Source of the DNA: Zasmidium citrigriseum
Taxonomy: Eukaryota > Ascomycota > Dothideomycetes > Mycosphaerellales > Mycosphaerellaceae
Assembly: GCA_002786025.1 (NCBI GenBank)
Contig: NHNW01000009.1
Location: 750,376-814,375 of the forward strand
Direction of reading: 5' to 3'
DNA: 64,000 nucleotides
In this document: positions 1 through 64,000 of the stretch, piece after piece
Layout of the letters: each line of letters starts with the position of its first letter
How positions within the stretch are numbered: position 1 is the first letter of the stretch
Notes under the pieces: model-generated
What the model was told of the DNA's origin: nothing
Databases searched by the model: none
What the model saw: only the letters and a program-made list of their open reading frames with translations
Translations under genes and position numbers: made by a program

Positions 1-839
1 AGCCAATCTCTTCTGTGAGCGAGGACAGGCCTTGTGGGATATTCGACGCCTTCTTTGAGATCGAAGCAGTAATGGATGCCCCACGTGATTCGTTTGGTTG
101 AAGAGCTCCTTCATGGTCGACTTGTCGATGTGATGTAGGCTGAATGTGGGCAGCAGGTCTCGGAAAGGCTGGATGCAAGCCTTGTAGTTCCATAGTGGGC
201 CGATAGTCTATGCGACAGTATTCGATGCAAGCCACCCCATAGATGTATCAAGTTGCTCGCACGAACAAACGTACGGATCCGTATTTACGTGCTCGCTCCA
301 CCAGTGCTCGGAACCGATCGACGTTTTAGGGCAACTCGATCGACATTTCCCAATATTGAAGCATCTTGTAAGCAAGTGACATCACTCTCGGATTCATAAT
401 GTGCAGAAGTGTAGCCAAGAGAGCAGATCGCTGCAGAACATTGTCGTGGAGTCGGTGAATGGATTGGGTACTGTCGGTTGATTAGTAAGTCATGCTATCG
501 CGCGACAACCACGGTGACTGATTCACAGTCTGAGTGTTTCAAGAAGCTGTCACTGCAAAGATTTCCGAGCCACCTTGATGGTCATCGTAACGTGTGATTC
601 TTGACATAGAATGTGACAGCCTCCCATCCTCATGAAAAGGTCTCTCGGTAATTTGGTCCGGGGCTTCGGTGTTTCATTCACTCACGGGAAATCACATGCT
701 TCCATGGAGTCAATGCTATTTTGAAAGAGTTCGATTCGCCTGACAATAATTGTTCTGGAGAGTGACCAGCCCCTCATGTTTAGTAAGTCTGATCAACCAG
801 ATGCATGCGAGTTACATTGCAATTGTAAGAAGACTTACT
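1..839. other. Left-edge stretch without a supportable gene
   Basis: No long open frame exists on either strand. Short minus-strand segments around 1-330 translate into protein-like text but change frame and hit stops, so they could be the eroded end of a gene lying mostly outside the window. I cannot name a family. Confidence 0.4.
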
Positions 840-1769
840 TCAGAGCTTATGTGCCTGCGCCAATCGTTCAATGTGGCCAACGCCGATGCCACAACACCCA
901 CCGACTATGCTGGCCCCTTTTTCGAGCCAGATCGAAGTTTCTCCGACGTATCGGTCTGTGTTCAGAGACTCGTCAACAGCGGCAACATTCTCATTCGCAG
1001 CGTACTCGTTTGATTTTGGCAGGAAGGCATTGGCATATGCTCCAAGCTTTATCGGGCTTTTCTTGCGATGCAGCACTTTGCCGGCTGTCTCAATGGCCGA
1101 GCTCATGTGCTCCGGCCTGCAGCAATTGAAGAGCAGTGCTTCGATGCCCTCAGCACCGGCCGCCCACGATGTGACGTCTTCTATTGACTCTCCAGAGCGA
1201 AGCCGCGGAGCTTCTAGCGAAGCAGAAGCAGACGAATCGTCGGGACAGAATGCTATCCATAGAGGCTTTCCCGTAGAAGCAATGGCCTTCTTCACGGCCT
1301 CTGCTTCAGCGATAAGGGACAGTGTCTCGCCCAGCCACACATCAACGAAAGGCGAGAGTCCATCAACAAGAACTTTCAGGTAGTCCGACACTCGCTCCGG
1401 ACGAAAGTTCTGCGGCTCATATGATCCGAAGATAGGCGGCAGACTTCCGGCCACCAAGACCTTTCGACCGTTGATTGATGCCTCATCCGCTGCCTCACGA
1501 GCGAGTCTTCCGGCCCTCTCTGCCAGCTCCCTTCCTTGCTGCCAGAATCGCTCTTCGCCGATGTGAAAAGGCACAAGAGCGTACGAGTTTGTAGTGATGA
1601 CATCTGCCCCGGCGCGAGCAAATTCGAGGTGGATCTGGCGAACAGAATCGGGTGCTTCTATTAGTGAGAGAGCGGACCATTCAGGTTGGCGGAAGGGAGC
1701 TTGAATCCGGATGAGCTCGCGGGACATGCCCCCATCAAGGATCGTGATCTTTTGCTTTGATGAAGGCAT
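840..1769 (-). CDS. Homocysteine S-methyltransferase
   Basis: This 309-residue uninterrupted frame is a cytosolic homocysteine S-methyltransferase (Sam4/Mht1/MmuM type). The family moves a methyl group from S-methylmethionine or S-adenosylmethionine to homocysteine, making methionine. The sequence shows the N-terminal LDGGM strand-loop (residues 11-15), the first zinc-site cysteines in FNCC (C216/C217) and the second cysteine pair in GGCCG (C292/C293), which together bind the catalytic zinc. The length matches the family (about 300-330). The start at 1769 is the first ATG of the frame. Its 5' side faces a 387-base gap and then the 3' end of the permease. Which methyl donor is used cannot be read from sequence. 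Confidence 0.93.
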   Translation of the reverse strand: MPSSKQKITILDGGMSRELIRIQAPFRQPEWSALSLIEAPDSVRQIHLEFARAGADVITTNSYALVPFHIGEERFWQQGRELAERAGRLAREAADEASINGRKVLVAGSLPPIFGSYEPQNFRPERVSDYLKVLVDGLSPFVDVWLGETLSLIAEAEAVKKAIASTGKPLWIAFCPDDSSASASLEAPRLRSGESIEDVTSWAAGAEGIEALLFNCCRPEHMSSAIETAGKVLHRKKSPIKLGAYANAFLPKSNEYAANENVAAVDESLNTDRYVGETSIWLEKGASIVGGCCGIGVGHIERLAQAHKL

Positions 1770-2156
1770 CTTGGTTTCTGATGGAAGAGTTAGATGTCGA
1801 TGATCGTTTCACAGCAGAGTTCGAAAAGTAGGAGGCTGGGAAGGCCGACATCGGTGGTTCGACGAGCCGACGCCGACGACGACAGTCTCCCCCTTTCCTT
1901 CCCCGACAACTCGATAGACTGTCCATCCGAAAACACCATTCGAGCCATCCAAAACCATTTACTGACGGGACTCATGCTTCATCTGGATGAAGTGGAATCT
2001 GGTACAGCGCTGGAAAAGCTTGAGAACGGTCGCCCATCGTGGGAGAGAGAAAGGCATGACACCGCGGAACAAAAAGGGTGGCATAACCTGTCTAACTCGA
2101 GTCTGATTTGATGGCCATGGAATACCGTGGAGGATAGCGTTTCAGGCCTTCACATC
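1770..2156. other. Intergenic region
   Basis: This 387-base gap lies between the 3' end of the permease and the 5' end of the methyltransferase, both on the minus strand. It presumably holds the methyltransferase promoter. No other element is visible. Confidence 0.5.
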
Positions 2157-3894
2157 TTAATCGGCAAAGCTCAACGTCGGGCCTTGATAATGCTTCCTCG
2201 CATAGAACCACCAATTGACAGCTCCCAGAAGGACTGCAATTGCCAATACAACGCATGTATAATCTGGCTAGAAGTCATTACCCGTACGTACGCATTGGAT
2301 CTGGATTCAACTTACTCATCGAGTCTGATGTAGCGGGGACTGAAGGCGGAAAGCTTGAGAAGATGGTGATGACTATCGTGAAGACGACGGCAAGAATGTT
2401 GACCAGCCAGCCAAGGACTCCTGGCAGTCGAAATGCTCGATCTGGTGGGAGAAACTCAGACGAGCGTCGTCGGTAGAGAAGGAGGGCGATTGGGACCATG
2501 TATGAGATCTGTTGGAAGGTGACTGCTGACCCGACCAGGGCATTGAATGCTGCGACAAAAGAGTCAGAACAATCAAACTTGTGGGCTTCATTCCACTCAC
2601 CTGTCTCTGACGCAGTGTACAAGAAGCCGCACAACGCAATCAAAGTCCAGGCGGCGATAGTTGCAGAGACCGGCACTTGGAGGACGGGATGGACGATTTT
2701 GAGGGTCCCAGAGGCGATGAATCCCTCATCTCGTGCAAAAGACCAAGTCAGACGAGATGCTGTTTCCATCGCAGCGGCAAGGATGCTCATCGCCATGACG
2801 ACCATAGCAATGGAGATACCTGTTGCCATCGAGATCGACTTGAAGCCCACGACCTGGACATTCAATGGGAGGTATCTGACGACCTCTTCTTAGCTTGTCA
2901 TTCATAACTGGTGGAAGCGACATTTCGACTCACGCTGGACTCGTCAGAACGCTTTGCGGATCTGGCAGAGCGTACACCAAGGACATCGCATAGCTGAATC
3001 CCGCTACAAACCCTACGGATATTGTAACCATGATGGTCCGCGGCACTTTACGTTTTGGCTCAACACACTCTTCTGCCATGTGAGTTGCGGCATCCAAGCC
3101 GCAGAACATGAAGCACACCGTCGACACGCCAGTCAAGAAACTGACGCCATCAGGCCAGCCAGTTTGGTTGTAATAGTTTATCCAAACGTCCTCGTTGCTG
3201 GCCTTCTCGTCCGATTGCGCGAGATAGCAGACGACGTTGACGAGGAAGAGAGACATCGTCTGAGCAACTGCATGGTTTGCGTCAGCCTCTCTAAATTGAT
3301 TGCCTTGATGTACAATGACTGACCTCCGACCAGATGAAGCCACGAGAATCGTTTCAGGAGAAACAACACAACCAACAATACAAGTATCAGCAAGCCTTCG
3401 TTGATCAACGTGGTTTGCCATCGCGCTGGAGCGTACTCGGGATAGTGTAACGTGGCCAGCGCCGCAATGAATTGCGATGGAATCATGGCGATCGACGCAA
3501 CAGTCGCTACCCACGAAAATACCGTGACCAGGCCAATGGTATACGACAATCCTCTGCTCCATCTCGCCGGTGCCAGGATAGATGTATAGTGATATTGCCC
3601 TCCAGCGGTCGGATACACGGACGACAATTCCGCGAGAGAGGCTCCAATGCAAAAGAATATGATGGCGCTGGCTATGATCCCGTACACAAGGGCCGGGTAG
3701 CCGCCTTCGAAGAGCGCAAGTTGTAGTGTTCCGGCAACGGAGGTCCAGCTGTTGCAAATGTTGAACGCTAATGCGAACAGTGTGAATGTGCCCAGTTGCG
3801 TTCGTACAGGACCAGACACAGCAACGGTTTCTTCGTCCAAGTCGGATATGCGGTCGGTGCTTGGGGCTCGTTCGCGTTTCTTGTGTGCTTCCAT
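2157..3894 (-). CDS. Amino acid/choline-type APC permease, four exons
   Basis: Plasma-membrane transporter of the APC superfamily (fungal GABA/choline/amino acid permease group). Exon 1 (3894-3324) carries a hydrophilic N terminus and the first helices, including AELSSVYPTAGGQY, the consensus-like loop of this family. Exon 2 (3267-2934) has the FCGLDAATHMAEE segment. Exon 3 ends at 2316, and exon 4 (2263-2157) supplies the last helix and a C-terminal KHYQGP motif after the conserved Met-Asn-Tyr created by splicing. Introns at 3268-3323 and 2264-2315 are clean GT-AG. The junction near 2889-2934 is not: the best GT-AG pair leaves a one-base frame conflict, so it is either non-canonical, an assembly error or a mutation. 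The gene is divergent from the Zn2Cys6 regulator. Substrate is unknown. Confidence 0.8.
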
Positions 3895-4502
3895 GATCAA
3901 TGACGCCCGGCAGGTGAAGGTCGGCCTTACCGGGGGGAGACTTGCGTTCGCTGCTCTTGTTGCTCCTCTCCGTATGAAGCTCAAGACTTGCTTTCCAGAT
4001 CATTCGCCGCCGAGCCGGACGGAGAAGCTGTGGCCAGCGTCACGAGCAACGGCGTTCTTGCAATTATGAGCGGGTTTGCAACCAGCGGCCGATGCACTGA
4101 TGGCAGACAGACAACAGACTGTCACGTCACTCCTCAGAAGATAAGGAACAGAAAAGCTCCTTGAAGCTCTCGTTGCGAGCTCAATTGCTAATCTACTTCT
4201 CGAGACCAAGCCGAAGGACCAGGCTGAGCACAAAAATGGCGCTAAGACAGTACCTTCCCAAATGGGAACTTCTTGCGATGACTAAGGTGAATACTAGCAT
4301 ACTTTGCTCCATTCTATACGAAACTGATGTCATCAAGGCCTTTAGGATCCTGTGAGTTGCAGCTATAGCTCTTATCTACCCCTTATCTAAACGACCTCTT
4401 ACCTGGACACTTTATGACTTGCATCTAACATCTATCTCGGCACCTATCTTAACGACTCCGTCCTGCTCTTCCTGCACACCCTTCTTCGCCACACAATCGA
4501 AA
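3895..4502. promoter_or_regulatory. Shared divergent promoter region
   Basis: This 608-base gap separates the divergent starts of the permease (minus) and the Zn2Cys6 regulator (plus), so it likely contains both promoters. I did not identify specific binding sites. Confidence 0.5.
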
Positions 4503-6038
4503 ATGTCCGAAGGAGCACCGTTTCCTACAAGATTTAGACGAAAGTATACACGAAGCAAACAAGGTTGCCTTCAATGTCGAGACCGTAGGAGAAAATGTGA
4601 TGAGATGGCACCGTGCTCCGGCTGTAAGAAGAAGGGATTGAAGTGTTCGCTGCTGAACTCGAAAAACGGTTGTAAAAACGGTTGTCAAAGAGAGATCTGT
4701 GCTGTTCAACTACCGGCCCAGGATTCGGCAGTGGTCGAAGAGCAGCCCGTTCAATTTCTCTTGTCTCGACCAGTCGGAGTGACGCCTGGGACCGGCTCCG
4801 TTCTGAAGTCACCCGTCTCTCGGCAGCTTTTTGAGAACTACCTCTGCAACACAAGTGTTATGATGACTACTCAGCCCGCGAGCCGTAACGGGTTCATCAC
4901 TACGATTCTGCCCGTAGCTGTCGAGGACGATGTGGCGATGCATGGCATTCTTGCTTTGAGCGGAGCTCAGATGGACTATCAGAATGAGGCGGCGGCGGAG
5001 ATCTCCCAGACGGCAGCCAGGCATTATCGGCTTGCACTAAGGGGTCTTCGTGATGCAGTGGGCAATGTGTCCGATACGACCACGGAACGGGAATGGCTGA
5101 GGCTGAGTGTAGTCTTGACTATGCTTTGTTTGAGAGAGGTGAGTAGGGCCGAAACAACCAGAACGTATCCAAGCTGTGCCACTGATGTCAATCAGGTCTT
5201 CTCCGGACAACCCAACGGCTCCATATTCCTCCACTTGAACGCCCTACGCCACCTAATCCTCAAAATCGCACCCTCAAAGGGCTCATCCCAAGAGTCATCG
5301 GAACGAATATTCGTTCTCGAAGCATACGCCTATTGCGTCACAGTCTCAAACATCGTTCCTCAAGGCCTGATGCCCGAGCGCTATGTTCACCAAGACTCGT
5401 TCGTCACAGACCTCGGCCATCTCCAAAAAGCCGACTGTAGCGGAACATTCTTTTGCTGTGGCTTTACGCTCTTTGAACTCATCGCACCGACGGCATCGTT
5501 AGCTGCACGGACGATTGAACATCAGCAAGACCATCCTAACGAGCGTAGTGATGAGCTGATGGCGACGTACCAGTCCCTGCTTCATCGTGTGTTCTTCGCT
5601 CAATACCCCTTCGGCGGAACCATCGACCGAGTAAACCCCACAGCTCAACGCTGTGCCGGCGAGCTATACCGCACCGCCCTGCTGACTTGGCTCAAAGTCG
5701 CCATCCTATATCATCACCCCCACGCCGAGACTATACGTTTTGAGATACAAGGCCACATCGACACTTCTTTGCTCCTGTTGCAAACAGTCGTGGACTCATC
5801 GTACGGAACCGTTGCTCTGTGGGTAATCGTGATCGTGGGGTCGTGCATCACTCGTCCGGAGGATAGCCTGAGGCTGAGGGAGATTTTGGCTCATGCGACG
5901 AAATGGCGCTTGAATGTTGTTCAGACGGTGGTGCAGCTTCTGGGATTGCTTCCTGTTGGTTCGAGGCAGCAGGTTGTTGGTCCGCAGGGGCTGGTGTTGG
6001 CGATGCAGGAGCATGGGATGAATCTTTGTATGGCTTAG
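4503..6038 (+). CDS. Zn2Cys6 transcription factor
   Basis: Nuclear regulator with a GAL4-type binuclear zinc cluster near the N terminus: six cysteines spaced C-x2-C-x6-C-x5-C-x2-C-x6-C, preceded by basic residues. The remaining roughly 400 residues look like the fungal-specific regulatory region (Fungal_trans_2 type). The frame is open throughout, but 5139-5195 has a GTGAGT donor and an ATCAG acceptor and is 57 bases long, so it is probably an in-frame intron; removal leaves 492 residues. I chose the ATG at 4503, which has a good AAA context, over in-frame sequence starting at 4419. It is divergent from the permease, which is a plausible target. Confidence 0.88.
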   Translation: MSEGAPFPTRFRRKYTRSKQGCLQCRDRRRKCDEMAPCSGCKKKGLKCSLLNSKNGCKNGCQREICAVQLPAQDSAVVEEQPVQFLLSRPVGVTPGTGSVLKSPVSRQLFENYLCNTSVMMTTQPASRNGFITTILPVAVEDDVAMHGILALSGAQMDYQNEAAAEISQTAARHYRLALRGLRDAVGNVSDTTTEREWLRLSVVLTMLCLREVSRAETTRTYPSCATDVNQVFSGQPNGSIFLHLNALRHLILKIAPSKGSSQESSERIFVLEAYAYCVTVSNIVPQGLMPERYVHQDSFVTDLGHLQKADCSGTFFCCGFTLFELIAPTASLAARTIEHQQDHPNERSDELMATYQSLLHRVFFAQYPFGGTIDRVNPTAQRCAGELYRTALLTWLKVAILYHHPHAETIRFEIQGHIDTSLLLLQTVVDSSYGTVALWVIVIVGSCITRPEDSLRLREILAHATKWRLNVVQTVVQLLGLLPVGSRQQVVGPQGLVLAMQEHGMNLCMA

Positions 6039-6162
6039 ATATGGATGCGATGTGCACAAATGGCAAGTATTTTGAGATTTTGAAAGATCCTCAGATAGGT
6101 AAAGTCCATCATTAATGCGCCCCGTACTCCCTTTCGCTATGCCATCGCAGTGAACCATTCAT

Positions 6163-7732
6163 CTATTTATTACAAAACATCTCCACCAACGTCCCTTGCG
6201 CTTCGACCTCTTCGAGCAGCGCCATATCTAGACCAGGCTGATCGACAGCGACGACGATAGCATCGAAACTCTGCAGGTAAGAGATGTTCCAATCCTGCTT
6301 TTCATCCATCCGCGGAATGAACGGTACAGCACTCTGCTCCACAAGAGGATCCGCAAACTCCACGTAGACTTCATAGTTGCTCAACAAGTGAACCGCAAAC
6401 GCCTTGCCAGGGGAGTTGGACAGAGTCGATTGACCCCTTTTGAAGCCAAGGCCGACGATGAGGATGTGTGGTCGACTGGCCTTCGTAACTCGGGCTTGCT
6501 CCGCTGGTATGGGTGATTTTCTCCTCGTGCTTGATTCGCCTAGTCGAGAGATGATGCGGTCTGCGATGCGGGCTGGTCGGGTCCTCATTCGCTCCGTGCA
6601 GGCCTCTAGTAGAGGGAACTCGGAGTTTGAGAGAAGGTAGTAAGGGTTGACGGGGATGCAGTGACCGCCCACACCTAATGACGGAGTGTATGGCATGTAC
6701 CCGAAGGGCTTGGTGGATGCAGCACGGGCGACCTCCCAAGGATCGATGTTGATCTGAGCAGTTGGTGAGCCTTCTTGTTGCGTCTTCAATTCGATCTGTT
6801 TTCGAGAAAGCTCTGTTGATAGCTGACGGCAGGCATCTGCCATCTCGTTGGCGTATGCTATGCACATCATTCGCTGACAGTTCTCGTATAGCTTCGTCAT
6901 TTCGGCAACCTCGGGTGACGACACTGGAACCACTCGTTGAAATACCCGCGAGTACAATGTGTGGATAGATGCCAGGGAAGCGTCGTCTAACCCCGAGATG
7001 ATCTTGGGAATTGATTCGAAGGATGGAGAGATACGTCCTGGATCCACTCGCTATTCCTCGTGTTAGTTGTGCAAGTATAGCAATCGAATCTCTGACATAC
7101 CTCAGGGGACATGCCACAAAGAAGAGAGTGTGACTCCATCAAAGGTTGAAGCAAGTCTCTCGTCATGCCCACAGCAACAGAGCTCTCGATGATGACTGTA
7201 GAGCCTGGACGTGCGTGCGTGCGGATAGTCTCAATTGCGCTCCGAATGTATGATGTGTCGATGTTCTGATTGTTGTCCACGAGAGTGCTGACTGCAATGA
7301 GGAAGTGGGTGGCTTGTGACAGAGCAGCCTTGTCGGTTGTGCATGTTACTGGCTTGCCCTCCACAAGCTTCTCGACTTCTCGCACTCTCTTCTCAGAGAT
7401 GTCAAAGGCGATAACGTTGTAGGTATCCGAGAATGCCTCGACGAGATGCAACCCAACGTAGCCAGTGCCAATCACGGCCACCTTGACGTCTTCCACACGC
7501 TGAAGTTTGCTGAGGTCGAGCGTTGCGAAGTATTCGGAGTCCAAGATATCTGGGAGATCGCTCTCCGGTGGAGTTGGTGGTGGACTGAGAGAACGTCAGC
7601 ATACATGCAGAACATAACTTTCACAACTGGGCTTGCATACGTATCTGGTGCAATGATTGGGATCCATGACTTGTACTTTGGATTCGCTCTCGGTACAGCA
7701 TCGCAATAAGGCAAAGTCATGATGGCGGCCAT
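6163..7732 (-). CDS. Nucleotide-sugar (UDP-sugar type) 6-dehydrogenase, three exons
   Basis: NAD-dependent oxidation of a nucleotide sugar to its uronate is the family reaction. Exons 7732-7641, 7584-7101 and 7050-6163 join through GT-AG introns of 56 and 50 bases to give 487 residues. The Rossmann motif GTGYVGL is at about 70-76, the conserved SPERVDPGR segment is rebuilt exactly across intron 2, and the active-site cysteine lies in GVGGHCIPVNPYY at about C323. A C-terminal UDP-binding domain with ILIVGLGFKRG follows. The wording of the active-site motif is closer to bacterial WecC/WbpA-type enzymes than to eukaryotic UDP-glucose dehydrogenase. The N-terminal 40 residues are an extension. 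It ends convergently with the regulator. Exact substrate unknown. Confidence 0.88.
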
Positions 7733-9322
7733 CTCTGGTGTGATTTCAAGAGAATGAGTGATATCGAACGATGCAAATGCTGGTTTAGAAGAGGGTACTC
7801 GATGCGAGGTTTTCGTACTTTCACACGAGACACATGATTCCTATATGACTTTCGAGCCTGCCTCCAAGGCTGTCCCAGTGGTGGAGGCTCAAGGACGAAA
7901 GCCAGACACGCCATCGCCCTGATGGCGCTGTGCTCTCGCCGAACGCAGCCATCGGCGGTATGCGAGTACATGGCTTGCTGAAACATTCTCGTGGGCGCGC
8001 AATGTGCGACTAAGTTGTGAAGAGACTTCAGAGTGGCTTTTGGAACTTCGAGGCCTCAGAGATGTTCTCGATGCCATTGCTTCTGTGATGATGGCGTGAG
8101 AGTTCGAGGTTCCATCAGCCAGCCAGAGGCAAGAGAGCTTGGACATACGGTCCAGTCACTGACTAGAGCATACCAGTGCTCTGACTTCTTCGTCTCGAGA
8201 GGGCGGAAGCGAAAGCGATATTCTGGCGAGTAGTCGTCCGTGTCGAGCGTGTCGAAGCTATGTCTCCCGACACGTGGTGGCGTGAGACCGTGCATTGCCC
8301 TCTGCGCAAGGAGCATCAAGGAAGCCAGGTCTGGATGCTGAAACTCAGTCTGAGTCCTATAGAACAGTCGTGGAACAACTTTGTTTGTTTTCCTCGGGCG
8401 GCGCTAGGAGAATAAGTGCCATGGCGTTTTAGATGGCGTTTGCGACCCATCGGACGTCCCGAATTGATTACATGTTTGAGGCTTGAATGTATGCGGAACT
8501 GGGCTGCGTGAGCACGTGGGAGTGCCGCGAAATGTTGCGATCCACGCTTGCGATTGCCGCGATCCAATCTGGGAAGGTGTGCGAACTTGGGAGGACGAAT
8601 TCGGTTTGAAGGATCCCTGGGCGAAGACAAATCGAGGAGTGCTTCGCTCGATAAGATGGCCTGCATATGCGCCGTGGAAGTCGAGATGCAGATTCGAACT
8701 GGATCGAGACAGACGCGTTGGAAATTTGTGCTTGCGGCACAGTGCCATAAGCTTTGGCCTTAAGCTTAAGCTTTGGACGAGTCGTGCTGGAGAGTCTTGA
8801 TTAGCGCCGGCTCCTGCGCTGGTGTGAAGAAGCAGCTCAAAATCCCCCGGATCTCGGAGAGGCGCATCTGCAATGCGTGAGACGGGATCTGGAGCGTTGC
8901 GTGATGCCGTTGCGTTGTGACGGATCGCGATTCGAGAGGCACAGCATGACCGAGGTCGATGGAGAGATTAGATGTCTCTGACGGTCCGCCGCCCTCATCA
9001 AACTCGCATCCATCGAGTAGTGATACGACATTCATCGAAAAGCCGTGCCACCTCAAGTGTGGTGCGGCGATGTTCGGCGTGTCAGGGACTGCAAGAGGTG
9101 AGGTCGCAGACAAGGTTGCTTGCGGACCCACGACGGGATCGTCCGGGCTGAGCCGTGGGTCTGGAAGCTGAGAGCGAAGTGTGGCGGGCTGTTCACTTCA
9201 CCTTAGCATCAACGTCTGCCTCCCGTCACCGGCAACTCTCGTCCAAGCATGTACCATCACACTCCCGCTCGTCGGCCGCGAGAAGGCAACTCTCATTCCT
9301 CGCCATCCTCTCACCATCCGCC
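7733..9322. other. 1.6 kb region with only weak coding signs
   Basis: Two minus-strand stretches look mildly coding: 8090-8362, opening after a TAG acceptor, and 8766-9131, an ATG-started 121-codon frame that stands head-to-head with the chitinase. I could not join them into a model or recognise a family. The sequence at 8747-8776 contains short AAGCTT/TTAAGC repeats. The region may hold an eroded gene. Confidence 0.3.
8090..8362 (-). pseudogene. Possible coding fragment, unrecognised
   Basis: After a CTATAG acceptor at about 8363 the minus strand reads about 90 codons with a composition typical of folded protein (aromatic and acidic segments such as DTDDYSPEYRF and SEHWYALVSDW). No convincing start exon or downstream donor was found, and neighbouring frames are broken. 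It may be one exon of an unrecognised gene or a relic. The function is not known. Confidence 0.25.
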
Positions 9323-10523
9323 ATGATGATACCTGCCAAGAGCAACCCGCCCAACCGCGTTCTGGCTGCCTACTATCCCTCTTGGAAGATCTACAAGGGC
9401 TACAAACCGTCGCAACTCAGGATCGAGCTCCTGACCCACGTGTTCTATGCTTTTGCGAGGCTCGATCAAAATGGCACCCTCGTCGTAGGTCTCCTGATCG
9501 CGGCCGCGCTTGACACGAATGCCAACTATGATTGTACAGCATCTCGACGAGAAAGCCGATTCGCAACTCTCGGTTGACGGCGCTGATGGCTGTCTCGCAG
9601 CTCTCGTCGCCGAGAGGCAACGGCGCAACCCTCAACTGCGCATCTTGTTGTCAATTGGTGGCGGCAGTGGCTCAGCCAACTTTGCTGCCGTAGCCGCCGA
9701 TCACGTCAAGTCCAGGCGATTTTGCGAGACCGCGCGGGAAATGGTCGATCGATTCAAGCTTGACGGTGTAGACCGTAGGTGGTCCAATTCCTTAAAGCAG
9801 CACTCTCAGCTGATGTCTCTATTTCAAGTGGACTGGGAGCATCCATCGAACCCGAGCGAGGGACTTTCGTTTGTCCACCTGTGTTTGAGGCTTCGCGAGT
9901 ACCTTCCAGGCCCCAACTACGTTTTGTCCGCAGCTCTCCCAGCTGGAGAATGGTGCTTGCGCAATATCGACCTCGCAAAGCTCCTCAGCCCCTCTAGGGG
10001 TGATCCGGGGACAATACTTGATTTTCTCAATGTCATGGCATATGACTTTGCCGGGCCATGGACTGATGGTCAGTCCGGCCATCACGCACAGATTTATGCG
10101 TCTGCAAGCCCGCACAATGCTTTTGCCCGGCGATCGCTCGCGAAAACCGTGCAGTACCTGGTCTCAGAGCGGCACATCGACTCTCGGAAGCTTGTTATTG
10201 GCGTGCCTGCGTACGGCCGCTCCTTCCAAGGGGTCAAAGGGCCCGGCGAAAAGTTCAACTCTTGCGACATATTTGAATACCGGGAATTGCCTCTCCCAGG
10301 CAGCAGTGAGCTTATAGATCATACTCTCGGTGCTGCGAGCTGCTACGATTCAAAGGACAAGATCTGGGTCAGTTACGATTCGCGAGAGACCGTTGCAATC
10401 AAAGCTGCGCTGGCACTCAAAAATGATCTCAGGGGCCTCTTTTTCTGGACAGGGTCGTTCGACTCCCCGGAAGAATCGAAAAGCCTACTTGTAGCTGCTC
10501 ACAAAGCACTGAAGGACGGCTGA
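9323..10523 (+). CDS. GH18 chitinase, three exons
   Basis: Glycoside hydrolase family 18 enzyme that cleaves beta-1,4 N-acetylglucosamine links in chitin. Exons 9323-9484, 9540-9774 and 9829-10523 join by 55- and 54-base introns to a 363-residue protein. The second intron splits the catalytic motif: joining gives D-G-V-D-L-D-W-E, with the proton-donor Glu at about 136. The SxGG motif (LLSIGGG), the Met-Ala-Tyr-Asp strand (NVMAYDFAG) and a late Trp (FFWTGSFD) are also present. There is no signal peptide and no chitin-binding module, so an intracellular role such as wall turnover is more likely than secretion. The start is the first ATG of the exon, in a CCGCC context. Confidence 0.93.
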
Positions 10524-11362
10524 TGGTGCTATGAGAGAAACATACCATAGATTCGCCCCCTGAGTCTGCAGTAACAGTGCTTTTTCTTGCCTCCTCTACG
10601 GCGGAGGTTCAGGGGCTCGTTGACGAGGTCGGGTGCCGCTGTTCTGTCCTGAGCACAGTACCGGTACATAGTATCGTGCGATGCTCTTCGGAAGCATCAG
10701 CAGATCTACTACCAATGACCATCGGTCTCCACGAGGTGTGGCGCGCCTGATGGGAAACCGATCCATGGCCAGGCGCTGTGCTCAGGTCGATGCAGAGACG
10801 CCACAAGCACCTCCAGGCCACTCCACGCACGGAACGTCGGTCACAATATCTGACTTCCGCTAAAGGAGTATTGACTTTTTGTGTCGTTGCAGGTCACACT
10901 TCGAACGATGCCGAAGTCAAAAGACAAGGTGGCTCGTGCGCGTATTCCTGCAAGCACGTGGATGTGACTTTGCAATAGTAAACTCTGGAGAAGCCACCAG
11001 TCTAGAAGATCGCTTCACGTTGTGCCATCCGAAGTCTACGCAGGACACTGACTATGTCGAATGCTTCCAGATGCAAGCCTCGCCTTGTAACTCAGCCAGC
11101 CTGAAGCGCGACACACGCTCACCAGATACTGGAGTGGCCGTCGGCGTACGGTCTGGACATCGCTTGACATTGACAGTTGCTCGGTCTTCGCGACAGGCGG
11201 CTGCTTCAAGCGAAGGTAACTTCATCATGGAATGTTTCTTATATTCTCATCATCCTCGCTTCAGCTGCTCCACTGGCCCATATCACCATCTTCTCACAAC
11301 TCAGCCTCGCGCGACTCACATACTCCGTCCTTGCGAGCACCAAACAGCTGCCTCATTCACGC
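10524..11362. other. Intergenic region upstream of chitin synthase
   Basis: This 839-base gap between the chitinase and the same-strand chitin synthase probably contains the chitin synthase promoter and a long 5' leader. The synthase frame is open back to about 11177 but has no ATG before 11363. No other feature was seen. Confidence 0.5.
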
Positions 11363-13826
11363 ATGGTATCACACAGGCCAGATATGGCATCACATATCGT
11401 TATCCCAGATACGATGTCCGCACACGGCGAGAGCAACGATGCAATCGCCATGAACACCTCAGAAGAAAACCTTGGCTTGTCAAGTGGGAAGGCAAAGCGG
11501 CCTCAACTGTCCCACTACTCATCAAACTCCACCACATCCACCGCCACAGAATCTACAGCTCGACCATCGATATGGTCTCATGGAAACTCCTTCACGGCTT
11601 CTTCTGTCGGCGGGTCTCCTCCTCCCCTTTCACCTGAATGGACTTCAGAATCCCGAGACTATCTCCGAGTCCCCAAGCAGAAAGCGCCGCTCCGACACTT
11701 AGACGCCGACGAAGACTCGCAAGTAGCCAATGATAACCTTGAGCCGCCAGCTCCCGTGAGACTGGAACCACCAAAGAAGCCTACGATCCAGCTTAAAGTG
11801 AGAGATCCAAGGAGGGAGTTGCAAGGCGTCTCCAAGCCTCAGAGATCAAGCGAAGTCGAAGACCAAGACGAGGAAGACTTCGGCATCCAACAAGCGGTCG
11901 CCGTCCAAGCTCTTCCCGGGCTTCCATCAGATCCCGTTGAGCGTTCAGCAGCCAATACGCAATCGGAACAAGGCGCCGCGCCGCTGCTCTTCCCAACCAC
12001 ACAAATCAAAGCAGAAGTGTGGCAGGTCGATGTTGATGGCCTGCTGCGCAAATACGGACGCCGAAAGATTCTCTTTGGAAAACACACCATGCAAGCCACT
12101 CTTCTCGGCCTCAATGGTCTCTGTATCTTTGCAACGTGGTGGTGGATGAGATATTACTATATCCTCCTCCCATTCATCACGGCCACGGTGGCCCTCAACG
12201 TCGCCATGGTAGTCTCTCTGGTCATTCGCAAGACTTGGAACACCTTTCGCCCGGAGAAGAAGTACATCCCTGACGAGCCCGAAAGCATGGTCTTCCTGGT
12301 TCCCTGCTACAACGAAACCAAAGAGGAACTCATTCGATCCCTCGATTCCTTGGTCAGCCAGCGCAGGATCGAGAATCACAAACAAGCCATCATGATCGTC
12401 TGTGATGGCAAGGTGCGCGGCCCTGGAATGGAGAAGACCACCGCCGACTACCTCCTGCAAGATATTCTCACCCACAAGACCAGCCGCGAGTACGTCACCG
12501 GTGCCTACACTGCCTGGGATCAACAACCTATGGATTGTGTCGTCCAGCGTGGAGTGTACCAAGGCACTCCATACATGTGCATCATCAAACAGCAGAACCA
12601 GGGCAAACGAGATGGCTTGATTCTTGTCCGATCATTCTTGTACAACTTCAATCGCCGGCATCAAAGCCCATTGACCATCTTCTCGCCGCACTTCTTCGAC
12701 AAGATGGCCAATTTCTTGATCGAAGACGGCCGAATGCAAAATGTCGTCCACCTCGTTGGCATGGACGCCGATACGGTCTTCGATGAGAACTGTATCTCAG
12801 AGCTTCTCGAGGAGAGTCGCTACGCACACACCGTCGGCGTATGTGGGTACGTTGCCGTCGACTGGAAAGACTCATACTGGAACGCTTGGCGACTCTATCA
12901 ATCTGCCGAGTACACCATTGCACAATGTCTTCGCCGTCTCCATCAGTCGATGGTCACACACAAAGTCTCCTGCTTACCGGGATGCTGTCAACTCCTCAAG
13001 GTCTGCGAAGAGACTTGCGGCGACCACGTTCTTCTTCAACGCTTTGGCTACTGCCCCAAGTTGACCGACGGCATCTTGAAGCAGATCCGCGCCACTGCTT
13101 CCGAGGACCGAAACCATGTCTGCCACATGCTCAGCGAAAGGCCTAAGACGCAGACTCGTCAGGCACTTCGAGCCAAGGCTTACACAGATGTGCCTGGAAG
13201 CTGGTCTGTCTTCCTTTCTCAGCGAAGAAGATGGACTCTGGGCGCTACTTCGAACGACCTGTTGCTCGTCACCGCTCCGGGAGTGCAATGGTTCGAAAGA
13301 ATCATCGCAGCCGTGAACTGCTCCACGTGGTTCCTGAACCCTTTTATCTTCGCCTCAGTGGCCAGCTTTATCTTCGCAATGGTCGGTAAGTAACCACGCC
13401 TGTCTCCAAAAGATTTATAAAGACCAAGCTAATGAATCCGTAGTCGTGCCTGTCTGGATAGTCATGTGCTTCGTCAGCGTGATGCTGATCCCGATCGCCT
13501 ACTACTTCATCATTCCCCTCTGGCTCTGCAAGCAATGGAAAGAGCGAGTACAATTCTGGACTGGCTGCCTTCTGTACATCTTCTGCGGACCTTTCATCAA
13601 TATCTCGGTCCTCATTTACGCTCTGATCTATATGGACTCGTTTGGCTGGGGCAAGACTCGCAAAGTTGTTTCTGACTCGACTTCTGAGGGGACGATGAGT
13701 GAGTTGGAGAGGATAGAGGCGGGAGAGAAGAACGTCGTTGCTGCTCAGCCGCTGGCAACTAATGCTGTTGTGATGCAGAGGGATATTGGGCAAGAGGAGA
13801 AGAGTTTGGGATGGGATAGACCATAG
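11363..13826 (+). CDS. Chitin synthase (class VI-like), two exons
   Basis: Membrane glycosyltransferase that polymerises UDP-N-acetylglucosamine into chitin. Exons 11363-13385 and 13444-13826 (58-base intron) give about 801 residues. A long Ser/Thr/Pro-rich cytosolic N terminus (about 1-215) is followed by two transmembrane helices (about 243-288), then the GT2 catalytic domain with VPCYNE (about 313), MDAD (about 467), EDR (about 581) and the hallmark QRRRW (about 620). Several more helices and an acidic tail follow. The size, single domain and lack of a myosin or cytochrome b5 module resemble class VI enzymes (A. fumigatus ChsD type); the class is my inference. The start is the first in-frame ATG; ATGs at 11384 and 11414 are alternatives. 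Confidence 0.92.
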
Positions 13827-13955
13827 ATCTGTATGATAAGCGTGCTTGCATTGTCAGCGATACGGTACCTCCTTCAAACTCCTTGTCCACCTCGCTCCTT
13901 TCCCGAGCTGCCGAGCACAGGTCCTCGCTTCCATCCAAGTGTCGTCCAAGTATGA

Positions 13956-14323
13956 TCACTCTCCACGTGGAGGACAAATCTCTCCAGGATCGTCTGGCTG
14001 ACCCGGAATAGCAGTACACCGTGATGCACCGCTCCCCGGGTTGCCGCCTCGCGGCTTTTCTTCCATCCATGGATCTCCAAGGGTCCGTATCTATTGGAAG
14101 GATGAGCGACGCTCTTTTCACTTGTGGTTCGATACAGACCATCTCACTGGGCGCCCAGAGCATGTTCCAACTGGCTATATCGTATGGCTGTTGTAATAGT
14201 TAGTCTCGATTCAAATTGTTGGATGGGGGAGGAGGGGTGGAGGACTTGGAATCGTTGGATAGGTATTGGACTTGCGAAAGCCGTGAGGCTGCACAGAGTT
14301 GCGATTAGCACTGCGAGTTGCAT
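13956..14323 (-). CDS. Small secreted protein, array copy A
   Basis: First (leftmost) of five paralogues of an unrecognised family. Exons 14323-14246, 14187-14140 and 14090-13956 give 86 residues. Exon 1 is a signal peptide (hydrophobic core ALIATLCSLTAF-like, probable cleavage after Ala-Ser) followed by PIPI. Exon 2 is exactly 48 bases. Exon 3 contains DPW, EEKPRGG, then Cys-Thr-x-Ile-Pro-Gly and a final Cys before a short tail: two cysteines in the mature part. Both introns are phase 0 (58 and 49 bases) but the donors are weak (GTCCTC and GTCTGT), so splicing efficiency is uncertain; without splicing the first exon runs on to a 59-residue product. Likely extracellular; function unknown. Confidence 0.75.
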
Positions 14324-15342
14324 AGTCGTATTTGAGCTTCTGGTATGAGAGTTGGTAGCAGGTCTTTCGGTGAGCGAAGAGGTTTTATTTATATGTGAGG
14401 CTCGTGTAGCTCTGTTCCTCAATAGATTGCAGTACTTGCATGGTCAGATCTAGCAGTGTTGAGGCTAATTCGTCACAAGTCGTCACGAAGATCATGATTT
14501 CGATAGCACTCACATGGATCGGCATGATTGCCGTCACTGCTTGTGCTCCTGCTTCTGGTATCGGGCTGCGACCGTGCAGTCGCTATGGATAAAATACATC
14601 ATTTGCAACGTGGCATCAGGATAGCCGTAGTCCGGAGGATGATGCCGACATCTATTGCACGTGGCCTCACAACGATGTCGATCGATCTGCTTCGAGACGC
14701 TTCCAGAGATCGTGTGAGGCGACTGACGTGGGAAGCGTTTAGTCAATGCATGTCGATTGCAGCGGGTTAGGGCTGTAAGGTAAGCTTCTTGCAACGAACG
14801 CTGGCAGTAGGGGCATGATATGCATGCTCGAAGTCCGGAAATATCCTGAAGATTGAGGAATACGTGTTCCATGGCCGTACTAGTGGACAGAAATCTGCCC
14901 TAACATGTGAACGCCAAGATCATCTCCACGACACATCACAATTCTTTCGGACAAGCTGGTAGAGTCATAATCGGAACGGTGCAGCTTGTTCCGTGTCTCT
15001 GCCGTGCAGGAGAGCCAGGTGTGTGTTGTCTTGAATTGAATTTGCAAGAACCCTTTATGTCTCTGCATTTCCTTCCCTTTCCGGGCGCATCTCGAAATGA
15101 ACGTCCAGATTTCTTGATTATACAGGGAACTCCATTTCTCCAGATTATCGTACTATAACATCATAGCTTTGCCAGGATTGCAACAGCTGTTGCGATCTGT
15201 TACAACTCAGCCTTCACACGATCGTTCGCCAGCATCAACAAGAACACCACCCATCACCTCATCGAACTACCAACAAGACAGACCCATCCTTCACTTTTGT
15301 TCTTCATCACCATGCCTCCCCCTCAGCCACGAGAAGCGTTTG
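14324..15342. other. Array spacer upstream of copy A
   Basis: This 1.0 kb spacer holds the promoter of copy A and a block at about 15000-15060 that is similar to one at 16169-16230 upstream of copy B. A minus-strand frame at 14534-14872 is Cys-rich, but I could not support it as a gene. Confidence 0.45.
14383..14395 (-). promoter_or_regulatory. TATA-like element of copy A
   Basis: The minus strand reads CATATAAATAAAA about 60-70 bases before the ATG of copy A. TATA-like sequences lie at similar distances in front of the other four copies. Confidence 0.45.
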
Positions 15343-15746
15343 TTAGGCTCCAATGTCAGGACACTTGATGCCAGGTCGGCCCCGGCCTGGGATGAAAGTG
15401 CACGGGTTAGAGTGGCTCGGTATATCACCGCCCTTGGGCTTCGAGTCGTAGAATGGATCATAGTCGTCCAAATCCTATTGAGAGAGTTAGCGGAGTTGCC
15501 CTGCTACTCATGTTCATCGTGGTCCTTTCGAGGGCACAGGGACGTTTTGTGCCTATGGTGACACCCACCATTCCCTCGTCCGAAGAGAAAGAGTCGAAGT
15601 CGTCTGATTGACGTAGCTACTGGAAAATTAGCTTCCTCTGGCAGCTAAGTGGGAGACGAGCGCTGTACTTGAAGTTGCCCGGCGGGCAATGGGCTTGTCA
15701 CGGCCGTAAGGCTGAACAGAGCTGCGATGACGAGGGCGAATTGCAT
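15343..15746 (-). CDS. Small secreted protein, array copy B
   Basis: Exons 15746-15669, 15616-15569 and 15474-15343 give 85 residues. Exon 1 encodes a signal peptide (MQFALVIAALFSL core) and then TSPLP. Exon 2 is 48 bases with an acidic Ser/Asp-rich product. Exon 3 has DDYDPF, SKPKGG, SHSNPCTFIPG and a second Cys 10 residues later. Introns are phase 0, 52 and 94 bases, with donors GTACAG and GTGGGT and acceptors TAG/ATAG. The upstream TTTTCCAG acceptor would put TAG in frame, so the next TAG acceptor is used. The layout matches the other copies although protein identity is low outside the motifs. Predicted extracellular; function unknown. Confidence 0.84.
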
Positions 15747-16693
15747 TGTTCTTGTGTGTTGATTGGTTGATTGTGAGATGGTCTGTGACGTCGCTTCTTC
15801 TCCTTCCGTTGCGGCGAACGAAGTGACCGTATTTATGTCCGACTTCTCTGCTTGTATCGAGCCCAGTGATGACGCTGTCACTTCGATACAAGACTCTATA
15901 TACATAATCGTTGTCGCTATTGCTGCTTTCGTGTCGATAATGTCACTTCGATGCAAAATTGTAGTGAAAGACGTCGAGAAGCCTCGTTGTCTCGATGGAC
16001 ATCATCGTTGTTGCTATTGCTACTTTCGGCACCGGGAAGCCTTCTCGCAAACGCTATCGGAACATTAAGGCCAAGTCTTCTTGTTCATTACATCAACATG
16101 AATAAGCTTCGATCCGGAACAAGCTTTCAAAGTCATCAGCAGATCATCCATGCCATGTTTCGTACTGTTGCCGTGCAGGGAACCTCGGTGCAGGTTGACT
16201 TCAATTGAGTTTGCAACAACGCTTTCTGTCTTAGCCTCTCGAATGTTGGCAGCGGCAAGGTTGTGTTTCCAGCGTGGAAACGATGTGCCACGTGATGGTA
16301 AAGTCTTTGGCTGAAGTGAGGTTAAATTTGGTGAGACCCTCTTTTGAGTTTTGCGCTAGTCTGGCTACACAAGCCAGCCTTGCGTAGAAACTGGATACAA
16401 ATTTTTGTCATATTGCGCAAAGGTAACAAACGTCTTAACAAGGAGCAATGTTCGCTCGTGAAATGACGCGGTCAGGCAGTGGAAACACGAGATATAGCTC
16501 ACAGGCTCAGAGGAAAGAATGCCAACGTAGGACAGAAACACCATTTCGAGACCATATTTCGCCAATCTGATACACTTCGTCGAACACTAAGGCACTGAGA
16601 CGAAGCGGTCCATTTTCATTCATCTCGCCCACGGAAAGATCGTCTCCTCTACATCCAAAAACCTGTCCTTGGTGGCTCACCCTACATTCCATT
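15747..16693. other. Array spacer upstream of copy B
   Basis: No gene. It contains two local versions (about 15900-15945 and 16000-16040) of a segment reading like catcatcgttgttgctatt, also recognisable near 19460 upstream of copy E, and the block 16169-16230 shared with the spacer upstream of copy A. These are remains of tandem duplication. Confidence 0.5.
15829..15837 (-). promoter_or_regulatory. TATA-like element of copy B
   Basis: The minus strand reads CATAAATAC about 85 bases before the ATG of copy B, nearly identical to the element of copy E. Confidence 0.45.
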
Positions 16694-17146
16694 TCACGCT
16701 GGACCGTTCTCACAATGCTCCCATGGGTTGTATGGGAGGCCTGGAATCCATGTGCACGTCGAAGGTCCGCTAGGATGCTGGTCGCCTTTGGGCTTGCTCT
16801 CCCGCCACGGATCGTAACGGTAAGGATAGTCGTCCTATCAAAGGAACTTGTTAGCACTGTACTACGCTTTCTCACGTCTTTCCGTCTTGGAGGCTTCTTG
16901 GACGACGATAAGTTGTGTGGAGTTAGGAGACAAGACATGATTCAACACTGACCATCATGTTTAGGGGCGCGAAGAGGTCCCAGTCTTCTGGATAATCTCG
17001 CTGTTGAAGCATCAATAAATGAATCTGTCCGAATGATCTTTCTCAACACTGCCTGAAAGATGGGCACGTACTCGAAGACGAATAGGCAGCGGAATTGCCG
17101 CGACGGTGACGCCGAACAGAGCCGTAACGACGAAGGAGAGTTGCAT
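16694..17146 (-). CDS. Small secreted protein, array copy D
   Basis: Exons 17146-17072, 17000-16953 and 16834-16694 give 87 residues. The signal peptide (MQLSFVVTALFGVTVAA) is followed by PLPIRLR. Splicing to exon 2 joins Arg to Arg and continues DYPEDW; this dibasic site could be cut by a Kex2-type protease. Exon 2 is 48 bases and ends Met-Met. Exon 3 has repeated Tyr-Pro/Tyr-Asp residues, SKPKGD, Cys-Thr-Trp-Ile-Pro-Gly and a second Cys. Introns are phase 0, 71 and 118 bases, donors GTACGT and GTCAGT. It is the closest relative of copy C in exons 1 and 2. Likely secreted; function unknown. Confidence 0.86.
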
Positions 17147-17221
17147 TGTCTGCTGTATTCTCAAGGTTCAGGAGGTGTGTTTGCGAATCGTTGTGCTTTC
17201 GCTTCTGTGCGCAACGCATTC

Positions 17222-17236
17222 ATACTTATATATTGC
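17222..17236 (-). promoter_or_regulatory. TATA-like element of copy D
   Basis: The minus strand reads GCAATATATAAGTAT about 76-90 bases before the ATG of copy D. Confidence 0.45.
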
Positions 17237-17483
17237 CCATGATGACACATCAGTGCTGAAACACAGTCATGAACACACTGCCAGAGGAGTATCATTGGAA
17301 GCATCGATTCGAACATGTTCGGATTCACTCGCATTCGAAAAGACTGAGATCGATTTGCGCATTTGTTCTTGCGTTTCTTGCTTGGGAATTCAGCATTTCG
17401 CTGTCTCTTTGCCATGGCTAACCCAAGATTCCACTTTGCTATTCCATCGGGCGACTATAGTACAGTGGCTGTTTTCTTGGTAA

Positions 17484-17556
17484 TATGGTTAAGCTCTGAT
17501 GCACGTCGCACTCGTACTTGGACACAAACTTGCCTCTGGGATTGTACGCCAACGTA
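17484..17556. repeat. Duplicated upstream block, copy 1
   Basis: This block starts atggttaagctctgatgcac and matches 18523-18597 with few differences. Each copy lies about 300-410 bases upstream of an array gene (D and C), so the duplicated unit included 5' flanking DNA. Confidence 0.8.
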
Positions 17557-17811
17557 GTTCTATTCTATGTGAAGATTGATGGTGGTGATAACTTCTTGAA
17601 TGTAAGAAACGTAGCCATGAAGCACATGTGCTCTGGACAAGACTTTGACTCTGCAAGCTACAGTGAGGGTAGGATCATGTCACGACTGAGTCCATACAAT
17701 AGCTCAACGTAGTCACCAGAACGACCGTAGACTGCGAACGCATGGCGACTGACACACTCCGCCGGCTTCAATTTCCCATCAATATTCCTCGCCCCAGGTC
17801 CGACTCTCCTC

Positions 17812-18227
17812 CTAAGGGCAACCTTCACCAGGGTATGTCGGATCCCCTGGGATATACGTGCATGGACTAGAGTGGCTCCACGGAACGTCGCCACGGGGTT
17901 TCTCGTCGTCATAGGGATCGTAGCTATCCTGTAAAGAGAACTTGTTAGCATGAGACTATAATTACTCAATTCTCTTCGTCTAAAAGACTTCTGGGAGACA
18001 GGTGGTAGTGGCCGCTGGAGGGATGTAAGTACGGACCATCATCTCAAGAGAGGACGAATCAATCCAGTCTTCGGGGTAGCCTCGCTGTGATGAGATCAGT
18101 AACTCTTCCTTGTAAAGCTGTTTCATGAGCTCATAGGGAGAAGAATGCGTACTCGGACCCGGATAGGTAGTGGACTTGCAACGGCCACAAGGCTGTACAG
18201 AGAGATTACGATGACTGACAGTCGCAT
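17812..18227 (-). CDS. Small secreted protein, array copy C
   Basis: Exons 18227-18153, 18084-18037 and 17928-17812 give 79 residues. The signal peptide (MRLSVIVISLYSLVAVA) is followed by SPLPIRVR; splicing joins Arg to Arg and continues GYPEDW, again a possible Kex2 site. Exon 2 is 48 bases and ends Met-Met. Exon 3 reads DSYDPYDDEKPRGD, then SHSSPCTYIPG and a final Gly-Cys-Pro. Introns are phase 0, 68 and 108 bases; the second donor (GTCCGT) is unusual but sits at exactly the homologous position in copy D (GTCAGT). Exon 3 fits the family consensus best of the five. Predicted extracellular; function unknown. Confidence 0.85.
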
Positions 18228-18306
18228 CGTTCGATGTAGTTTTTGAGTTCAGGAGGAGTCTTGACTGCATGTATGATTTCTCTCTGTCCTGTCGTGCGAT
18301 GCGGTT

Positions 18307-18316
18307 GTACTTATGC
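18307..18316 (-). promoter_or_regulatory. TATA-like element of copy C
   Basis: The minus strand reads GCATAAGTAC about 80 bases before the ATG of copy C, one base different from the copy E element. Confidence 0.45.
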
Positions 18317-18522
18317 AATGCCCTTCTCTCGAATGAATGGTGAAGCTTGTCTGCTATGGCTCAGTGAAAAGGATATCGCTCTGCATCATCGCATCAGCTC
18401 CTTGAAGGCGTCGGTTCGGGAATCCTCGTATTTTCGGTTTCCAACTCTTCTGCATCGATCGTGGCATGAGAGTTCTGCTTCCAGCATCACGCTGGCTGTC
18501 CAGCATATGTGTTCAGGTCAAC

Positions 18523-18597
18523 ATGGTTGAGCTCTGATGCACGTCGCGCTCGTTCTTGGACACAAACGGTTTGTCTCCAGGATTGTATGCCAACGCA
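18523..18597. repeat. Duplicated upstream block, copy 2
   Basis: Second copy of the block at 17484-17556, with scattered substitutions and a small length change. Confidence 0.8.
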
Positions 18598-18843
18598 TGT
18601 GAGCGTTCTGGGGAAGAGACTTGGTCATTGAAACAAGCGTATCGATCACGCACATGCGCGCTAAACAGGCCTCGATTCTCAAATATAGTGACTTAGTAAG
18701 TACAGCAGCTCGACTTTGACACATTCGTAGAGCAATCCCAGACTGGCAAAAGCCCATGTAATCATTACTCTGCAACTACGGGACAACACGATCTTCCCAC
18801 TTCAGCTTCACATTAACGTCACTCGTCTTCAATCCCTCTACTC

Positions 18844-19258
18844 CTAGCAAGGCTCGTCGGGATAGAATGGCCCTATTGGAACGTTCGAGCACGGGTTGCG
18901 GTGGGGCCACGGCAAACCGCCTTGGACTTTCTCGTCGTTGAGGGGATCGAAAGGGTAGTCGTTCTGAAGAGCAAAATCAGAACTTCAGCCAATGGTGCTC
19001 TTCGCTCTCATTGTTGCTTGTGCTTGTGAAAGAGACGATGAGGGCTAGGATCTGTGCGGGCATGAGAGGTTCAATTCATACCATTTCGTCAAAGGGCAAA
19101 GGTGCGTTGCCGTGGTTTAGGTAATCTAGCTATTTAGATAGTCAGTCTCTCTCCAAATCGCTCGGAAGACGAGTGCGCACTTCATAGTTCTGTGCGACAG
19201 GCAATGGACTCGCGACTGCTGTCAGGCCGAACAGCGATATGATGAGTAAGAGTTGCAT
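18844..19258 (-). CDS. Small secreted protein, array copy E
   Basis: Exons 19258-19181, 19129-19082 and 18963-18844 give 81 residues. The signal peptide (MQLLLIISLFGLTAVA) is followed by SPLPVAQ. Exon 2 is 48 bases. Exon 3 has NDYPFDPLNDEK, a Gly-Gly-Leu-Pro segment, Asn-Pro-Cys and a C-terminal Glu-Pro-Cys, keeping the two-cysteine pattern while losing the CTxIPG wording (it has Cys-Ser-x-Val-Pro-Ile). Introns are phase 0, 51 and 118 bases, donors GTGCGC and GTATGA. It is the most diverged copy and the rightmost. Predicted extracellular; function unknown. Confidence 0.83.
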
Positions 19259-20421
19259 CTTCGTATGGAGGCGTTCAATTTGGAGGATGTGTTCAATGCA
19301 GATCCCTTGTCTATACTCTCTCGCGGGCGTCCAGATCGTATTTATGCAAGGCTCTTGTATCTGTATGGCAAGTCTTGCCTCAACCCCGTATCAAGGCTGC
19401 TGTTCCGTTACAAGATTGTTGTTGGCGGCACCGATTCGACAAGTGTCGCATCGATTGGCATTATCGTTGTTGCCGCGGCTGCTTTCAGCGTCGAGTAACA
19501 GTCTCGCAATCGGCGTCCAGAGTATAAACTTGTTGCGACTTGTCATCAGTTCCAGCCGTGTTCTACACACGAATATTAATAAGCTTTGCAGCATATCACA
19601 TTCACTTCTGAACAAGCTCAAGGTTCAGAATAATCATAGCTTGTTTTGCATCGTCGCTACAGGGGATCTCTGGATAGATGTCCCCGAAACGAGCCCGGAT
19701 CAAGGAATTGCGAACTTTAAAGACTTTGTCAAGAGGACGCTGTCAATGTTAGCATTTCCTTACATTAGCGACAAGCTGTCTTCTGGCTCTCGAGGTTTGG
19801 TCGAAGCGAAGATGTGCCACGTCACAGAGGTGAGGTCAAGATTGAGTTTGAGACAGGGGACTTGACTTGTCAATCGCCCTTGCTCCCCGTATGGCCGTCT
19901 GCAAATTCGAACATGACCGTAGGCAGCTCGTGTCTTTAGCGGAGTGCTGATTCTGTCGATGTGGGACATTAGATTTACTCAGATGGCAGGCTGAACAACG
20001 TGGCTCTTCCTTCGACCCTAGTGTACTTTAAGTGTCTCCAGGAACATATGTTTCGGTCTCGTGCAGACCTGATACGTCACGGTCCCGGCCCCTGGGTGCT
20101 GCTATGCGGTAACATGGTTCCACTGCCATAGTAGCTCGATTATGACTGAAGCTTAGCCCAGACAAGCCCAATTCATTGGCTAGCCTTAAACAAGCAAACG
20201 CTTCGTCATTGCTTCGAAGACCACAGGACCTGGCAAAAGGCTGAAACTGGACAGACGGACGAACACTCGTTTTATTTCCAGGTTATTGATTGACGATCTG
20301 CCCTAGGGTATCAACAGCGGGGTTAATCCTATGGTGTGGGGTAACAGCGAAGCATGCGGCGCCGTCGTGCCAGTTGGTTTGCAAGCCTTGCCAGAGAATC
20401 AGAGCATGGCCCGATAAACGC
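19259..20421. other. Gap between the array and the MRJP-like gene
   Basis: 1.16 kb without a gene. The left 450 bases are the copy E upstream region and show similarity to the B upstream region (cattatcgttgttgc near 19460 and aataagctt near 19582). The rest shows nothing I can name. Confidence 0.5.
19338..19347 (-). promoter_or_regulatory. TATA-like element of copy E
   Basis: The minus strand reads GCATAAATAC about 80-90 bases before the ATG of copy E. Confidence 0.45.
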
Positions 20422-21564
20422 TCAATCGTGGTCAATTGGCGATGGACCAGCATCTATTGGATACGTGAAGATGTTGTTTGGTCCCTCGGCCATCAATCCA
20501 TCTGCACCTGGCCTCATCTGCGAAGCTGGGAGCCAGAGCAGGTTGGGGTTCGCAGTAACCCACATCAGATCGGTCCAGAGCAGAGCTTCATCTTGTACCA
20601 AGATCGTTGCGCGGCCTTCCGGGGTGACCTTCCAGATCGCCAGCAAATTTGTGTCACTGACGTAGATGTTGCCATTTGCATCGATGGTCGAGCCCCCGGT
20701 ACTGGGTGTTAAGGCCACGGGTTCGGCATAATCGCCCAGGGTAGCTGCAAGAGTAGAGTTCTTGAGAGTTGCGTCGACGTATGCGGTCTTAACTTTGTAA
20801 AGTCCTCCGTTGCAGGGCTGGTAATAGAGATATTCGCCATCGGGTGACACCTCAATCTGGTCAAGTCCAACGGAGAGTGAGCTGCCGGACGGTCCGTATC
20901 CTGGAACGAGAGTGCCGTTGTCTTAAGCCAAGGATAAGTATTAGCAGATATGTCTTCAGATATCAAAAGTATACTCACACATCATGGGATACCACGCCTG
21001 CGCGGTAGGGTCGTCTGCCAGCACACGGACGCCTTTGCTGGTAGTCAGATCGAGCACGACCAAGGCGCCCGAGGTGTCACTCAGGTATGCGATCGTCTGC
21101 GCTGCGTTGAATCGAACGTCATCGATACCACCTTCCGAACCAGTGATTGGACTCAAGTAGTAGATCTTGTCCACGGAATTCGTAGTGAGGTTGACTCCGA
21201 CGAGCTTCGTGGAGCCATTCACGCCTGTCGAGCCACCATCCACTAGCCAGTACCGTCCATCGGGTCCAATGCGAGCACCATCGATGCTGACGAAAGTCTT
21301 TCGAGGATCCGAGCTGGAGTGACTTGAATTGTATGAGTTCCAAGCGGCATCTGGGTAGAGGACAGTGGTGTTGTCGTTGAGAAGTTCGACGGCTTGGGGA
21401 GGATCGGTCAATGAGTAGCGCTGTGAAAGAAATTTGCGTCCATCTGCTGAGATGCTGATGCCTTGGGTGGCTCTCTCCAGGGAGTATGCGAGCTTAAGGC
21501 CTGGTGCGAGAGCCGATGCCACGGCGATGGAGGCCAGTAGTTGGAGGGCAGTGTTGGCACGCAT
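20422..21564 (-). CDS. Secreted MRJP/yellow-like beta-propeller protein, two exons
   Basis: Exons 21564-20979 and 20921-20422 (57-base intron) give 361 residues. The N terminus is a signal peptide (MRANTALQLLASIAVASALA), so the protein is exported. The rest resembles the fungal members of the major royal jelly protein/yellow family, a six-bladed propeller: GGIDDVRFN, then the blade text IAYLSDTSGALVVLDL, and later a SPDGEYLYYQP strand and a DANGNIYVSDTN strand. Several Asn-x-Ser/Thr sites fit a secreted protein. The catalytic or binding role of fungal members is not established, and a lactonase-like role is only a structural analogy. The start is the first ATG of the frame. Confidence 0.85.
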
Positions 21565-21924
21565 TTTTCGGAGAGCAAGTCGAAGGATTCAAATGCTCGG
21601 ATTCGGTCTCCGTGCAGGGGTGTGCATCATTTTTGTACCCATTGCCATACGTGCAAGTTTTCAGTGTGCACTGTTCGTCGCCAGCGTTCTCCGCCCGTCG
21701 GCCGACTGCAAATCGCCCAAGCCGGAGATTCTTGCTTCAAGATCCACAACATAGCCACTTGTGATTACCAATTCTCAAACACCATGACGACGACCAGTGA
21801 TTTTTTCATCATTGTGTTCGCGGCTTGATTGACAAATTGAGTAGGTCAAGGTTGAAATGGGGCCGTGAGAGCGGTCCTTTCAGCGGCGGGGACCCTCGCC
21901 GTCCTGGAGGTGAGCCAATTGTAC
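21565..21924. other. Intergenic/5' region
   Basis: This 360-base stretch lies between the divergent MRJP-like gene and the hydrolase-like gene and probably holds both promoters. A 5' exon of the hydrolase gene could lie here, because its frame is open back to 21865. Confidence 0.4.
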
Positions 21925-23409
21925 ATGAAAGACGCACTACGTTTGGGCCGTTTGATGGACAGGCAAAGGAAGCCAATGGACTTCGTTGCGGATGAGATGA
22001 GAAAAGCAGGTACTGACCCGAACGTTGTTTGTGGGCCCCTCGCTCTCGCTCTCATCGCTGATTGGCCACAAGCCACGCACGCGTTGACCTCACCTCTTGC
22101 ACGCGACTCTCTTTCCATCAACAACTTCATCAGAACATCGATGTCGTGCATGACAAAGCCGTGGCATGCTGAGATGCTGGAGGGCTGGAGGTCTCGGCCG
22201 TATATGCGGCCTCAGAGGCCAGGCTCGGCAGTTTCACGGCTCTGCGATTCGACCCTCCCACCATGAATCCATCCAAGTCCCGTGTTCGAGCAATGGGAAT
22301 GTGGCAATAGAGTCAGGACCTTCCCTCCCCACGAATCGACTGAGCTGACCGAAGATAGCGTCTTACACCCGACAGAGTCCTCCTCACAGGCCAGCGCTTC
22401 TTCTGTTGCAGTCTATCTCCCACGGGGGCCCGTGCTGCAGAACGAAGCTCACGATGCATCGAACTTGGAGATTCTACGGAACACCCTATCTTGCCACATA
22501 GTGCATGTCAAATACCGCTGCAGCAAAGACGCTCGATTTCCAACACCAGTTCACGACTTGCTGACAGCTTACGATTGGATCGTCAACAACCTGCTTCCCA
22601 AACGAGCCATCACTCGGCCAGGACGCTCAGAACATGTTGGCCAATTGGTGATCTGTGGTGAGCTTCTGGGTGGGACCCTTGCTACAGGGCTCGCGCTATC
22701 CGAGTGCCGAAGTGGAGAGCCGGGTATTGTCGCCGCCGCTGTCAACAATCCCATTCTCGATTGGACGACTCTGGACGAGAATGACGGAATGCCATTGACG
22801 AGGCAGCAAATGGCAGCCGAATCTACGGGCCTGACTGTAGAAAGCCTTTCACAGCACAGGAAGATGCTGTTTCGGAGATCAGATCACTACTTCGACCCAT
22901 TCGCTTCGCCAATGCTGTTCTTCCGTTCCGCTGGAGTCGAGGTCCCTCCACACGTGGAGAAGGAGTCTCTCGACGAAATGGAAGAGCTGATTCGTTTCGA
23001 GCGAGAAGAGTCATTGCGCGAACACCTTGCTCTCGGTTCCCAGCCCGAGATCGTTGATATGGAAGAGAAAGTCACAACCAGAAGGAGGAAAGTCTCGCGG
23101 AGATTTCCCAGCAAGGCCTTGGGATTGCAACTTCCGCACTTCAGAATCGGGTCTGGCTCCGATGCGGTCGTTTCAGGACAGGCTATTGAGTTGGCGCATC
23201 AACTTCGACAGAGCTTTGAGAGACAGCGGAAGCCAAAATTATCAAGCAGTCGATACACCAGCTTTGATGAGGAGCATCAGATGGACCTAGCGAATGATCC
23301 AGTTCGACACCTTTGGAGCCCTGGTCTCGGCCTGTGGGACGACAGCAGCCTGGGTAAACCACGTATGCTAGAGACTGCCAAGTGGCTAAAGCAAAGACTG
23401 GGTATATGA
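21925..23409 (+). CDS. Alpha/beta-hydrolase-like protein, probably two exons
   Basis: The body (about 22278-23409) resembles a fungal branch of the alpha/beta-hydrolase fold, with the strand-turn segments VAVYLPRGP, FPTPVHDLLTAYDWIV and VICGELLGGTLATGLAL and a NNPILDW loop. The nucleophile-elbow position reads GELLGG, where esterases and lipases have GESAGG, so the usual serine is absent and catalysis is doubtful. The body has no usable ATG. I therefore infer an upstream exon from 21925 joined by an intron at about 22191-22277 (GTCTCG...AAG), which restores the frame; a second ATG is at 21955. The N-terminal exon is uncertain, the body is firm. The C-terminal third is charged and probably disordered. 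Substrate unknown. Confidence 0.62.
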
Positions 23410-23473
23410 GCAGCTTGTCGCATTCTCGTGCAGTACAGTTCAAGGCTTTCATACGACTCCCCAAAAATGACCA

Positions 23474-24446
23474 TCAACTCTCAGTCCTCCGCTCAACGTC
23501 CTGAACCCTCTCTATGTCACTCCCAGGGAGCTCTCTCGCCTCTCTCCTCGACGAAGCCTCAAAGAACATCGATGGTGGATCAGACTTGTGAATTTTGTCC
23601 TTCAACTCGGGCGCAGCCATCACTGTCGACCTGGAATGGGGATGGCTTGGCGACTGCACGGGAGACGGACGATTCTTTCTTGATCTTCTCCGCAAGCAGA
23701 ATGCCACGAGAAGAAGTGCAAGGACGAGAGGAATGCCAATGCCAGCTGCAACACCGATCCCTGCTTTCGTTGAGGAGCTCAATCCTTTATCCTCCGCTGG
23801 TCGGCTTTGCGTTATGATTGCGGATGGAAAGAGTGTTGGCGTTGTTGTTACTATGAGAGTTGAGTTTCCTAGCGATGTTGACGATGTAATTGATATTGAT
23901 GTCGGTGCCGATGTCGATAATTCTATTGAAACAGAGGGCGTAACCGAAGAGCTCGTGGTAGAATACAGAGGCGCTGTCCAAACGATCTGCCCCTCATAGT
24001 ATGTTGTCCACGAGTCGGAAAAGTCTTCTGGTACCAAGTTCGTATTCCCGTAATCCACGATCGGCATGACCTTTCCCGTAGAATTGTCACATAGTGCTTC
24101 TTGATAGGGACCACAGATGAATCCGTCTGTTCCACATGTCGTGGTTCCGTCTCGGTAATTCAGAGGACCGCCTCCGTTGGGGACATCTGTAGCAGCGTCA
24201 GCACAGGCTAGTCCAAGAAGTCATTCAGAGCTTACGGGATGGGCAAGGACAAGCTGGCGATTTCCAGTATTCGTCCGTACAGGTGCCCGATGCTTCAGTA
24301 ATGCCCTCGGCGTCGCGACAGTACAGGTTGTTCACGCACTCCCAGTTTGGTCCGCAGCAAGCACTGTGATTGCCGTCTGGATTGCAAGGGACGTTATCGA
24401 CTGCTTTACTTCCATCATTGTAGAAACACCAGAGTACTGCTGACAT
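23474..24446 (-). CDS. Cys-rich single-pass membrane protein (Mid2-like layout)
   Basis: Exons up to 24236 and 24186-23474 (49-base intron) give about 307 residues. The ectodomain has many cysteines (CFYNDGS, SACCGPNWEC, LYCRD, CTDEYW, then CGTDGFICG), a layout common in fungal surface proteins of unknown role. A Ser/Thr-rich stalk, a transmembrane helix (AGIGVAAGIGIPLVLALLLVAF-like, about 20 residues) and a basic cytosolic tail follow. This resembles wall-stress sensors in layout, but no WSC domain is visible. The true 5' end is unresolved: the ATG at 24446 lies only a few residues before the first cysteine and has no signal peptide, so an upstream exon is expected. It is convergent with the hydrolase-like gene, 64 bases away. 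Confidence 0.68.
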
Positions 24447-25415
24447 GTCGAAGTTGCAAGTCGGCGCAATGGCCGATGCGGTTGATTGATGGATCTGGAA
24501 GAGCCCGCGAAAAGAGGATTGTTTGTTCGAAAAGCATTGTTGAGCTTGTGTTGCGGTGCACAACAGCCGGTCATTAAGTGCGACATTGCAAGGTCTTGTG
24601 GTACAGGCGCATCTGTGGTAGTCGCAACGTCTGACTCCGGGTGTAGCATAGTGTAGCCTTAACACTCTCGGGTCCATCTCAGAATAGATACGTTGCAGGC
24701 TTCCCCCAAGATACTGAAGTGGCTGAGAATTCATACCATACATGAAGCCCCGAAGAATTGTTTTATGGAGACGACTGTGTTCGCACTCTAGTCTGGCCAT
24801 AATATGTGACAAATATCAGGGCATCGTATGCGATAGGGCATGGCACTGAACCTGTAGCCTGTTGCACAAGTAGTCCCGTTTGTTGGGCGGTGTCGAAACT
24901 CTCATTGCTTCCCTTCAATGGCGGTCAAAAAGTCTTGCGGTAATTTCTGCTCCTCAGGTTTGCCGACTGCGTGAGGATCGGAATCGCCGGTGCAGTCGTC
25001 AGACCTGTAGTCCCGCAGAAGACGTCCAGTGAAGATGCCTAGGTAGGCATGTTGAAGCTGTGGCGTCTCGTCATGATGATGTTGATTTGGTGGTGATGCA
25101 GACTGCCCAGGTGCTCAACAGTTCTGCCTGTTTGTAGGTGACTGATGGATTTCAACAGGACAACCGTGGACGATGAGTAGATGGAAAGGAGAAGAGGTGA
25201 TGTCCAGAACGGGTCGGCGAATGTCATTTCGGCGACTTCGGCGCGGCGGCCCGAACGACCACATCCTCCTTTTCGATCTCGCAGTCTCGAGAGTCGAGAA
25301 GGCTATACTCCATCGAAGTTAGAGGACAGCAAGCGGATCTTCTCATCTTGTCAGTCAGCAAAGACATTCGTGCTCACCGAAATCATCTCGACAGTTGCTC
25401 AAGAAGACCAGCAGA
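24447..25415. other. Gap with possible missing 5' exon
   Basis: A minus-strand frame at 24447-24812 continues into the Cys-rich protein but has no signal-peptide character. Otherwise no gene is seen. Confidence 0.4.
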
Positions 25416-25863
25416 ATGCCGATCATTCAGGACTTCGCTATCCCAAGCTCGAGCGAAAACCTTCAAGTGCCCGCAGAAAGACCTCTATTCATCGCCTTCA
25501 TTGCGTCTACTGATCCGACTACCAAGAAGCCGTGGTGTCCGGACGTTGTTGCTACTCTGTCTACCCTGCAAGCATCGTTCAAAGGCGAGAGTCAGCCGAC
25601 TGCGGCCTACGTCGAAGTAGGACAGAGAGCACAGTTCGCATGACCAGTCGGACCATTTTGAAGCCAGTGCTGACTGAAATCATAGATGGAAAGACCCCAA
25701 GAATGTCTTCAGAACGAAGTGGAACGTCCACAACGTGCCAACATTGGTTCGCTTTGAGCGAGTCGGCGATGGCGTGAAGGAAGTTGGTCGGTTGGTTGAG
25801 CGTGACATTCTGGACCAGGAGCGGCTCCAGTCCTTCCTTTCTGGTACGTCGAAGCAGGCTTGA
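25416..25863 (+). CDS. TRP14/TXNDC17-like thioredoxin-fold protein, two exons
   Basis: Exons 25416-25633 and 25686-25863 (52-base intron with donor GTTCGC) give 131 residues, close to the roughly 123 of animal TXNDC17. The family fold is recognisable by IAFIAS.. followed by KPWCPDV, and after the splice WKDPKN, FRTKWNV and the cis-proline strand VPTLVRFE. In the animal enzyme the active site is WCPDC; here the second cysteine is valine, so a normal dithiol cycle is not possible and reduction would have to be monothiol or lost. Cytosolic, no signal peptide. The start at 25416 is chosen over in-frame codons from 25395. Confidence 0.85.
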
Positions 25864-26436
25864 GGAAAAGACGTGATGGCAAGGGAAGGCCCCATCCAGT
25901 ATGGCTGAATACTTGGCAAAGGCAGGTCTTCCTGGTATTTGTCGATCTGTCGAAAACTTGGGGGTACTTTTGCGAGATTTCGAAGAAGAGTACTTTATTG
26001 ATCACTTTCCGAACCTCGAAAGTCTTCACGTATCGGAATGTCGTCATGAATGGAGCCTTCTTCTGTCTGGCAGAGTAAAAGGCACGAGTCATGCGGCAGT
26101 CGGCAGTTGACGGCAAGCCGCTGCATCCCGCGGCAGGAAACAACAGGTAAGTCTAGACTTCAGGGAGAGAATCATGTCCCATCACTCTTCAACAGACGCA
26201 TGCGCAGGATGTCTCTAACAATGCGCGCAGCAGAGAGGCGCACTCGTCCGTCCGCCCGCGAAGAAAGGTCTACAGGCCCGAAAGTGGCTGGTGCCTGATC
26301 GATCTTGACGATCGCCGCTTCCCTCAGCTGGCCAGCGTGGCTAGATCTCAGCTTCTGGCCACCACTCTCCTTCCATACATGGCAAGAAATCTGGTCCGGC
26401 AAGACTCGCTGAATTGGACATGTGAGCAGCCCCGCC
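25864..26436. other. Intergenic region before the HET gene
   Basis: This 573-base gap has only short frames. It probably holds the HET gene promoter. No repeats or RNA genes were recognised. Confidence 0.45.
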
Positions 26437-27999
26437 ATGGAACAACGGCCGTATCGCCCTCAACCACGAGCGGACCAAACACAGCCACTTACCACTTGCT
26501 ACAAGCCTCTCGCAATAGGCCAGATTCGACTACTTGACATCCAAGGCTTTGACGACCATGATACTCTTGTCTGTTGTCTTAAGCATACACCCCTAAATGA
26601 TGCGGCAGGGGCCTACACTGCAGTCTCTTACACTTGGAATGAAAACGAGCGGATCTGGTACGGAAAGAATCACGAACCGCCGTCTCAAACCATGGTCATC
26701 GACGGACTGGCCGTTGATGTCCCCGGCAAGGTTGCTGCAATCCTCGCCTTGATGCGAAAGGCCGGTCGAAGCCTAGTCTGGATCGACTCAATCTGTATCA
26801 ACCAATCGGACACGGAAGAGAAGAACCAGCAGGTGAAACTCATGGGCGACGTATACGCTTCAGCATTCGAAGTATCTGCAGTGCTAGGATCTCCAGACAA
26901 GGCAACGGACAGCTTCTTCGACGCAGCGAATAAATGTACTTCAGACTCGAAGATCGCTTTGACCACGGATCTCGACTTCGGGCACGTTAGCATCCATGTC
27001 AACGATTACTGGCATCGCGCTTGGATCTTTCAGGAGCTTTCTCTGGCCCGTAAGATAGTACTGTACTGTGGATCTCGCTGTACTTCTTACGAGGCATACA
27101 CGGCTCTGTACGGGCCCTGGCTCAAGAAATCATTCCGTGTGTTGACTCTTTGTAAAATAATCTGGAAGCTGCCTATCAGGGAATCAAAGAGAGAGTTCGT
27201 CATCACCGCTAAACGCTTCGACTTTGGTGGCTACGTACCACTCCTCGCGGGGACTCAGCAACCATTTCTCTCCGTTCTCGACTTAACGAATAACTGGTAT
27301 GATCGCGCCAGTGATCCGCGGGATTTACTCTTCTCACGACTTTCACTGGCATCCGATGCTGACGTACTGGTTCCACGCGTCGACTACGGAATGTCGACAG
27401 AGGAGCTGTACATCGAATTTGCTGCAAGAAGCATCCCGAGCACACGATCGTTGTACGTCATCACCTTCGCCAGCAATACAGCTATGAAGCTGCCATCATG
27501 GGTCCCCGATTGGACCTCAAAAGAGTGCATCTGGTCGACACAGAAACACCACGAAGAACACAGCATAGACCTGTTCCGTATTCCTTGGAATCTTACCCCT
27601 GACATCCCTCGAATCTCTCCATGCGGTCGAAAACTCACTGTTCAAGGGCGAGTCCTCTATACCATCCGCCGCAGAAGTCGCACCTTACTCTTTCTCTCCT
27701 TCGCAGGAGCCCGCGTGAATATAGGAAACTTGCGTAGTCCCAACATCCCTGCGGAGAGAGTAAAGCCTGGCGACCTCGTCTGCATCCTCGGGGGCTGTCC
27801 CATTGCCATGTACCTCCGGCCCATTGGAGATGAAGAATTCGTCATCGTTGGTCGACACAAATTCTATCAATGGGGAATCGATTGTCCTTGTAAATGGAGA
27901 ACTCGTGCGTCTTGTAGTCCCTTGTACTATCGCTTTGCGGATCCCATGAAAGCAGAGGAGTTGGAGAAGATCCCGGAGCGGGAGTTTACGATTGTTTGA
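26437..27999 (+). CDS. HET-domain protein
   Basis: Single-exon 520-residue protein with a heterokaryon-incompatibility (HET) domain in its N-terminal half: YTAVSYTWN at about 61-69, then the LVWIDSICINQSD block, then the VSAVLGSPD block and the HRAWIFQELSLAR block. HET proteins of filamentous fungi trigger cell death after fusion of incompatible hyphae or act in innate-type recognition; the HET fold is TIR-related. The C-terminal part has no further recognisable domain. The start at 26437 is the first ATG, in a GCCATGG context. Such genes are often multi-copy and found in variable regions, which fits its place beside the retrotransposon island. A specific partner cannot be inferred. Confidence 0.92.
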   Translation: MEQRPYRPQPRADQTQPLTTCYKPLAIGQIRLLDIQGFDDHDTLVCCLKHTPLNDAAGAYTAVSYTWNENERIWYGKNHEPPSQTMVIDGLAVDVPGKVAAILALMRKAGRSLVWIDSICINQSDTEEKNQQVKLMGDVYASAFEVSAVLGSPDKATDSFFDAANKCTSDSKIALTTDLDFGHVSIHVNDYWHRAWIFQELSLARKIVLYCGSRCTSYEAYTALYGPWLKKSFRVLTLCKIIWKLPIRESKREFVITAKRFDFGGYVPLLAGTQQPFLSVLDLTNNWYDRASDPRDLLFSRLSLASDADVLVPRVDYGMSTEELYIEFAARSIPSTRSLYVITFASNTAMKLPSWVPDWTSKECIWSTQKHHEEHSIDLFRIPWNLTPDIPRISPCGRKLTVQGRVLYTIRRRSRTLLFLSFAGARVNIGNLRSPNIPAERVKPGDLVCILGGCPIAMYLRPIGDEEFVIVGRHKFYQWGIDCPCKWRTRASCSPLYYRFADPMKAEELEKIPEREFTIV

Positions 28000-28241
28000 T
28001 GATGGAGGCGATGTATGTTTGATCTGGCATGACATGCAAGACCGCGAGGAGGAAAGATGTCAGAAACGTTTTCAATAATCTCTGCGAATATTTGAATAGA
28101 ATGCTCGGCAACTGACGGTGATTGATCAACTTCGGTCTCGGGATCGCACGTGAACGGAAGTTTACCGCGTCTTCCACAATCTTTCGCACGTTGATGAGCC
28201 AACCTTAGGCACAACCTCACCTCTCAACACAGACTCCAGCC

Positions 28242-28328
28242 ATGGCCCAGAACGTCCTCCTCGAGACGTCCATGTGCTCCATCGTCGTGAAGCTGTACAC
28301 GTCGCCCGCGCCAAACATGTGGAGGTGA
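28242..28328 (+). pseudogene. Truncated duplicate of the cyclophilin gene 5' end
   Basis: The 28-codon frame starts [11 protein letters not shown] and is recognisably the first exon sequence of the cyclophilin at 37291 ([11 protein letters not shown]). After about 25 codons the similarity stops and a TGA follows. The DNA just upstream also shares motifs with the cyclophilin 5' flank. The fragment lacks all catalytic residues. It ends 31 bases before the left LTR of the retrotransposon. Differences from the intact gene are mixed substitutions, not only C-to-T or G-to-A. Confidence 0.8.
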
Positions 28329-28354
28329 TTTAGACTTAGTATTAAAAAAAAGTC

Positions 28355-28359
28355 TCTTT
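28355..28359. repeat. Target site duplication, left
   Basis: The five bases TCTTT directly precede the left LTR and recur at 34886-34890 after the right LTR. Confidence 0.8.
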
Positions 28360-28485
28360 TGTTATGCAGCAGGATTATGGCCTTTATATAATAATTGAAT
28401 AATTGATTAAAGATTAACTATCTAAGAGGTGCAAATTCTAATAGTGTAGCTTCCTTAGTACTTACGTAACCCTATAGGTATAATA
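28360..28485 (-). repeat. LTR (3' LTR of minus-strand element)
   Basis: 126 bases, matching 34760-34885 at a constant offset of 6400 bases. Differences are almost all G/A or C/T. The outer end begins TG on the plus strand, and its inner end TAATA corresponds to CAACA in the right copy. Confidence 0.88.
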
Positions 28486-28495
28486 CTCCCCCTTA
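28486..28495 (-). other. Polypurine tract of the retrotransposon
   Basis: The minus strand reads AAGGGGGAG next to the left LTR, the position expected for the plus-strand primer of an LTR element and the basis for the orientation call. Confidence 0.65.
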
Positions 28496-31171
28496 GTACT
28501 TAAATAGATTACTTAATACTATTTAATTACTATTATAAGTGCCTATTAGGCTTATATACCCTTATTACTACCTTAATAAGTTACTTAAAGAGTAGGTACC
28601 TTCTAGAAGTATATATAGTAGTTACCTAACTTCTAGTAAACTTCCTACTATACTAGGGTATAATAATAACCTTCTCTTATAGTTTAAACCTTCTCTTATA
28701 CTATAACCTTTCTATACTACTTTAGTATACCTTAACCTACTTAAATACTTCTATACCTCTTCTAATATTATTAATAATAAGGTATAATATCTAGTACTAA
28801 GTTTTAAGAGCGCTACTAACTATTTATAGTTATTATATCTACCTAAATAATAGACTTTTAGCTTTAGGCCGTAGTTAATAATACCTATACTAACCTCTAT
28901 TTAAGCTAGGTTAATTTACGCTAGTATTAGGATATACTAGAGGCTTAGAACCGTAGCCTTAACTTCTCTATAGCTCGTTAGAAGCTATTAGTTTAGTAGA
29001 TAGCCTTCTTTAATAATACTACTAATACCCCTCTTTAGCTTACTTAGTCTCCTATCTTTAATAGATATTCTACTATTACGCTTAATAGTAGCTCTAACTA
29101 CTTACCCTACCTTCTTACTAAGGCTTTAAATAGTCTAGTTCCTTAGGGTAGTAATAGCTATCGCTACTATACTAATCTAAATACTATAGGAAGAGTCTTT
29201 AGAGTATATAATAAGATTACGGCTATTAATAGTACTAGCGTTATATACTTCTATAATATATATACTATTTATATATAGGGCCTTTAGTACCTAACTTATA
29301 GTACTTTAGGATATATACGATAGCTAAGAACTATTAAGAAGCTAGTTTACTATAATTTAAATACTTTAGATTAGTCTAATAGTTTAGGACGCTCTAAGTA
29401 GTAGTAAGGTAGCTCTAATAATTATTAGGATCTATACTTTACTCGTAAGGTACGTATAGTTAGTAATAGATTACGTACTAGCTAGGTTATTATAAACTTT
29501 AACTTCTTAGTAACTACTTCTATTTAGGAGCGGAATAAGATTATAAGGCGTACTCTAGCTCTTACGGAGGAGTAGTTTAATAAGTATATAAATAATAGCT
29601 ATACCTTTAAGCTAGGTAGGTATAACTACCTACGTAGTAGTTAATTAATAAGCTCGTAGTCTTATATATAGATAGATAGCTTATAGTTTCTTTCTTTCTT
29701 TAGAATAAAAAGTTAAGCTTAGGAAGGAGACTCTCTTACTTTTAGTATTTTATACTTTCTAGATACCTAGTATTAGTATACTAAAAAGTTATTTTAGCTT
29801 TTAGATTTAATTTTAATACTATAGAATAAAAAGGCTTATATATTACTACTAAAAATAGTCTCTAGTCTCTAGTTTCTAGTTATAAAAGAAATTTAAATAA
29901 GTATAATATATATAAGTATATAGGATATACTTATAAAAGTTAGTTTATCTTTCTAGCCTTAGTAAGGGTATCTACTTACTACTTTATAGTCTTAATGTAC
30001 TTAATTAAGATTAGGCCGTTATTATATTATTCTCTATAGTAGTAATTTCTAAGAGAGACATACCTTAATCTTCTAGAGTCTATATAGTTCTTAATAAGAT
30101 AAATAGCTAACTTATTATTAATAAAGATCTTAAATTACCTAGGGACTTTTATAACTAATAGCCTAAGTTTAGTAAGTAAATTTTAAAGCTAATAGAGTTC
30201 TCTATATATCTCTATAAGAGTAAGATACTTAGCTTTAGTACTAGAGAGTATAACTTACTTCTATATCTTTAATCTCTAGATTACTAGAGTACTATATATC
30301 TTAATTAATAATCTAGTAGTTAATCTTATAGTATCTAGATCTCTAGCGAAGTCTAAATCTAAGAAGACTTTAATCTTAAGAGCCTTACCCTTTCTATAGA
30401 TAATTCTCTTATCCTTAGTACTAGAGATATATCTCTAAATATATTTAGTAGTAGTAATATACTTAGGAGAAGGATTCTAAAGGAATCTAGCTAAATAGTT
30501 AATAGTATAGGAGATATTAGGTCTTATATAGTTTAAGAGGTACTATAGTTCTCTAATAATCTTATTAAATAGGGTATAGTCCTATAGTATATATTTCCCT
30601 TTAAAGGACTTATATATCTTATCTATAGGGTACTTAATAGATCGTACGTTATTAAGGTTATAGCTACGAAGCTTTTTAAGAGTATAATACTCCTATAAGA
30701 GCTTTAACTTATACTTACCTCTCTAGATAAGTTAAATGCTAAGGAAGAGCGTTATATCTACTTCCTTAACCTTCTAAGTCTTCCTTATCTTACCTAGGAG
30801 CTAGTTAATCTTCTCTCTTAACTTACTAAGGATCTAGAAGTTATTAATATATATTATAATAGCTATATCGTTAAGGATAAATACGTAGAGGTTAGACTAT
30901 AGTCTCTTAAAGCTAAGATTAATTAAGAGTTAAGTTACTTCTTAATACTATAGTACTACTACTTATTTAAGCCTATATAGGCCTTTCTTAAGGCGTATAA
31001 TTATTCCTAGTCTAAAGAACTCTTCGAATTTAGTTAGAGGTTTAATATAGAGGTCCCTATCTAAGTTAGGGATTAGGAATATAGTCTCTATATCTACTTA
31101 GGCTCTAAATAGCTCTTCTTAAACTACTAAAGCTAATAAGACTCTACTTATTATAGTTCTTAGTATTAGGG

Positions 31172-31193
31172 NNNNNNNNNNNNNNNNNNNNNN
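31172..31193. other. Assembly gap (22 N)
   Basis: A run of 22 unknown bases inside the retrotransposon; the true length is not known. Confidence 0.99.
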
Positions 31194-33008
31194 TTTCCCT
31201 AAAATTAATTCTAGCCCTTTAGGTAAACCCTTTTCTAGTCTACCTAGCCTTAAACTTCTTAATAATATCGTTTAGAAGCTACTTAGTCTTAAATACCTAT
31301 TTATACTTTATTAGGATTCTTTCTTTAGGTATCTAAGTCTTCTTAACCTAATCTAGAGTATTAGTTTCTTATAAAGACTTAATCTCTTTAACTATAGCTT
31401 TCTTCTACTACTTATATTAAGGATTACTAGGAGTAAGAGCTTCTTAAATAGTTTTAGGATTAGAGTACCTTTTTATAGCTCCTCCTATATATACTAGGCT
31501 ATTTAAGTATATATCCTTATAGTTATAGGTAGTAACTTGCCTCCTAGACCTTATAGGTTTTATCTTAACCTTAGGTTTAGGTCTTTTCCTTTTAATCTTA
31601 GGTTTAGGAGTCCTTTTCCTTTTACTAGTTATTTAGATAGGCTTAAAGGGAGTTTAGGGTATATTAAACTACTCTATATTCTTATCCTAGGTATTCTATA
31701 TATCTAGGGATTAATTCTAAGTCTCTTAGACCTTAGGTTCTTATACTAACTACTTAAACTCTCTATTTTATACTCTAGAAGGCTAGGCTTATAAGGAGGT
31801 AAGGTTAGAATAGAGCTTAGGCTATAAACTCTATTATAACGTTACTTTATATAGTAGTTACTTAACTTAGGTAATATACTTAATAATTAGAGTATACTAT
31901 ATATATAGAGGCTCTTATAGCTTATTATACGATAGTACTAACTCCTCCTAAGTCCTAAAATGCTTATAGATAATAGGTCTTAGCTAGGCTAGAGGTTCTT
32001 CTAGTTCCTATTAGGGATCTTATTATATAGGCTCCTAAGTATCTCGTAGGCTCTTACTAAAGAGCTCCCCCTAAGCCGTAAGAGGATTAGTACTATACTA
32101 GCGTATAATATAATAGCTATATAGCTTAGCTTTATTAAAAGTTATATATAGTAAGGTAAAGAACTTATTAATATAGGTACCCTTTTATTAGTCCTATTTA
32201 GGTCTCTAGTAGATATAGTTTATTATAGAGTTCTCTTAAAAACCTATAAATTAGGCAATAGTTACTCTAGTATTAAACTTAGTAGATTTAAGCCTTATTT
32301 TAACTAGAATATAAATATAGGCTTTATATCTAAAGACCTTAAGTAAGATTAAATCCTTAAGGCTAGTATCTCTAGCCTTTAAATCCGTAAGGAATTATCT
32401 TATAGGTATATCCTTAGTCCGAATATTTCCTAAGACGTTAGCTAGGAGGATTATATATTAGATTATAAAATCCTAGAGCTTACGAGGAAGGTTAGCTCTA
32501 ACTAGTATAGATCTTACTCTAAATAAAATAGACTTATTAGATAACTCTAAGATTCTATTTTACTTAGGTATATATAGAGTAGATATATCCTACCTAAGAC
32601 TAAGTTAAGTAGCTATATACTTTAACTTATTATTAATAAACTCCCCTCCCCTATCTAAGAAGAAGAGCTTTAGGTACCTATAGTACTAAGTAATTAATTT
32701 GTTTATAAAGTACTAAATGTAGGCTATACTATCCCCTTTAGAGGCTATAGTAAAGGTAAAGCGTATCCTTATCTTTATATCTATTAAAATAAATAGAAAT
32801 CTATACCTAAGTATAGTTAGTAGCGTAATTAGGCTAATTAAATCTATATAGATCTTATCTAGAGCTATCTTAGGCTTAGGCCTTAGTCTTCTTAAGACCT
32901 TTCTTTAAGATCTTATAAGTTTATAAGTCTTATAGTAAGTTAGGGTAGAGATATTAATATTCTCTATTCCCTAAGTAAAGTTCTTAGTAAGGTTAAGGAT
33001 CTTTCCCT

Positions 33009-33331
33009 TAATATAGCTAAGTCTTTTATACTATAGTATTATAACCTTTACTAGATTAATAAATACTAGTATAATAATCTTTTAATCTATATAGACTAGA
33101 ATCTACTCTTTAGGAGTAGGTATTTAGACTCCTTAAAGTATATTAATATCTATAATTAGTATTATATAGNTAATATAGCTAAGTCTTTTATACTATAGTA
33201 TTATAACCTTTACTAGATTAATAAATACTAGTATAATAATCTTTTAATCTATATAGACTAGAATCTACTCTTTAGGAGTAGGTATTTAGACTCCTTAAAG
33301 TATATTAATATCTATAATTAGTATTATATAG
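33009..33331. repeat. 161-base exact direct repeat around a single N
   Basis: The sequence 33009-33169 is repeated exactly at 33171-33331 with one N between them (33170). In a RIP-degraded element, exact identity over 161 bases joined by an N is best explained as contig ends overlapped but not merged. Confidence 0.9.
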
Positions 33332-34743
33332 CTAATAACTTTACTATCTATAATAAGGTCTCTAGTTTACGTATCCTAAGTAATATTACCTTTACGCTTA
33401 AGTCTACCTTTTAAGAGTAAGTTATAGTAAGAGTAAGGTAAGTATAGCGTATTTATAACCTTAATATATATTATATACCTACTCTTAGTCTTTAGAAGAA
33501 GTCTTATAACTCCTCTTTATATATAGCTTAATCTTTCTATAGCTTATAAGAAGTTAATAGGCTCTTTTAAGCGCTCTATAGACTTAAACTATAACTTCTT
33601 ATTAAAGAAATAATATAATATTATAGAATTAAAGATAATACTATTTAAAGTAAGCCTTTTCTACCTAGCGCTAGTAATAGTAGCTTTAGCTTAACTTAAA
33701 TTATCTTTACTATAGGTATATAACTTAAGGAGGTTATTATTATCCTTATCCTCTTTAGTAGGCGTAGTAGCGCCCTTCTTATAGGTAGATCTCCCCCTAT
33801 TCTTTAACTTACCCTTCTTAGACTTCTTTTTATTATTTAAATCTTAAGATTTAGATATCTAGCTATTAGGGGCTTACTTAGGATATTTAACCTAGTATTT
33901 CTTAGGAGTATATCCTTTCTTCCTATACTCTTTATACTCTAAACTTAATCCTATAGCCCTAGTAGGCCTAATCTTATTCTATATAGGTAGAGTCCTCTTA
34001 GTCCTTAGAGTTAAGATTAACTTTTCTAAAGTATAATTCTTAGGTCTATAAGCTTACCTCTATATTCTTATCTACTCTAGATACCTTATACTACTTAAGA
34101 ATAAGATATTAATATATATACTTAGTAGCTCTAAGGTTAGTCTTAGATATATTAGATTAGCTTAATAGTATTACTCTATTATAATCTTATACCTTTATAA
34201 GTTCTTTTAGAAAGCCTTATAGTATACTAGTACGTTAGTATCTATTAGCTTCGTTAAATAGAGAGTCCTAAGAGTACTATAGATATCTAGGGTAATAATT
34301 AGTATATATATAGCTCGAATAATATTAAATAGCTCTTTTACTATCTTCCTTACTTACCTAAAGTCTAGTCTAATCTTATTATCTAGCCTTACGCTTATTA
34401 AGCTAAAGGCTAGGATATCTTTCTTATACTATACTTTAAACCTCTCTTAGTAGGTCTCTATTAGTTCTAAGGTATTACTAATTATCTATCTTTTAGGCTT
34501 TAACTTAAATACGAATAGTAGTATATTATTAAAGATAACTTTAATAATATTCTTCTTAAGTAGTATACCCTTAAGGATAGATCTCTATACTTAGAATAAA
34601 CTACCTCTCTTAAGGATATACTTTATACTACTCTTATCTACTTAGGAGTCTATAATAGGTATAGGGATAATAGGAGGAATATAGATATAGATTAGGAGGT
34701 TTTAGAGGGATTAAATAAATAAATAAGTAAACTAATCTATAAG

Positions 34744-34759
34744 CGCTAGGCTTATAACC
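34744..34759 (-). other. Possible primer-binding site
   Basis: Directly inside the right LTR the minus strand starts GGTTATAAGCC, resembling a mutated tRNA primer site of the TGGTTATCAG type. RIP changes prevent naming the tRNA. Confidence 0.35.
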
Positions 34760-34885
34760 TATTATATAGTAGAATTATAGCCTTTATATAATAATTAAAT
34801 GATTAATTAAAGATTAACTATCTAAGAGGTGCAAATTCTAATAGTGTAGCTTCCTTAGCACTTACGTAACCCTATGGGCACAACA
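34760..34885 (-). repeat. LTR (5' LTR of minus-strand element)
   Basis: 126-base partner of 28360-28485. It ends CACAACA on the plus strand, then TCTTT, giving intact TG...CA termini on the element strand. Confidence 0.88.
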
Positions 34886-34890
34886 TCTTT
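34886..34890. repeat. Target site duplication, right
   Basis: TCTTT, identical to 28355-28359. Confidence 0.8.
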
Positions 34891-35064
34891 TCATTTAGCC
34901 GAGGCCCCGATGGCGCGGGCAGAGGTGAGGTCCGACCAACCGACCAACCTTCGACTTCACAGCTCTGTACCACGCTTTTACTCCTGTGCTCGACACCTTC
35001 GTCTGTCGTCCAATCCTGGTCCGAGGCGCATCTTCTACACTTCGGCTGCAAAAGACAGACCGCC

Positions 35065-36867
35065 ATGGAGCCGATCCCGTATTCTGACGCCAAATTGCGT
35101 CGTATCCTATCCACGGTGCGCACGATCGCTGTTGTGGGTGCCTCGAGCAATTGGAACCGTCCTAGCTACTTTGTTATGAAGTATCTACAGCGCAAGGGCT
35201 ATCGTGTGATTCCCGTCAACCCCGGAAGCGCAGGCAAAACGCTGCTCGGGGAGCAAGTATACGCCAACTTGCGCGAAGTCCCAGACAAGGTCGATATGGT
35301 CAACGTGTTTAGGGCCTCGCACACAGTCGGTCCCATAATGGATGACGCCATTGCCGTGGGCGTCGAGGTGGTCTGGATGCAGCTTGGTGTGCGCAACGAT
35401 GAAGCCGCCGCAAAAGGCGAGGCAGCAGGCATTCAAGTCATCATGAATCGGTGCCCAAAGATCGAGTTCGGCCGTCTAGGTGGCGAACTGTCCTGGAGCG
35501 GAGTTAATTCCGGAATCATTCGAAACAAACCTGCGCAGTCGCCGACTGATCGCCTTAGCAATAACAACAACAGGCAGCGCGTTCTGCCCGAGACCAATAT
35601 CGAGTATGGCTTTGACACACGTGCGATTCACGCTGGCGCCGCACCGGACCCGACAACTGGTGCTCGCGGCACTCCAATCTATCAGACCACCGCCTATGTC
35701 TTTGACGATGTCGATCATGCCGCATCGCTCTTCAACCTACACAACTTTGGCTACATCTACAGTCGTCTGACCAACCCGACTGTCTCGGTACTTGAAGAAC
35801 GTGTCGCCAGTCTAGAAGGAGGTCGCGCCGGTCTCGCCGCGGCTTCGGGCCATGCTGTCCAGTTTCTGGTCTTTGCCACCATGATGGAGCCAGGCGATGA
35901 GTTTCTGGCTTCGACCAAGCTCTACGGCGGCTCTCTGACCCAATTTGGCCTTTCGTTCAAGAAGCTGGGCTGGCATTGCAACTTTGTCGACCCCACCGAC
36001 CCAGAAAACTTCCGACGCAGCCTCACGCCCAAATGCAAGGCAATTTTCATCGAGAGTCTCGCCAATCCTGGTGGCATCATTTCTGACATCGCCGCTATCG
36101 CCGAGATCGCCCATTCCGCTGGCCTGCCATTGATCGTAGACAACACGCTTGCCACCCCTTATCTGTGCCGGCCTATTGAATGGGGAGCTGATATCGTAGT
36201 CCATTCCACCACCAAATTTCTTGGCGGCCATGGCAACGCAATGGGCGGTGTCGTTGTCGAATCGGGTAAATTTGATTGGACTCAGGGCGGCAAGTTTCCA
36301 TCCATGACCGAGCCCGACCCTGCGTATCACGGCCTCCGTTTCTACGAAAACTTTGGAGATTTCGCCTTCACTACGAGGGCCCGCGCGGTTGCGCTCCGCG
36401 ATTATGGCCCAACGATGGCGCCGATGAATGCGTTCCTGACCATCACAGGCATCGAAACGCTCCATCTGCGCATGGAGCGTCACTGTAGTAACGCACTCGC
36501 CGTCGCACAATATCTCGCCCGTGACCCTCGTGTCGCCTGGGTCTCCTACGCCGGCCTGGAAACTAGCCCTTTTCGAGCTCTGGCCAAAAAATACCTTCCT
36601 TACGGCTCGGGATCCGTCTTCACTTTTGGCGTCAAGGGTGGCTACGAAACAGGCTGCAAAATAGTAGAGAGTGTCAATCTATTCTCTCATCTTGCCAACG
36701 TCGGCGATACCCGCAGCCTCATCTTGCATCCTGCATCGACTACTCACAGACAACTTTCCGACGAGCAGCGCGAAGCCGCGGGCGCGGGTTCCGATGTCAT
36801 CCGTTTGTCGATCGGCTTGGAAACAGCAGCCGACCTGATTGCGGATTTGGATAGAGCGTTAGGATAA
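35065..36867 (+). CDS. CoA-binding domain / O-acetylhomoserine sulfhydrylase fusion
   Basis: Intronless 600-residue protein with two parts. Residues about 8-145 form a CoA-binding Rossmann domain (IAVVGASSN at 21-29, then VIPVNPG and VEVVWMQLG), similar to stand-alone bacterial YccU-type proteins. After a linker (about 150-175, with a run of four Asn) residues about 180-600 form a PLP-dependent Cys/Met metabolism enzyme: TRAIHAG, the SRLTNPT segment, VDNTLATPY and the PLP lysine in STTKFLGGHG (K384). It most resembles O-acetylhomoserine sulfhydrylase (MetY/Met17 type), which makes homocysteine from O-acetylhomoserine and sulfide. The GACCGCCATGG start context is good. The role of the fused CoA domain is unknown. 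It lies 175 bases from the retrotransposon. Confidence 0.92.
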   Translation: MEPIPYSDAKLRRILSTVRTIAVVGASSNWNRPSYFVMKYLQRKGYRVIPVNPGSAGKTLLGEQVYANLREVPDKVDMVNVFRASHTVGPIMDDAIAVGVEVVWMQLGVRNDEAAAKGEAAGIQVIMNRCPKIEFGRLGGELSWSGVNSGIIRNKPAQSPTDRLSNNNNRQRVLPETNIEYGFDTRAIHAGAAPDPTTGARGTPIYQTTAYVFDDVDHAASLFNLHNFGYIYSRLTNPTVSVLEERVASLEGGRAGLAAASGHAVQFLVFATMMEPGDEFLASTKLYGGSLTQFGLSFKKLGWHCNFVDPTDPENFRRSLTPKCKAIFIESLANPGGIISDIAAIAEIAHSAGLPLIVDNTLATPYLCRPIEWGADIVVHSTTKFLGGHGNAMGGVVVESGKFDWTQGGKFPSMTEPDPAYHGLRFYENFGDFAFTTRARAVALRDYGPTMAPMNAFLTITGIETLHLRMERHCSNALAVAQYLARDPRVAWVSYAGLETSPFRALAKKYLPYGSGSVFTFGVKGGYETGCKIVESVNLFSHLANVGDTRSLILHPASTTHRQLSDEQREAAGAGSDVIRLSIGLETAADLIADLDRALG

Positions 36868-37290
36868 ATCAAGGTATAGCCAGTGGGCTTCCGTCCTCTT
36901 TCGTGGCACCACATCGCCATTTGTCTTCCCATTTCGATGAGGACGGTCGCATTCGACATGGTACCGTAACGCGTGATAGTTGCACATGCTCGATCAAGAC
37001 ACCACCCCACGTCCGCATATCGATAGCTGCCTTGATGGGCCTGGAAGTGTGGAGTAGAGCTACGAAGGCTCAGTGCGGCCTCCATCCATGGATGTAGTAC
37101 GTGACGTTGGCCTCGCATTCGTATTCGGACCGAGCCGCGTACAACTTTAGTTGGAATTGAAGAGCCTTAATCAAAATTCCCGTCTTCACGTGAACAAGTC
37201 CAGATCTTCAAATTCAGTCCACAACACCACCTTGATGAACTCGGAAGCTTAACAAGACCTCACTCCTTATTCTTGCGGCTTCCATCCAAC
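36868..37290. other. Intergenic region upstream of cyclophilin
   Basis: 423 bases. The part just before 37291 shares short motifs with the DNA before the truncated copy at 28242. Nothing else is identified. Confidence 0.5.
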
Positions 37291-37779
37291 ATGGCCCAAA
37301 ATGTCCTCCTCGAGACGTCGATGGGCTCCATCGTCGTCGAACTCTACACCACCCACGCGCCCAAGACCTGCCAAAACTTTTCTACGCTCGCGTCACGAAA
37401 TTACTACAATGGTACCATCTTCCATCGCATCATCCCGGATTTCATGATCCAGGGTGGAGATCCCACCGGAACCGGACGCGGAGGCTCGTCGATCTTCGGC
37501 GAGAAGTTCGAGGACGAGATTCGCAGCGACTTGAAGCACACCGGGGCTGGAATTTTGAGTATGGCGAACAGTGGGCCGAACACGAACGGGAGTCAGTTCT
37601 TCATCACATTGGCGCCCACGCCATGGCTTGATGGGAAGCATACGATCTTTGGAAGGGTCAAGAGTGGTATGAGGGTTGTGCAGAGAATGGGCTTGGTCAA
37701 GACTGGTGCAGAGGATAGACCGGAAGAAGAGTTGAAAATACTGAATGCGAGAGTTCTCGAGAGTGGTGAGGATTTTTGA
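37291..37779 (+). CDS. PPIL1-like cyclophilin (peptidyl-prolyl isomerase)
   Basis: 162-residue single-domain cyclophilin without signals for export. Family members speed cis/trans isomerisation of prolyl bonds; the PPIL1/Cyp1 type is a spliceosome component. Visible motifs are the catalytic [14 protein letters not shown] (Arg and Phe of the active site), GTGRGG, the substrate loop [16 protein letters not shown] and [12 protein letters not shown]; here the Trp of cyclosporin binding is kept. The length matches PPIL1 (166). I start at 37291, because the upstream in-frame codons from 37273 lack an ATG context and family members begin here. A truncated relative sits at 28242. Confidence 0.95.
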
Positions 37780-37905
37780 AGAGCAACGAGCATTGCATTA
37801 GCAGGACACATCAACCCATGCCTTGGATGTCAATCCGGCTCATGGGCGGACTGGTAAGTCAATTTGCTACTCCTCATCTTTGCACTATCTGATGAACAGC
37901 TCAGA

Positions 37906-39399
37906 CTACAACGGCCCGTTTGGATGAAGCAGCACCTTCGAATAGCCGTCGATGCGCTTGTCGAACTTCTCGTACCTAAAAGATACGATTAGCGACAAAC
38001 TCCACGAGTTGCCGAGAAAGACTTACGCCATCGGAGCATCCTCGAGTCCTAACTCATGGCTGACCACGAAGCTGGGTTTTGCGCGACCAGAAATGATCAA
38101 ATCTCTGAGGTATCGATTGTACGCCTTCACGTTGCACTGGCCCGTGCCGAGCGAGAGTCCCTTCTCGAATAGCTTACCGAAAGAGAGAAGTATCTGGCCT
38201 TTGCCGCTCTGAGCGTCTGGAGCTCCTGGATCCGCAGGTACATAGAGCCCTTCAATCGAACGACGACATTAGCGAAATTGCTAAGCAAGAAAGGTGGTAC
38301 TCCTCGCTCTCTTACCGGGAATTCCAAGCCCACCAGTCGGCCTCGTCACCATGATCAGCTGGTCCAGCACAATGTTGGGTTGTTCCTGCGAGGGTGTCAG
38401 CTGCCATTTTGGCGCTACAGAACTGGGCGATCGCTGCGACTTACCTTGCTACCGCTCTTATCAACTGCCTGATAACCAACTGCATCCACAGCTCGGTCGA
38501 CCATGCCGCCATTCTGGTCAATAATCTGCTGCACTGGATCGCCGTCACGGAAGTTGATGGGGATGCAGCCAACCTTCTTCGCAGCATCGAGTCTTTCCTT
38601 GACCTGATCGACTACGAATACCTTCGAAGCTCCACGTATCACTCCGCTGTATGCTGCCATGAGTCCCACGGGACCAGCGCCGAATACTGCGACAGTTTCG
38701 CCCGGCTTGAATCCAGAAAGAACAAGTCCATGCCCTACAAAGAAGTATTAGAGACTGTCCATGGAACTGAGTTGAGAAGTCTTACATCCGGTCGGAAAGA
38801 TATCCGCCAATAAAGCGAAGTCGGCCTCGTGTTCAGTCCCCTCCGGCAATTTCAGGCCGTTGAAGTCCGCATAAGGCACTCGAAGGTATTGTGCTTGGCC
38901 TCCCTGGTACGGCCCCATTGCCACGTAACCATAGGCGCCTCCAGCGAATCCGGGCTAATATCAAGAAATCAGTGCCTTTCACATCGGAGTTTGACCAAGC
39001 GGCTACTCACGTTGACTCCAGTACAGAACGCAGTCTTTCCCTCCTCACAGTTCCTGCAACGGCCATCCGCGACATTGAATGGGAGGACGATTCGATCGCC
39101 CTTCTTCAAAAGAGTAACGCCTGGACCCGTCTCCGTGATAACGCCCATGTTCTCGTGGCCGAATACTAGACCGGACTCTGCTGCTGTTCGGCCCTCATAC
39201 CTTTGGAGAGTAGAGGTCAGTGTTGGTACAAACTTCTGAATTGACATACACACATGTGAAGGTCGGAGCCGCAAATGCATGAGGTCGTGACTTTGATAAT
39301 GCAGTCGTCCGGATGCTGGATCTTGGGCATGTCAATCTCCTTGACGGAGACAGAGAATGGGCCATCGTAGTGCAGAGCTTTCATCTTCCCGGAAGACAT
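37906..39399 (-). CDS. Zinc-dependent alcohol dehydrogenase (formaldehyde dehydrogenase-like), seven exons
   Basis: Exons 39399-39254, 39200-39011, 38954-38786, 38734-38445, 38385-38316, 38249-38027 and 37975-37906 join in frame through introns of 51-69 bases to 385 residues. It belongs to the MDR zinc alcohol dehydrogenases, glutathione-independent formaldehyde dehydrogenase branch. Motifs: catalytic-zinc Cys in CICGSDLHMYEGR (rebuilt across intron 1), GHENMG, structural-zinc cysteines (CRNCEEGKTAFC) and the Rossmann GAGPVGL with a VVDQ acidic end that favours NAD. Substrate is not certain. It has far more introns than its neighbours, so it is probably an old fungal gene. Confidence 0.93.
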
Positions 39400-39841
39400 G
39401 GTGAAGGTATGTTTTGAATTCTTTCTCGAGTGTCAAGCAAAGTCTTCTTGTATTTCTTAATTGAAGAGAAGGAACATTGAACTATCAGCAAGAAATAATG
39501 CTCCCTAAACGCATCGTCACGATCGCCTCTCACATTCCAAACGCCTCATTGATCTCATGCGGGGTTCTTGGGGACCTAAGCTCGCGTGCTGAGCTCTCCT
39601 CTTTTCGAGACGCGCATCACCAACCCACAGGCGGGGACACGGATGACGGTCTGGATTTGCTTGCTTGCACGCACGCGGCATTTGGGACATGGGCATTGAG
39701 TCGTGCTGCCGAGGGAGACGTACCGTTTTCTTTTGCACTAATCGCTAACTCGAACCGATCTTACTATCCAACGACTGCGAGCAGCGGCTTGCAGCTGGGA
39801 TGTTGTGCAATCTGACACGAACGATGGGCCCGAGCATATCC
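39400..39841. promoter_or_regulatory. Divergent promoter region
   Basis: 442 bases between the divergent starts of the alcohol dehydrogenase and the enoyl-CoA hydratase; it probably contains both promoters. Confidence 0.5.
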
Positions 39842-40813
39842 ATGGCGACGAGGAGAGCTCTCCGGTGTACATGGACCCAGAGGTGTTATACAGGCCATGG
39901 GAGAGCAGCATCACGTGCTTTCGCGACACATTCACTTCACAATCCACCTTGCTGGCCACGCCACCCCAAAATCCACCACACGCCACTTAGGACTTTCTAT
40001 ACTCCCTCAGCTGTTCCTCTAACGACCAACGCTCCGGGAGTCTATCACACGATCCAAGAGCATAGTCCAACCAGCACAACGGCCACAATCACAATCTCCA
40101 ACCCCCTAAAACTCAACATTCTCAACACCGCCCTCCTCTCGGATTTAATCCAAACCTGCTCTACCCTCTCGGCCAACCCGCACCTCCGCGCCGTGGTCCT
40201 CACGGGCGGCCCCGCAAAGCATCCTGCATTTGTGGGGGGCGCCGACATCAAGGAGATGTACGCTCTGCAAACACCCGCTGAAGCGAGGGAGTTCATAACG
40301 AAAGTCCACGAAGCCTGTCAAGCTCTAAGGGACATTCCTGTACCCGTGATCGCGAAGATCGATGGGTTTTGTTTGGGGGCTGGACTGGAGATTGCTGTGT
40401 CTTGTGATTTGAGGATTGCGACGGAGGGGAGTTCGTTTGCGATGCCGGAGGTCAGGGTGGGGATTCCGAGCGTCGTGGAAGCAGCGTTACTGCCTGGACT
40501 GATAGGGATGGGACGGACGAGGAGGTTGCTGTATCTTGCTGAGACGATCGGGGGTGTTGAGGCGGAGCGGTGGGGGTTGGTGGAGAGGGTTGTTAGGGAT
40601 GAGGAGGCGTTGGAGAAGGGGGTTGAGGAGTGGGTTGGGGCGCTGCTTGAGATGGGACCGAGGGCTATTAGGAGTCAGAAGAGACTGATGTTGGGGTGGG
40701 AGAGTAGTTCTGTGGAGGAGGGGATTATGGCGGGTGTGGAGGCTTTTGCGGAGGCTTATGAGGGGAAGGAGCCGAGGGAGATGATGGGGAAGTTTGTGAA
40801 TAGGAAGAGGTGA
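39842..40813 (+). CDS. Enoyl-CoA hydratase/isomerase family protein, mitochondrial
   Basis: About 323 residues from the ATG at 39842 (in-frame ATGs also exist at 39800 and 39824). The first 50 residues are Arg-rich with few acids, as in a mitochondrial targeting sequence. The crotonase domain follows: the oxyanion-hole segment FVGGADIKEM and the second one DGFCLGAGLEIAVSCDLRIA, with MPEVRVGIPSVVEAALLPGLIG carrying the Glu usual for hydratases. Length fits the family. The gene encodes a role in fatty-acid or branched-chain amino-acid breakdown, but the exact substrate is not visible. The second half is unusually G-rich on the plus strand. Confidence 0.9.
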   Translation: MATRRALRCTWTQRCYTGHGRAASRAFATHSLHNPPCWPRHPKIHHTPLRTFYTPSAVPLTTNAPGVYHTIQEHSPTSTTATITISNPLKLNILNTALLSDLIQTCSTLSANPHLRAVVLTGGPAKHPAFVGGADIKEMYALQTPAEAREFITKVHEACQALRDIPVPVIAKIDGFCLGAGLEIAVSCDLRIATEGSSFAMPEVRVGIPSVVEAALLPGLIGMGRTRRLLYLAETIGGVEAERWGLVERVVRDEEALEKGVEEWVGALLEMGPRAIRSQKRLMLGWESSSVEEGIMAGVEAFAEAYEGKEPREMMGKFVNRKR

Positions 40814-41020
40814 TATCAATGGGTCATGAACGTCGTTCTGAGCTACCATCCTACTTCTGCTCAGGCTGCATCGGTGGATTTCTCTAGTCGAGTGCTTGGC
40901 TTTAAGCTCTTGAAGAGCTTGCTGCACTTCTATCCTTTTGCGACAGAGGTGGGGATCGCTGCGCATATCTGCCAGCTTGACCGGAACATGAGACCATACT
41001 GCTTGCTTTTATAACTGGGT

Positions 41021-43495
41021 CTACTCGACCATGACACCGCCATCATCCTCTGCCTGAACCAGCTGCGGTGCTTCGTCATCCATGCCAGGCCTCCATGCCC
41101 GGCTTGGTCGCGGCCACACTCTCTTGTACAGTGACACGGCAACAGCATCCAGTGGGTTGATCTTCCCATCGAATGTGGCCTTGAAGTAACCGTGAGTACC
41201 CAGCGTCTCCTTGATGAAACCTTGACGCCCTCGCTTGGTCCACAGCTGTAGCGCACGGAAGTACTGAACGTCTTCATTGTTGAAGAACATGTACCGTACG
41301 GTGACGAGCTTCTTGTGGATTTTGTATGGGTGGCCGGTGAGGATGATTCGTTTGGCGATGATGCGGGAGGTGGACGGTGGCATGGTCGTTCCAGTGGCAA
41401 TCAGCTCGAGGGCAGAGGAAGGCTGCATGGACTGCGCAAGATCTTCGATAGCATCCTCTTGCTGTGTAGCTCCAGGTGCTTTGAAGAACAGACAAGGCAC
41501 GCTTCCCCAGGTGATCGGCCCCATGAAGGTGGCGACTGAAGTCTGTCCGGGGTGTAGGAAGCGATCAAATTTGTGCACATTGTTCGGCGTATTGCCGGCC
41601 TGGCTGAAGAGAGGGTTGATGATCAGCCGTCGAGGTCCGCATTGGAGGATGAGGGTCTCTTTGCTCTTGATTGGCTTGGGGTAGTCTGACGACAAAGTCA
41701 TCGACAAATTAACAGCCGTCCTCTTGTGCTCGTGCTTGAGGAGGGAGAAGAGCATGCTGGGCGTCGACAGGGACTGCAGTTCTTGTCGACGATCTTCAGG
41801 GACCCGTAGATGGACGTTGACCCTGGTTCCTGGTTTCACGCCACCGGTCATAGCCTCTTTCAGAACACGATTCTTCGCAGATTTGTAGTCCGCGATCTCC
41901 AGCAACCGAGTCCACTCTTCCGGCTCGTATGGCTTGTCTTCCTCAGTCTCCCAGTTGCTCGTCCTCAGACTCTTCAATCCTCTGTAGCGAGCAAGACGCT
42001 CTCGAGCATTGACACCTGGGTGCAGCTCAATCTCATCTGGGAACTCAAGATCGTCCTCAGCTTCATCACGTCGTTGCTTTCGGTAGGCCTCGATCTGATC
42101 AGCCTCGTCTTCAGGCGCGTTATCCTGGAAAATCTCGCTTTGAGGGTACTCAGAAGGCGCTCCAGCCTCCGTCGGTTCTCGCATCACATCATCAAAATGC
42201 CCGTCTGCCGGACCAGCCGCAACTGAGCCATTCATATCCATGTCATCATCTTCGTCATCATCAATGTCTTCAAGATCTGAGCCAGAATCAGAGACATCTC
42301 CAAGGTACCATGCTGCTTGATATTTGCTCGTCCCTCTTGGAAGGCGCTTGGGTGCTGGGATGTTGTCCCTCTCGTCGTCATGGAAGTAATGGTGATCGTC
42401 AAGTAGAACCGCTTTGCGTTCTGAGGGGGCGATGGAGGCTGTTGGCACATCGTCCATCACGGCTTCTTCGGGTGCAAGCTCAGCAAGGTCGTCCTGCTCT
42501 TCAGTAGGCTGTTCCAGTACTTGCTCGCCCTCAGGTTCATCGACAGCCATTTCGTTGGTCTTGAATCGCTTCTGCTTCGTTTGCAATGGTGCAGCAGTGA
42601 TCTTGTCAATTTGGAGATCGCCCCAGTCGCCAACTTGTACCAATCGATCAGCCTTCAGTCCTCTTCCTCTTACCACGCCAGTGGCAACAGCTTGATCTCC
42701 TTCCCATTTGAAATCTTCCAAAAGCATCCAGCTTCTGTCTTCTCTCCACCGAATACCTTTGGGCATGGTGGTGCACAAACTCCTCATCACATTGCTGCAA
42801 TCCTGGCGGTTGCTCAAATCGTGAACCTTCTCTTGTGTTGCGAAGAAATGGGTGATAAAGCTTTTCAGACTCTTCAGCACATCAGGTCTCTTCTTCGCTG
42901 GTTCGACTTTGTCCAAGCCGTACACTCCTGTCAGGACTGTCGACACTCCCTGTGACTCGATGCATCGCAGCATCTGCTCTCCAAGCTCGTCAACCTCCTC
43001 ACTGGCGCTCAGCACAAATAGAACAAAGTCTGCTATCCGGCATGCATCCAGACTTTGAATGAGGTCCCGCGAAGGTGTAAGATATTGCACTCTTTGCTTG
43101 AAGCGCGGGATTTCCACCTTCCATGGGCCCTGCTGCTGTGTGTCTTCTTCCTCCACATCCACACTACCATTCAGGCTCTTCAAAACATCTTGGCTCTTTA
43201 CGTCTCCACACAGTGGCACCACAGCTACAATCCTCGGCGTACCATCCTTCCCAGCAAACACGCTCTCCTTCTCGCCTCTAGCAGCGTTATGGTTAATCCG
43301 CAGCTGCTTTGCCCGGTTCCTTCGATCGAGTTTGGACATGACTTGCTGGTGAGGAGTCTTGCGATGACCTCTCTCAAAGGCTTCGACCTTGCCCTTGGAC
43401 TGTTCCTTGATGGCGGACTTGGAGGCGTGGCGGGTCTTGAAGGGCTTGTTCACCGTTTTGGTGGTGGGGCGGTGGGAGTGCTGGGCGGGAGCCAT
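41021..43495 (-). CDS. TSR1: Ribosome biogenesis factor TSR1
   Basis: Single-exon 824-residue protein with the layout of Tsr1, a GTPase-like but catalytically inactive factor needed for maturation of the 40S subunit. The basic N terminus (about 1-70) is followed by a GTPase-like region (PRIVAVVPLCGDV), an AARP2CN domain, an acidic linker rich in Asp/Glu (about 400-500, including DDDEDDDMD) and the C-terminal conserved region (DUF663-like) with VRYMFFNNEDVQYFRALQLW and GYFKATFDGKI. Yeast Tsr1 has 788 residues, so the length fits. Nuclear or cytosolic pre-40S association is known for the family. It is divergent from mannose-6-phosphate isomerase. Confidence 0.95.
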   Translation of the reverse strand: MAPAQHSHRPTTKTVNKPFKTRHASKSAIKEQSKGKVEAFERGHRKTPHQQVMSKLDRRNRAKQLRINHNAARGEKESVFAGKDGTPRIVAVVPLCGDVKSQDVLKSLNGSVDVEEEDTQQQGPWKVEIPRFKQRVQYLTPSRDLIQSLDACRIADFVLFVLSASEEVDELGEQMLRCIESQGVSTVLTGVYGLDKVEPAKKRPDVLKSLKSFITHFFATQEKVHDLSNRQDCSNVMRSLCTTMPKGIRWREDRSWMLLEDFKWEGDQAVATGVVRGRGLKADRLVQVGDWGDLQIDKITAAPLQTKQKRFKTNEMAVDEPEGEQVLEQPTEEQDDLAELAPEEAVMDDVPTASIAPSERKAVLLDDHHYFHDDERDNIPAPKRLPRGTSKYQAAWYLGDVSDSGSDLEDIDDDEDDDMDMNGSVAAGPADGHFDDVMREPTEAGAPSEYPQSEIFQDNAPEDEADQIEAYRKQRRDEAEDDLEFPDEIELHPGVNARERLARYRGLKSLRTSNWETEEDKPYEPEEWTRLLEIADYKSAKNRVLKEAMTGGVKPGTRVNVHLRVPEDRRQELQSLSTPSMLFSLLKHEHKRTAVNLSMTLSSDYPKPIKSKETLILQCGPRRLIINPLFSQAGNTPNNVHKFDRFLHPGQTSVATFMGPITWGSVPCLFFKAPGATQQEDAIEDLAQSMQPSSALELIATGTTMPPSTSRIIAKRIILTGHPYKIHKKLVTVRYMFFNNEDVQYFRALQLWTKRGRQGFIKETLGTHGYFKATFDGKINPLDAVAVSLYKRVWPRPSRAWRPGMDDEAPQLVQAEDDGGVMVE

Positions 43496-44165
43496 GGAGG
43501 CGCTGCGGGGACCGTCGCCGCCGGCTTTGAAGCGGAATGGGAGTGTCGAGGCCAGTTTGGCGGAGTGGGGTGAGGAGTCGAGTGGGAGTGGTGTTGGGGG
43601 ACTGAAATTGAGAAATGCTCGAGCGTATCGATAAGGACTCGAAATTTAGACTTTGGGCTTGTGGCTTGGCGTGGCCCGTGTCGAGGCGAAGGTGAGGTGA
43701 GGTGAGGGAGGACGTTCACCACCGCCTTCTCTTTCCACTCTACTCTATCAATAACGGGATCGAATCCGATGTGTCCTGCAATCGCAGGATCTCCGCCATT
43801 TGAACGAGTTCCACTATCCCAACCGATTGCATAGGGGCACAGAAACCGCCGAGACGTCGGAGAACGCCTCTACCTACCAGTAGCAACGCCATCAAGGTCC
43901 GTCGAACGCCTTTGGAGCGCAAGTGAATATATACACGTACACACATACTCGATCTTTCAAGACTGCACATGCAGCAGCCATGGATTTACTGCTTAGAAAC
44001 ACCAAGAGCGGACGGTGGAAACGATAGGTGAAAGTGACCCGACCATGACGTTGCCATGACTGCAACTCTCTCTTTGCCATCAGATGTCTTTAAAGCCGCT
44101 GTCTCTTTACTCCGTCCGTTTTTCATTCTAGAAACCAGCGAAAGACTTGATACTTACTCGTGAAA
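43496..44165. promoter_or_regulatory. Divergent promoter region
   Basis: 670 bases between TSR1 (minus) and mannose-6-phosphate isomerase (plus). It contains no supported gene; both promoters are expected here. Confidence 0.5.
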
Positions 44166-45431
44166 ATGGCCACCAAAGTCGAACCAGCATACCGCCTCAA
44201 GTGCTCCTGCAACCAATATCCTTGGGGGAAGCAGGGCTCTAACAGCATCTCAGCCCGACTCTGCGAGAAGCAGCAAGGTTGGGACGGTGACGGCCCTCAG
44301 AGAGATTTCAAGATCGACGAGAACAAGCCATATGCTGAGATGTGGATGGGCACTTATCCTGTTCTTCCCAGCTATGTCGCCGATACTGGCGAGGACCTTC
44401 AGGATGTGATCGACAGGCATCCGAAGGAGCTGCTCGGGGAGGAGACGCTGAAGAAGTTCGGTCATTCCAAGTTGCCTTACCTCCCGAAAGTGCTGTCGAT
44501 TTCGAAGGCACTGCCTCTTCAACTTCATCCCAACAAGGACATGGCTAGCAAGTTGCACCAACAGAAGCCCGATGCCTTCACAGATCCGAACCACAAGCCG
44601 GAGATTGCTCTTGCTTTGGGCAAATTCGAAGCGTTCTGCGGCTTCAAACCTCTTGCCGACATTGCAGAGCTGCTGAAGCTGGAACCTTTGCAACGCTTCT
44701 GTCCACAGGACCAACTATCCAACTTCACCAACGACAAGCTCAAGGAAGTCGTACGCAAGATGCTCACCACAAGCGAGGAAGACGTCCGCTCAATATACAA
44801 AGCCTTGACTCCTCTTTCAGAGTCGAACTTCGGCAAAGACACCTACATACCCAAGCTCGCACAACGCTTGGCCGACCAATACTCTGAAGCCGACCCGGGA
44901 ATCTTGGTCGCCCTGATCACGATGAACTACCTGGTCCTCAACGCAGGCGACAGCATCTACATCCCCGCCGACGGCATCCACGCATATCTCTCTGGCGACA
45001 TCATCGAATGCATGGCCCGGTCGAACAACGTCCTAAACACAGGATTCTGTCCGTCGGCAGAACGCAGCAACGTCGATCTCTTCTGCGAGTGCCTGACGTT
45101 CACACCTCACTCCGCAGAAGAGAGTCTGTTGAAGCCGAAGTCATACTCTCGGAGCAAGAACGGCAAGACTCAAATCTACGCACCGCCGATGAGCGAGTTC
45201 GACATGCTGCAAACCGAGTTGAAGGCCGGAGAGAACGAGACACTAGGCGCGAGCGGTGGACCAAGCATCCTCATCGCCAGCAGAGGCAACGCATCCATGA
45301 AAGCCGGGGGCAAGCCCTACGAACTCAACGAAGGCTTTGTATACTTCGTCGCTCCTGGTGTTGAGATCGAGTTGGAGAGCAGAGATGGTCTGCTGATGCA
45401 CACGGCCTTCGTTGAAGGCGCCACGAAATAG
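44166..45431 (+). CDS. Mannose-6-phosphate isomerase
   Basis: 421-residue single-exon type I phosphomannose isomerase (Pmi40/ManA). It interconverts fructose-6-phosphate and mannose-6-phosphate, feeding GDP-mannose for protein glycosylation and wall mannan. Visible motifs: YPWGKQG at the N terminus, AEMWMGTYP, the zinc-ligand QLHPNK segment, DPNHKPEIALAL and IPADGIHAYLSGDIIECMARSNN, with the active-site Arg. Length matches yeast Pmi40 (429). The ATG at 44166 has an AAAATGG context. Cytosolic. Confidence 0.96.
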   Translation: MATKVEPAYRLKCSCNQYPWGKQGSNSISARLCEKQQGWDGDGPQRDFKIDENKPYAEMWMGTYPVLPSYVADTGEDLQDVIDRHPKELLGEETLKKFGHSKLPYLPKVLSISKALPLQLHPNKDMASKLHQQKPDAFTDPNHKPEIALALGKFEAFCGFKPLADIAELLKLEPLQRFCPQDQLSNFTNDKLKEVVRKMLTTSEEDVRSIYKALTPLSESNFGKDTYIPKLAQRLADQYSEADPGILVALITMNYLVLNAGDSIYIPADGIHAYLSGDIIECMARSNNVLNTGFCPSAERSNVDLFCECLTFTPHSAEESLLKPKSYSRSKNGKTQIYAPPMSEFDMLQTELKAGENETLGASGGPSILIASRGNASMKAGGKPYELNEGFVYFVAPGVEIELESRDGLLMHTAFVEGATK

Positions 45432-45861
45432 TTGAGAGACGGATAACAGGTATAGATTAGAATCGCTGAAATTCGAAGTCTTTGTTGCTTGAATGAATGA
45501 CACGAAAAGCTTTTTCTCTTCCCGCACAGCTACAGCAGACGGCAAGCTGCGTATGACCCGCTTAGGAGAATTGGAATGGTCGTGTGCTTCGTGAAGCTTT
45601 GGAGAACAAAGGACGGGTGTTTGACACACGCGCCGGGAGCTTGGTGAGTGTGATGTACAGAAGCGACATACTAATGCTACCCTTGAACATCCCCATGTCC
45701 TAAGGATCGTCGTCGTCTTTTAGAAATTCGCACAGTGGCTCATGGAGTAATAAAACGATCGAGAACGTTCAAGGAAACATCGTCCACAGCGAGAACTTCA
45801 TGGTATTCGAATCTCCTCCTTCCACCTCAATTATCGCCACTAACCACCCTCCAGAATAACG
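45432..45861. other. Intergenic region
   Basis: 430 bases between the isomerase and the small membrane protein. Nothing specific is seen. Confidence 0.5.
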
Positions 45862-46224
45862 ATGGACCACCCACCACCCCTCCCCTACATCCCCCGGCCA
45901 CGCATCGATTCATCCACCTCCCAACCGCGCGAGATCCTCATCCCCATAGCCTCCAGCTCTCCACCAGCCTACACCTTCGACCTCCCACCACCCTCCTACC
46001 AACGAGAACGCACCACCTCGTTCATCTACTATCCCGGTCGTTGGAGCCAGCAACAACGAAGACAGTACTGTCATTCCTCGAGTGAAACGTCTTCGAGCGA
46101 TGGGGATGGGGAGGGTTGTTCGCGATGTGAGATTGTGTTTTTGATTGTGGTGTTTATTGTGGTGGCGACTTTTGGGATTGTGGGTGGTGTGCTGGATGGG
46201 AGGGGGAGGGAGGCGAAGGAGTAG
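45862..46224 (+). CDS. Small predicted membrane protein with PY-like motifs
   Basis: Intronless 120-residue frame. The N-terminal two-thirds are Pro/Ser-rich with SPPAY and PPPSY, which fit the PPxY pattern bound by WW domains of Rsp5/Nedd4-type ubiquitin ligases. A Ser-rich stretch with two nearby cysteines (CSRCE) leads into one transmembrane helix (about 90-110, IVFLIVVFIVVATFGIVGG) and a short charged tail. This is the layout of tail-anchored or adaptor proteins. No family recognised; the antisense strand has a frame as well, but this strand has a good ATG and better logic. It could be spurious. Confidence 0.5.
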   Translation: MDHPPPLPYIPRPRIDSSTSQPREILIPIASSSPPAYTFDLPPPSYQRERTTSFIYYPGRWSQQQRRQYCHSSSETSSSDGDGEGCSRCEIVFLIVVFIVVATFGIVGGVLDGRGREAKE

Positions 46225-46318
46225 CATTTATGAGAGGGTGGGTTGGGGAGGTCCGAGAGGCAGGGAGGATCAAGAGTAATTCGCAAGAATAATCGTACAA
46301 GCTTGGGTATCTTCCTTC

Positions 46319-48583
46319 TCAAATGACCGACGGAACGCTCGCAGCAGACGCATCCATACTCGAAGCAGCCTTGCCGCCCTGGCCCTGTTGTCGACGAGTC
46401 TGCCATTGAAGTTTGGCTTTCTCCAGTGCGGTCTTCGCAGATGTACCGGTGCCGACCATTTTCTCCTGTGCCCAGCCGACGTAGCTCTGCTCGTTCTTCT
46501 TCTCGATCTCCTTTTCAAGGTCGTTGACGTACTCGTCGGACACGCCATCTTTCTCTCCAGCGGCCTTAGCATCCGTCTTCACAGCATCGTCCTTCTTGCC
46601 TTCTTTCTCCTTCTGCTCGGACTCGGCTCGCTCTTGCTCAAGCTCTTCCTTCATTTCTTGGTTCTTGAGCAGCATATCTTCTTCCTCAACGGCCTCGTAA
46701 TCGACGTCTTCGAAGCCGATCTTCTTCAAGATGTTTCCAGTGGCGAATCTGTAGCTGGTGTGGCCCTTGATCATGTCGCTCACATCCACGTTCTCGACAC
46801 CTTTGACGTTCTCAACAGCTTGCAGTCCAGCAACGCCGAGTGAGACACTATGACTTCGATAGAGGAACCCGAGGATGTAGTCATTGGAGCTGAAAACGTT
46901 GACGACTCGTCCGGACACCACGCTCCTGATCATTCGCCAGTCTGCTGCAGTAGACGGAGCAGGCGTACCAATGAGGACGACAGATTCGATGAGGCCGAAA
47001 GCCCGGCGTTGAGCGAGATGCTGGAGACAGGTGAAGATCACCTTCGCGCCCAAGCTGTAACCCACGAGTGTCACCGGACGCTCGCCTTGTGCCTTGTTGA
47101 TGAGGGCATCCGCAAGGACCTCGCCAGCCTTTGCTGCTCGGTAGTTGGCAACACTGAATGGGTTGTCCAGCACTCGAGATACTTTGAGCAAAGCCAGCGG
47201 CCAAAGTCCAGCAGAAAGTGCTCCGAAGACCGTGCGTTTGATAATTTCCACCTTGGCAACACTCCATGCCGCGGAAGTCACCATTGTGGTCATCGCATTG
47301 CCTAAACTCATCAGAGCTTCCAATTCCCAGCGCAGGGCGAACGACTCTAGTTGAATGCCAAGTACTTTCCAGGGATCCACGACTTCATCTTGGTTGGTGA
47401 GCCATCCAGTGATACCGACTCCAACACGCAGTCTTCGGTGTTCTTTCTCGATCTTCCTTGGCTTGTGGTAGTCTCTGCACGGTACAAATGCAAAGTCTTC
47501 AACTTCTCGAGCATACTGGTCCATCATTTGACCAGTCATTCTGCCTCCGTATGCACCGAAAAGGCCACCAACCAGGACAGAGCTGCCAGCCAATGCACCT
47601 AAGTATCCTGCCGCTGCTGTAGCGCCTAGACCAAGGCCTCCCATAACCGTACCGATACCAGCAGCAAGCAATGGCGCTGCTAGACCTCCGGTAATGGCCA
47701 GGAGTGCTGCCCCTCCAGCCGTGGCAAGACCAACTTTCCAGCGTCGCCCGCTCTTGTTTTCTTCTGCTCGCTTTTTCTTCTCCTCGTCCGCGCTCATATT
47801 CTCGGCTGCCGTAAGAAGGACCCGAGCAACTTTCGCTTCGTCGTGGGCGAGTATGTCGATGGGTAAGTGGAGACTCGTGGAGATATGTAGTAGGAGTACT
47901 CGTGAATGGGATTGGTAATGCTCGAGACTCAGAAGTAGCAAGAGGAGAGAATGTAATATGAGTGCCTTCTGATCTTCCGGCAGCCGCCTCAAGGTGTTCT
48001 GAACTGGAGGGTATACCTCCATCATCGAATGTTGTACTCCTTCGTCGTACTTGGGCAGGTCAGGGAATTTCATCTCAGGCGCCACCCCACGTTCCTCTGC
48101 TTCCTCTTTCTTCGGCTGCGCCTTGTGTTTGTGGGATTCTGCTTTCTCACGAGAATTGACAACTTCTCCGACTCGTTGGATCACCGAAGACCTCCACTCG
48201 TCGAAGAACTTCAACGCCGCAGTCTTCAGCTCTTGCATCTTCTCCTCACTCAGCTCTTTCTCACGCTTTGCTAGCTCCTTTGCTTCTTCCTTCTTAGCAG
48301 CCGCATCTTTCTTCTCTTGCTCTGCAGAGGATGCGCCCTCTTCTCCCTCGCTCTTTGCATTGGCTACCTGATCCGCCTTCTGGCCAGTCTCTTTAGCATC
48401 GAAGGCATCGACAATTACTTGTCGCATAGCCTCCGTGCAGTCGGCAATGAGTATCGTGAGAGCACTGCGATCCTCTTCACTCTCGAGGATTGTTGTAAGG
48501 GATTCGCCTTCTTCGCCGTTATTGCTGGCATCGTTGCTGTGACCTTTGAACGCTGAGGTGGCCTTGGAGAACATCTTCGACAT
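46319..48583 (-). CDS. DUF726 protein, TMCO4/Mil1-like
   Basis: Single-exon 754-residue protein. The family (human TMCO4, yeast YFL034W/Mil1) combines a hydrophobic segment with an alpha/beta-hydrolase-like region. Here a charged Glu/Lys-rich coiled coil (about 85-170) is followed by a glycine-rich hydrophobic stretch (VGLATAGGAALLAITGGLAAPLLAAG-like, about 20-60 residues of membrane-prone sequence) and then the elbow GYSLGAKV, which keeps the Ser nucleophile. The C terminus is again charged coiled coil. The yeast protein interacts with the clathrin adaptor AP-1; that role is inferred by homology. It converges with the small membrane protein. Confidence 0.87.
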   Translation of the reverse strand: MSKMFSKATSAFKGHSNDASNNGEEGESLTTILESEEDRSALTILIADCTEAMRQVIVDAFDAKETGQKADQVANAKSEGEEGASSAEQEKKDAAAKKEEAKELAKREKELSEEKMQELKTAALKFFDEWRSSVIQRVGEVVNSREKAESHKHKAQPKKEEAEERGVAPEMKFPDLPKYDEGVQHSMMEVYPPVQNTLRRLPEDQKALILHSLLLLLLSLEHYQSHSRVLLLHISTSLHLPIDILAHDEAKVARVLLTAAENMSADEEKKKRAEENKSGRRWKVGLATAGGAALLAITGGLAAPLLAAGIGTVMGGLGLGATAAAGYLGALAGSSVLVGGLFGAYGGRMTGQMMDQYAREVEDFAFVPCRDYHKPRKIEKEHRRLRVGVGITGWLTNQDEVVDPWKVLGIQLESFALRWELEALMSLGNAMTTMVTSAAWSVAKVEIIKRTVFGALSAGLWPLALLKVSRVLDNPFSVANYRAAKAGEVLADALINKAQGERPVTLVGYSLGAKVIFTCLQHLAQRRAFGLIESVVLIGTPAPSTAADWRMIRSVVSGRVVNVFSSNDYILGFLYRSHSVSLGVAGLQAVENVKGVENVDVSDMIKGHTSYRFATGNILKKIGFEDVDYEAVEEEDMLLKNQEMKEELEQERAESEQKEKEGKKDDAVKTDAKAAGEKDGVSDEYVNDLEKEIEKKNEQSYVGWAQEKMVGTGTSAKTALEKAKLQWQTRRQQGQGGKAASSMDASAASVPSVI

Positions 48584-49478
48584 GATGGTCGGTAGGTTGC
48601 TTCAGGGTCCTGGCGGCTGAATCGTCCAATATGCCGCCTTATAGTGGTTCAGCAGTGGGTCAGACGGAAGTTGGAGCAAGGATATTGCTTAAGCTCACGT
48701 CAACCTGTTCGTGGTCTCTGAGCCGCCTGCTCCTGCGATACGGCTATGACGTCGATCAGATACTTGCCTGGTCTGTGCGCTTGAGCGTAATAAATGAACA
48801 TGTGGACAGCATGAAGTTGGAAGATGGATGATGCTATTGGAACGTGTACTCTTCACCTTTGAGTCGTACGAGAAATGACTTTAGAGACTGGGAGAAACCA
48901 TTGACGACTTTAGGGGCGGGATTCTGCTTTCAATGACTGCAGTCGCGGTTCATGCCGACGAAAGGAGATGACTTCTCGAAAAGGCCTATCATCGGCGGCT
49001 GACGGTGTGAATTCAGGCCTATCATATGCCGTTCGAGAACATGAGGGCATTCAAACGAGCGTGGAAGGTCTGCATTTTGAGAGGAATCTGGATCCGCGAT
49101 TGTGTTGATAGCGTCCAGACGGGCCCCTGGGTTGGAGCGTATAGGACCGTCTCGAGGCTCGCTCAGTCGCGATATCCTTTCATTCGGTTGTCGATACTTT
49201 GGTGTCTTTTTCTCGTGTCGTAGAAGCGTGTGATGGAATGCGAGAGTGGGAGATGCATTTAGGAGAAGATCTGGATTGCTGCTGACGCGTGCTGCAATCC
49301 TGGTTCTCCAGGCACGGTCCGCTTCCTTTCAGGTGCCACCGAGGCATCTTCACAACTGTCTTGGCTTTGTACACCTGACAATAAACTTTGCTGCTCTCGC
49401 GACACTGATGCGACCTATCGCCAGGAGTAATTTTCTACTGAACAGTGTCGTTGAGGAACAGAGATCGATGGTGTCCTC
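48584..49478. other. Divergent intergenic region
   Basis: 895 bases between the TMCO4-like gene (minus) and the ARMH3-like gene (plus). Only short frames occur; promoters of both are expected. Confidence 0.5.
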
Positions 49479-51664
49479 ATGGAGGCTCAATCGCCGCTCA
49501 CCCAACAAGCGCGGCCGGATGTCTTCGAGCCGAAGGTCGTAGGGCTCTACAGGCGGCTATTTCGAGTATGGAGCGGTCAGATCGCAAAGTAAATTCATGT
49601 GGGCTAATTTGGGCAGGAAGTCGAAGATGATGAGAAGGACGATGGCTTCTGGAGCACTCTGTTTCTTCTGAAGCCAGACACTACAGCGTTGAGGGAGATA
49701 CTCGACAACACCGATGCCGAATTTCTCATACATCTCCAGGTATTGTGTCGATCTATATCCCATTCGCCGCTCAGAATACGGTCCTGACTTATTCTAGCAC
49801 CAGCCTCAACAACTTCTGCTCCATGCTCTTGCCAAGATCAAGGATGCCGAAGCACCAATCGACGAGAATGCACTCGATGTAAGTGACTGTCCAATATCTC
49901 TACGATCGACGTTACCAATTCATGACTTAGACTTTGACAGTCTTCTTCGCTGTCATTCTCGCAAAGAAGTTCACCAATCCAAGTTCGGACGTCATCGAAG
50001 TGCTAGCAGGTCTGGACAACGTCGACACCGTTTTCTCGGATTTGGTTGGGACACTCGACCAAGCTATTAAGGATGGCAGAAGTAGTAAGATGCATTGGAA
50101 AGATCGGAAGTGCATGTGACTGACAATTACTAGCCGAAGTACGTCAGAAAGCTGTTCGTACTGCCATTGCGGTCGTTGCTGGAGGCTATCAGACTGCACT
50201 AGTCTCGTACTTTGTGCATCGAGACTTCTTCCCAGCGCTTATGAAGGTATGGATGCCCCTGTATTTTTGGCTGATACCATGCTGATCCAAATTGTACAGC
50301 TCGTTCACCAGCTTGACAATCCACTAAAAGCATCAGAGCCGCTATTACTGACCGGTCTGCTTGCCAACTACAACAAATTTGAAGTGCACAACCAGTACCG
50401 AGTCCGTTTTGCAGACTTTGTCAACGAAGAAACGATGTCAAAAGTCGTTCATAGCGTGGCTTGGACAACCGCTGTCCTTCGTGAGCGTTACGTTGCCATC
50501 CAAGACGACACACCAGTTGGCTGGAGTATCGGCGGTACTCTTTCGTACGTTGGCCTGGGAGCGCTGGCAGGCGTGAAGCCTGCTGCTCCAGCACTGACAG
50601 AAGATCAGCAAAAGGAGCTCTTCGCACAACAGTGAGTCGTCTGTGCCACGGATTTGTATCTCAACTTACTGATACTCATCAGACCTGGCGGAGAGACCGC
50701 CTCCCTACTCACACTCTACGACTTCGCCTTGGCCAACAAGCTCTTCTGCCATCATCTCATCACTCTTCCTTCGGACGAGAAAGGCCAAGCACCGCCATTC
50801 AGCACGTTCCTCTCATTCACCTCCTACCTATACCAACACGCCTATCGAAACCTGCGAGCCTCACTGTACGCCTACCTGACGCTGCTCGTCCTCCTCATCC
50901 TAGTGGAAGAGCCCACTACGGCAAAGCTCTTGTCGGAGACAATTGCTCCCGTCAGGCTTTGTCGACAGCGCCCACCCCAACTTCCGCTACCGAAGGGCGA
51001 GCGTCCATACATCGCTTCTATCATCGACCTCGTCATCGATGGCATGAATCACAATCTTCGAAAGCGACTAGATGCACACTTCTACAACCAGAGCATCGCG
51101 GTCTTGTCACGAACGCTCTCGCACCTGGCAAAGTCAAGGACAAAACTGACATACCACTGGTCGGAAGTCTGGCGGTCTCTTCTGTCGTTCGTCCGGTTTC
51201 TCACCACCTACGCCGATGACCTCAAGACTCTGTCTGGAATCAATCAACTGGTGGCGAGCTTGACAGACCTTCTGACGGTTGCTTTGACCAACGGCGAAGC
51301 CTTCTTGCCAGATGCCGCAGCGTACGATGATCTGTTCTACAAGCTCGTCGAATCAGGTGAGGCTCTCATCAAATTCCGAGACGTCTACAACCTCAGCAAA
51401 CCTGAAGCCAATACCCCAATCAACACTCTGATTGGGGTATCCAAGCACTATCAGGAGCTCATCGAGACACAGAAGAGCAAGAGTACTCACCTGACGCCCA
51501 GAGAGGTGAACAAGATCATCAAGCAGGGCTATGATACTCTCTCGATCGAGACCAAAGAAGGGCTGGACCATGTCGAGAAATTCAGAGAGGCCGATTACAA
51601 AGTCGAGCTTAAGAAGATCGCGAGAGTCGCAGTGACTGATGCAGCACTGCTCGTATCATCGTAA
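49479..51664 (+). CDS. ARMH3-like (DUF1741) protein, seven exons
   Basis: Exons 49479-49565, 49617-49739, 49798-49878, 49931-50081, 50134-50246, 50300-50631 and 50683-51664 join in frame (introns about 51-58 bases) into 622 residues. It is homologous to armadillo-like helical domain protein 3 (ARMH3/C10orf76), an all-helical protein that in animals helps recruit PI4KB to the Golgi. Conserved text includes FWSTLFLLKPD, the segment KPTNPSSDV-like (KFTNPSSDVI) and the C-terminal DUF1741 region (WSEVWRSLLSFVRFLTTYADDL). The start is the ATG in the first exon that reads MEAQSPLTQ. Fungal function is not tested to my knowledge. Confidence 0.88.
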
Positions 51665-51727
51665 TAGATTTTAGCTTCTATATCCATCTATCCAGGACTC
51701 TGGCACTTGCACTGTTCATCTTCCACC

Positions 51728-52495
51728 TTAGTCCCTCGGCATCGTAAAGCTCTCCAACGCCTCCTCGACCACCCCAAAAGCCCACTTCACACACTCATTC
51801 ATATCCCTCAACGCCTTATCCGGCGCCGCCCTTATTCCCAGCCGCCCCAAAACTTCCTCATCATACGCACCCTCAACATCCGCATTCTTAAACATAAACT
51901 CATGATCCTTACAGTAATTCGGCCAAACCACTTTATCCACATACCCAGGTGGATCCTCCCAAAAGCCCTCCAGCGTCACATACCCACTCCTCGCTTCCCT
52001 CCTCGCTTTCGCCGTCTGATAATCCGTCCGCAGGAAAAGTTTCACATCAATAAGATCTCGAATCGGTTTCATCCCTTCCGAGTAAAGCAAAAAGCCATCA
52101 ATAATAGCTATAGGCGGCGCATCGGCGAACATCCATTTCGAGGATTTCCACTTCAAGTCCTCGATCAACCCTTTATCGACAGCGACTTCGCCGACGGAGT
52201 TCTGGTCTTCTTTGGAGATGAAGTCTGGAGGCGAGGTCCCGTGTTTGCGGATGTATTCTAGGGCGGACTGGAATTGGGGGAGGTTTATTGCTTCGAGGCA
52301 GTCCCAGTCGGCGATTTTGTGTTCTGGGTGTAGGGGGATGTCGGAGTCGTTTTTGTAGAAATCGTCTTCGTGGAGGATGAAGGTCTTGACGAAGATGTCG
52401 CGGAGGATGCGGGCGAGGGTTGTTTTGCCTGAGGAGGATACGCCGGAGATTCCAATTACGATGGCGTTGGGTTTTGAGATGGCGGCTTCTGCCAT
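51728..52495 (-). CDS. NRK1: Nicotinamide riboside kinase
   Basis: 255-residue P-loop kinase. It phosphorylates nicotinamide riboside (and nicotinic acid riboside) to the mononucleotide in the NAD salvage pathway. The Walker A GVSSSGKTTLA is at about 17-27, followed by FILHEDDFYK, DWDCLEA and IIDGFLLYS, all characteristic of Nrk1, and a lid region rich in Arg (AKARREARSGY). The length matches yeast Nrk1 (240). I start at 52495, where the family's N terminus begins; in-frame codons run up to 52561. It is convergent with ARMH3, 63 bases away. Confidence 0.92.
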   Translation of the reverse strand: MAEAAISKPNAIVIGISGVSSSGKTTLARILRDIFVKTFILHEDDFYKNDSDIPLHPEHKIADWDCLEAINLPQFQSALEYIRKHGTSPPDFISKEDQNSVGEVAVDKGLIEDLKWKSSKWMFADAPPIAIIDGFLLYSEGMKPIRDLIDVKLFLRTDYQTAKARREARSGYVTLEGFWEDPPGYVDKVVWPNYCKDHEFMFKNADVEGAYDEEVLGRLGIRAAPDKALRDMNECVKWAFGVVEEALESFTMPRD

Positions 52496-53082
52496 GTTGG
52501 AGGGAACCGATAGGCGCCCGATAGGAGTCCTTGACTGTTGACTAAGGCCACTGAGGACCAAGACGTATCGCCGTGGTCTTGGATAGTTGATTGGATTGCG
52601 GACAGCGCTTCACTTGGGCGATATCATGAACCGAGAATCGTCTTTGGGGCACTTGATAGAACCCCGTTCGGTGGACGCTCCCGCAAGGCTCTCAGGATAT
52701 TGACGTTGGACCCAGCCCTCCAGAAGTCGCTCAGTATGCCTGTCGGCTGTGTTTGTGTCGAGGACAAGACTTTCACATGTGATTGCGTGTGACTGGCCAA
52801 GCTGGCTTCTGAATGTGAAGTCAAGTGAACGACCAGAGAAAGTTCGGCGCTAGTCGACGCTAAAGAGCTCGCTTCAGAAGTTCAGAACCTTCTGCAAGTG
52901 CAATCTCCTTCCGACTTCCAAACACCACGGTGCCACCTTCTTTGTCTCTGTTTCATCCACCACCTCCGCCAGCAAACACTCTTTCGCGATATCACCTCTG
53001 CGCGACCCTTCTGATATCAACGAGCCGACCACAAAGCATCTACTCGCGCCGACGACACACGGTTGCGAGACAGCCAGCCACC
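52496..53082. other. Divergent intergenic region
   Basis: 587 bases between the kinase (minus) and the KH protein (plus); expected to hold both promoters. The KH frame is open upstream to 52930, but family logic and context favour the ATG at 53083. Confidence 0.5.
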
Positions 53083-54867
53083 ATGGCTCAACCCGACATC
53101 TCCAGCATTCTCGCGGCCCTCTCGCAAGGTGAGTGGTGTTTTCCTCCACTAACACGTGCATATACGGCAGCATCTGACGGCCATCCAGCTCAGCAGCAGC
53201 CGGTTGGAACGCCGCAGCAGTCTGCGACTCCGCAACAACCTACTCCTGGCCAGCAACTCCCCTCAGGATACCCACCACCAAGCGTTCTCCCAGGCGCACC
53301 GCCCGGCGCACCTCCCTACCTCCCACAACCCTCAAGTACCGGCAGTGTCGACCTGAGTTCCATCAAGCCTGTCAGCAGCGGCTCGGTTAGCATTGCAGAT
53401 GCCATTGCGAAGGCCAGAAACATCGCAGAAAACAGGGGCATCCAGTCATACGACCATCGCGCCGCATCTTCGACACCACGCGAGGACCCACGCCGCCGCC
53501 AGCGCTCTCGATCTCGCTCCCGATCCCCACCTCGCCGCGATGCCTACGGCGGCAATCCCTACCGAGACGAGCGTCGCGAAGACCCACGCCGAGGCGGCTA
53601 CCGCCGTTCACCTTCCCAAGATCAGTTCCGAGGTGCCCGCGATCCCCCAATGGGTCATCGTGCCAACGATGGCGAGACCGAGACCATTCGCGTCAAGTCC
53701 TCGCTCGTTGGCTTGATCATTGGTCGCAATGGTGAGAACTTGCGAAAGGTCGAGGCCGAGACAGGAGCGCGTGTGCAATTCATCCAGGCAAAAGACTCCC
53801 ACGTCGCAGAGCGACAGTGCACCATCTCTGGCTCTCTACGTGCACGCGAGAATGCGAAGACGGCCATCTTTACTATCATTGAAGAAAACGGAGGTACACC
53901 AGCTTCAGCAACTCAAGAGAAGGGTGCGTACACTGCGGGCATGCCTGGTAGGGCCAAGGTAAACCTGCCAGCGCTGCGTGAAGGCGAAGCGAGCTCACAG
54001 ATCATGGTTCCCGACAAGACTGTCGGTCTCATCATTGGCCGTGGTGGTGAGACCATCAAAGACCTTCAGGAGCGATCGGGCTGCCATGTCAACATCGTTG
54101 GGGAGAACAAGAGCGTCAATGGTTTGAGACCAGTCAATCTGATTGGCAGTGAGCGTGCGACTGCCATGGCTAAAGAGCTGATCCTGGAGATTGTCGAGAG
54201 CGACAGCCGGACTCCTGGCGGGTCGGGCGGCGCGAACAATGCTCCTCAGCAACGCGATCGCGGTTATCAGAATGAGGGACGTGGAGGAGGTGGCGGCGGT
54301 GGCGGCGCTAGTAACGGCGGCGGCCGTGATCACATCGAGAAGACCATTCGAGTACCGTCCGAAGCTGTCGGTATGATCATTGGCAAGGGCGGTGAGACGA
54401 TCAAGGACATGCAGCGCACCACTGGCTGCAAGATCAATGTCAATCAGCCGAAGCCTCCGGATGTCCATCGTAACATTGATCTTGCAGGCACCGCCAGGGC
54501 CATGGAGGACGCCGAGAGGATCATCTGGGAGAAGGTCGAGACGGTCAGACAGCGTGATGCTGCATCTGGCCGTGGTGGTCAAGGACGTGATGACCGAGGC
54601 GGACAAGGTCAAGGACAGTATGACGCATACTCACAACCCCAGCAAGCACCACCAGCCGTGCCCGGATATGGATCGTATGCTGCAGCGCCACAGGTGCCGC
54701 CTCAAATGCCGGCATTCCAGATGCCAGTGCAGCAGGCGACACCTCAACCAGGAGCTCAGCCGGGTGAGCAGGCCGCCGCAGACCCTCAGCAACTCCAGCA
54801 ATGGTGGGCTTCCTGGGCGGCCTACATGCAACAACAGCAGCAGCATGGAGCACCTGGGACACAGTAA
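53083..54867 (+). CDS. Triple-KH-domain RNA-binding protein
   Basis: About 580 residues after removing a 42-base in-frame intron (53129-53170, GTGAGT...GGCAG). The N terminus is Gln/Pro-rich and followed by an Arg/Ser/Arg-Asp-rich stretch (about 120-180, RSRSRSRSPPRR). Three KH domains follow at about 185-250, 290-355 and 405-470, each with the GxxG loop (LIIGRNGE, LIIGRGGE, MIIGKGGE). A Gly-rich segment, then a Gln/Pro-rich C terminus with a WWASWAAYM tail close the protein. The layout resembles FUBP/KSRP-type proteins with RNA or single-stranded DNA binding; a nuclear mRNA role is likely. Targets unknown. Confidence 0.92.
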   Translation: MAQPDISSILAALSQGEWCFPPLTRAYTAASDGHPAQQQPVGTPQQSATPQQPTPGQQLPSGYPPPSVLPGAPPGAPPYLPQPSSTGSVDLSSIKPVSSGSVSIADAIAKARNIAENRGIQSYDHRAASSTPREDPRRRQRSRSRSRSPPRRDAYGGNPYRDERREDPRRGGYRRSPSQDQFRGARDPPMGHRANDGETETIRVKSSLVGLIIGRNGENLRKVEAETGARVQFIQAKDSHVAERQCTISGSLRARENAKTAIFTIIEENGGTPASATQEKGAYTAGMPGRAKVNLPALREGEASSQIMVPDKTVGLIIGRGGETIKDLQERSGCHVNIVGENKSVNGLRPVNLIGSERATAMAKELILEIVESDSRTPGGSGGANNAPQQRDRGYQNEGRGGGGGGGGASNGGGRDHIEKTIRVPSEAVGMIIGKGGETIKDMQRTTGCKINVNQPKPPDVHRNIDLAGTARAMEDAERIIWEKVETVRQRDAASGRGGQGRDDRGGQGQGQYDAYSQPQQAPPAVPGYGSYAAAPQVPPQMPAFQMPVQQATPQPGAQPGEQAAADPQQLQQWWASWAAYMQQQQQHGAPGTQ

Positions 54868-55731
54868 GCCTTGCGCAAAGTGCTGAACGTGCCGTGATGG
54901 TGATGAGGTGACATGGTGTTCCGGATCACTTTCTTTCGACGATTGGTTTCCTACTCCTGGGCTGGTGATTTCTCTTCGATGATACCCGCGTTCGGTAGAA
55001 ACGCATGCACTTGACTGCCTGTCTGAAGAGCGACATGAAATGCGTCTGGAGGTTTCGCGTCTTCACACACCCACGCTACTGCTGAAGCTACAACGTGCTA
55101 CTCTCGACTCTGCGCCCTCACATTGGTTGTGCCTGACATCGATGAACTCATCTTGGGCTTAACACGTCTACGTCTCGAACTTGATGCGTATGTGGTGTGA
55201 CCCGACGTCTGAGCCAACGTACTGATCTCGTACGTAGTGACACGTCCTCTACGCGATGTCTTCTGACGCTTCCGTTGGATCCTGCATCTTTGTCGACAAT
55301 GACTCGAGATCTTCAATATACGATACGCATCTGCTCACTGGGAGAGCGAGGGGAATGGAACTAAGCGGATGCAAATGAAGCGAGCGAACAGTGGCTTCTT
55401 TTCCTGTTGAGTACATGATAGTTCTGTATTATCAAAAGCACTTCCCTCTTCAAATCAATCACTACATTTGCATGTGCCATTCCGACGAGTGAGTGATCGA
55501 CTATGAGCGGCATGTGACGAAATAAAGTTGTGGGATCGGCCCGCTGGAACGCGTCGTTTCACAGATCGCGGAGGCGGCTTCCAAGTTCCCATTAGGAAAC
55601 AGTCCATATACGAACACTCCTCACCTTTCGCGCTCCTGGATACCACACGCTCCGACTCGAACTGCGACCGACGACGCTCAGCGTACTTACGGCGGGATTG
55701 AAGCGACTGCAGGAGTTATGAAGTCTTGACC
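54868..55731. other. Intergenic region
   Basis: 864 bases between the KH gene and dynactin, same strand. It probably holds the KH 3' UTR and the dynactin promoter. No coding sequence was supported. Confidence 0.5.
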
Positions 55732-58700
55732 ATGGGCAGCAACCCGCCGTTGGCCCCCGGGCAGAAAGTCGAACTCAACGATGATCGAGTAGGAACTGTA
55801 CGCTTCGTGGGAAATACCTCCTTCTCAACTGGCGAGTGGGTTGGCATCGAGCTCGAGGAAGCAACCGGCAAGAACGATGGCTCCGTCCAGGGGAAGCGGT
55901 ATTTCGAATGCGCAGCGGGATATGGCATCTTCTGTCGAGCGTCAGGAGTAGGGAGGGTGCTGCAAGATGCGCCGAAGGCCAAGCCAAAAGCAGCTGCGAG
56001 TAATGGCGCACCGGTGAAGAGTGGTAGGCCGAGTAGCATACAAGGTCCCTCTGCTGTCAACGGGACAAGGAGGCAGACGCTAGTAAGAGATGAGCCTGGA
56101 AGGAGGACGAGCACGTTGCAGGGCACACCTACACCTGCTAGTAGGACTGGCAGTGGTATCAGGTCGCCTGTGAAGAGTCCGACGAAACAGCTGGGAACGA
56201 ACGGTACATCGAGCGCATCTACATCGAGAACGGGTACACCTCCTGCAGCTGGCAAGAGGCCGGTTGGTGGAGCGGCAGCAAAGACCAGCAGACCTAGCGT
56301 TGCTCCGTCAAGTACACTTGGAGCAGGTCGAAGGACCTCGACCCTGCCCTCTGCGCCTGGCTCAGCGGCCTCGAGAACTTCGAGACAATCCACCGCTGCT
56401 ACAGCACGCACACCTACGTCGCGACTCGCAGCCGGCAGTACTGCTGCTCCTCGAACTGCGGCTCAGACTCGTGTGGGCCTCCGAGAACGATTATCTGCGG
56501 CAAGAGAGGAAGCTTCGACTGGCGATGAGGCGAGCGAGCGGTCTAGCGTTCTCTCTCCTCGCGCCAGCACTGAGTCCGAAGTGGCCAGTCAGGCAGAGAC
56601 GGAGGATCAGGACGAAGAAGACGATACAGTTCGACAGAACTTCGCACCGCCTCCAGTACCGCCGATACCGCAAGAGCCAGACCGAACAAGCAGAAACCGA
56701 AGACCTTCGTCACCAACAGCCGCATCGGTCCACTCTCAGCGTACAATCCGCAGTACAGCTGCTTCAACCCGGCAGATCGAGGAACTGGAAGCCAAAGTAC
56801 GCTTACTGGAACGAAAGCGTGCGGAAGATCGTGAGCTCAAGCAGAATCTTGAGAAGGTCGAAAGTGAGCGGGATCAAGCCAGGACAGCCATTGAGAGGCT
56901 TCAGAAGAAGTATCGACCTCAGACGGAAGAGCTTGAGAAGCTGAAGAAGGAGATGGCAGACTATGAGAAACGATTCAATGAAATTGAGGACATCCAGGCG
57001 CGACATGACGTCGAACTTGAAGCAGCTCTGGTGGATCGCGAGTATGCTGAGGAGTCAGCGGAGTCACTCGAGCACGAGTTGAAGCTCGTTCGAGCAAAGG
57101 CGGAAGAGCAAGCTCTGGAATTGGAAATCCTTCGAGATGAGAACCAGGAGTTGAGTAAAGAGATGAGCCCAGAGGAGAGGACGAGCGCTGGCTGGTTGCA
57201 GTTGGAAAAGAGCAACGAGCGGCTGAAAGATGCTCTGCTTAGTCTGCGCGACATGACGCAGGATAGGGAGGCTGAGCTGAAGGAGCAGATTGAGGGCTTG
57301 GAAGAGCAAGTCAAGGAGGTTGAAGGGATGAGGAGCCAGTTCGAAGACACCAAGGCTCAGCTCTTGAAGAGCCAGGACGACACAGAAGATCTCCGTCAGC
57401 AGCTGGAGGTCGCACTGGGCGCTGAGGACATGATCGAGCGTCTGACGGAAGAGAATGAGTCTTTGCAAAACAAGATCAACGACCTACGCGCGGCCATCGA
57501 CGATCTTGAGAGTCTCCGAGAACTCAATGATGAGCTGGAGATCAACCACATCGAAGCAGAGAAGCAGCTGCAAGAAGAGCTCGACTTCAAGGACAGTCTC
57601 TTGCTTGACCGCGAACGCACTGCGAAAGAACAACAAGCAGCACTGGATGAGGCAGACTACAACATCAACCGTTTCCGTGAACTGGTCACCCAGCTGCAGA
57701 CTGACCTCCAAGACCTGGAGTCCAGCAAGCAGATCTCCGAGTCTGAAGCCGCTCAGCTCACCAGCAATTCTCGGGCGATGATGGACCTCAACCGGAAGTT
57801 ACAATCCAGCGCAGCAAAGACGCAAGTCAAGACCATCGACCTTGAGCTCCGCAAGCTGGATGCACAGCAGGCTTCAGAGCACCTTGCCATCGTGCAGCTT
57901 TTCTTGCCCGAGACCTTCCAGGCTGAACGAGACAGCATCCTCGCGTTGCTCCGCTTCAAGCGTATCGGCTTCAAGGCAAACCTGGTGCAGAGCTTCATCA
58001 AAGAGCGAGTTGCTTCGTACGGCACCCGTGGTCAAGATGAGGATGTCTTTGCGGCATGCGATGCCCTTGACAAGCTTACTTGGATTGCCGCGATGTCTGA
58101 CCGGCTCGTGAACTCCATCAGTGGCTGCAGCGCCGAAGCCTTTGCCAACTATGGAGGTGCTCTGTATGAGTTGGAGGTGGTAGAGCGCACACTGAATGAC
58201 TACGTCGACGCTCTGCGACGAGATGAGCTCAAGGAGAGCGACATGACGGCTCGACTTGGCCGTTCAATCGAAGTCATGACACACCTTTCCAGCCTGCACT
58301 TGCACAATGGCCTTGCTGATCATGCCGACGACCTCATTATGAGAGCCTTGCTCCTGCAGAGCCACCTGGACAGCGCAACTTCCGCCTTCACTCTGACCAG
58401 GACGATGATCGAGTCGAACATGAAGTCCACCAGCAGCGAGGAATCGGAAGATGAAGATGAGGAAAGTGTCTCTGACACTGCCCGAATCCTCAACCGACTG
58501 AAGACGATCATTGAGCAGGCTAGGAATGCCAAGGTCGTCTCGGGCAAGACACACCGTGCACTGTTTGATCTACAAGCACGGCACTTGACTTTGGAAGAGT
58601 CATTGCTTGAACACTTCGAGAGCAGCGAGAGTGTGACGAACGGAATTGTCTCGTTTGCTTGCAAGAGCGGTACTAGCTTGCAGGAGATCTTCCTTGAAGA

Positions 58701-59757
58701 AGGCCGCACAGAATCTTTCTCGCCATCAGAGATCATCAGTGCTCTCTCTCGCGTGGCCACCGACGTCTTCTCTCTCGCCACGGCTGAGTCTGGACCATAC
58801 GACACCCTCAACTCCCGCCTTCGAGACCTCAGTACCCTCCTCGCTGACCTCTCCGCCCTCCCGACCGACTTGGACAACACCGTCGAATTCGAACGTGCAC
58901 CAGCACCATGGGTCGCCCGCGCCGACGAACTCAAACAGACCAAGATCACATCCGTCGACACCGAAGCCGAGCTATCCCGCACGCTCGAAACAGTCCGTGA
59001 GCGCGACACCATGCTCAAGCAGAAAGAGACGGAGCTTGAAGAGCAGAGCGTACGAATCGAGATGCTGGAGGCAAGAATGAAGGAGGCCAGCAAACGCAGC
59101 GCCAAGATCGCTGAGCTCGAGCGAGGACTTCGTGAAGCGAAAGAAGGCGAGACGACAGCCAAACATGCTCTGGCGAATGCTCAGCAAGAAGCACAGCGAG
59201 AGATGGACCGTGTACGGGAAGAGATGGCACGGCTTGCGGACGAGCGACAACGAACAGGCGGAGGCAGCGCGGGTGGTGTGGGTGGCGAGCTGGACGGCAA
59301 CGCCATGGGCGCCAGCGTGCGCATCACGATCAAGAGGCAAGAGCACAAGATCGCCGGCTTGGAAGGCGCACTGCGATACCTCGAAGAAGACAACCGCCGC
59401 TTGCGACTTCCCGCACCTGACGCACCGCACAACATCTCCTCGTCGATGTCCTGGCTTCACGACCCACTGCCGGCGCCAACAGCAGCTAAGAAGAAAGCCC
59501 AGCGACAAGTCGCGCTGCAGAGCGAAGGCCACAGGATCCTCGAACAGATGCTGTCGCTCGCGACGAGACCTTCGACGGTGGACTTGACTACGATGCCGAC
59601 GAATAAACTTGCATGGCGGCCGGCGAAGGAGAGCAGCCGGTGGAAGGTGGAGAAGAGGAATGAGGAGTGGGTGGATTGGAAGATGTGGAGAGAGGAACTT
59701 GTGGATAGGGCCAGTCTATCAATGGCGAGAGGCGGTGGGAAGGTAGCGGCTGTGTGA
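55732..59757 (+). CDS. Dynactin large subunit p150Glued
   Basis: Single-exon 1341-residue subunit of dynactin, the cofactor linking cytoplasmic dynein to microtubules and cargo. The CAP-Gly domain is at about residues 8-75 (GTVRFVGNTSFSTGEWVGIEL, split by text length here into FVGNTSFS and GEWVGIEL, then GKNDGSVQGKRYF), followed by a Ser/Thr/Arg-rich basic linker (about 85-270), long coiled coils (about 340-720 and about 1080-1200) and a central ICD-like helical domain. The layout and size match fungal homologues (Neurospora ro-3, yeast Nip100). Needed for nuclear movement and hyphal growth in filamentous fungi. The start is the ATG within GACCATGGG; a TTG six bases upstream is ignored. Confidence 0.95.
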   Translation: MGSNPPLAPGQKVELNDDRVGTVRFVGNTSFSTGEWVGIELEEATGKNDGSVQGKRYFECAAGYGIFCRASGVGRVLQDAPKAKPKAAASNGAPVKSGRPSSIQGPSAVNGTRRQTLVRDEPGRRTSTLQGTPTPASRTGSGIRSPVKSPTKQLGTNGTSSASTSRTGTPPAAGKRPVGGAAAKTSRPSVAPSSTLGAGRRTSTLPSAPGSAASRTSRQSTAATARTPTSRLAAGSTAAPRTAAQTRVGLRERLSAAREEASTGDEASERSSVLSPRASTESEVASQAETEDQDEEDDTVRQNFAPPPVPPIPQEPDRTSRNRRPSSPTAASVHSQRTIRSTAASTRQIEELEAKVRLLERKRAEDRELKQNLEKVESERDQARTAIERLQKKYRPQTEELEKLKKEMADYEKRFNEIEDIQARHDVELEAALVDREYAEESAESLEHELKLVRAKAEEQALELEILRDENQELSKEMSPEERTSAGWLQLEKSNERLKDALLSLRDMTQDREAELKEQIEGLEEQVKEVEGMRSQFEDTKAQLLKSQDDTEDLRQQLEVALGAEDMIERLTEENESLQNKINDLRAAIDDLESLRELNDELEINHIEAEKQLQEELDFKDSLLLDRERTAKEQQAALDEADYNINRFRELVTQLQTDLQDLESSKQISESEAAQLTSNSRAMMDLNRKLQSSAAKTQVKTIDLELRKLDAQQASEHLAIVQLFLPETFQAERDSILALLRFKRIGFKANLVQSFIKERVASYGTRGQDEDVFAACDALDKLTWIAAMSDRLVNSISGCSAEAFANYGGALYELEVVERTLNDYVDALRRDELKESDMTARLGRSIEVMTHLSSLHLHNGLADHADDLIMRALLLQSHLDSATSAFTLTRTMIESNMKSTSSEESEDEDEESVSDTARILNRLKTIIEQARNAKVVSGKTHRALFDLQARHLTLEESLLEHFESSESVTNGIVSFACKSGTSLQEIFLEEGRTESFSPSEIISALSRVATDVFSLATAESGPYDTLNSRLRDLSTLLADLSALPTDLDNTVEFERAPAPWVARADELKQTKITSVDTEAELSRTLETVRERDTMLKQKETELEEQSVRIEMLEARMKEASKRSAKIAELERGLREAKEGETTAKHALANAQQEAQREMDRVREEMARLADERQRTGGGSAGGVGGELDGNAMGASVRITIKRQEHKIAGLEGALRYLEEDNRRLRLPAPDAPHNISSSMSWLHDPLPAPTAAKKKAQRQVALQSEGHRILEQMLSLATRPSTVDLTTMPTNKLAWRPAKESSRWKVEKRNEEWVDWKMWREELVDRASLSMARGGGKVAAV

Positions 59758-59899
59758 AGAAGTGGAACGTCTGTGTGATTTGCATAGGAGCTTGAACTAT
59801 GATACCCATGGAGCTATCTCCATCTCAATGCCTGCAGTCCAAGCTGTCCAATCTGTCTCTCACTACCCAGTACTCTTTCAATGCTGGCGAGATGTCTTC

Positions 59900-60964
59900 T
59901 CAGGACTGAGACTCGCGGGATGCCTTGCGGCGGTGGTGTGGTGCGAGAGGGGCGGTGGTCTTCTCGTCGGCGGCGACGGTCTTCTTGCCGCGGAGGTGTG
60001 GTGGGATGAAGCCGGCAGTCACCTTCTTGGGCTCTGGCTCGGTGATGGTGGTCTTTGGCTCTGCGGTCTTCTTGTAGACAGCCTCCTTCGTCAACTCAAG
60101 GCTCTTCGCCTGCATCTGCTTGGTCTGGGCAACCTGGTTGGCGTAAGATTCGTCGGACTTGAAGCTCAGCTCGTGGGCCTCGTTGGTTCTGCACCAGCCA
60201 CCCCAGCTCGCGAACGTGTTCAAGTTCTTCTCGTCGCTGTAGTTGAAGCCCTTCTGTGGGACGATCGGGCGCTCGTGGCGACGCTCACGTGGCTGACCGT
60301 TTTTGGCGGCGTGCTTCGCAGGCTTCTTGTCTTCGGATGGCTTGCTGGCCTCGCCGGTGCCTTGGACCTTGATGTTGCTGGTGATCTCCTTCTCAATCTT
60401 GTTCTCGATTGGCTTGTCGGCCTCTTCGGTGCCTTGGACGGCCGCCTTGCGAGCGGGGAATGGGATGCTCGGGTCGCGTGGTGAGATGCGGATCGTATTG
60501 GCCTCACGATTCCAGTTGACGTACACCTTCGTGCCGAACAGTCTCATGAGAGCCTTCTTGACCTTGAAGGCAGCTCGCTGGTCAGGGATCTTGTTGGTCG
60601 TGAGACGGCGGTACCTCTTGTCCATGTAGGTCTTGCGAGAAACGTCGAAGTGACCACCGGGGCCTAGCTCGACGAGGAACGCTTTGGCGACATGGGTGTG
60701 CAAGATCTCCTGGTCACTGAGGCTGCTGTAGATGACCGAATCGATGTCGGCACCATAGGCACTGGACTGCTCGCCATGGGTCTCGTACGGCTTCATGTCG
60801 AGATCTTTGTCGACGAAGACGATGATGGCAGGCTCATAGGTGAAGTCGCCGCCGTTGTATGTCTTCTTCTTGCCGAATGGCAGGCGCACAATCTTGGAAA
60901 TCATCTTGCAGGCGATGAGGACTTGGAATTCTTCGAGGTTGTTGGCGTCGTACGCGAGATTGTA
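59900..60964 (-). CDS. Hypothetical protein, 5' exon not found
   Basis: From an acceptor at 60965 the minus strand is open for about 354 codons (334 from the ATG at 60904). Coding continues upstream of that ATG (YNLAYDANNLEEFQVLIACK), so the true start lies in an unidentified 5' exon. The N-terminal half looks folded (hydrophobic strands such as PAIIVFVDKD); the C-terminal half is Lys/Glu/Pro-rich and probably disordered, with FIPPHLRGKK near the end. That last motif occurs in translation-related proteins, but I see no known domain. Function unknown. It lies 143 bases from dynactin and is convergent with it. Confidence 0.7.
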   Translation of the reverse strand, partial: YNLAYDANNLEEFQVLIACKMISKIVRLPFGKKKTYNGGDFTYEPAIIVFVDKDLDMKPYETHGEQSSAYGADIDSVIYSSLSDQEILHTHVAKAFLVELGPGGHFDVSRKTYMDKRYRRLTTNKIPDQRAAFKVKKALMRLFGTKVYVNWNREANTIRISPRDPSIPFPARKAAVQGTEEADKPIENKIEKEITSNIKVQGTGEASKPSEDKKPAKHAAKNGQPRERRHERPIVPQKGFNYSDEKNLNTFASWGGWCRTNEAHELSFKSDESYANQVAQTKQMQAKSLELTKEAVYKKTAEPKTTITEPEPKKVTAGFIPPHLRGKKTVAADEKTTAPLAPHHRRKASRESQS

Positions 60965-61279
60965 CTGGAGTAAAGTCAGCTGGTGTTCATGAAAGTGTGA
61001 GAGTCACAATGTACGTTGACGGTGTGTGTCAACAGTCAGGTGGAAGCTGCGCTGAGCAAGTGCCAGATGATGTGTGGGTGTGAGTTGGTTGTGTGTTGGT
61101 TGTGTTTGGGAAGCTGTTTGCTGGAAAGTGGTGCTGAGGTTGGTGTTGTAGGAGGAAGAAAGAAGACGGAAGGGAGACGGCCTTAAGTAGTTTCTGAGGA
61201 CCGCCGGACAATAGAGACGCACAATAAAAGCAGTGTGGCCAATAGCAAAAAAGGATGGCTGGGACAATAGGGCAGGGGG
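60965..61279. other. Region upstream of the hypothetical protein
   Basis: Probably 5' leader, intron and promoter of the hypothetical gene. The haem-binding exon of the neighbouring P450 would be expected here on the minus strand but is not present. Confidence 0.45.
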
Positions 61280-62665
61280 TCATAGCTCCCTATTGTTGAA
61301 ACGTACCGCCAAGAGATGGTAGCGTGCTGCTGACCCTGTCTCGAAGTTGCAGGCGAGCCATCTGGTTGGCTGAAACTCGCTCGCGTCATCGCCAAACCAC
61401 TCAGGGTTGACGTGCGCGACGGTAGGTTCGAGAGATATCGTCGCCTGTGGATGGACTAGGATTAGCGTGTGCTGTTTTGGTAGCTTGCTACTCGTTAAAT
61501 CGAAATAACATGGCTGGTCAGCAACCCGACTGTTTGGTTCGGGTTGTGCAGGGGCCACGAGGTGTGCGTGTGAGTCATCGGGATGTGGACGGGAAACTTA
61601 CGTCCTGAGGCATCTTGTGTCCTCCAACTTCGACGTCTTCCTCGCGAGTCGTGTACGTTGGGCCAGTCTCAAGAGGTGTGTTGAGGCGAATGCATTCGAC
61701 TAGTACGGCGTGTAGCAGGGGCATCTTACCCCTCTTCGCGATCAACTCCTTGAACGACGGAGGGTCTGAAAGCCCCGCGCTGTGAATCTCGTCGCGAAGC
61801 TGCTGGAGAAGCTCCGGGTCTCCGTAGATGTGAGTCAGGGCTGTGCGCAGCAGTACGATGGTAGGGTCCGCGCCTGCCAGGGTGAGCGCAATACGCGCTT
61901 CGATGTCGTTTGCGACCAAGCTGCGCTGCTCATCTTCTGGTTCTGAGCTTGAAGCATGCTCAGGAGTGTCGACATTAGTAGCTGCTCGAAACAGATCACT
62001 CTTCGGTGCGCTGCGCAATCCACATTTCCTCAAGATTGTAGCGATGTAGGGGTGGTACTTGAGATACGATCCGTACAAGACCGCGTAGAACTTCCACTCC
62101 TTCATCAAAGTCTGGATGCGGTCCACGTCGGGATCCTCCTCAAGGAAACCGGCAAACTGGCCAGTCGTAGTAGCCAGCATTGTCTCGTAGGCGTAACGCG
62201 CCAGGAGAGGAGACAACTCCACAGGCTCGCCCCTCTCGGCGGCATTGGCAAGCAGTCTGACGAACTGATAGTTGCACTTGTCGATAAGATGCTCATTGCG
62301 AAACACGTTGGCCATAGTGAGGGACTGTTCAAGATTCTGCAGAGCGGTGGTGTCGACAGCGAAAAAGGCGCGGTCCAGTTTTGGGATGTACACAAGGCCC
62401 TTGTCGGACAAGCTGTACTCGATCGGGCCGATCTGGATGAGGGGGCCTGCAAAATGTGAGTCGCGGACTTGAAACATCGTGCAGGCTTCACTCTACCGTG
62501 TTTCTCGTGAAGGCGGCCGACTGCCAGCCTATAAGAGCCGCGCAGGACGTGGTACACTTTCCACAGCCGAGTCAGTTTGGCCACGAAGGGGCCTGGGATG
62601 CCGTTGAGGAAGCGCTTGATGAAGGGCCACTTGGACGGCTTCGTCATGGTTTCGAGTGTTGGCAT
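61280..62665 (-). pseudogene. Cytochrome P450 lacking its haem-binding end
   Basis: Exons 62665-62497, 62446-61602 and 61444-61280 give 392 residues, versus about 500 for an intact P450. Recognisable parts: the proline-rich start with GIPGPFVAKLTRLW, HEKHGPLIQIGP (rebuilt across intron 1), LVECIRLNTPLETGP (ExxR-type helix, reading ECIR), and, after a 157-base intron, FQPTRWL of the PERF region. The frame then ends; the haem cysteine loop is missing and no exon encoding it follows. The N-terminal membrane anchor is also absent. The enzyme cannot bind haem as modelled, so this is probably a truncated pseudogene, unless an unseen splice exists. Confidence 0.8.
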
Positions 62666-63317
62666 TGTGCCGTGGATGTTGATGGATTGAATGAAGCGTG
62701 AAGTACTCTTAGCGTGATTGAGGTCGGCGTCTTTGTCGCGGCTCCGATGGTGGAAGGCGCGATGGAAAGGCGTTTGATGTTGGTTCGAGTATACGGCGAC
62801 GTGGTGGAAGTACTTGGATCAGTGTCGATGAGTGCGAGGCAGAGTGGGTGAGGAGAGAGAAGAGAAGCAAAAAAGCAAGAGTAAGAGGCTATATGAAGTT
62901 TCGGTGTCCTTCGCACCTGCCTTCACATGAAGAAGCCACATGCTTGCTCTCACTTCACTTCACTCCATCCTATTGTCATCCATCCACCGACTTCGAACCA
63001 CGCCAAACTTGGCCATTTTTCGGCGACAACAAGCCGTTCCATTACCACTCGATCTTCCAAACGCGTCTGCCATCATTTCCTGCTGTAGACAAATACCATT
63101 TTCGGTCATACCAGGCATGAGGTGGAATGAAATCGGAGTACAGCGGACGAAGGCAAACAGCTGAAGTCAAAGACCAATTCCTTATTCCCGGCGCTTGCAA
63201 CTCATTGGCTCATCACATCTCCGGGATCGCTGGTCGTCGCCTCTGACGACAACATTTAGTCCGCCGCAAAGAAACCCTCCACCAAACATCCAACTATCAC
63301 CAGAACACCCCTCCAAA
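62666..63317. other. Intergenic region
   Basis: 652 bases between the P450 remnant and SDHAF4. The missing P450 membrane anchor is not found here. No gene is supported. Confidence 0.45.
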
Positions 63318-63800
63318 ATGCAATCGACAACTCGAATCGCGCGCACAATCCGCCCAGGCTTCTTCAAACGCACCCTCACAACCACGCCACCTCTCCGCTC
63401 CCGCTGGTCAACAGGGCCCTCGCCCCCACGCCTCCCCAAAGAAGAGCAAGAAATCTTCGAGAAACTGCAACAACAATCCACAGGAGCGTTTAGTACGCCT
63501 CGCCAACTCGACCAAGAAACCGCCAAATCATTATCAGAAGAGGACGATGGCGGGCTAGATCTCGGCGGCGCCCGTTCCGGCGAAGCCGACAAAATGCTCG
63601 AGCAACTCCGCGAACGCGCACGACTCGCCGCGAAAGGTGACGGAGAAGAACTACATCCGAATGTAAGGAGGGGTGCGGCGCCGGAGTTTGAGGGCGATAC
63701 GAATCCCAATACGGGAGAGGTTGGAGGGCCGAAGAATGAGCCGTTGAGGTGGGGGGTTGAGGGGGATTGGAGTTATAATGGACGGGTGACGGATTTCTGA
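63318..63800 (+). CDS. Succinate dehydrogenase assembly factor 4 (SDHAF4/Sdh8)
   Basis: 160-residue protein starting with an Arg-rich mitochondrial targeting sequence (MQSTTRIARTIRPGFFKRTL). The middle is Glu/Gln-rich, and the C terminus carries the family signature GEVGGPKNEPLRWGVEGDWSYNGRVTDF in segments (TGEVGGPKNEP and GDWSYNGRVTDF), the DUF1674 hallmark. Family members act in the matrix by binding flavinated Sdh1 before complex II is assembled. Length fits yeast Sdh8 (138) plus a linker. I start at 63318, where targeting begins, not at the in-frame sequence from 63195. Confidence 0.93.
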   Translation: MQSTTRIARTIRPGFFKRTLTTTPPLRSRWSTGPSPPRLPKEEQEIFEKLQQQSTGAFSTPRQLDQETAKSLSEEDDGGLDLGGARSGEADKMLEQLRERARLAAKGDGEELHPNVRRGAAPEFEGDTNPNTGEVGGPKNEPLRWGVEGDWSYNGRVTDF

Positions 63801-63893
63801 AGAGCTTGGAAAAATTGTATGTCTAGTGTCTAGAGCTGTATACATACGTGTGTTGTATCAAGAGCAAGGGTCAAGACAAAGAGCAGGACGACA

Positions 63894-64000
63894 TTACATC
63901 CTCGTCTCAGCATCGACATTGTACTTGTTATGCTCGCACGTCGCGATCTCAGCGCCATCCCGTTCGCGTTTCAGGACGCCTTTGAGGAGACATAATCGCT
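63894..64000 (-). CDS. C-terminal end of a truncated gene at the window edge
   Basis: The minus strand from the edge reads about 35 codons (CLLKGVLKRERDGAEIATC and EHNKYNVDAET) to a TAA at 63894-63896. It looks coding, with two cysteines 18 residues apart; the rest lies outside the window. I do not recognise the family with certainty. Confidence 0.55.
   Translation of the reverse strand, partial: RLCLLKGVLKRERDGAEIATCEHNKYNVDAETRM

Follow-up and report, generated by a model that had tools for sequence, protein, structure and literature searches.

Gene models and divergence of the array

Five small genes lie in tandem on the minus strand at 13956-19258 of the window (the whole 64,000-nucleotide stretch of Zasmidium citrigriseum DNA that was analysed), in the order A, B, D, C, E from left to right. 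Lineage-specific small secreted families are common in fungi. The initial annotation had described five minus-strand genes of three short exons, encoding proteins of 79-87 residues, and this description was borne out: as predicted models, the five genes were confirmed to be real at the coordinates given in Table 1. All five models share two introns, both in phase 0; the ten introns measure 49-118 nt, and their GT...AG borders were built into the models and are not independent evidence. Exon 2 is 48 nt long in every copy, and its sequence has nonetheless nearly diverged.

Some donor sites are weak (GTCCTC in gene A, for example), which could speak for pseudogenes or for wrong models laid over conserved DNA. 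We consider this highly improbable, as the joined frames contain no internal stop in any of the five genes, the length of exon 2 is constant, the intron phases are conserved, a TATA-like box precedes every gene at -70 to -91, and variation is biased by codon position. In exon 1, third positions were more variable than second positions in 17 columns versus 3 (5 ties, p=0.0013), and in exon 3 in 20 versus 9 (11 ties, p=0.03); the corresponding counts for exon 2 (8 versus 3, 5 ties) were not significant (p=0.11).

Table 1. Features of the array and of the neighbouring frames, in window coordinates
Feature	Position	Strand	Details
Gene A	13956..14323	-	86 aa; exons 14323-14246, 14187-14140, 14090-13956; leave-one-out E 5.5e-8 (exon 1), 5.5e-13 (exon 3)
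Gene B	15343..15746	-	85 aa; exons 15746-15669, 15616-15569, 15474-15343; leave-one-out E 3.2e-9 (exon 1), 6.7e-13 (exon 3)
Gene D	16694..17146	-	87 aa; exons 17146-17072, 17000-16953, 16834-16694; leave-one-out E 3.2e-6 (exon 1), 2.5e-12 (exon 3)
Gene C	17812..18227	-	79 aa; exons 18227-18153, 18084-18037, 17928-17812; leave-one-out E 7.7e-10 (exon 1), 4.3e-19 (exon 3)
Gene E	18844..19258	-	81 aa; exons 19258-19181, 19129-19082, 18963-18844; leave-one-out E 1.1e-8 (exon 1), 2.9e-7 (exon 3)
TATA-like box, gene A	14384..14393	-	-70
TATA-like box, gene B	15828..15837	-	-91
TATA-like box, gene D	17221..17230	-	-84
TATA-like box, gene C	18306..18315	-	-88
TATA-like box, gene E	19337..19346	-	-88
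Upstream element, gene B, two copies	15895..16053	-	resembles 19451-19512 (gene E)
Upstream element, gene D	17482..17554	-	partner of 18520-18595
Upstream element, gene C	18520..18595	-	85.5% identity over 76 nt to 17482-17554
Upstream element, gene E	19451..19512	-	72.6% over 62 nt to 15992-16053
Nucleotide-sugar dehydrogenase frames	6163-7595
GH18 chitinase frame	9498-10523
Chitin/hyaluronan-type synthase frames	11174-13826		end 130 bp from gene A

Judged from sequence comparison, homology of the five copies is far above chance. Their pairwise protein identity is 35-51%, and leave-one-out profiles recovered the omitted copy at E 8e-10 to 3e-6 with exon 1 and 4e-19 to 3e-7 with exon 3, the exon-3 match of gene E being the weakest of the five; the best match outside the omitted copies, in the six-frame translation of 104 kb, had E 0.059. 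Identity by gene segment was little informative (nulls near 60%), except for the stretch upstream of C and D. Positive selection, which the initial annotation had raised, is not supported: NG86 dN/dS was 0.24-0.67 in all ten pairs, these being whole-pair and not site-wise values, with synonymous sites near saturation.

Protein features and searches for relatives

The signal peptide claimed for each copy was predicted from hydropathy only, and this agrees in all five proteins (GRAVY 1.84-2.19 across the first 16-17 residues). The PLP/PIP motif was likewise found directly past it in every copy, and the mature part of each protein contains the expected two cysteines, with 12-13 residues between them; gene A encodes a third one inside the signal peptide. 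Copy E departs from the other motifs. The KP[RK]G-like segment, reported for all copies, is present in four and reads KVQG in E, and CTxIPG, correctly said to occur often around the cysteines, is found in the same number of copies, with CSNVPI in E. In its commonest form the exon-3 module is DP..KP[RK]G..C[TS]x[IV]P..P..C, acidic and rich in proline and glycine. Its structure model (pLDDT 58, pTM 0.20) gave no fold.

Small size, secretion and two cysteines could also suit cationic antimicrobial peptides, or precursors of UstYa-type cyclic RiPPs, and both were rejected as very unlikely. The mature parts are acidic (pI 4.1-4.9, net charge -3.5 to -8.4) and not net positive. Among the UstYa matches listed for the genome, at least 43, a single one falls on the array contig, at 108 kb and roughly 656 kb from the array; contig C77, which carries the repeat precursor described below, has none of them.

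The family had been called unrecognised, and the searches upheld this. None of the five proteins exceeded a Pfam gathering score (two sub-threshold matches, E 0.19 and 0.29), copies A and C had no match in NCBIfam, and the protein database returned no relatives either for copy C or for the family alignment. Rfam gave nothing within 8-28 kb, and nothing was recognised as this family in literature titles and the opening parts of abstracts. Five matches among solved structures (E 0.34-1.9) were judged unrelated. Within the genome, the five protein queries produced 29 matches, self-matches included, of which 27 fell within the array and two outside. A match of copy D on contig C113 (E 0.0057), nominally better than its match on C77, sits in a 203-residue frame resembling a zinc-cluster regulator and was judged to be chance.

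It is possible that the array encodes effectors proper, that is host- or microbe-directed proteins unrelated to processed peptide hormones and expanded by tandem duplication. They are small, secreted, diverged, two-cysteine proteins in tandem, with no relatives in the protein database, and in size, secretion, cysteines, tandem duplication and lack of detected relatives they are like the familiar class of Dothideomycetes small secreted candidate effectors, from which they differ in having one possible disulfide and an acidic, proline/glycine-rich composition. On the other hand, dN/dS is below 1, and the likeness to a repeat precursor of Kex2 type argues for a different reading; peptides of that sort can themselves be effectors, however. 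We regard this explanation as unlikely, yet one to be kept seriously in mind.

A repeat precursor resembling the array genes

The gene on contig C77 (207914-208396) opens with a predicted signal-peptide exon of 26 codons, and a 57-nt phase-0 intron follows codon 26, at the same position as the first intron of the array genes. Past the intron it encodes RR and then three 39-codon units of two cysteines each (repeat period 117 nt, 2.9 copies), with KREA or KRDA between them; these spacers are Kex2/Ste13-type sites. When the C77 unit was compared with the five exon-3 modules, the summed Smith-Waterman score was reached by 1 of 4000 shuffles, and by 3 of 4000 when the cysteines were held fixed. 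For single modules, the numbers of shuffles per 4000 reaching the score were 0 for D, 26 for A, 201 for B, 320 for C and 929 for E, so that B and C show a modest likeness only and E none beyond chance. The C77 signal peptide scored 35-44 against the five array copies, versus 15-26 for that of the alpha-pheromone. In hhalign, the family without exon 2 was aligned to a one-unit C77 precursor with a probability of 95.6% over 62 columns, and its score of 43.5 was higher than that of any of the 200 shuffles run under each of three nulls (best scores 41.8, 32.9 and 18.0), the closest arising in the null in which the signal peptide was kept.

Judged by sequence only, the connection with C77 is weak across the genome. 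With exon 3 alone the hhalign probability was 24.5%, the genome-wide match of D to C77 had E 0.34, and the full-length C77 query did not find the array in the genome. An exon-3 profile matched the whole C77 precursor at E 8.1, taking 1.5 million frames as the search size, and 4 of 5000 shuffled units scored at least as high as the real one. The DNA upstream of the C77 gene and of the array genes had nothing in common beyond chance. The C77 unit aligns with exon 3 of all copies but one, so the array proteins are probably relatives, with one unit each, of a secreted peptide processed by Kex2.

Compared with the Kex2-processed repeat proteins (KEPs) of fungi (PMC7329392), the C77 gene has the full repeat anatomy, i.e. 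internal repeats with KR/RR separators, here KR-EA/DA spacers and three two-cysteine units. In common with KEPs, the array proteins combine a predicted signal peptide with a short secreted module, but they differ in having one unit each, no internal repeats and no KR site in any of the five; RR occurs once each in C and D only, spanning the exon 1/2 junction. Their diversity sits across genes instead.

Precursors of the mating alpha-pheromone deserve separate consideration. The array proteins are likewise predicted secreted precursors, with SPLP past the signal (XPXP, possibly Ste13-like) and the order Cys...PG...Cys, the PG turn lying between the cysteines in four of the five copies; moreover, single-unit alpha-factors without KEX sites are reported for Erysiphaceae (PMC10569646). 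Nevertheless, this identity is already largely refuted, and we find it barely credible, as the canonical precursor is a separate gene on contig C20, a textbook one with eight exact CGVPGQACNKR copies plus variants. The cysteine spacing of alpha-pheromones is 6, versus 12-13 in the single-unit array proteins, repeats of a 9-14 residue peptide with Ste13/Kex flanks and a GQ or PG turn were not found in the array, and the family profile scored only 9.9 against the C20 precursor in hhalign.

Genomic setting and upstream DNA

The array had been placed in an accessory region, a view that its surroundings do not support: the contig is 1.017 Mb long, and the same window encodes Tsr1, phosphomannose isomerase, a dynactin-type protein and others. 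A RIP-type block does, however, start about 9 kb from the array.

The synthase frames ending 130 bp from gene A, with the dehydrogenase and GH18 chitinase frames close by, suggest that the array proteins might be extracellular matrix or cell-surface partners of these enzymes. A comparable neighbourhood exists in Trichoderma atroviride, where, according to PMC7053769, chs8 adjoins cda1, a UDP-GlcNAc 6-dehydrogenase gene follows further upstream, and mycoparasitic confrontation induces both chs8 and cda1. The argument is one of adjacency only, however, and we consider such a partnership improbable. None of 11 chitin deacetylase matches in the genome is on the array contig, and the synthase carries QRRRW and not the CHS8 motif QRKRW (given in PMC7053769), so it is not established as CHS8. 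Four upstream elements of the array had no match near the dehydrogenase, chitinase or synthase genes. In the genome search with the B element only the self-match was returned, and the known E copy (72.6%) was missed; the search is therefore blind at such divergence. For the element shared by C and D, the genome search found these two copies only.

Proposed origin and role

In our estimation the chances are about even that the array consists of intact paralogues encoding small secreted peptides that act extracellularly, probably of C77-like origin and most likely serving as ligands towards other cells. The signal peptide would be removed, the two cysteines would close a loop, and this loop may be the recognition element; exon 2 forms a short divergent spacer between the signal and the C-terminal module. 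A C77-like precursor processed by Kex2/Ste13 was probably either the ancestor of the genes or derived from the same ancestor. Diversity would then be achieved by five single-unit genes instead of repeats inside one protein, so that five different ligands could be secreted, directed most likely at other hyphae or strains, or at a host or competitor. The earlier suggestion of effector or self/non-self signalling candidates gains some support in its signalling part from the C77 repeat precursor, the likeliest relative in the genome, while effectors stay among the possibilities. A fuller version appears doubtful, in which the array has taken the place of a repeat precursor and an ancestral two-cysteine peptide, processed by Kex2/Ste13, was reshaped into five separately transcribed genes of one unit each. 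Each gene would then supply a different secreted loop ligand for recognition between hyphae or between competitors, possibly in concert with the adjoining chitin/hyaluronan-type glycan genes.

If the link to C77 is true, a fungal secreted family that looks like an orphan gains a specific origin, and five disulfide-looped C-terminal peptides are predicted in culture fluid; if it is false, the array simply adds to the many small secreted families restricted to single lineages. The array also shows that genes with short exons, such as the 48-nt exon 2, can evade open-frame scans.

Gene structure and standing of the family

Joined gene models with intact frames bear out the proposal of the initial annotation that five three-exon minus-strand genes encode proteins of 79-87 residues in this interval (see the table). 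In each of them the first exon is a signal peptide of 25-26 codons, giving an N-terminus of the secretion type, the second exon has 16 codons in all five genes, with its length kept and little else conserved, and the third carries the cysteine-bearing module; both introns are in phase 0 throughout. The module is acidic and rich in proline and glycine, with 12-13 residues separating its two cysteines, and structure prediction gave no confident fold for it.

Coordinates of the array, its surroundings and the precursor genes on other contigs
Feature	Location	Strand	Remarks
Array genes A, B, D, C, E	window 13956-19258	minus	86, 85, 87, 79, 81 residues, respectively
Nucleotide-sugar dehydrogenase, GH18 chitinase, chitin/hyaluronan-type synthase	window 6163-13826		adjoining one another, left of array
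Two-frame protein	window 20422-21588		hydrophobic N-terminus; right of array
HET-domain gene	window 26413-27999		right of array, about 7 kb away
RIP-type AT-rich block	window 28200-34600		GC 0.28; right of array
Kex2/Ste13-type repeat precursor	C77 207914-208396 (L020/L040)		three two-cysteine units; probable array relative
HET-domain gene	L044 5004-7808		about 5 kb from C77 precursor
Canonical alpha-pheromone precursor	C20 about 17848-18126 (L035)		long frame; repeat units

Homology among the copies stands above chance. Leave-one-out profiles, each made from four copies, recovered the omitted copy with E-values no higher than 3e-7 for exon 3 and about 3e-6 for exon 1, the best non-array match in 104 kb being at E 0.059, and single copies retrieved others in whole-genome searches (e.g. 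E 4.0e-7, 1.1e-6 and 6.0e-7). Variation at third codon positions exceeded that at second positions in exons 1 and 3, the difference in exon 2 not being significant, and the ten gene pairs gave dN/dS of 0.24-0.67 at dS of 1.0-2.3. These values indicate constrained coding sequence derived from old duplications and give no hint of dominant positive selection, for which a test had been suggested initially.

Queries with full-length A, C, D and E and exon 3 of B (E<=10, self-matches counted, totals being lower bounds) gave at least 29 genome matches, 27 of the matches listed lying in the array itself. No above-threshold Pfam match was obtained for the array proteins. Against a database of 5.8 billion proteins, neither the family alignment (307 word-sharing candidates) nor copy C (one candidate) gave a match at E<=10. 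This database includes proteins of close relatives: Tsr1 encoded in the window is 89% identical to a Zasmidium cellare protein and to one further entry, and 74-82% identical to listed entries from other Mycosphaerellaceae (Lecanosticta, Pseudocercospora, Cercospora, Zymoseptoria, Fulvia and Septoria); the source fungus is accordingly most likely a Zasmidium relative within this family. Genes of this type are easily missed by annotation, hence absence from a protein database is not proof. Within the databases searched, the view of the array as an unrecognised family thus holds: it is a real small family, apparently undescribed, and belongs to a known kind, fungal secreted peptides in tandem.

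A TATA-like box lies at -70 to -91 in all five genes, and pairs C-D, B-E and A-B have upstream stretches in common. A genome search with the C-D element located it at two sites, both within the array. A search with the B element failed to retrieve its known partner at E, indicating that copies of about 73% identity escape such genome searches.

A probable relative with the layout of a repeat precursor

The most interesting part of these results is a possible, directly testable link to a repeat precursor on contig C77, first met as the weakest genome match of D (E 0.34). A signal-peptide exon of 26 codons and a 57-nt phase-0 intron are followed by RR and three units AA[VL]DPLIEASQPKGPVR[PS]SGPSDCHGDGSGKDCPP with KREA or KRDA as joints, 141 residues in total; judged from its sequence, this layout is that of a Kex2/Ste13-processed repeat precursor. 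With A, B, C and D, but not E, the best alignment of the unit starts at DP, passes through the KG region and reaches the first cysteine; with A, B and C it extends to the second cysteine and CP. The summed score against the five modules was equalled by one of 4000 shuffles; for single modules, the corresponding numbers were 0 (D), 26 (A), 201 (B), 320 (C) and 929 (E). Profile comparison using signal peptide and module gave a probability of 95.6%, with a score (43.5) above all 600 shuffled versions (top 41.8). Weighing against the link, the module only gave 24.5%, genome-wide significance is poor, as the E-value of the D match shows, the reverse search with the precursor did not retrieve the array, and the likeness was spotted post hoc. 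On balance, common descent of the array and the C77 precursor appears probable.

In the most likely mode of action, the two module cysteines would form a disulfide loop, the product would be released as a peptide, and this peptide would be recognised by another cell, which may belong to the fungus itself, to another fungus or to a host. A role as the mating pheromone was rejected; a separate gene on contig C20 bears eight exact CGVPGQACNKR units and variants, with EA-rich spacers, and its product scored at background against the array profile.

Genomic surroundings

The contig carrying the window measures 1.017 Mb in an assembly of 44.4 Mb. Only 130 bp separate the end of the synthase frame from gene A. 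This chitin-synthase-like enzyme shows a weak likeness to NodC, below the cut-off. In Trichoderma, CHS8, a special chitin/hyaluronan synthase, is reported to be encoded near UDP-GlcNAc dehydrogenase and deacetylase genes, and mycoparasitism to induce chs8 and cda1 (PMC7053769). The grouping of dehydrogenase, chitinase and synthase beside the array is reminiscent of that neighbourhood, but no deacetylase match was found on the array contig, and the synthase motif is QRRRW, whereas QRKRW is given for CHS8 (PMC7053769).

To the right of the array, the two-frame protein had no Pfam match, its frame 20959-21558 resembles solved structure 2qe8 (E 1.9e-7), and a Mid2-like protein is also encoded. The occurrence of HET-domain genes near both the array and the C77 precursor may be a coincidence. 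Dinucleotide indices of the AT-rich block are of the RIP type (TpA/ApT 1.93, substrate index 0.07). Across the genome, at least 43 UstYa matches were counted; several, on contigs C129, C58, C76 and C112, mark possible RiPP-type clusters.
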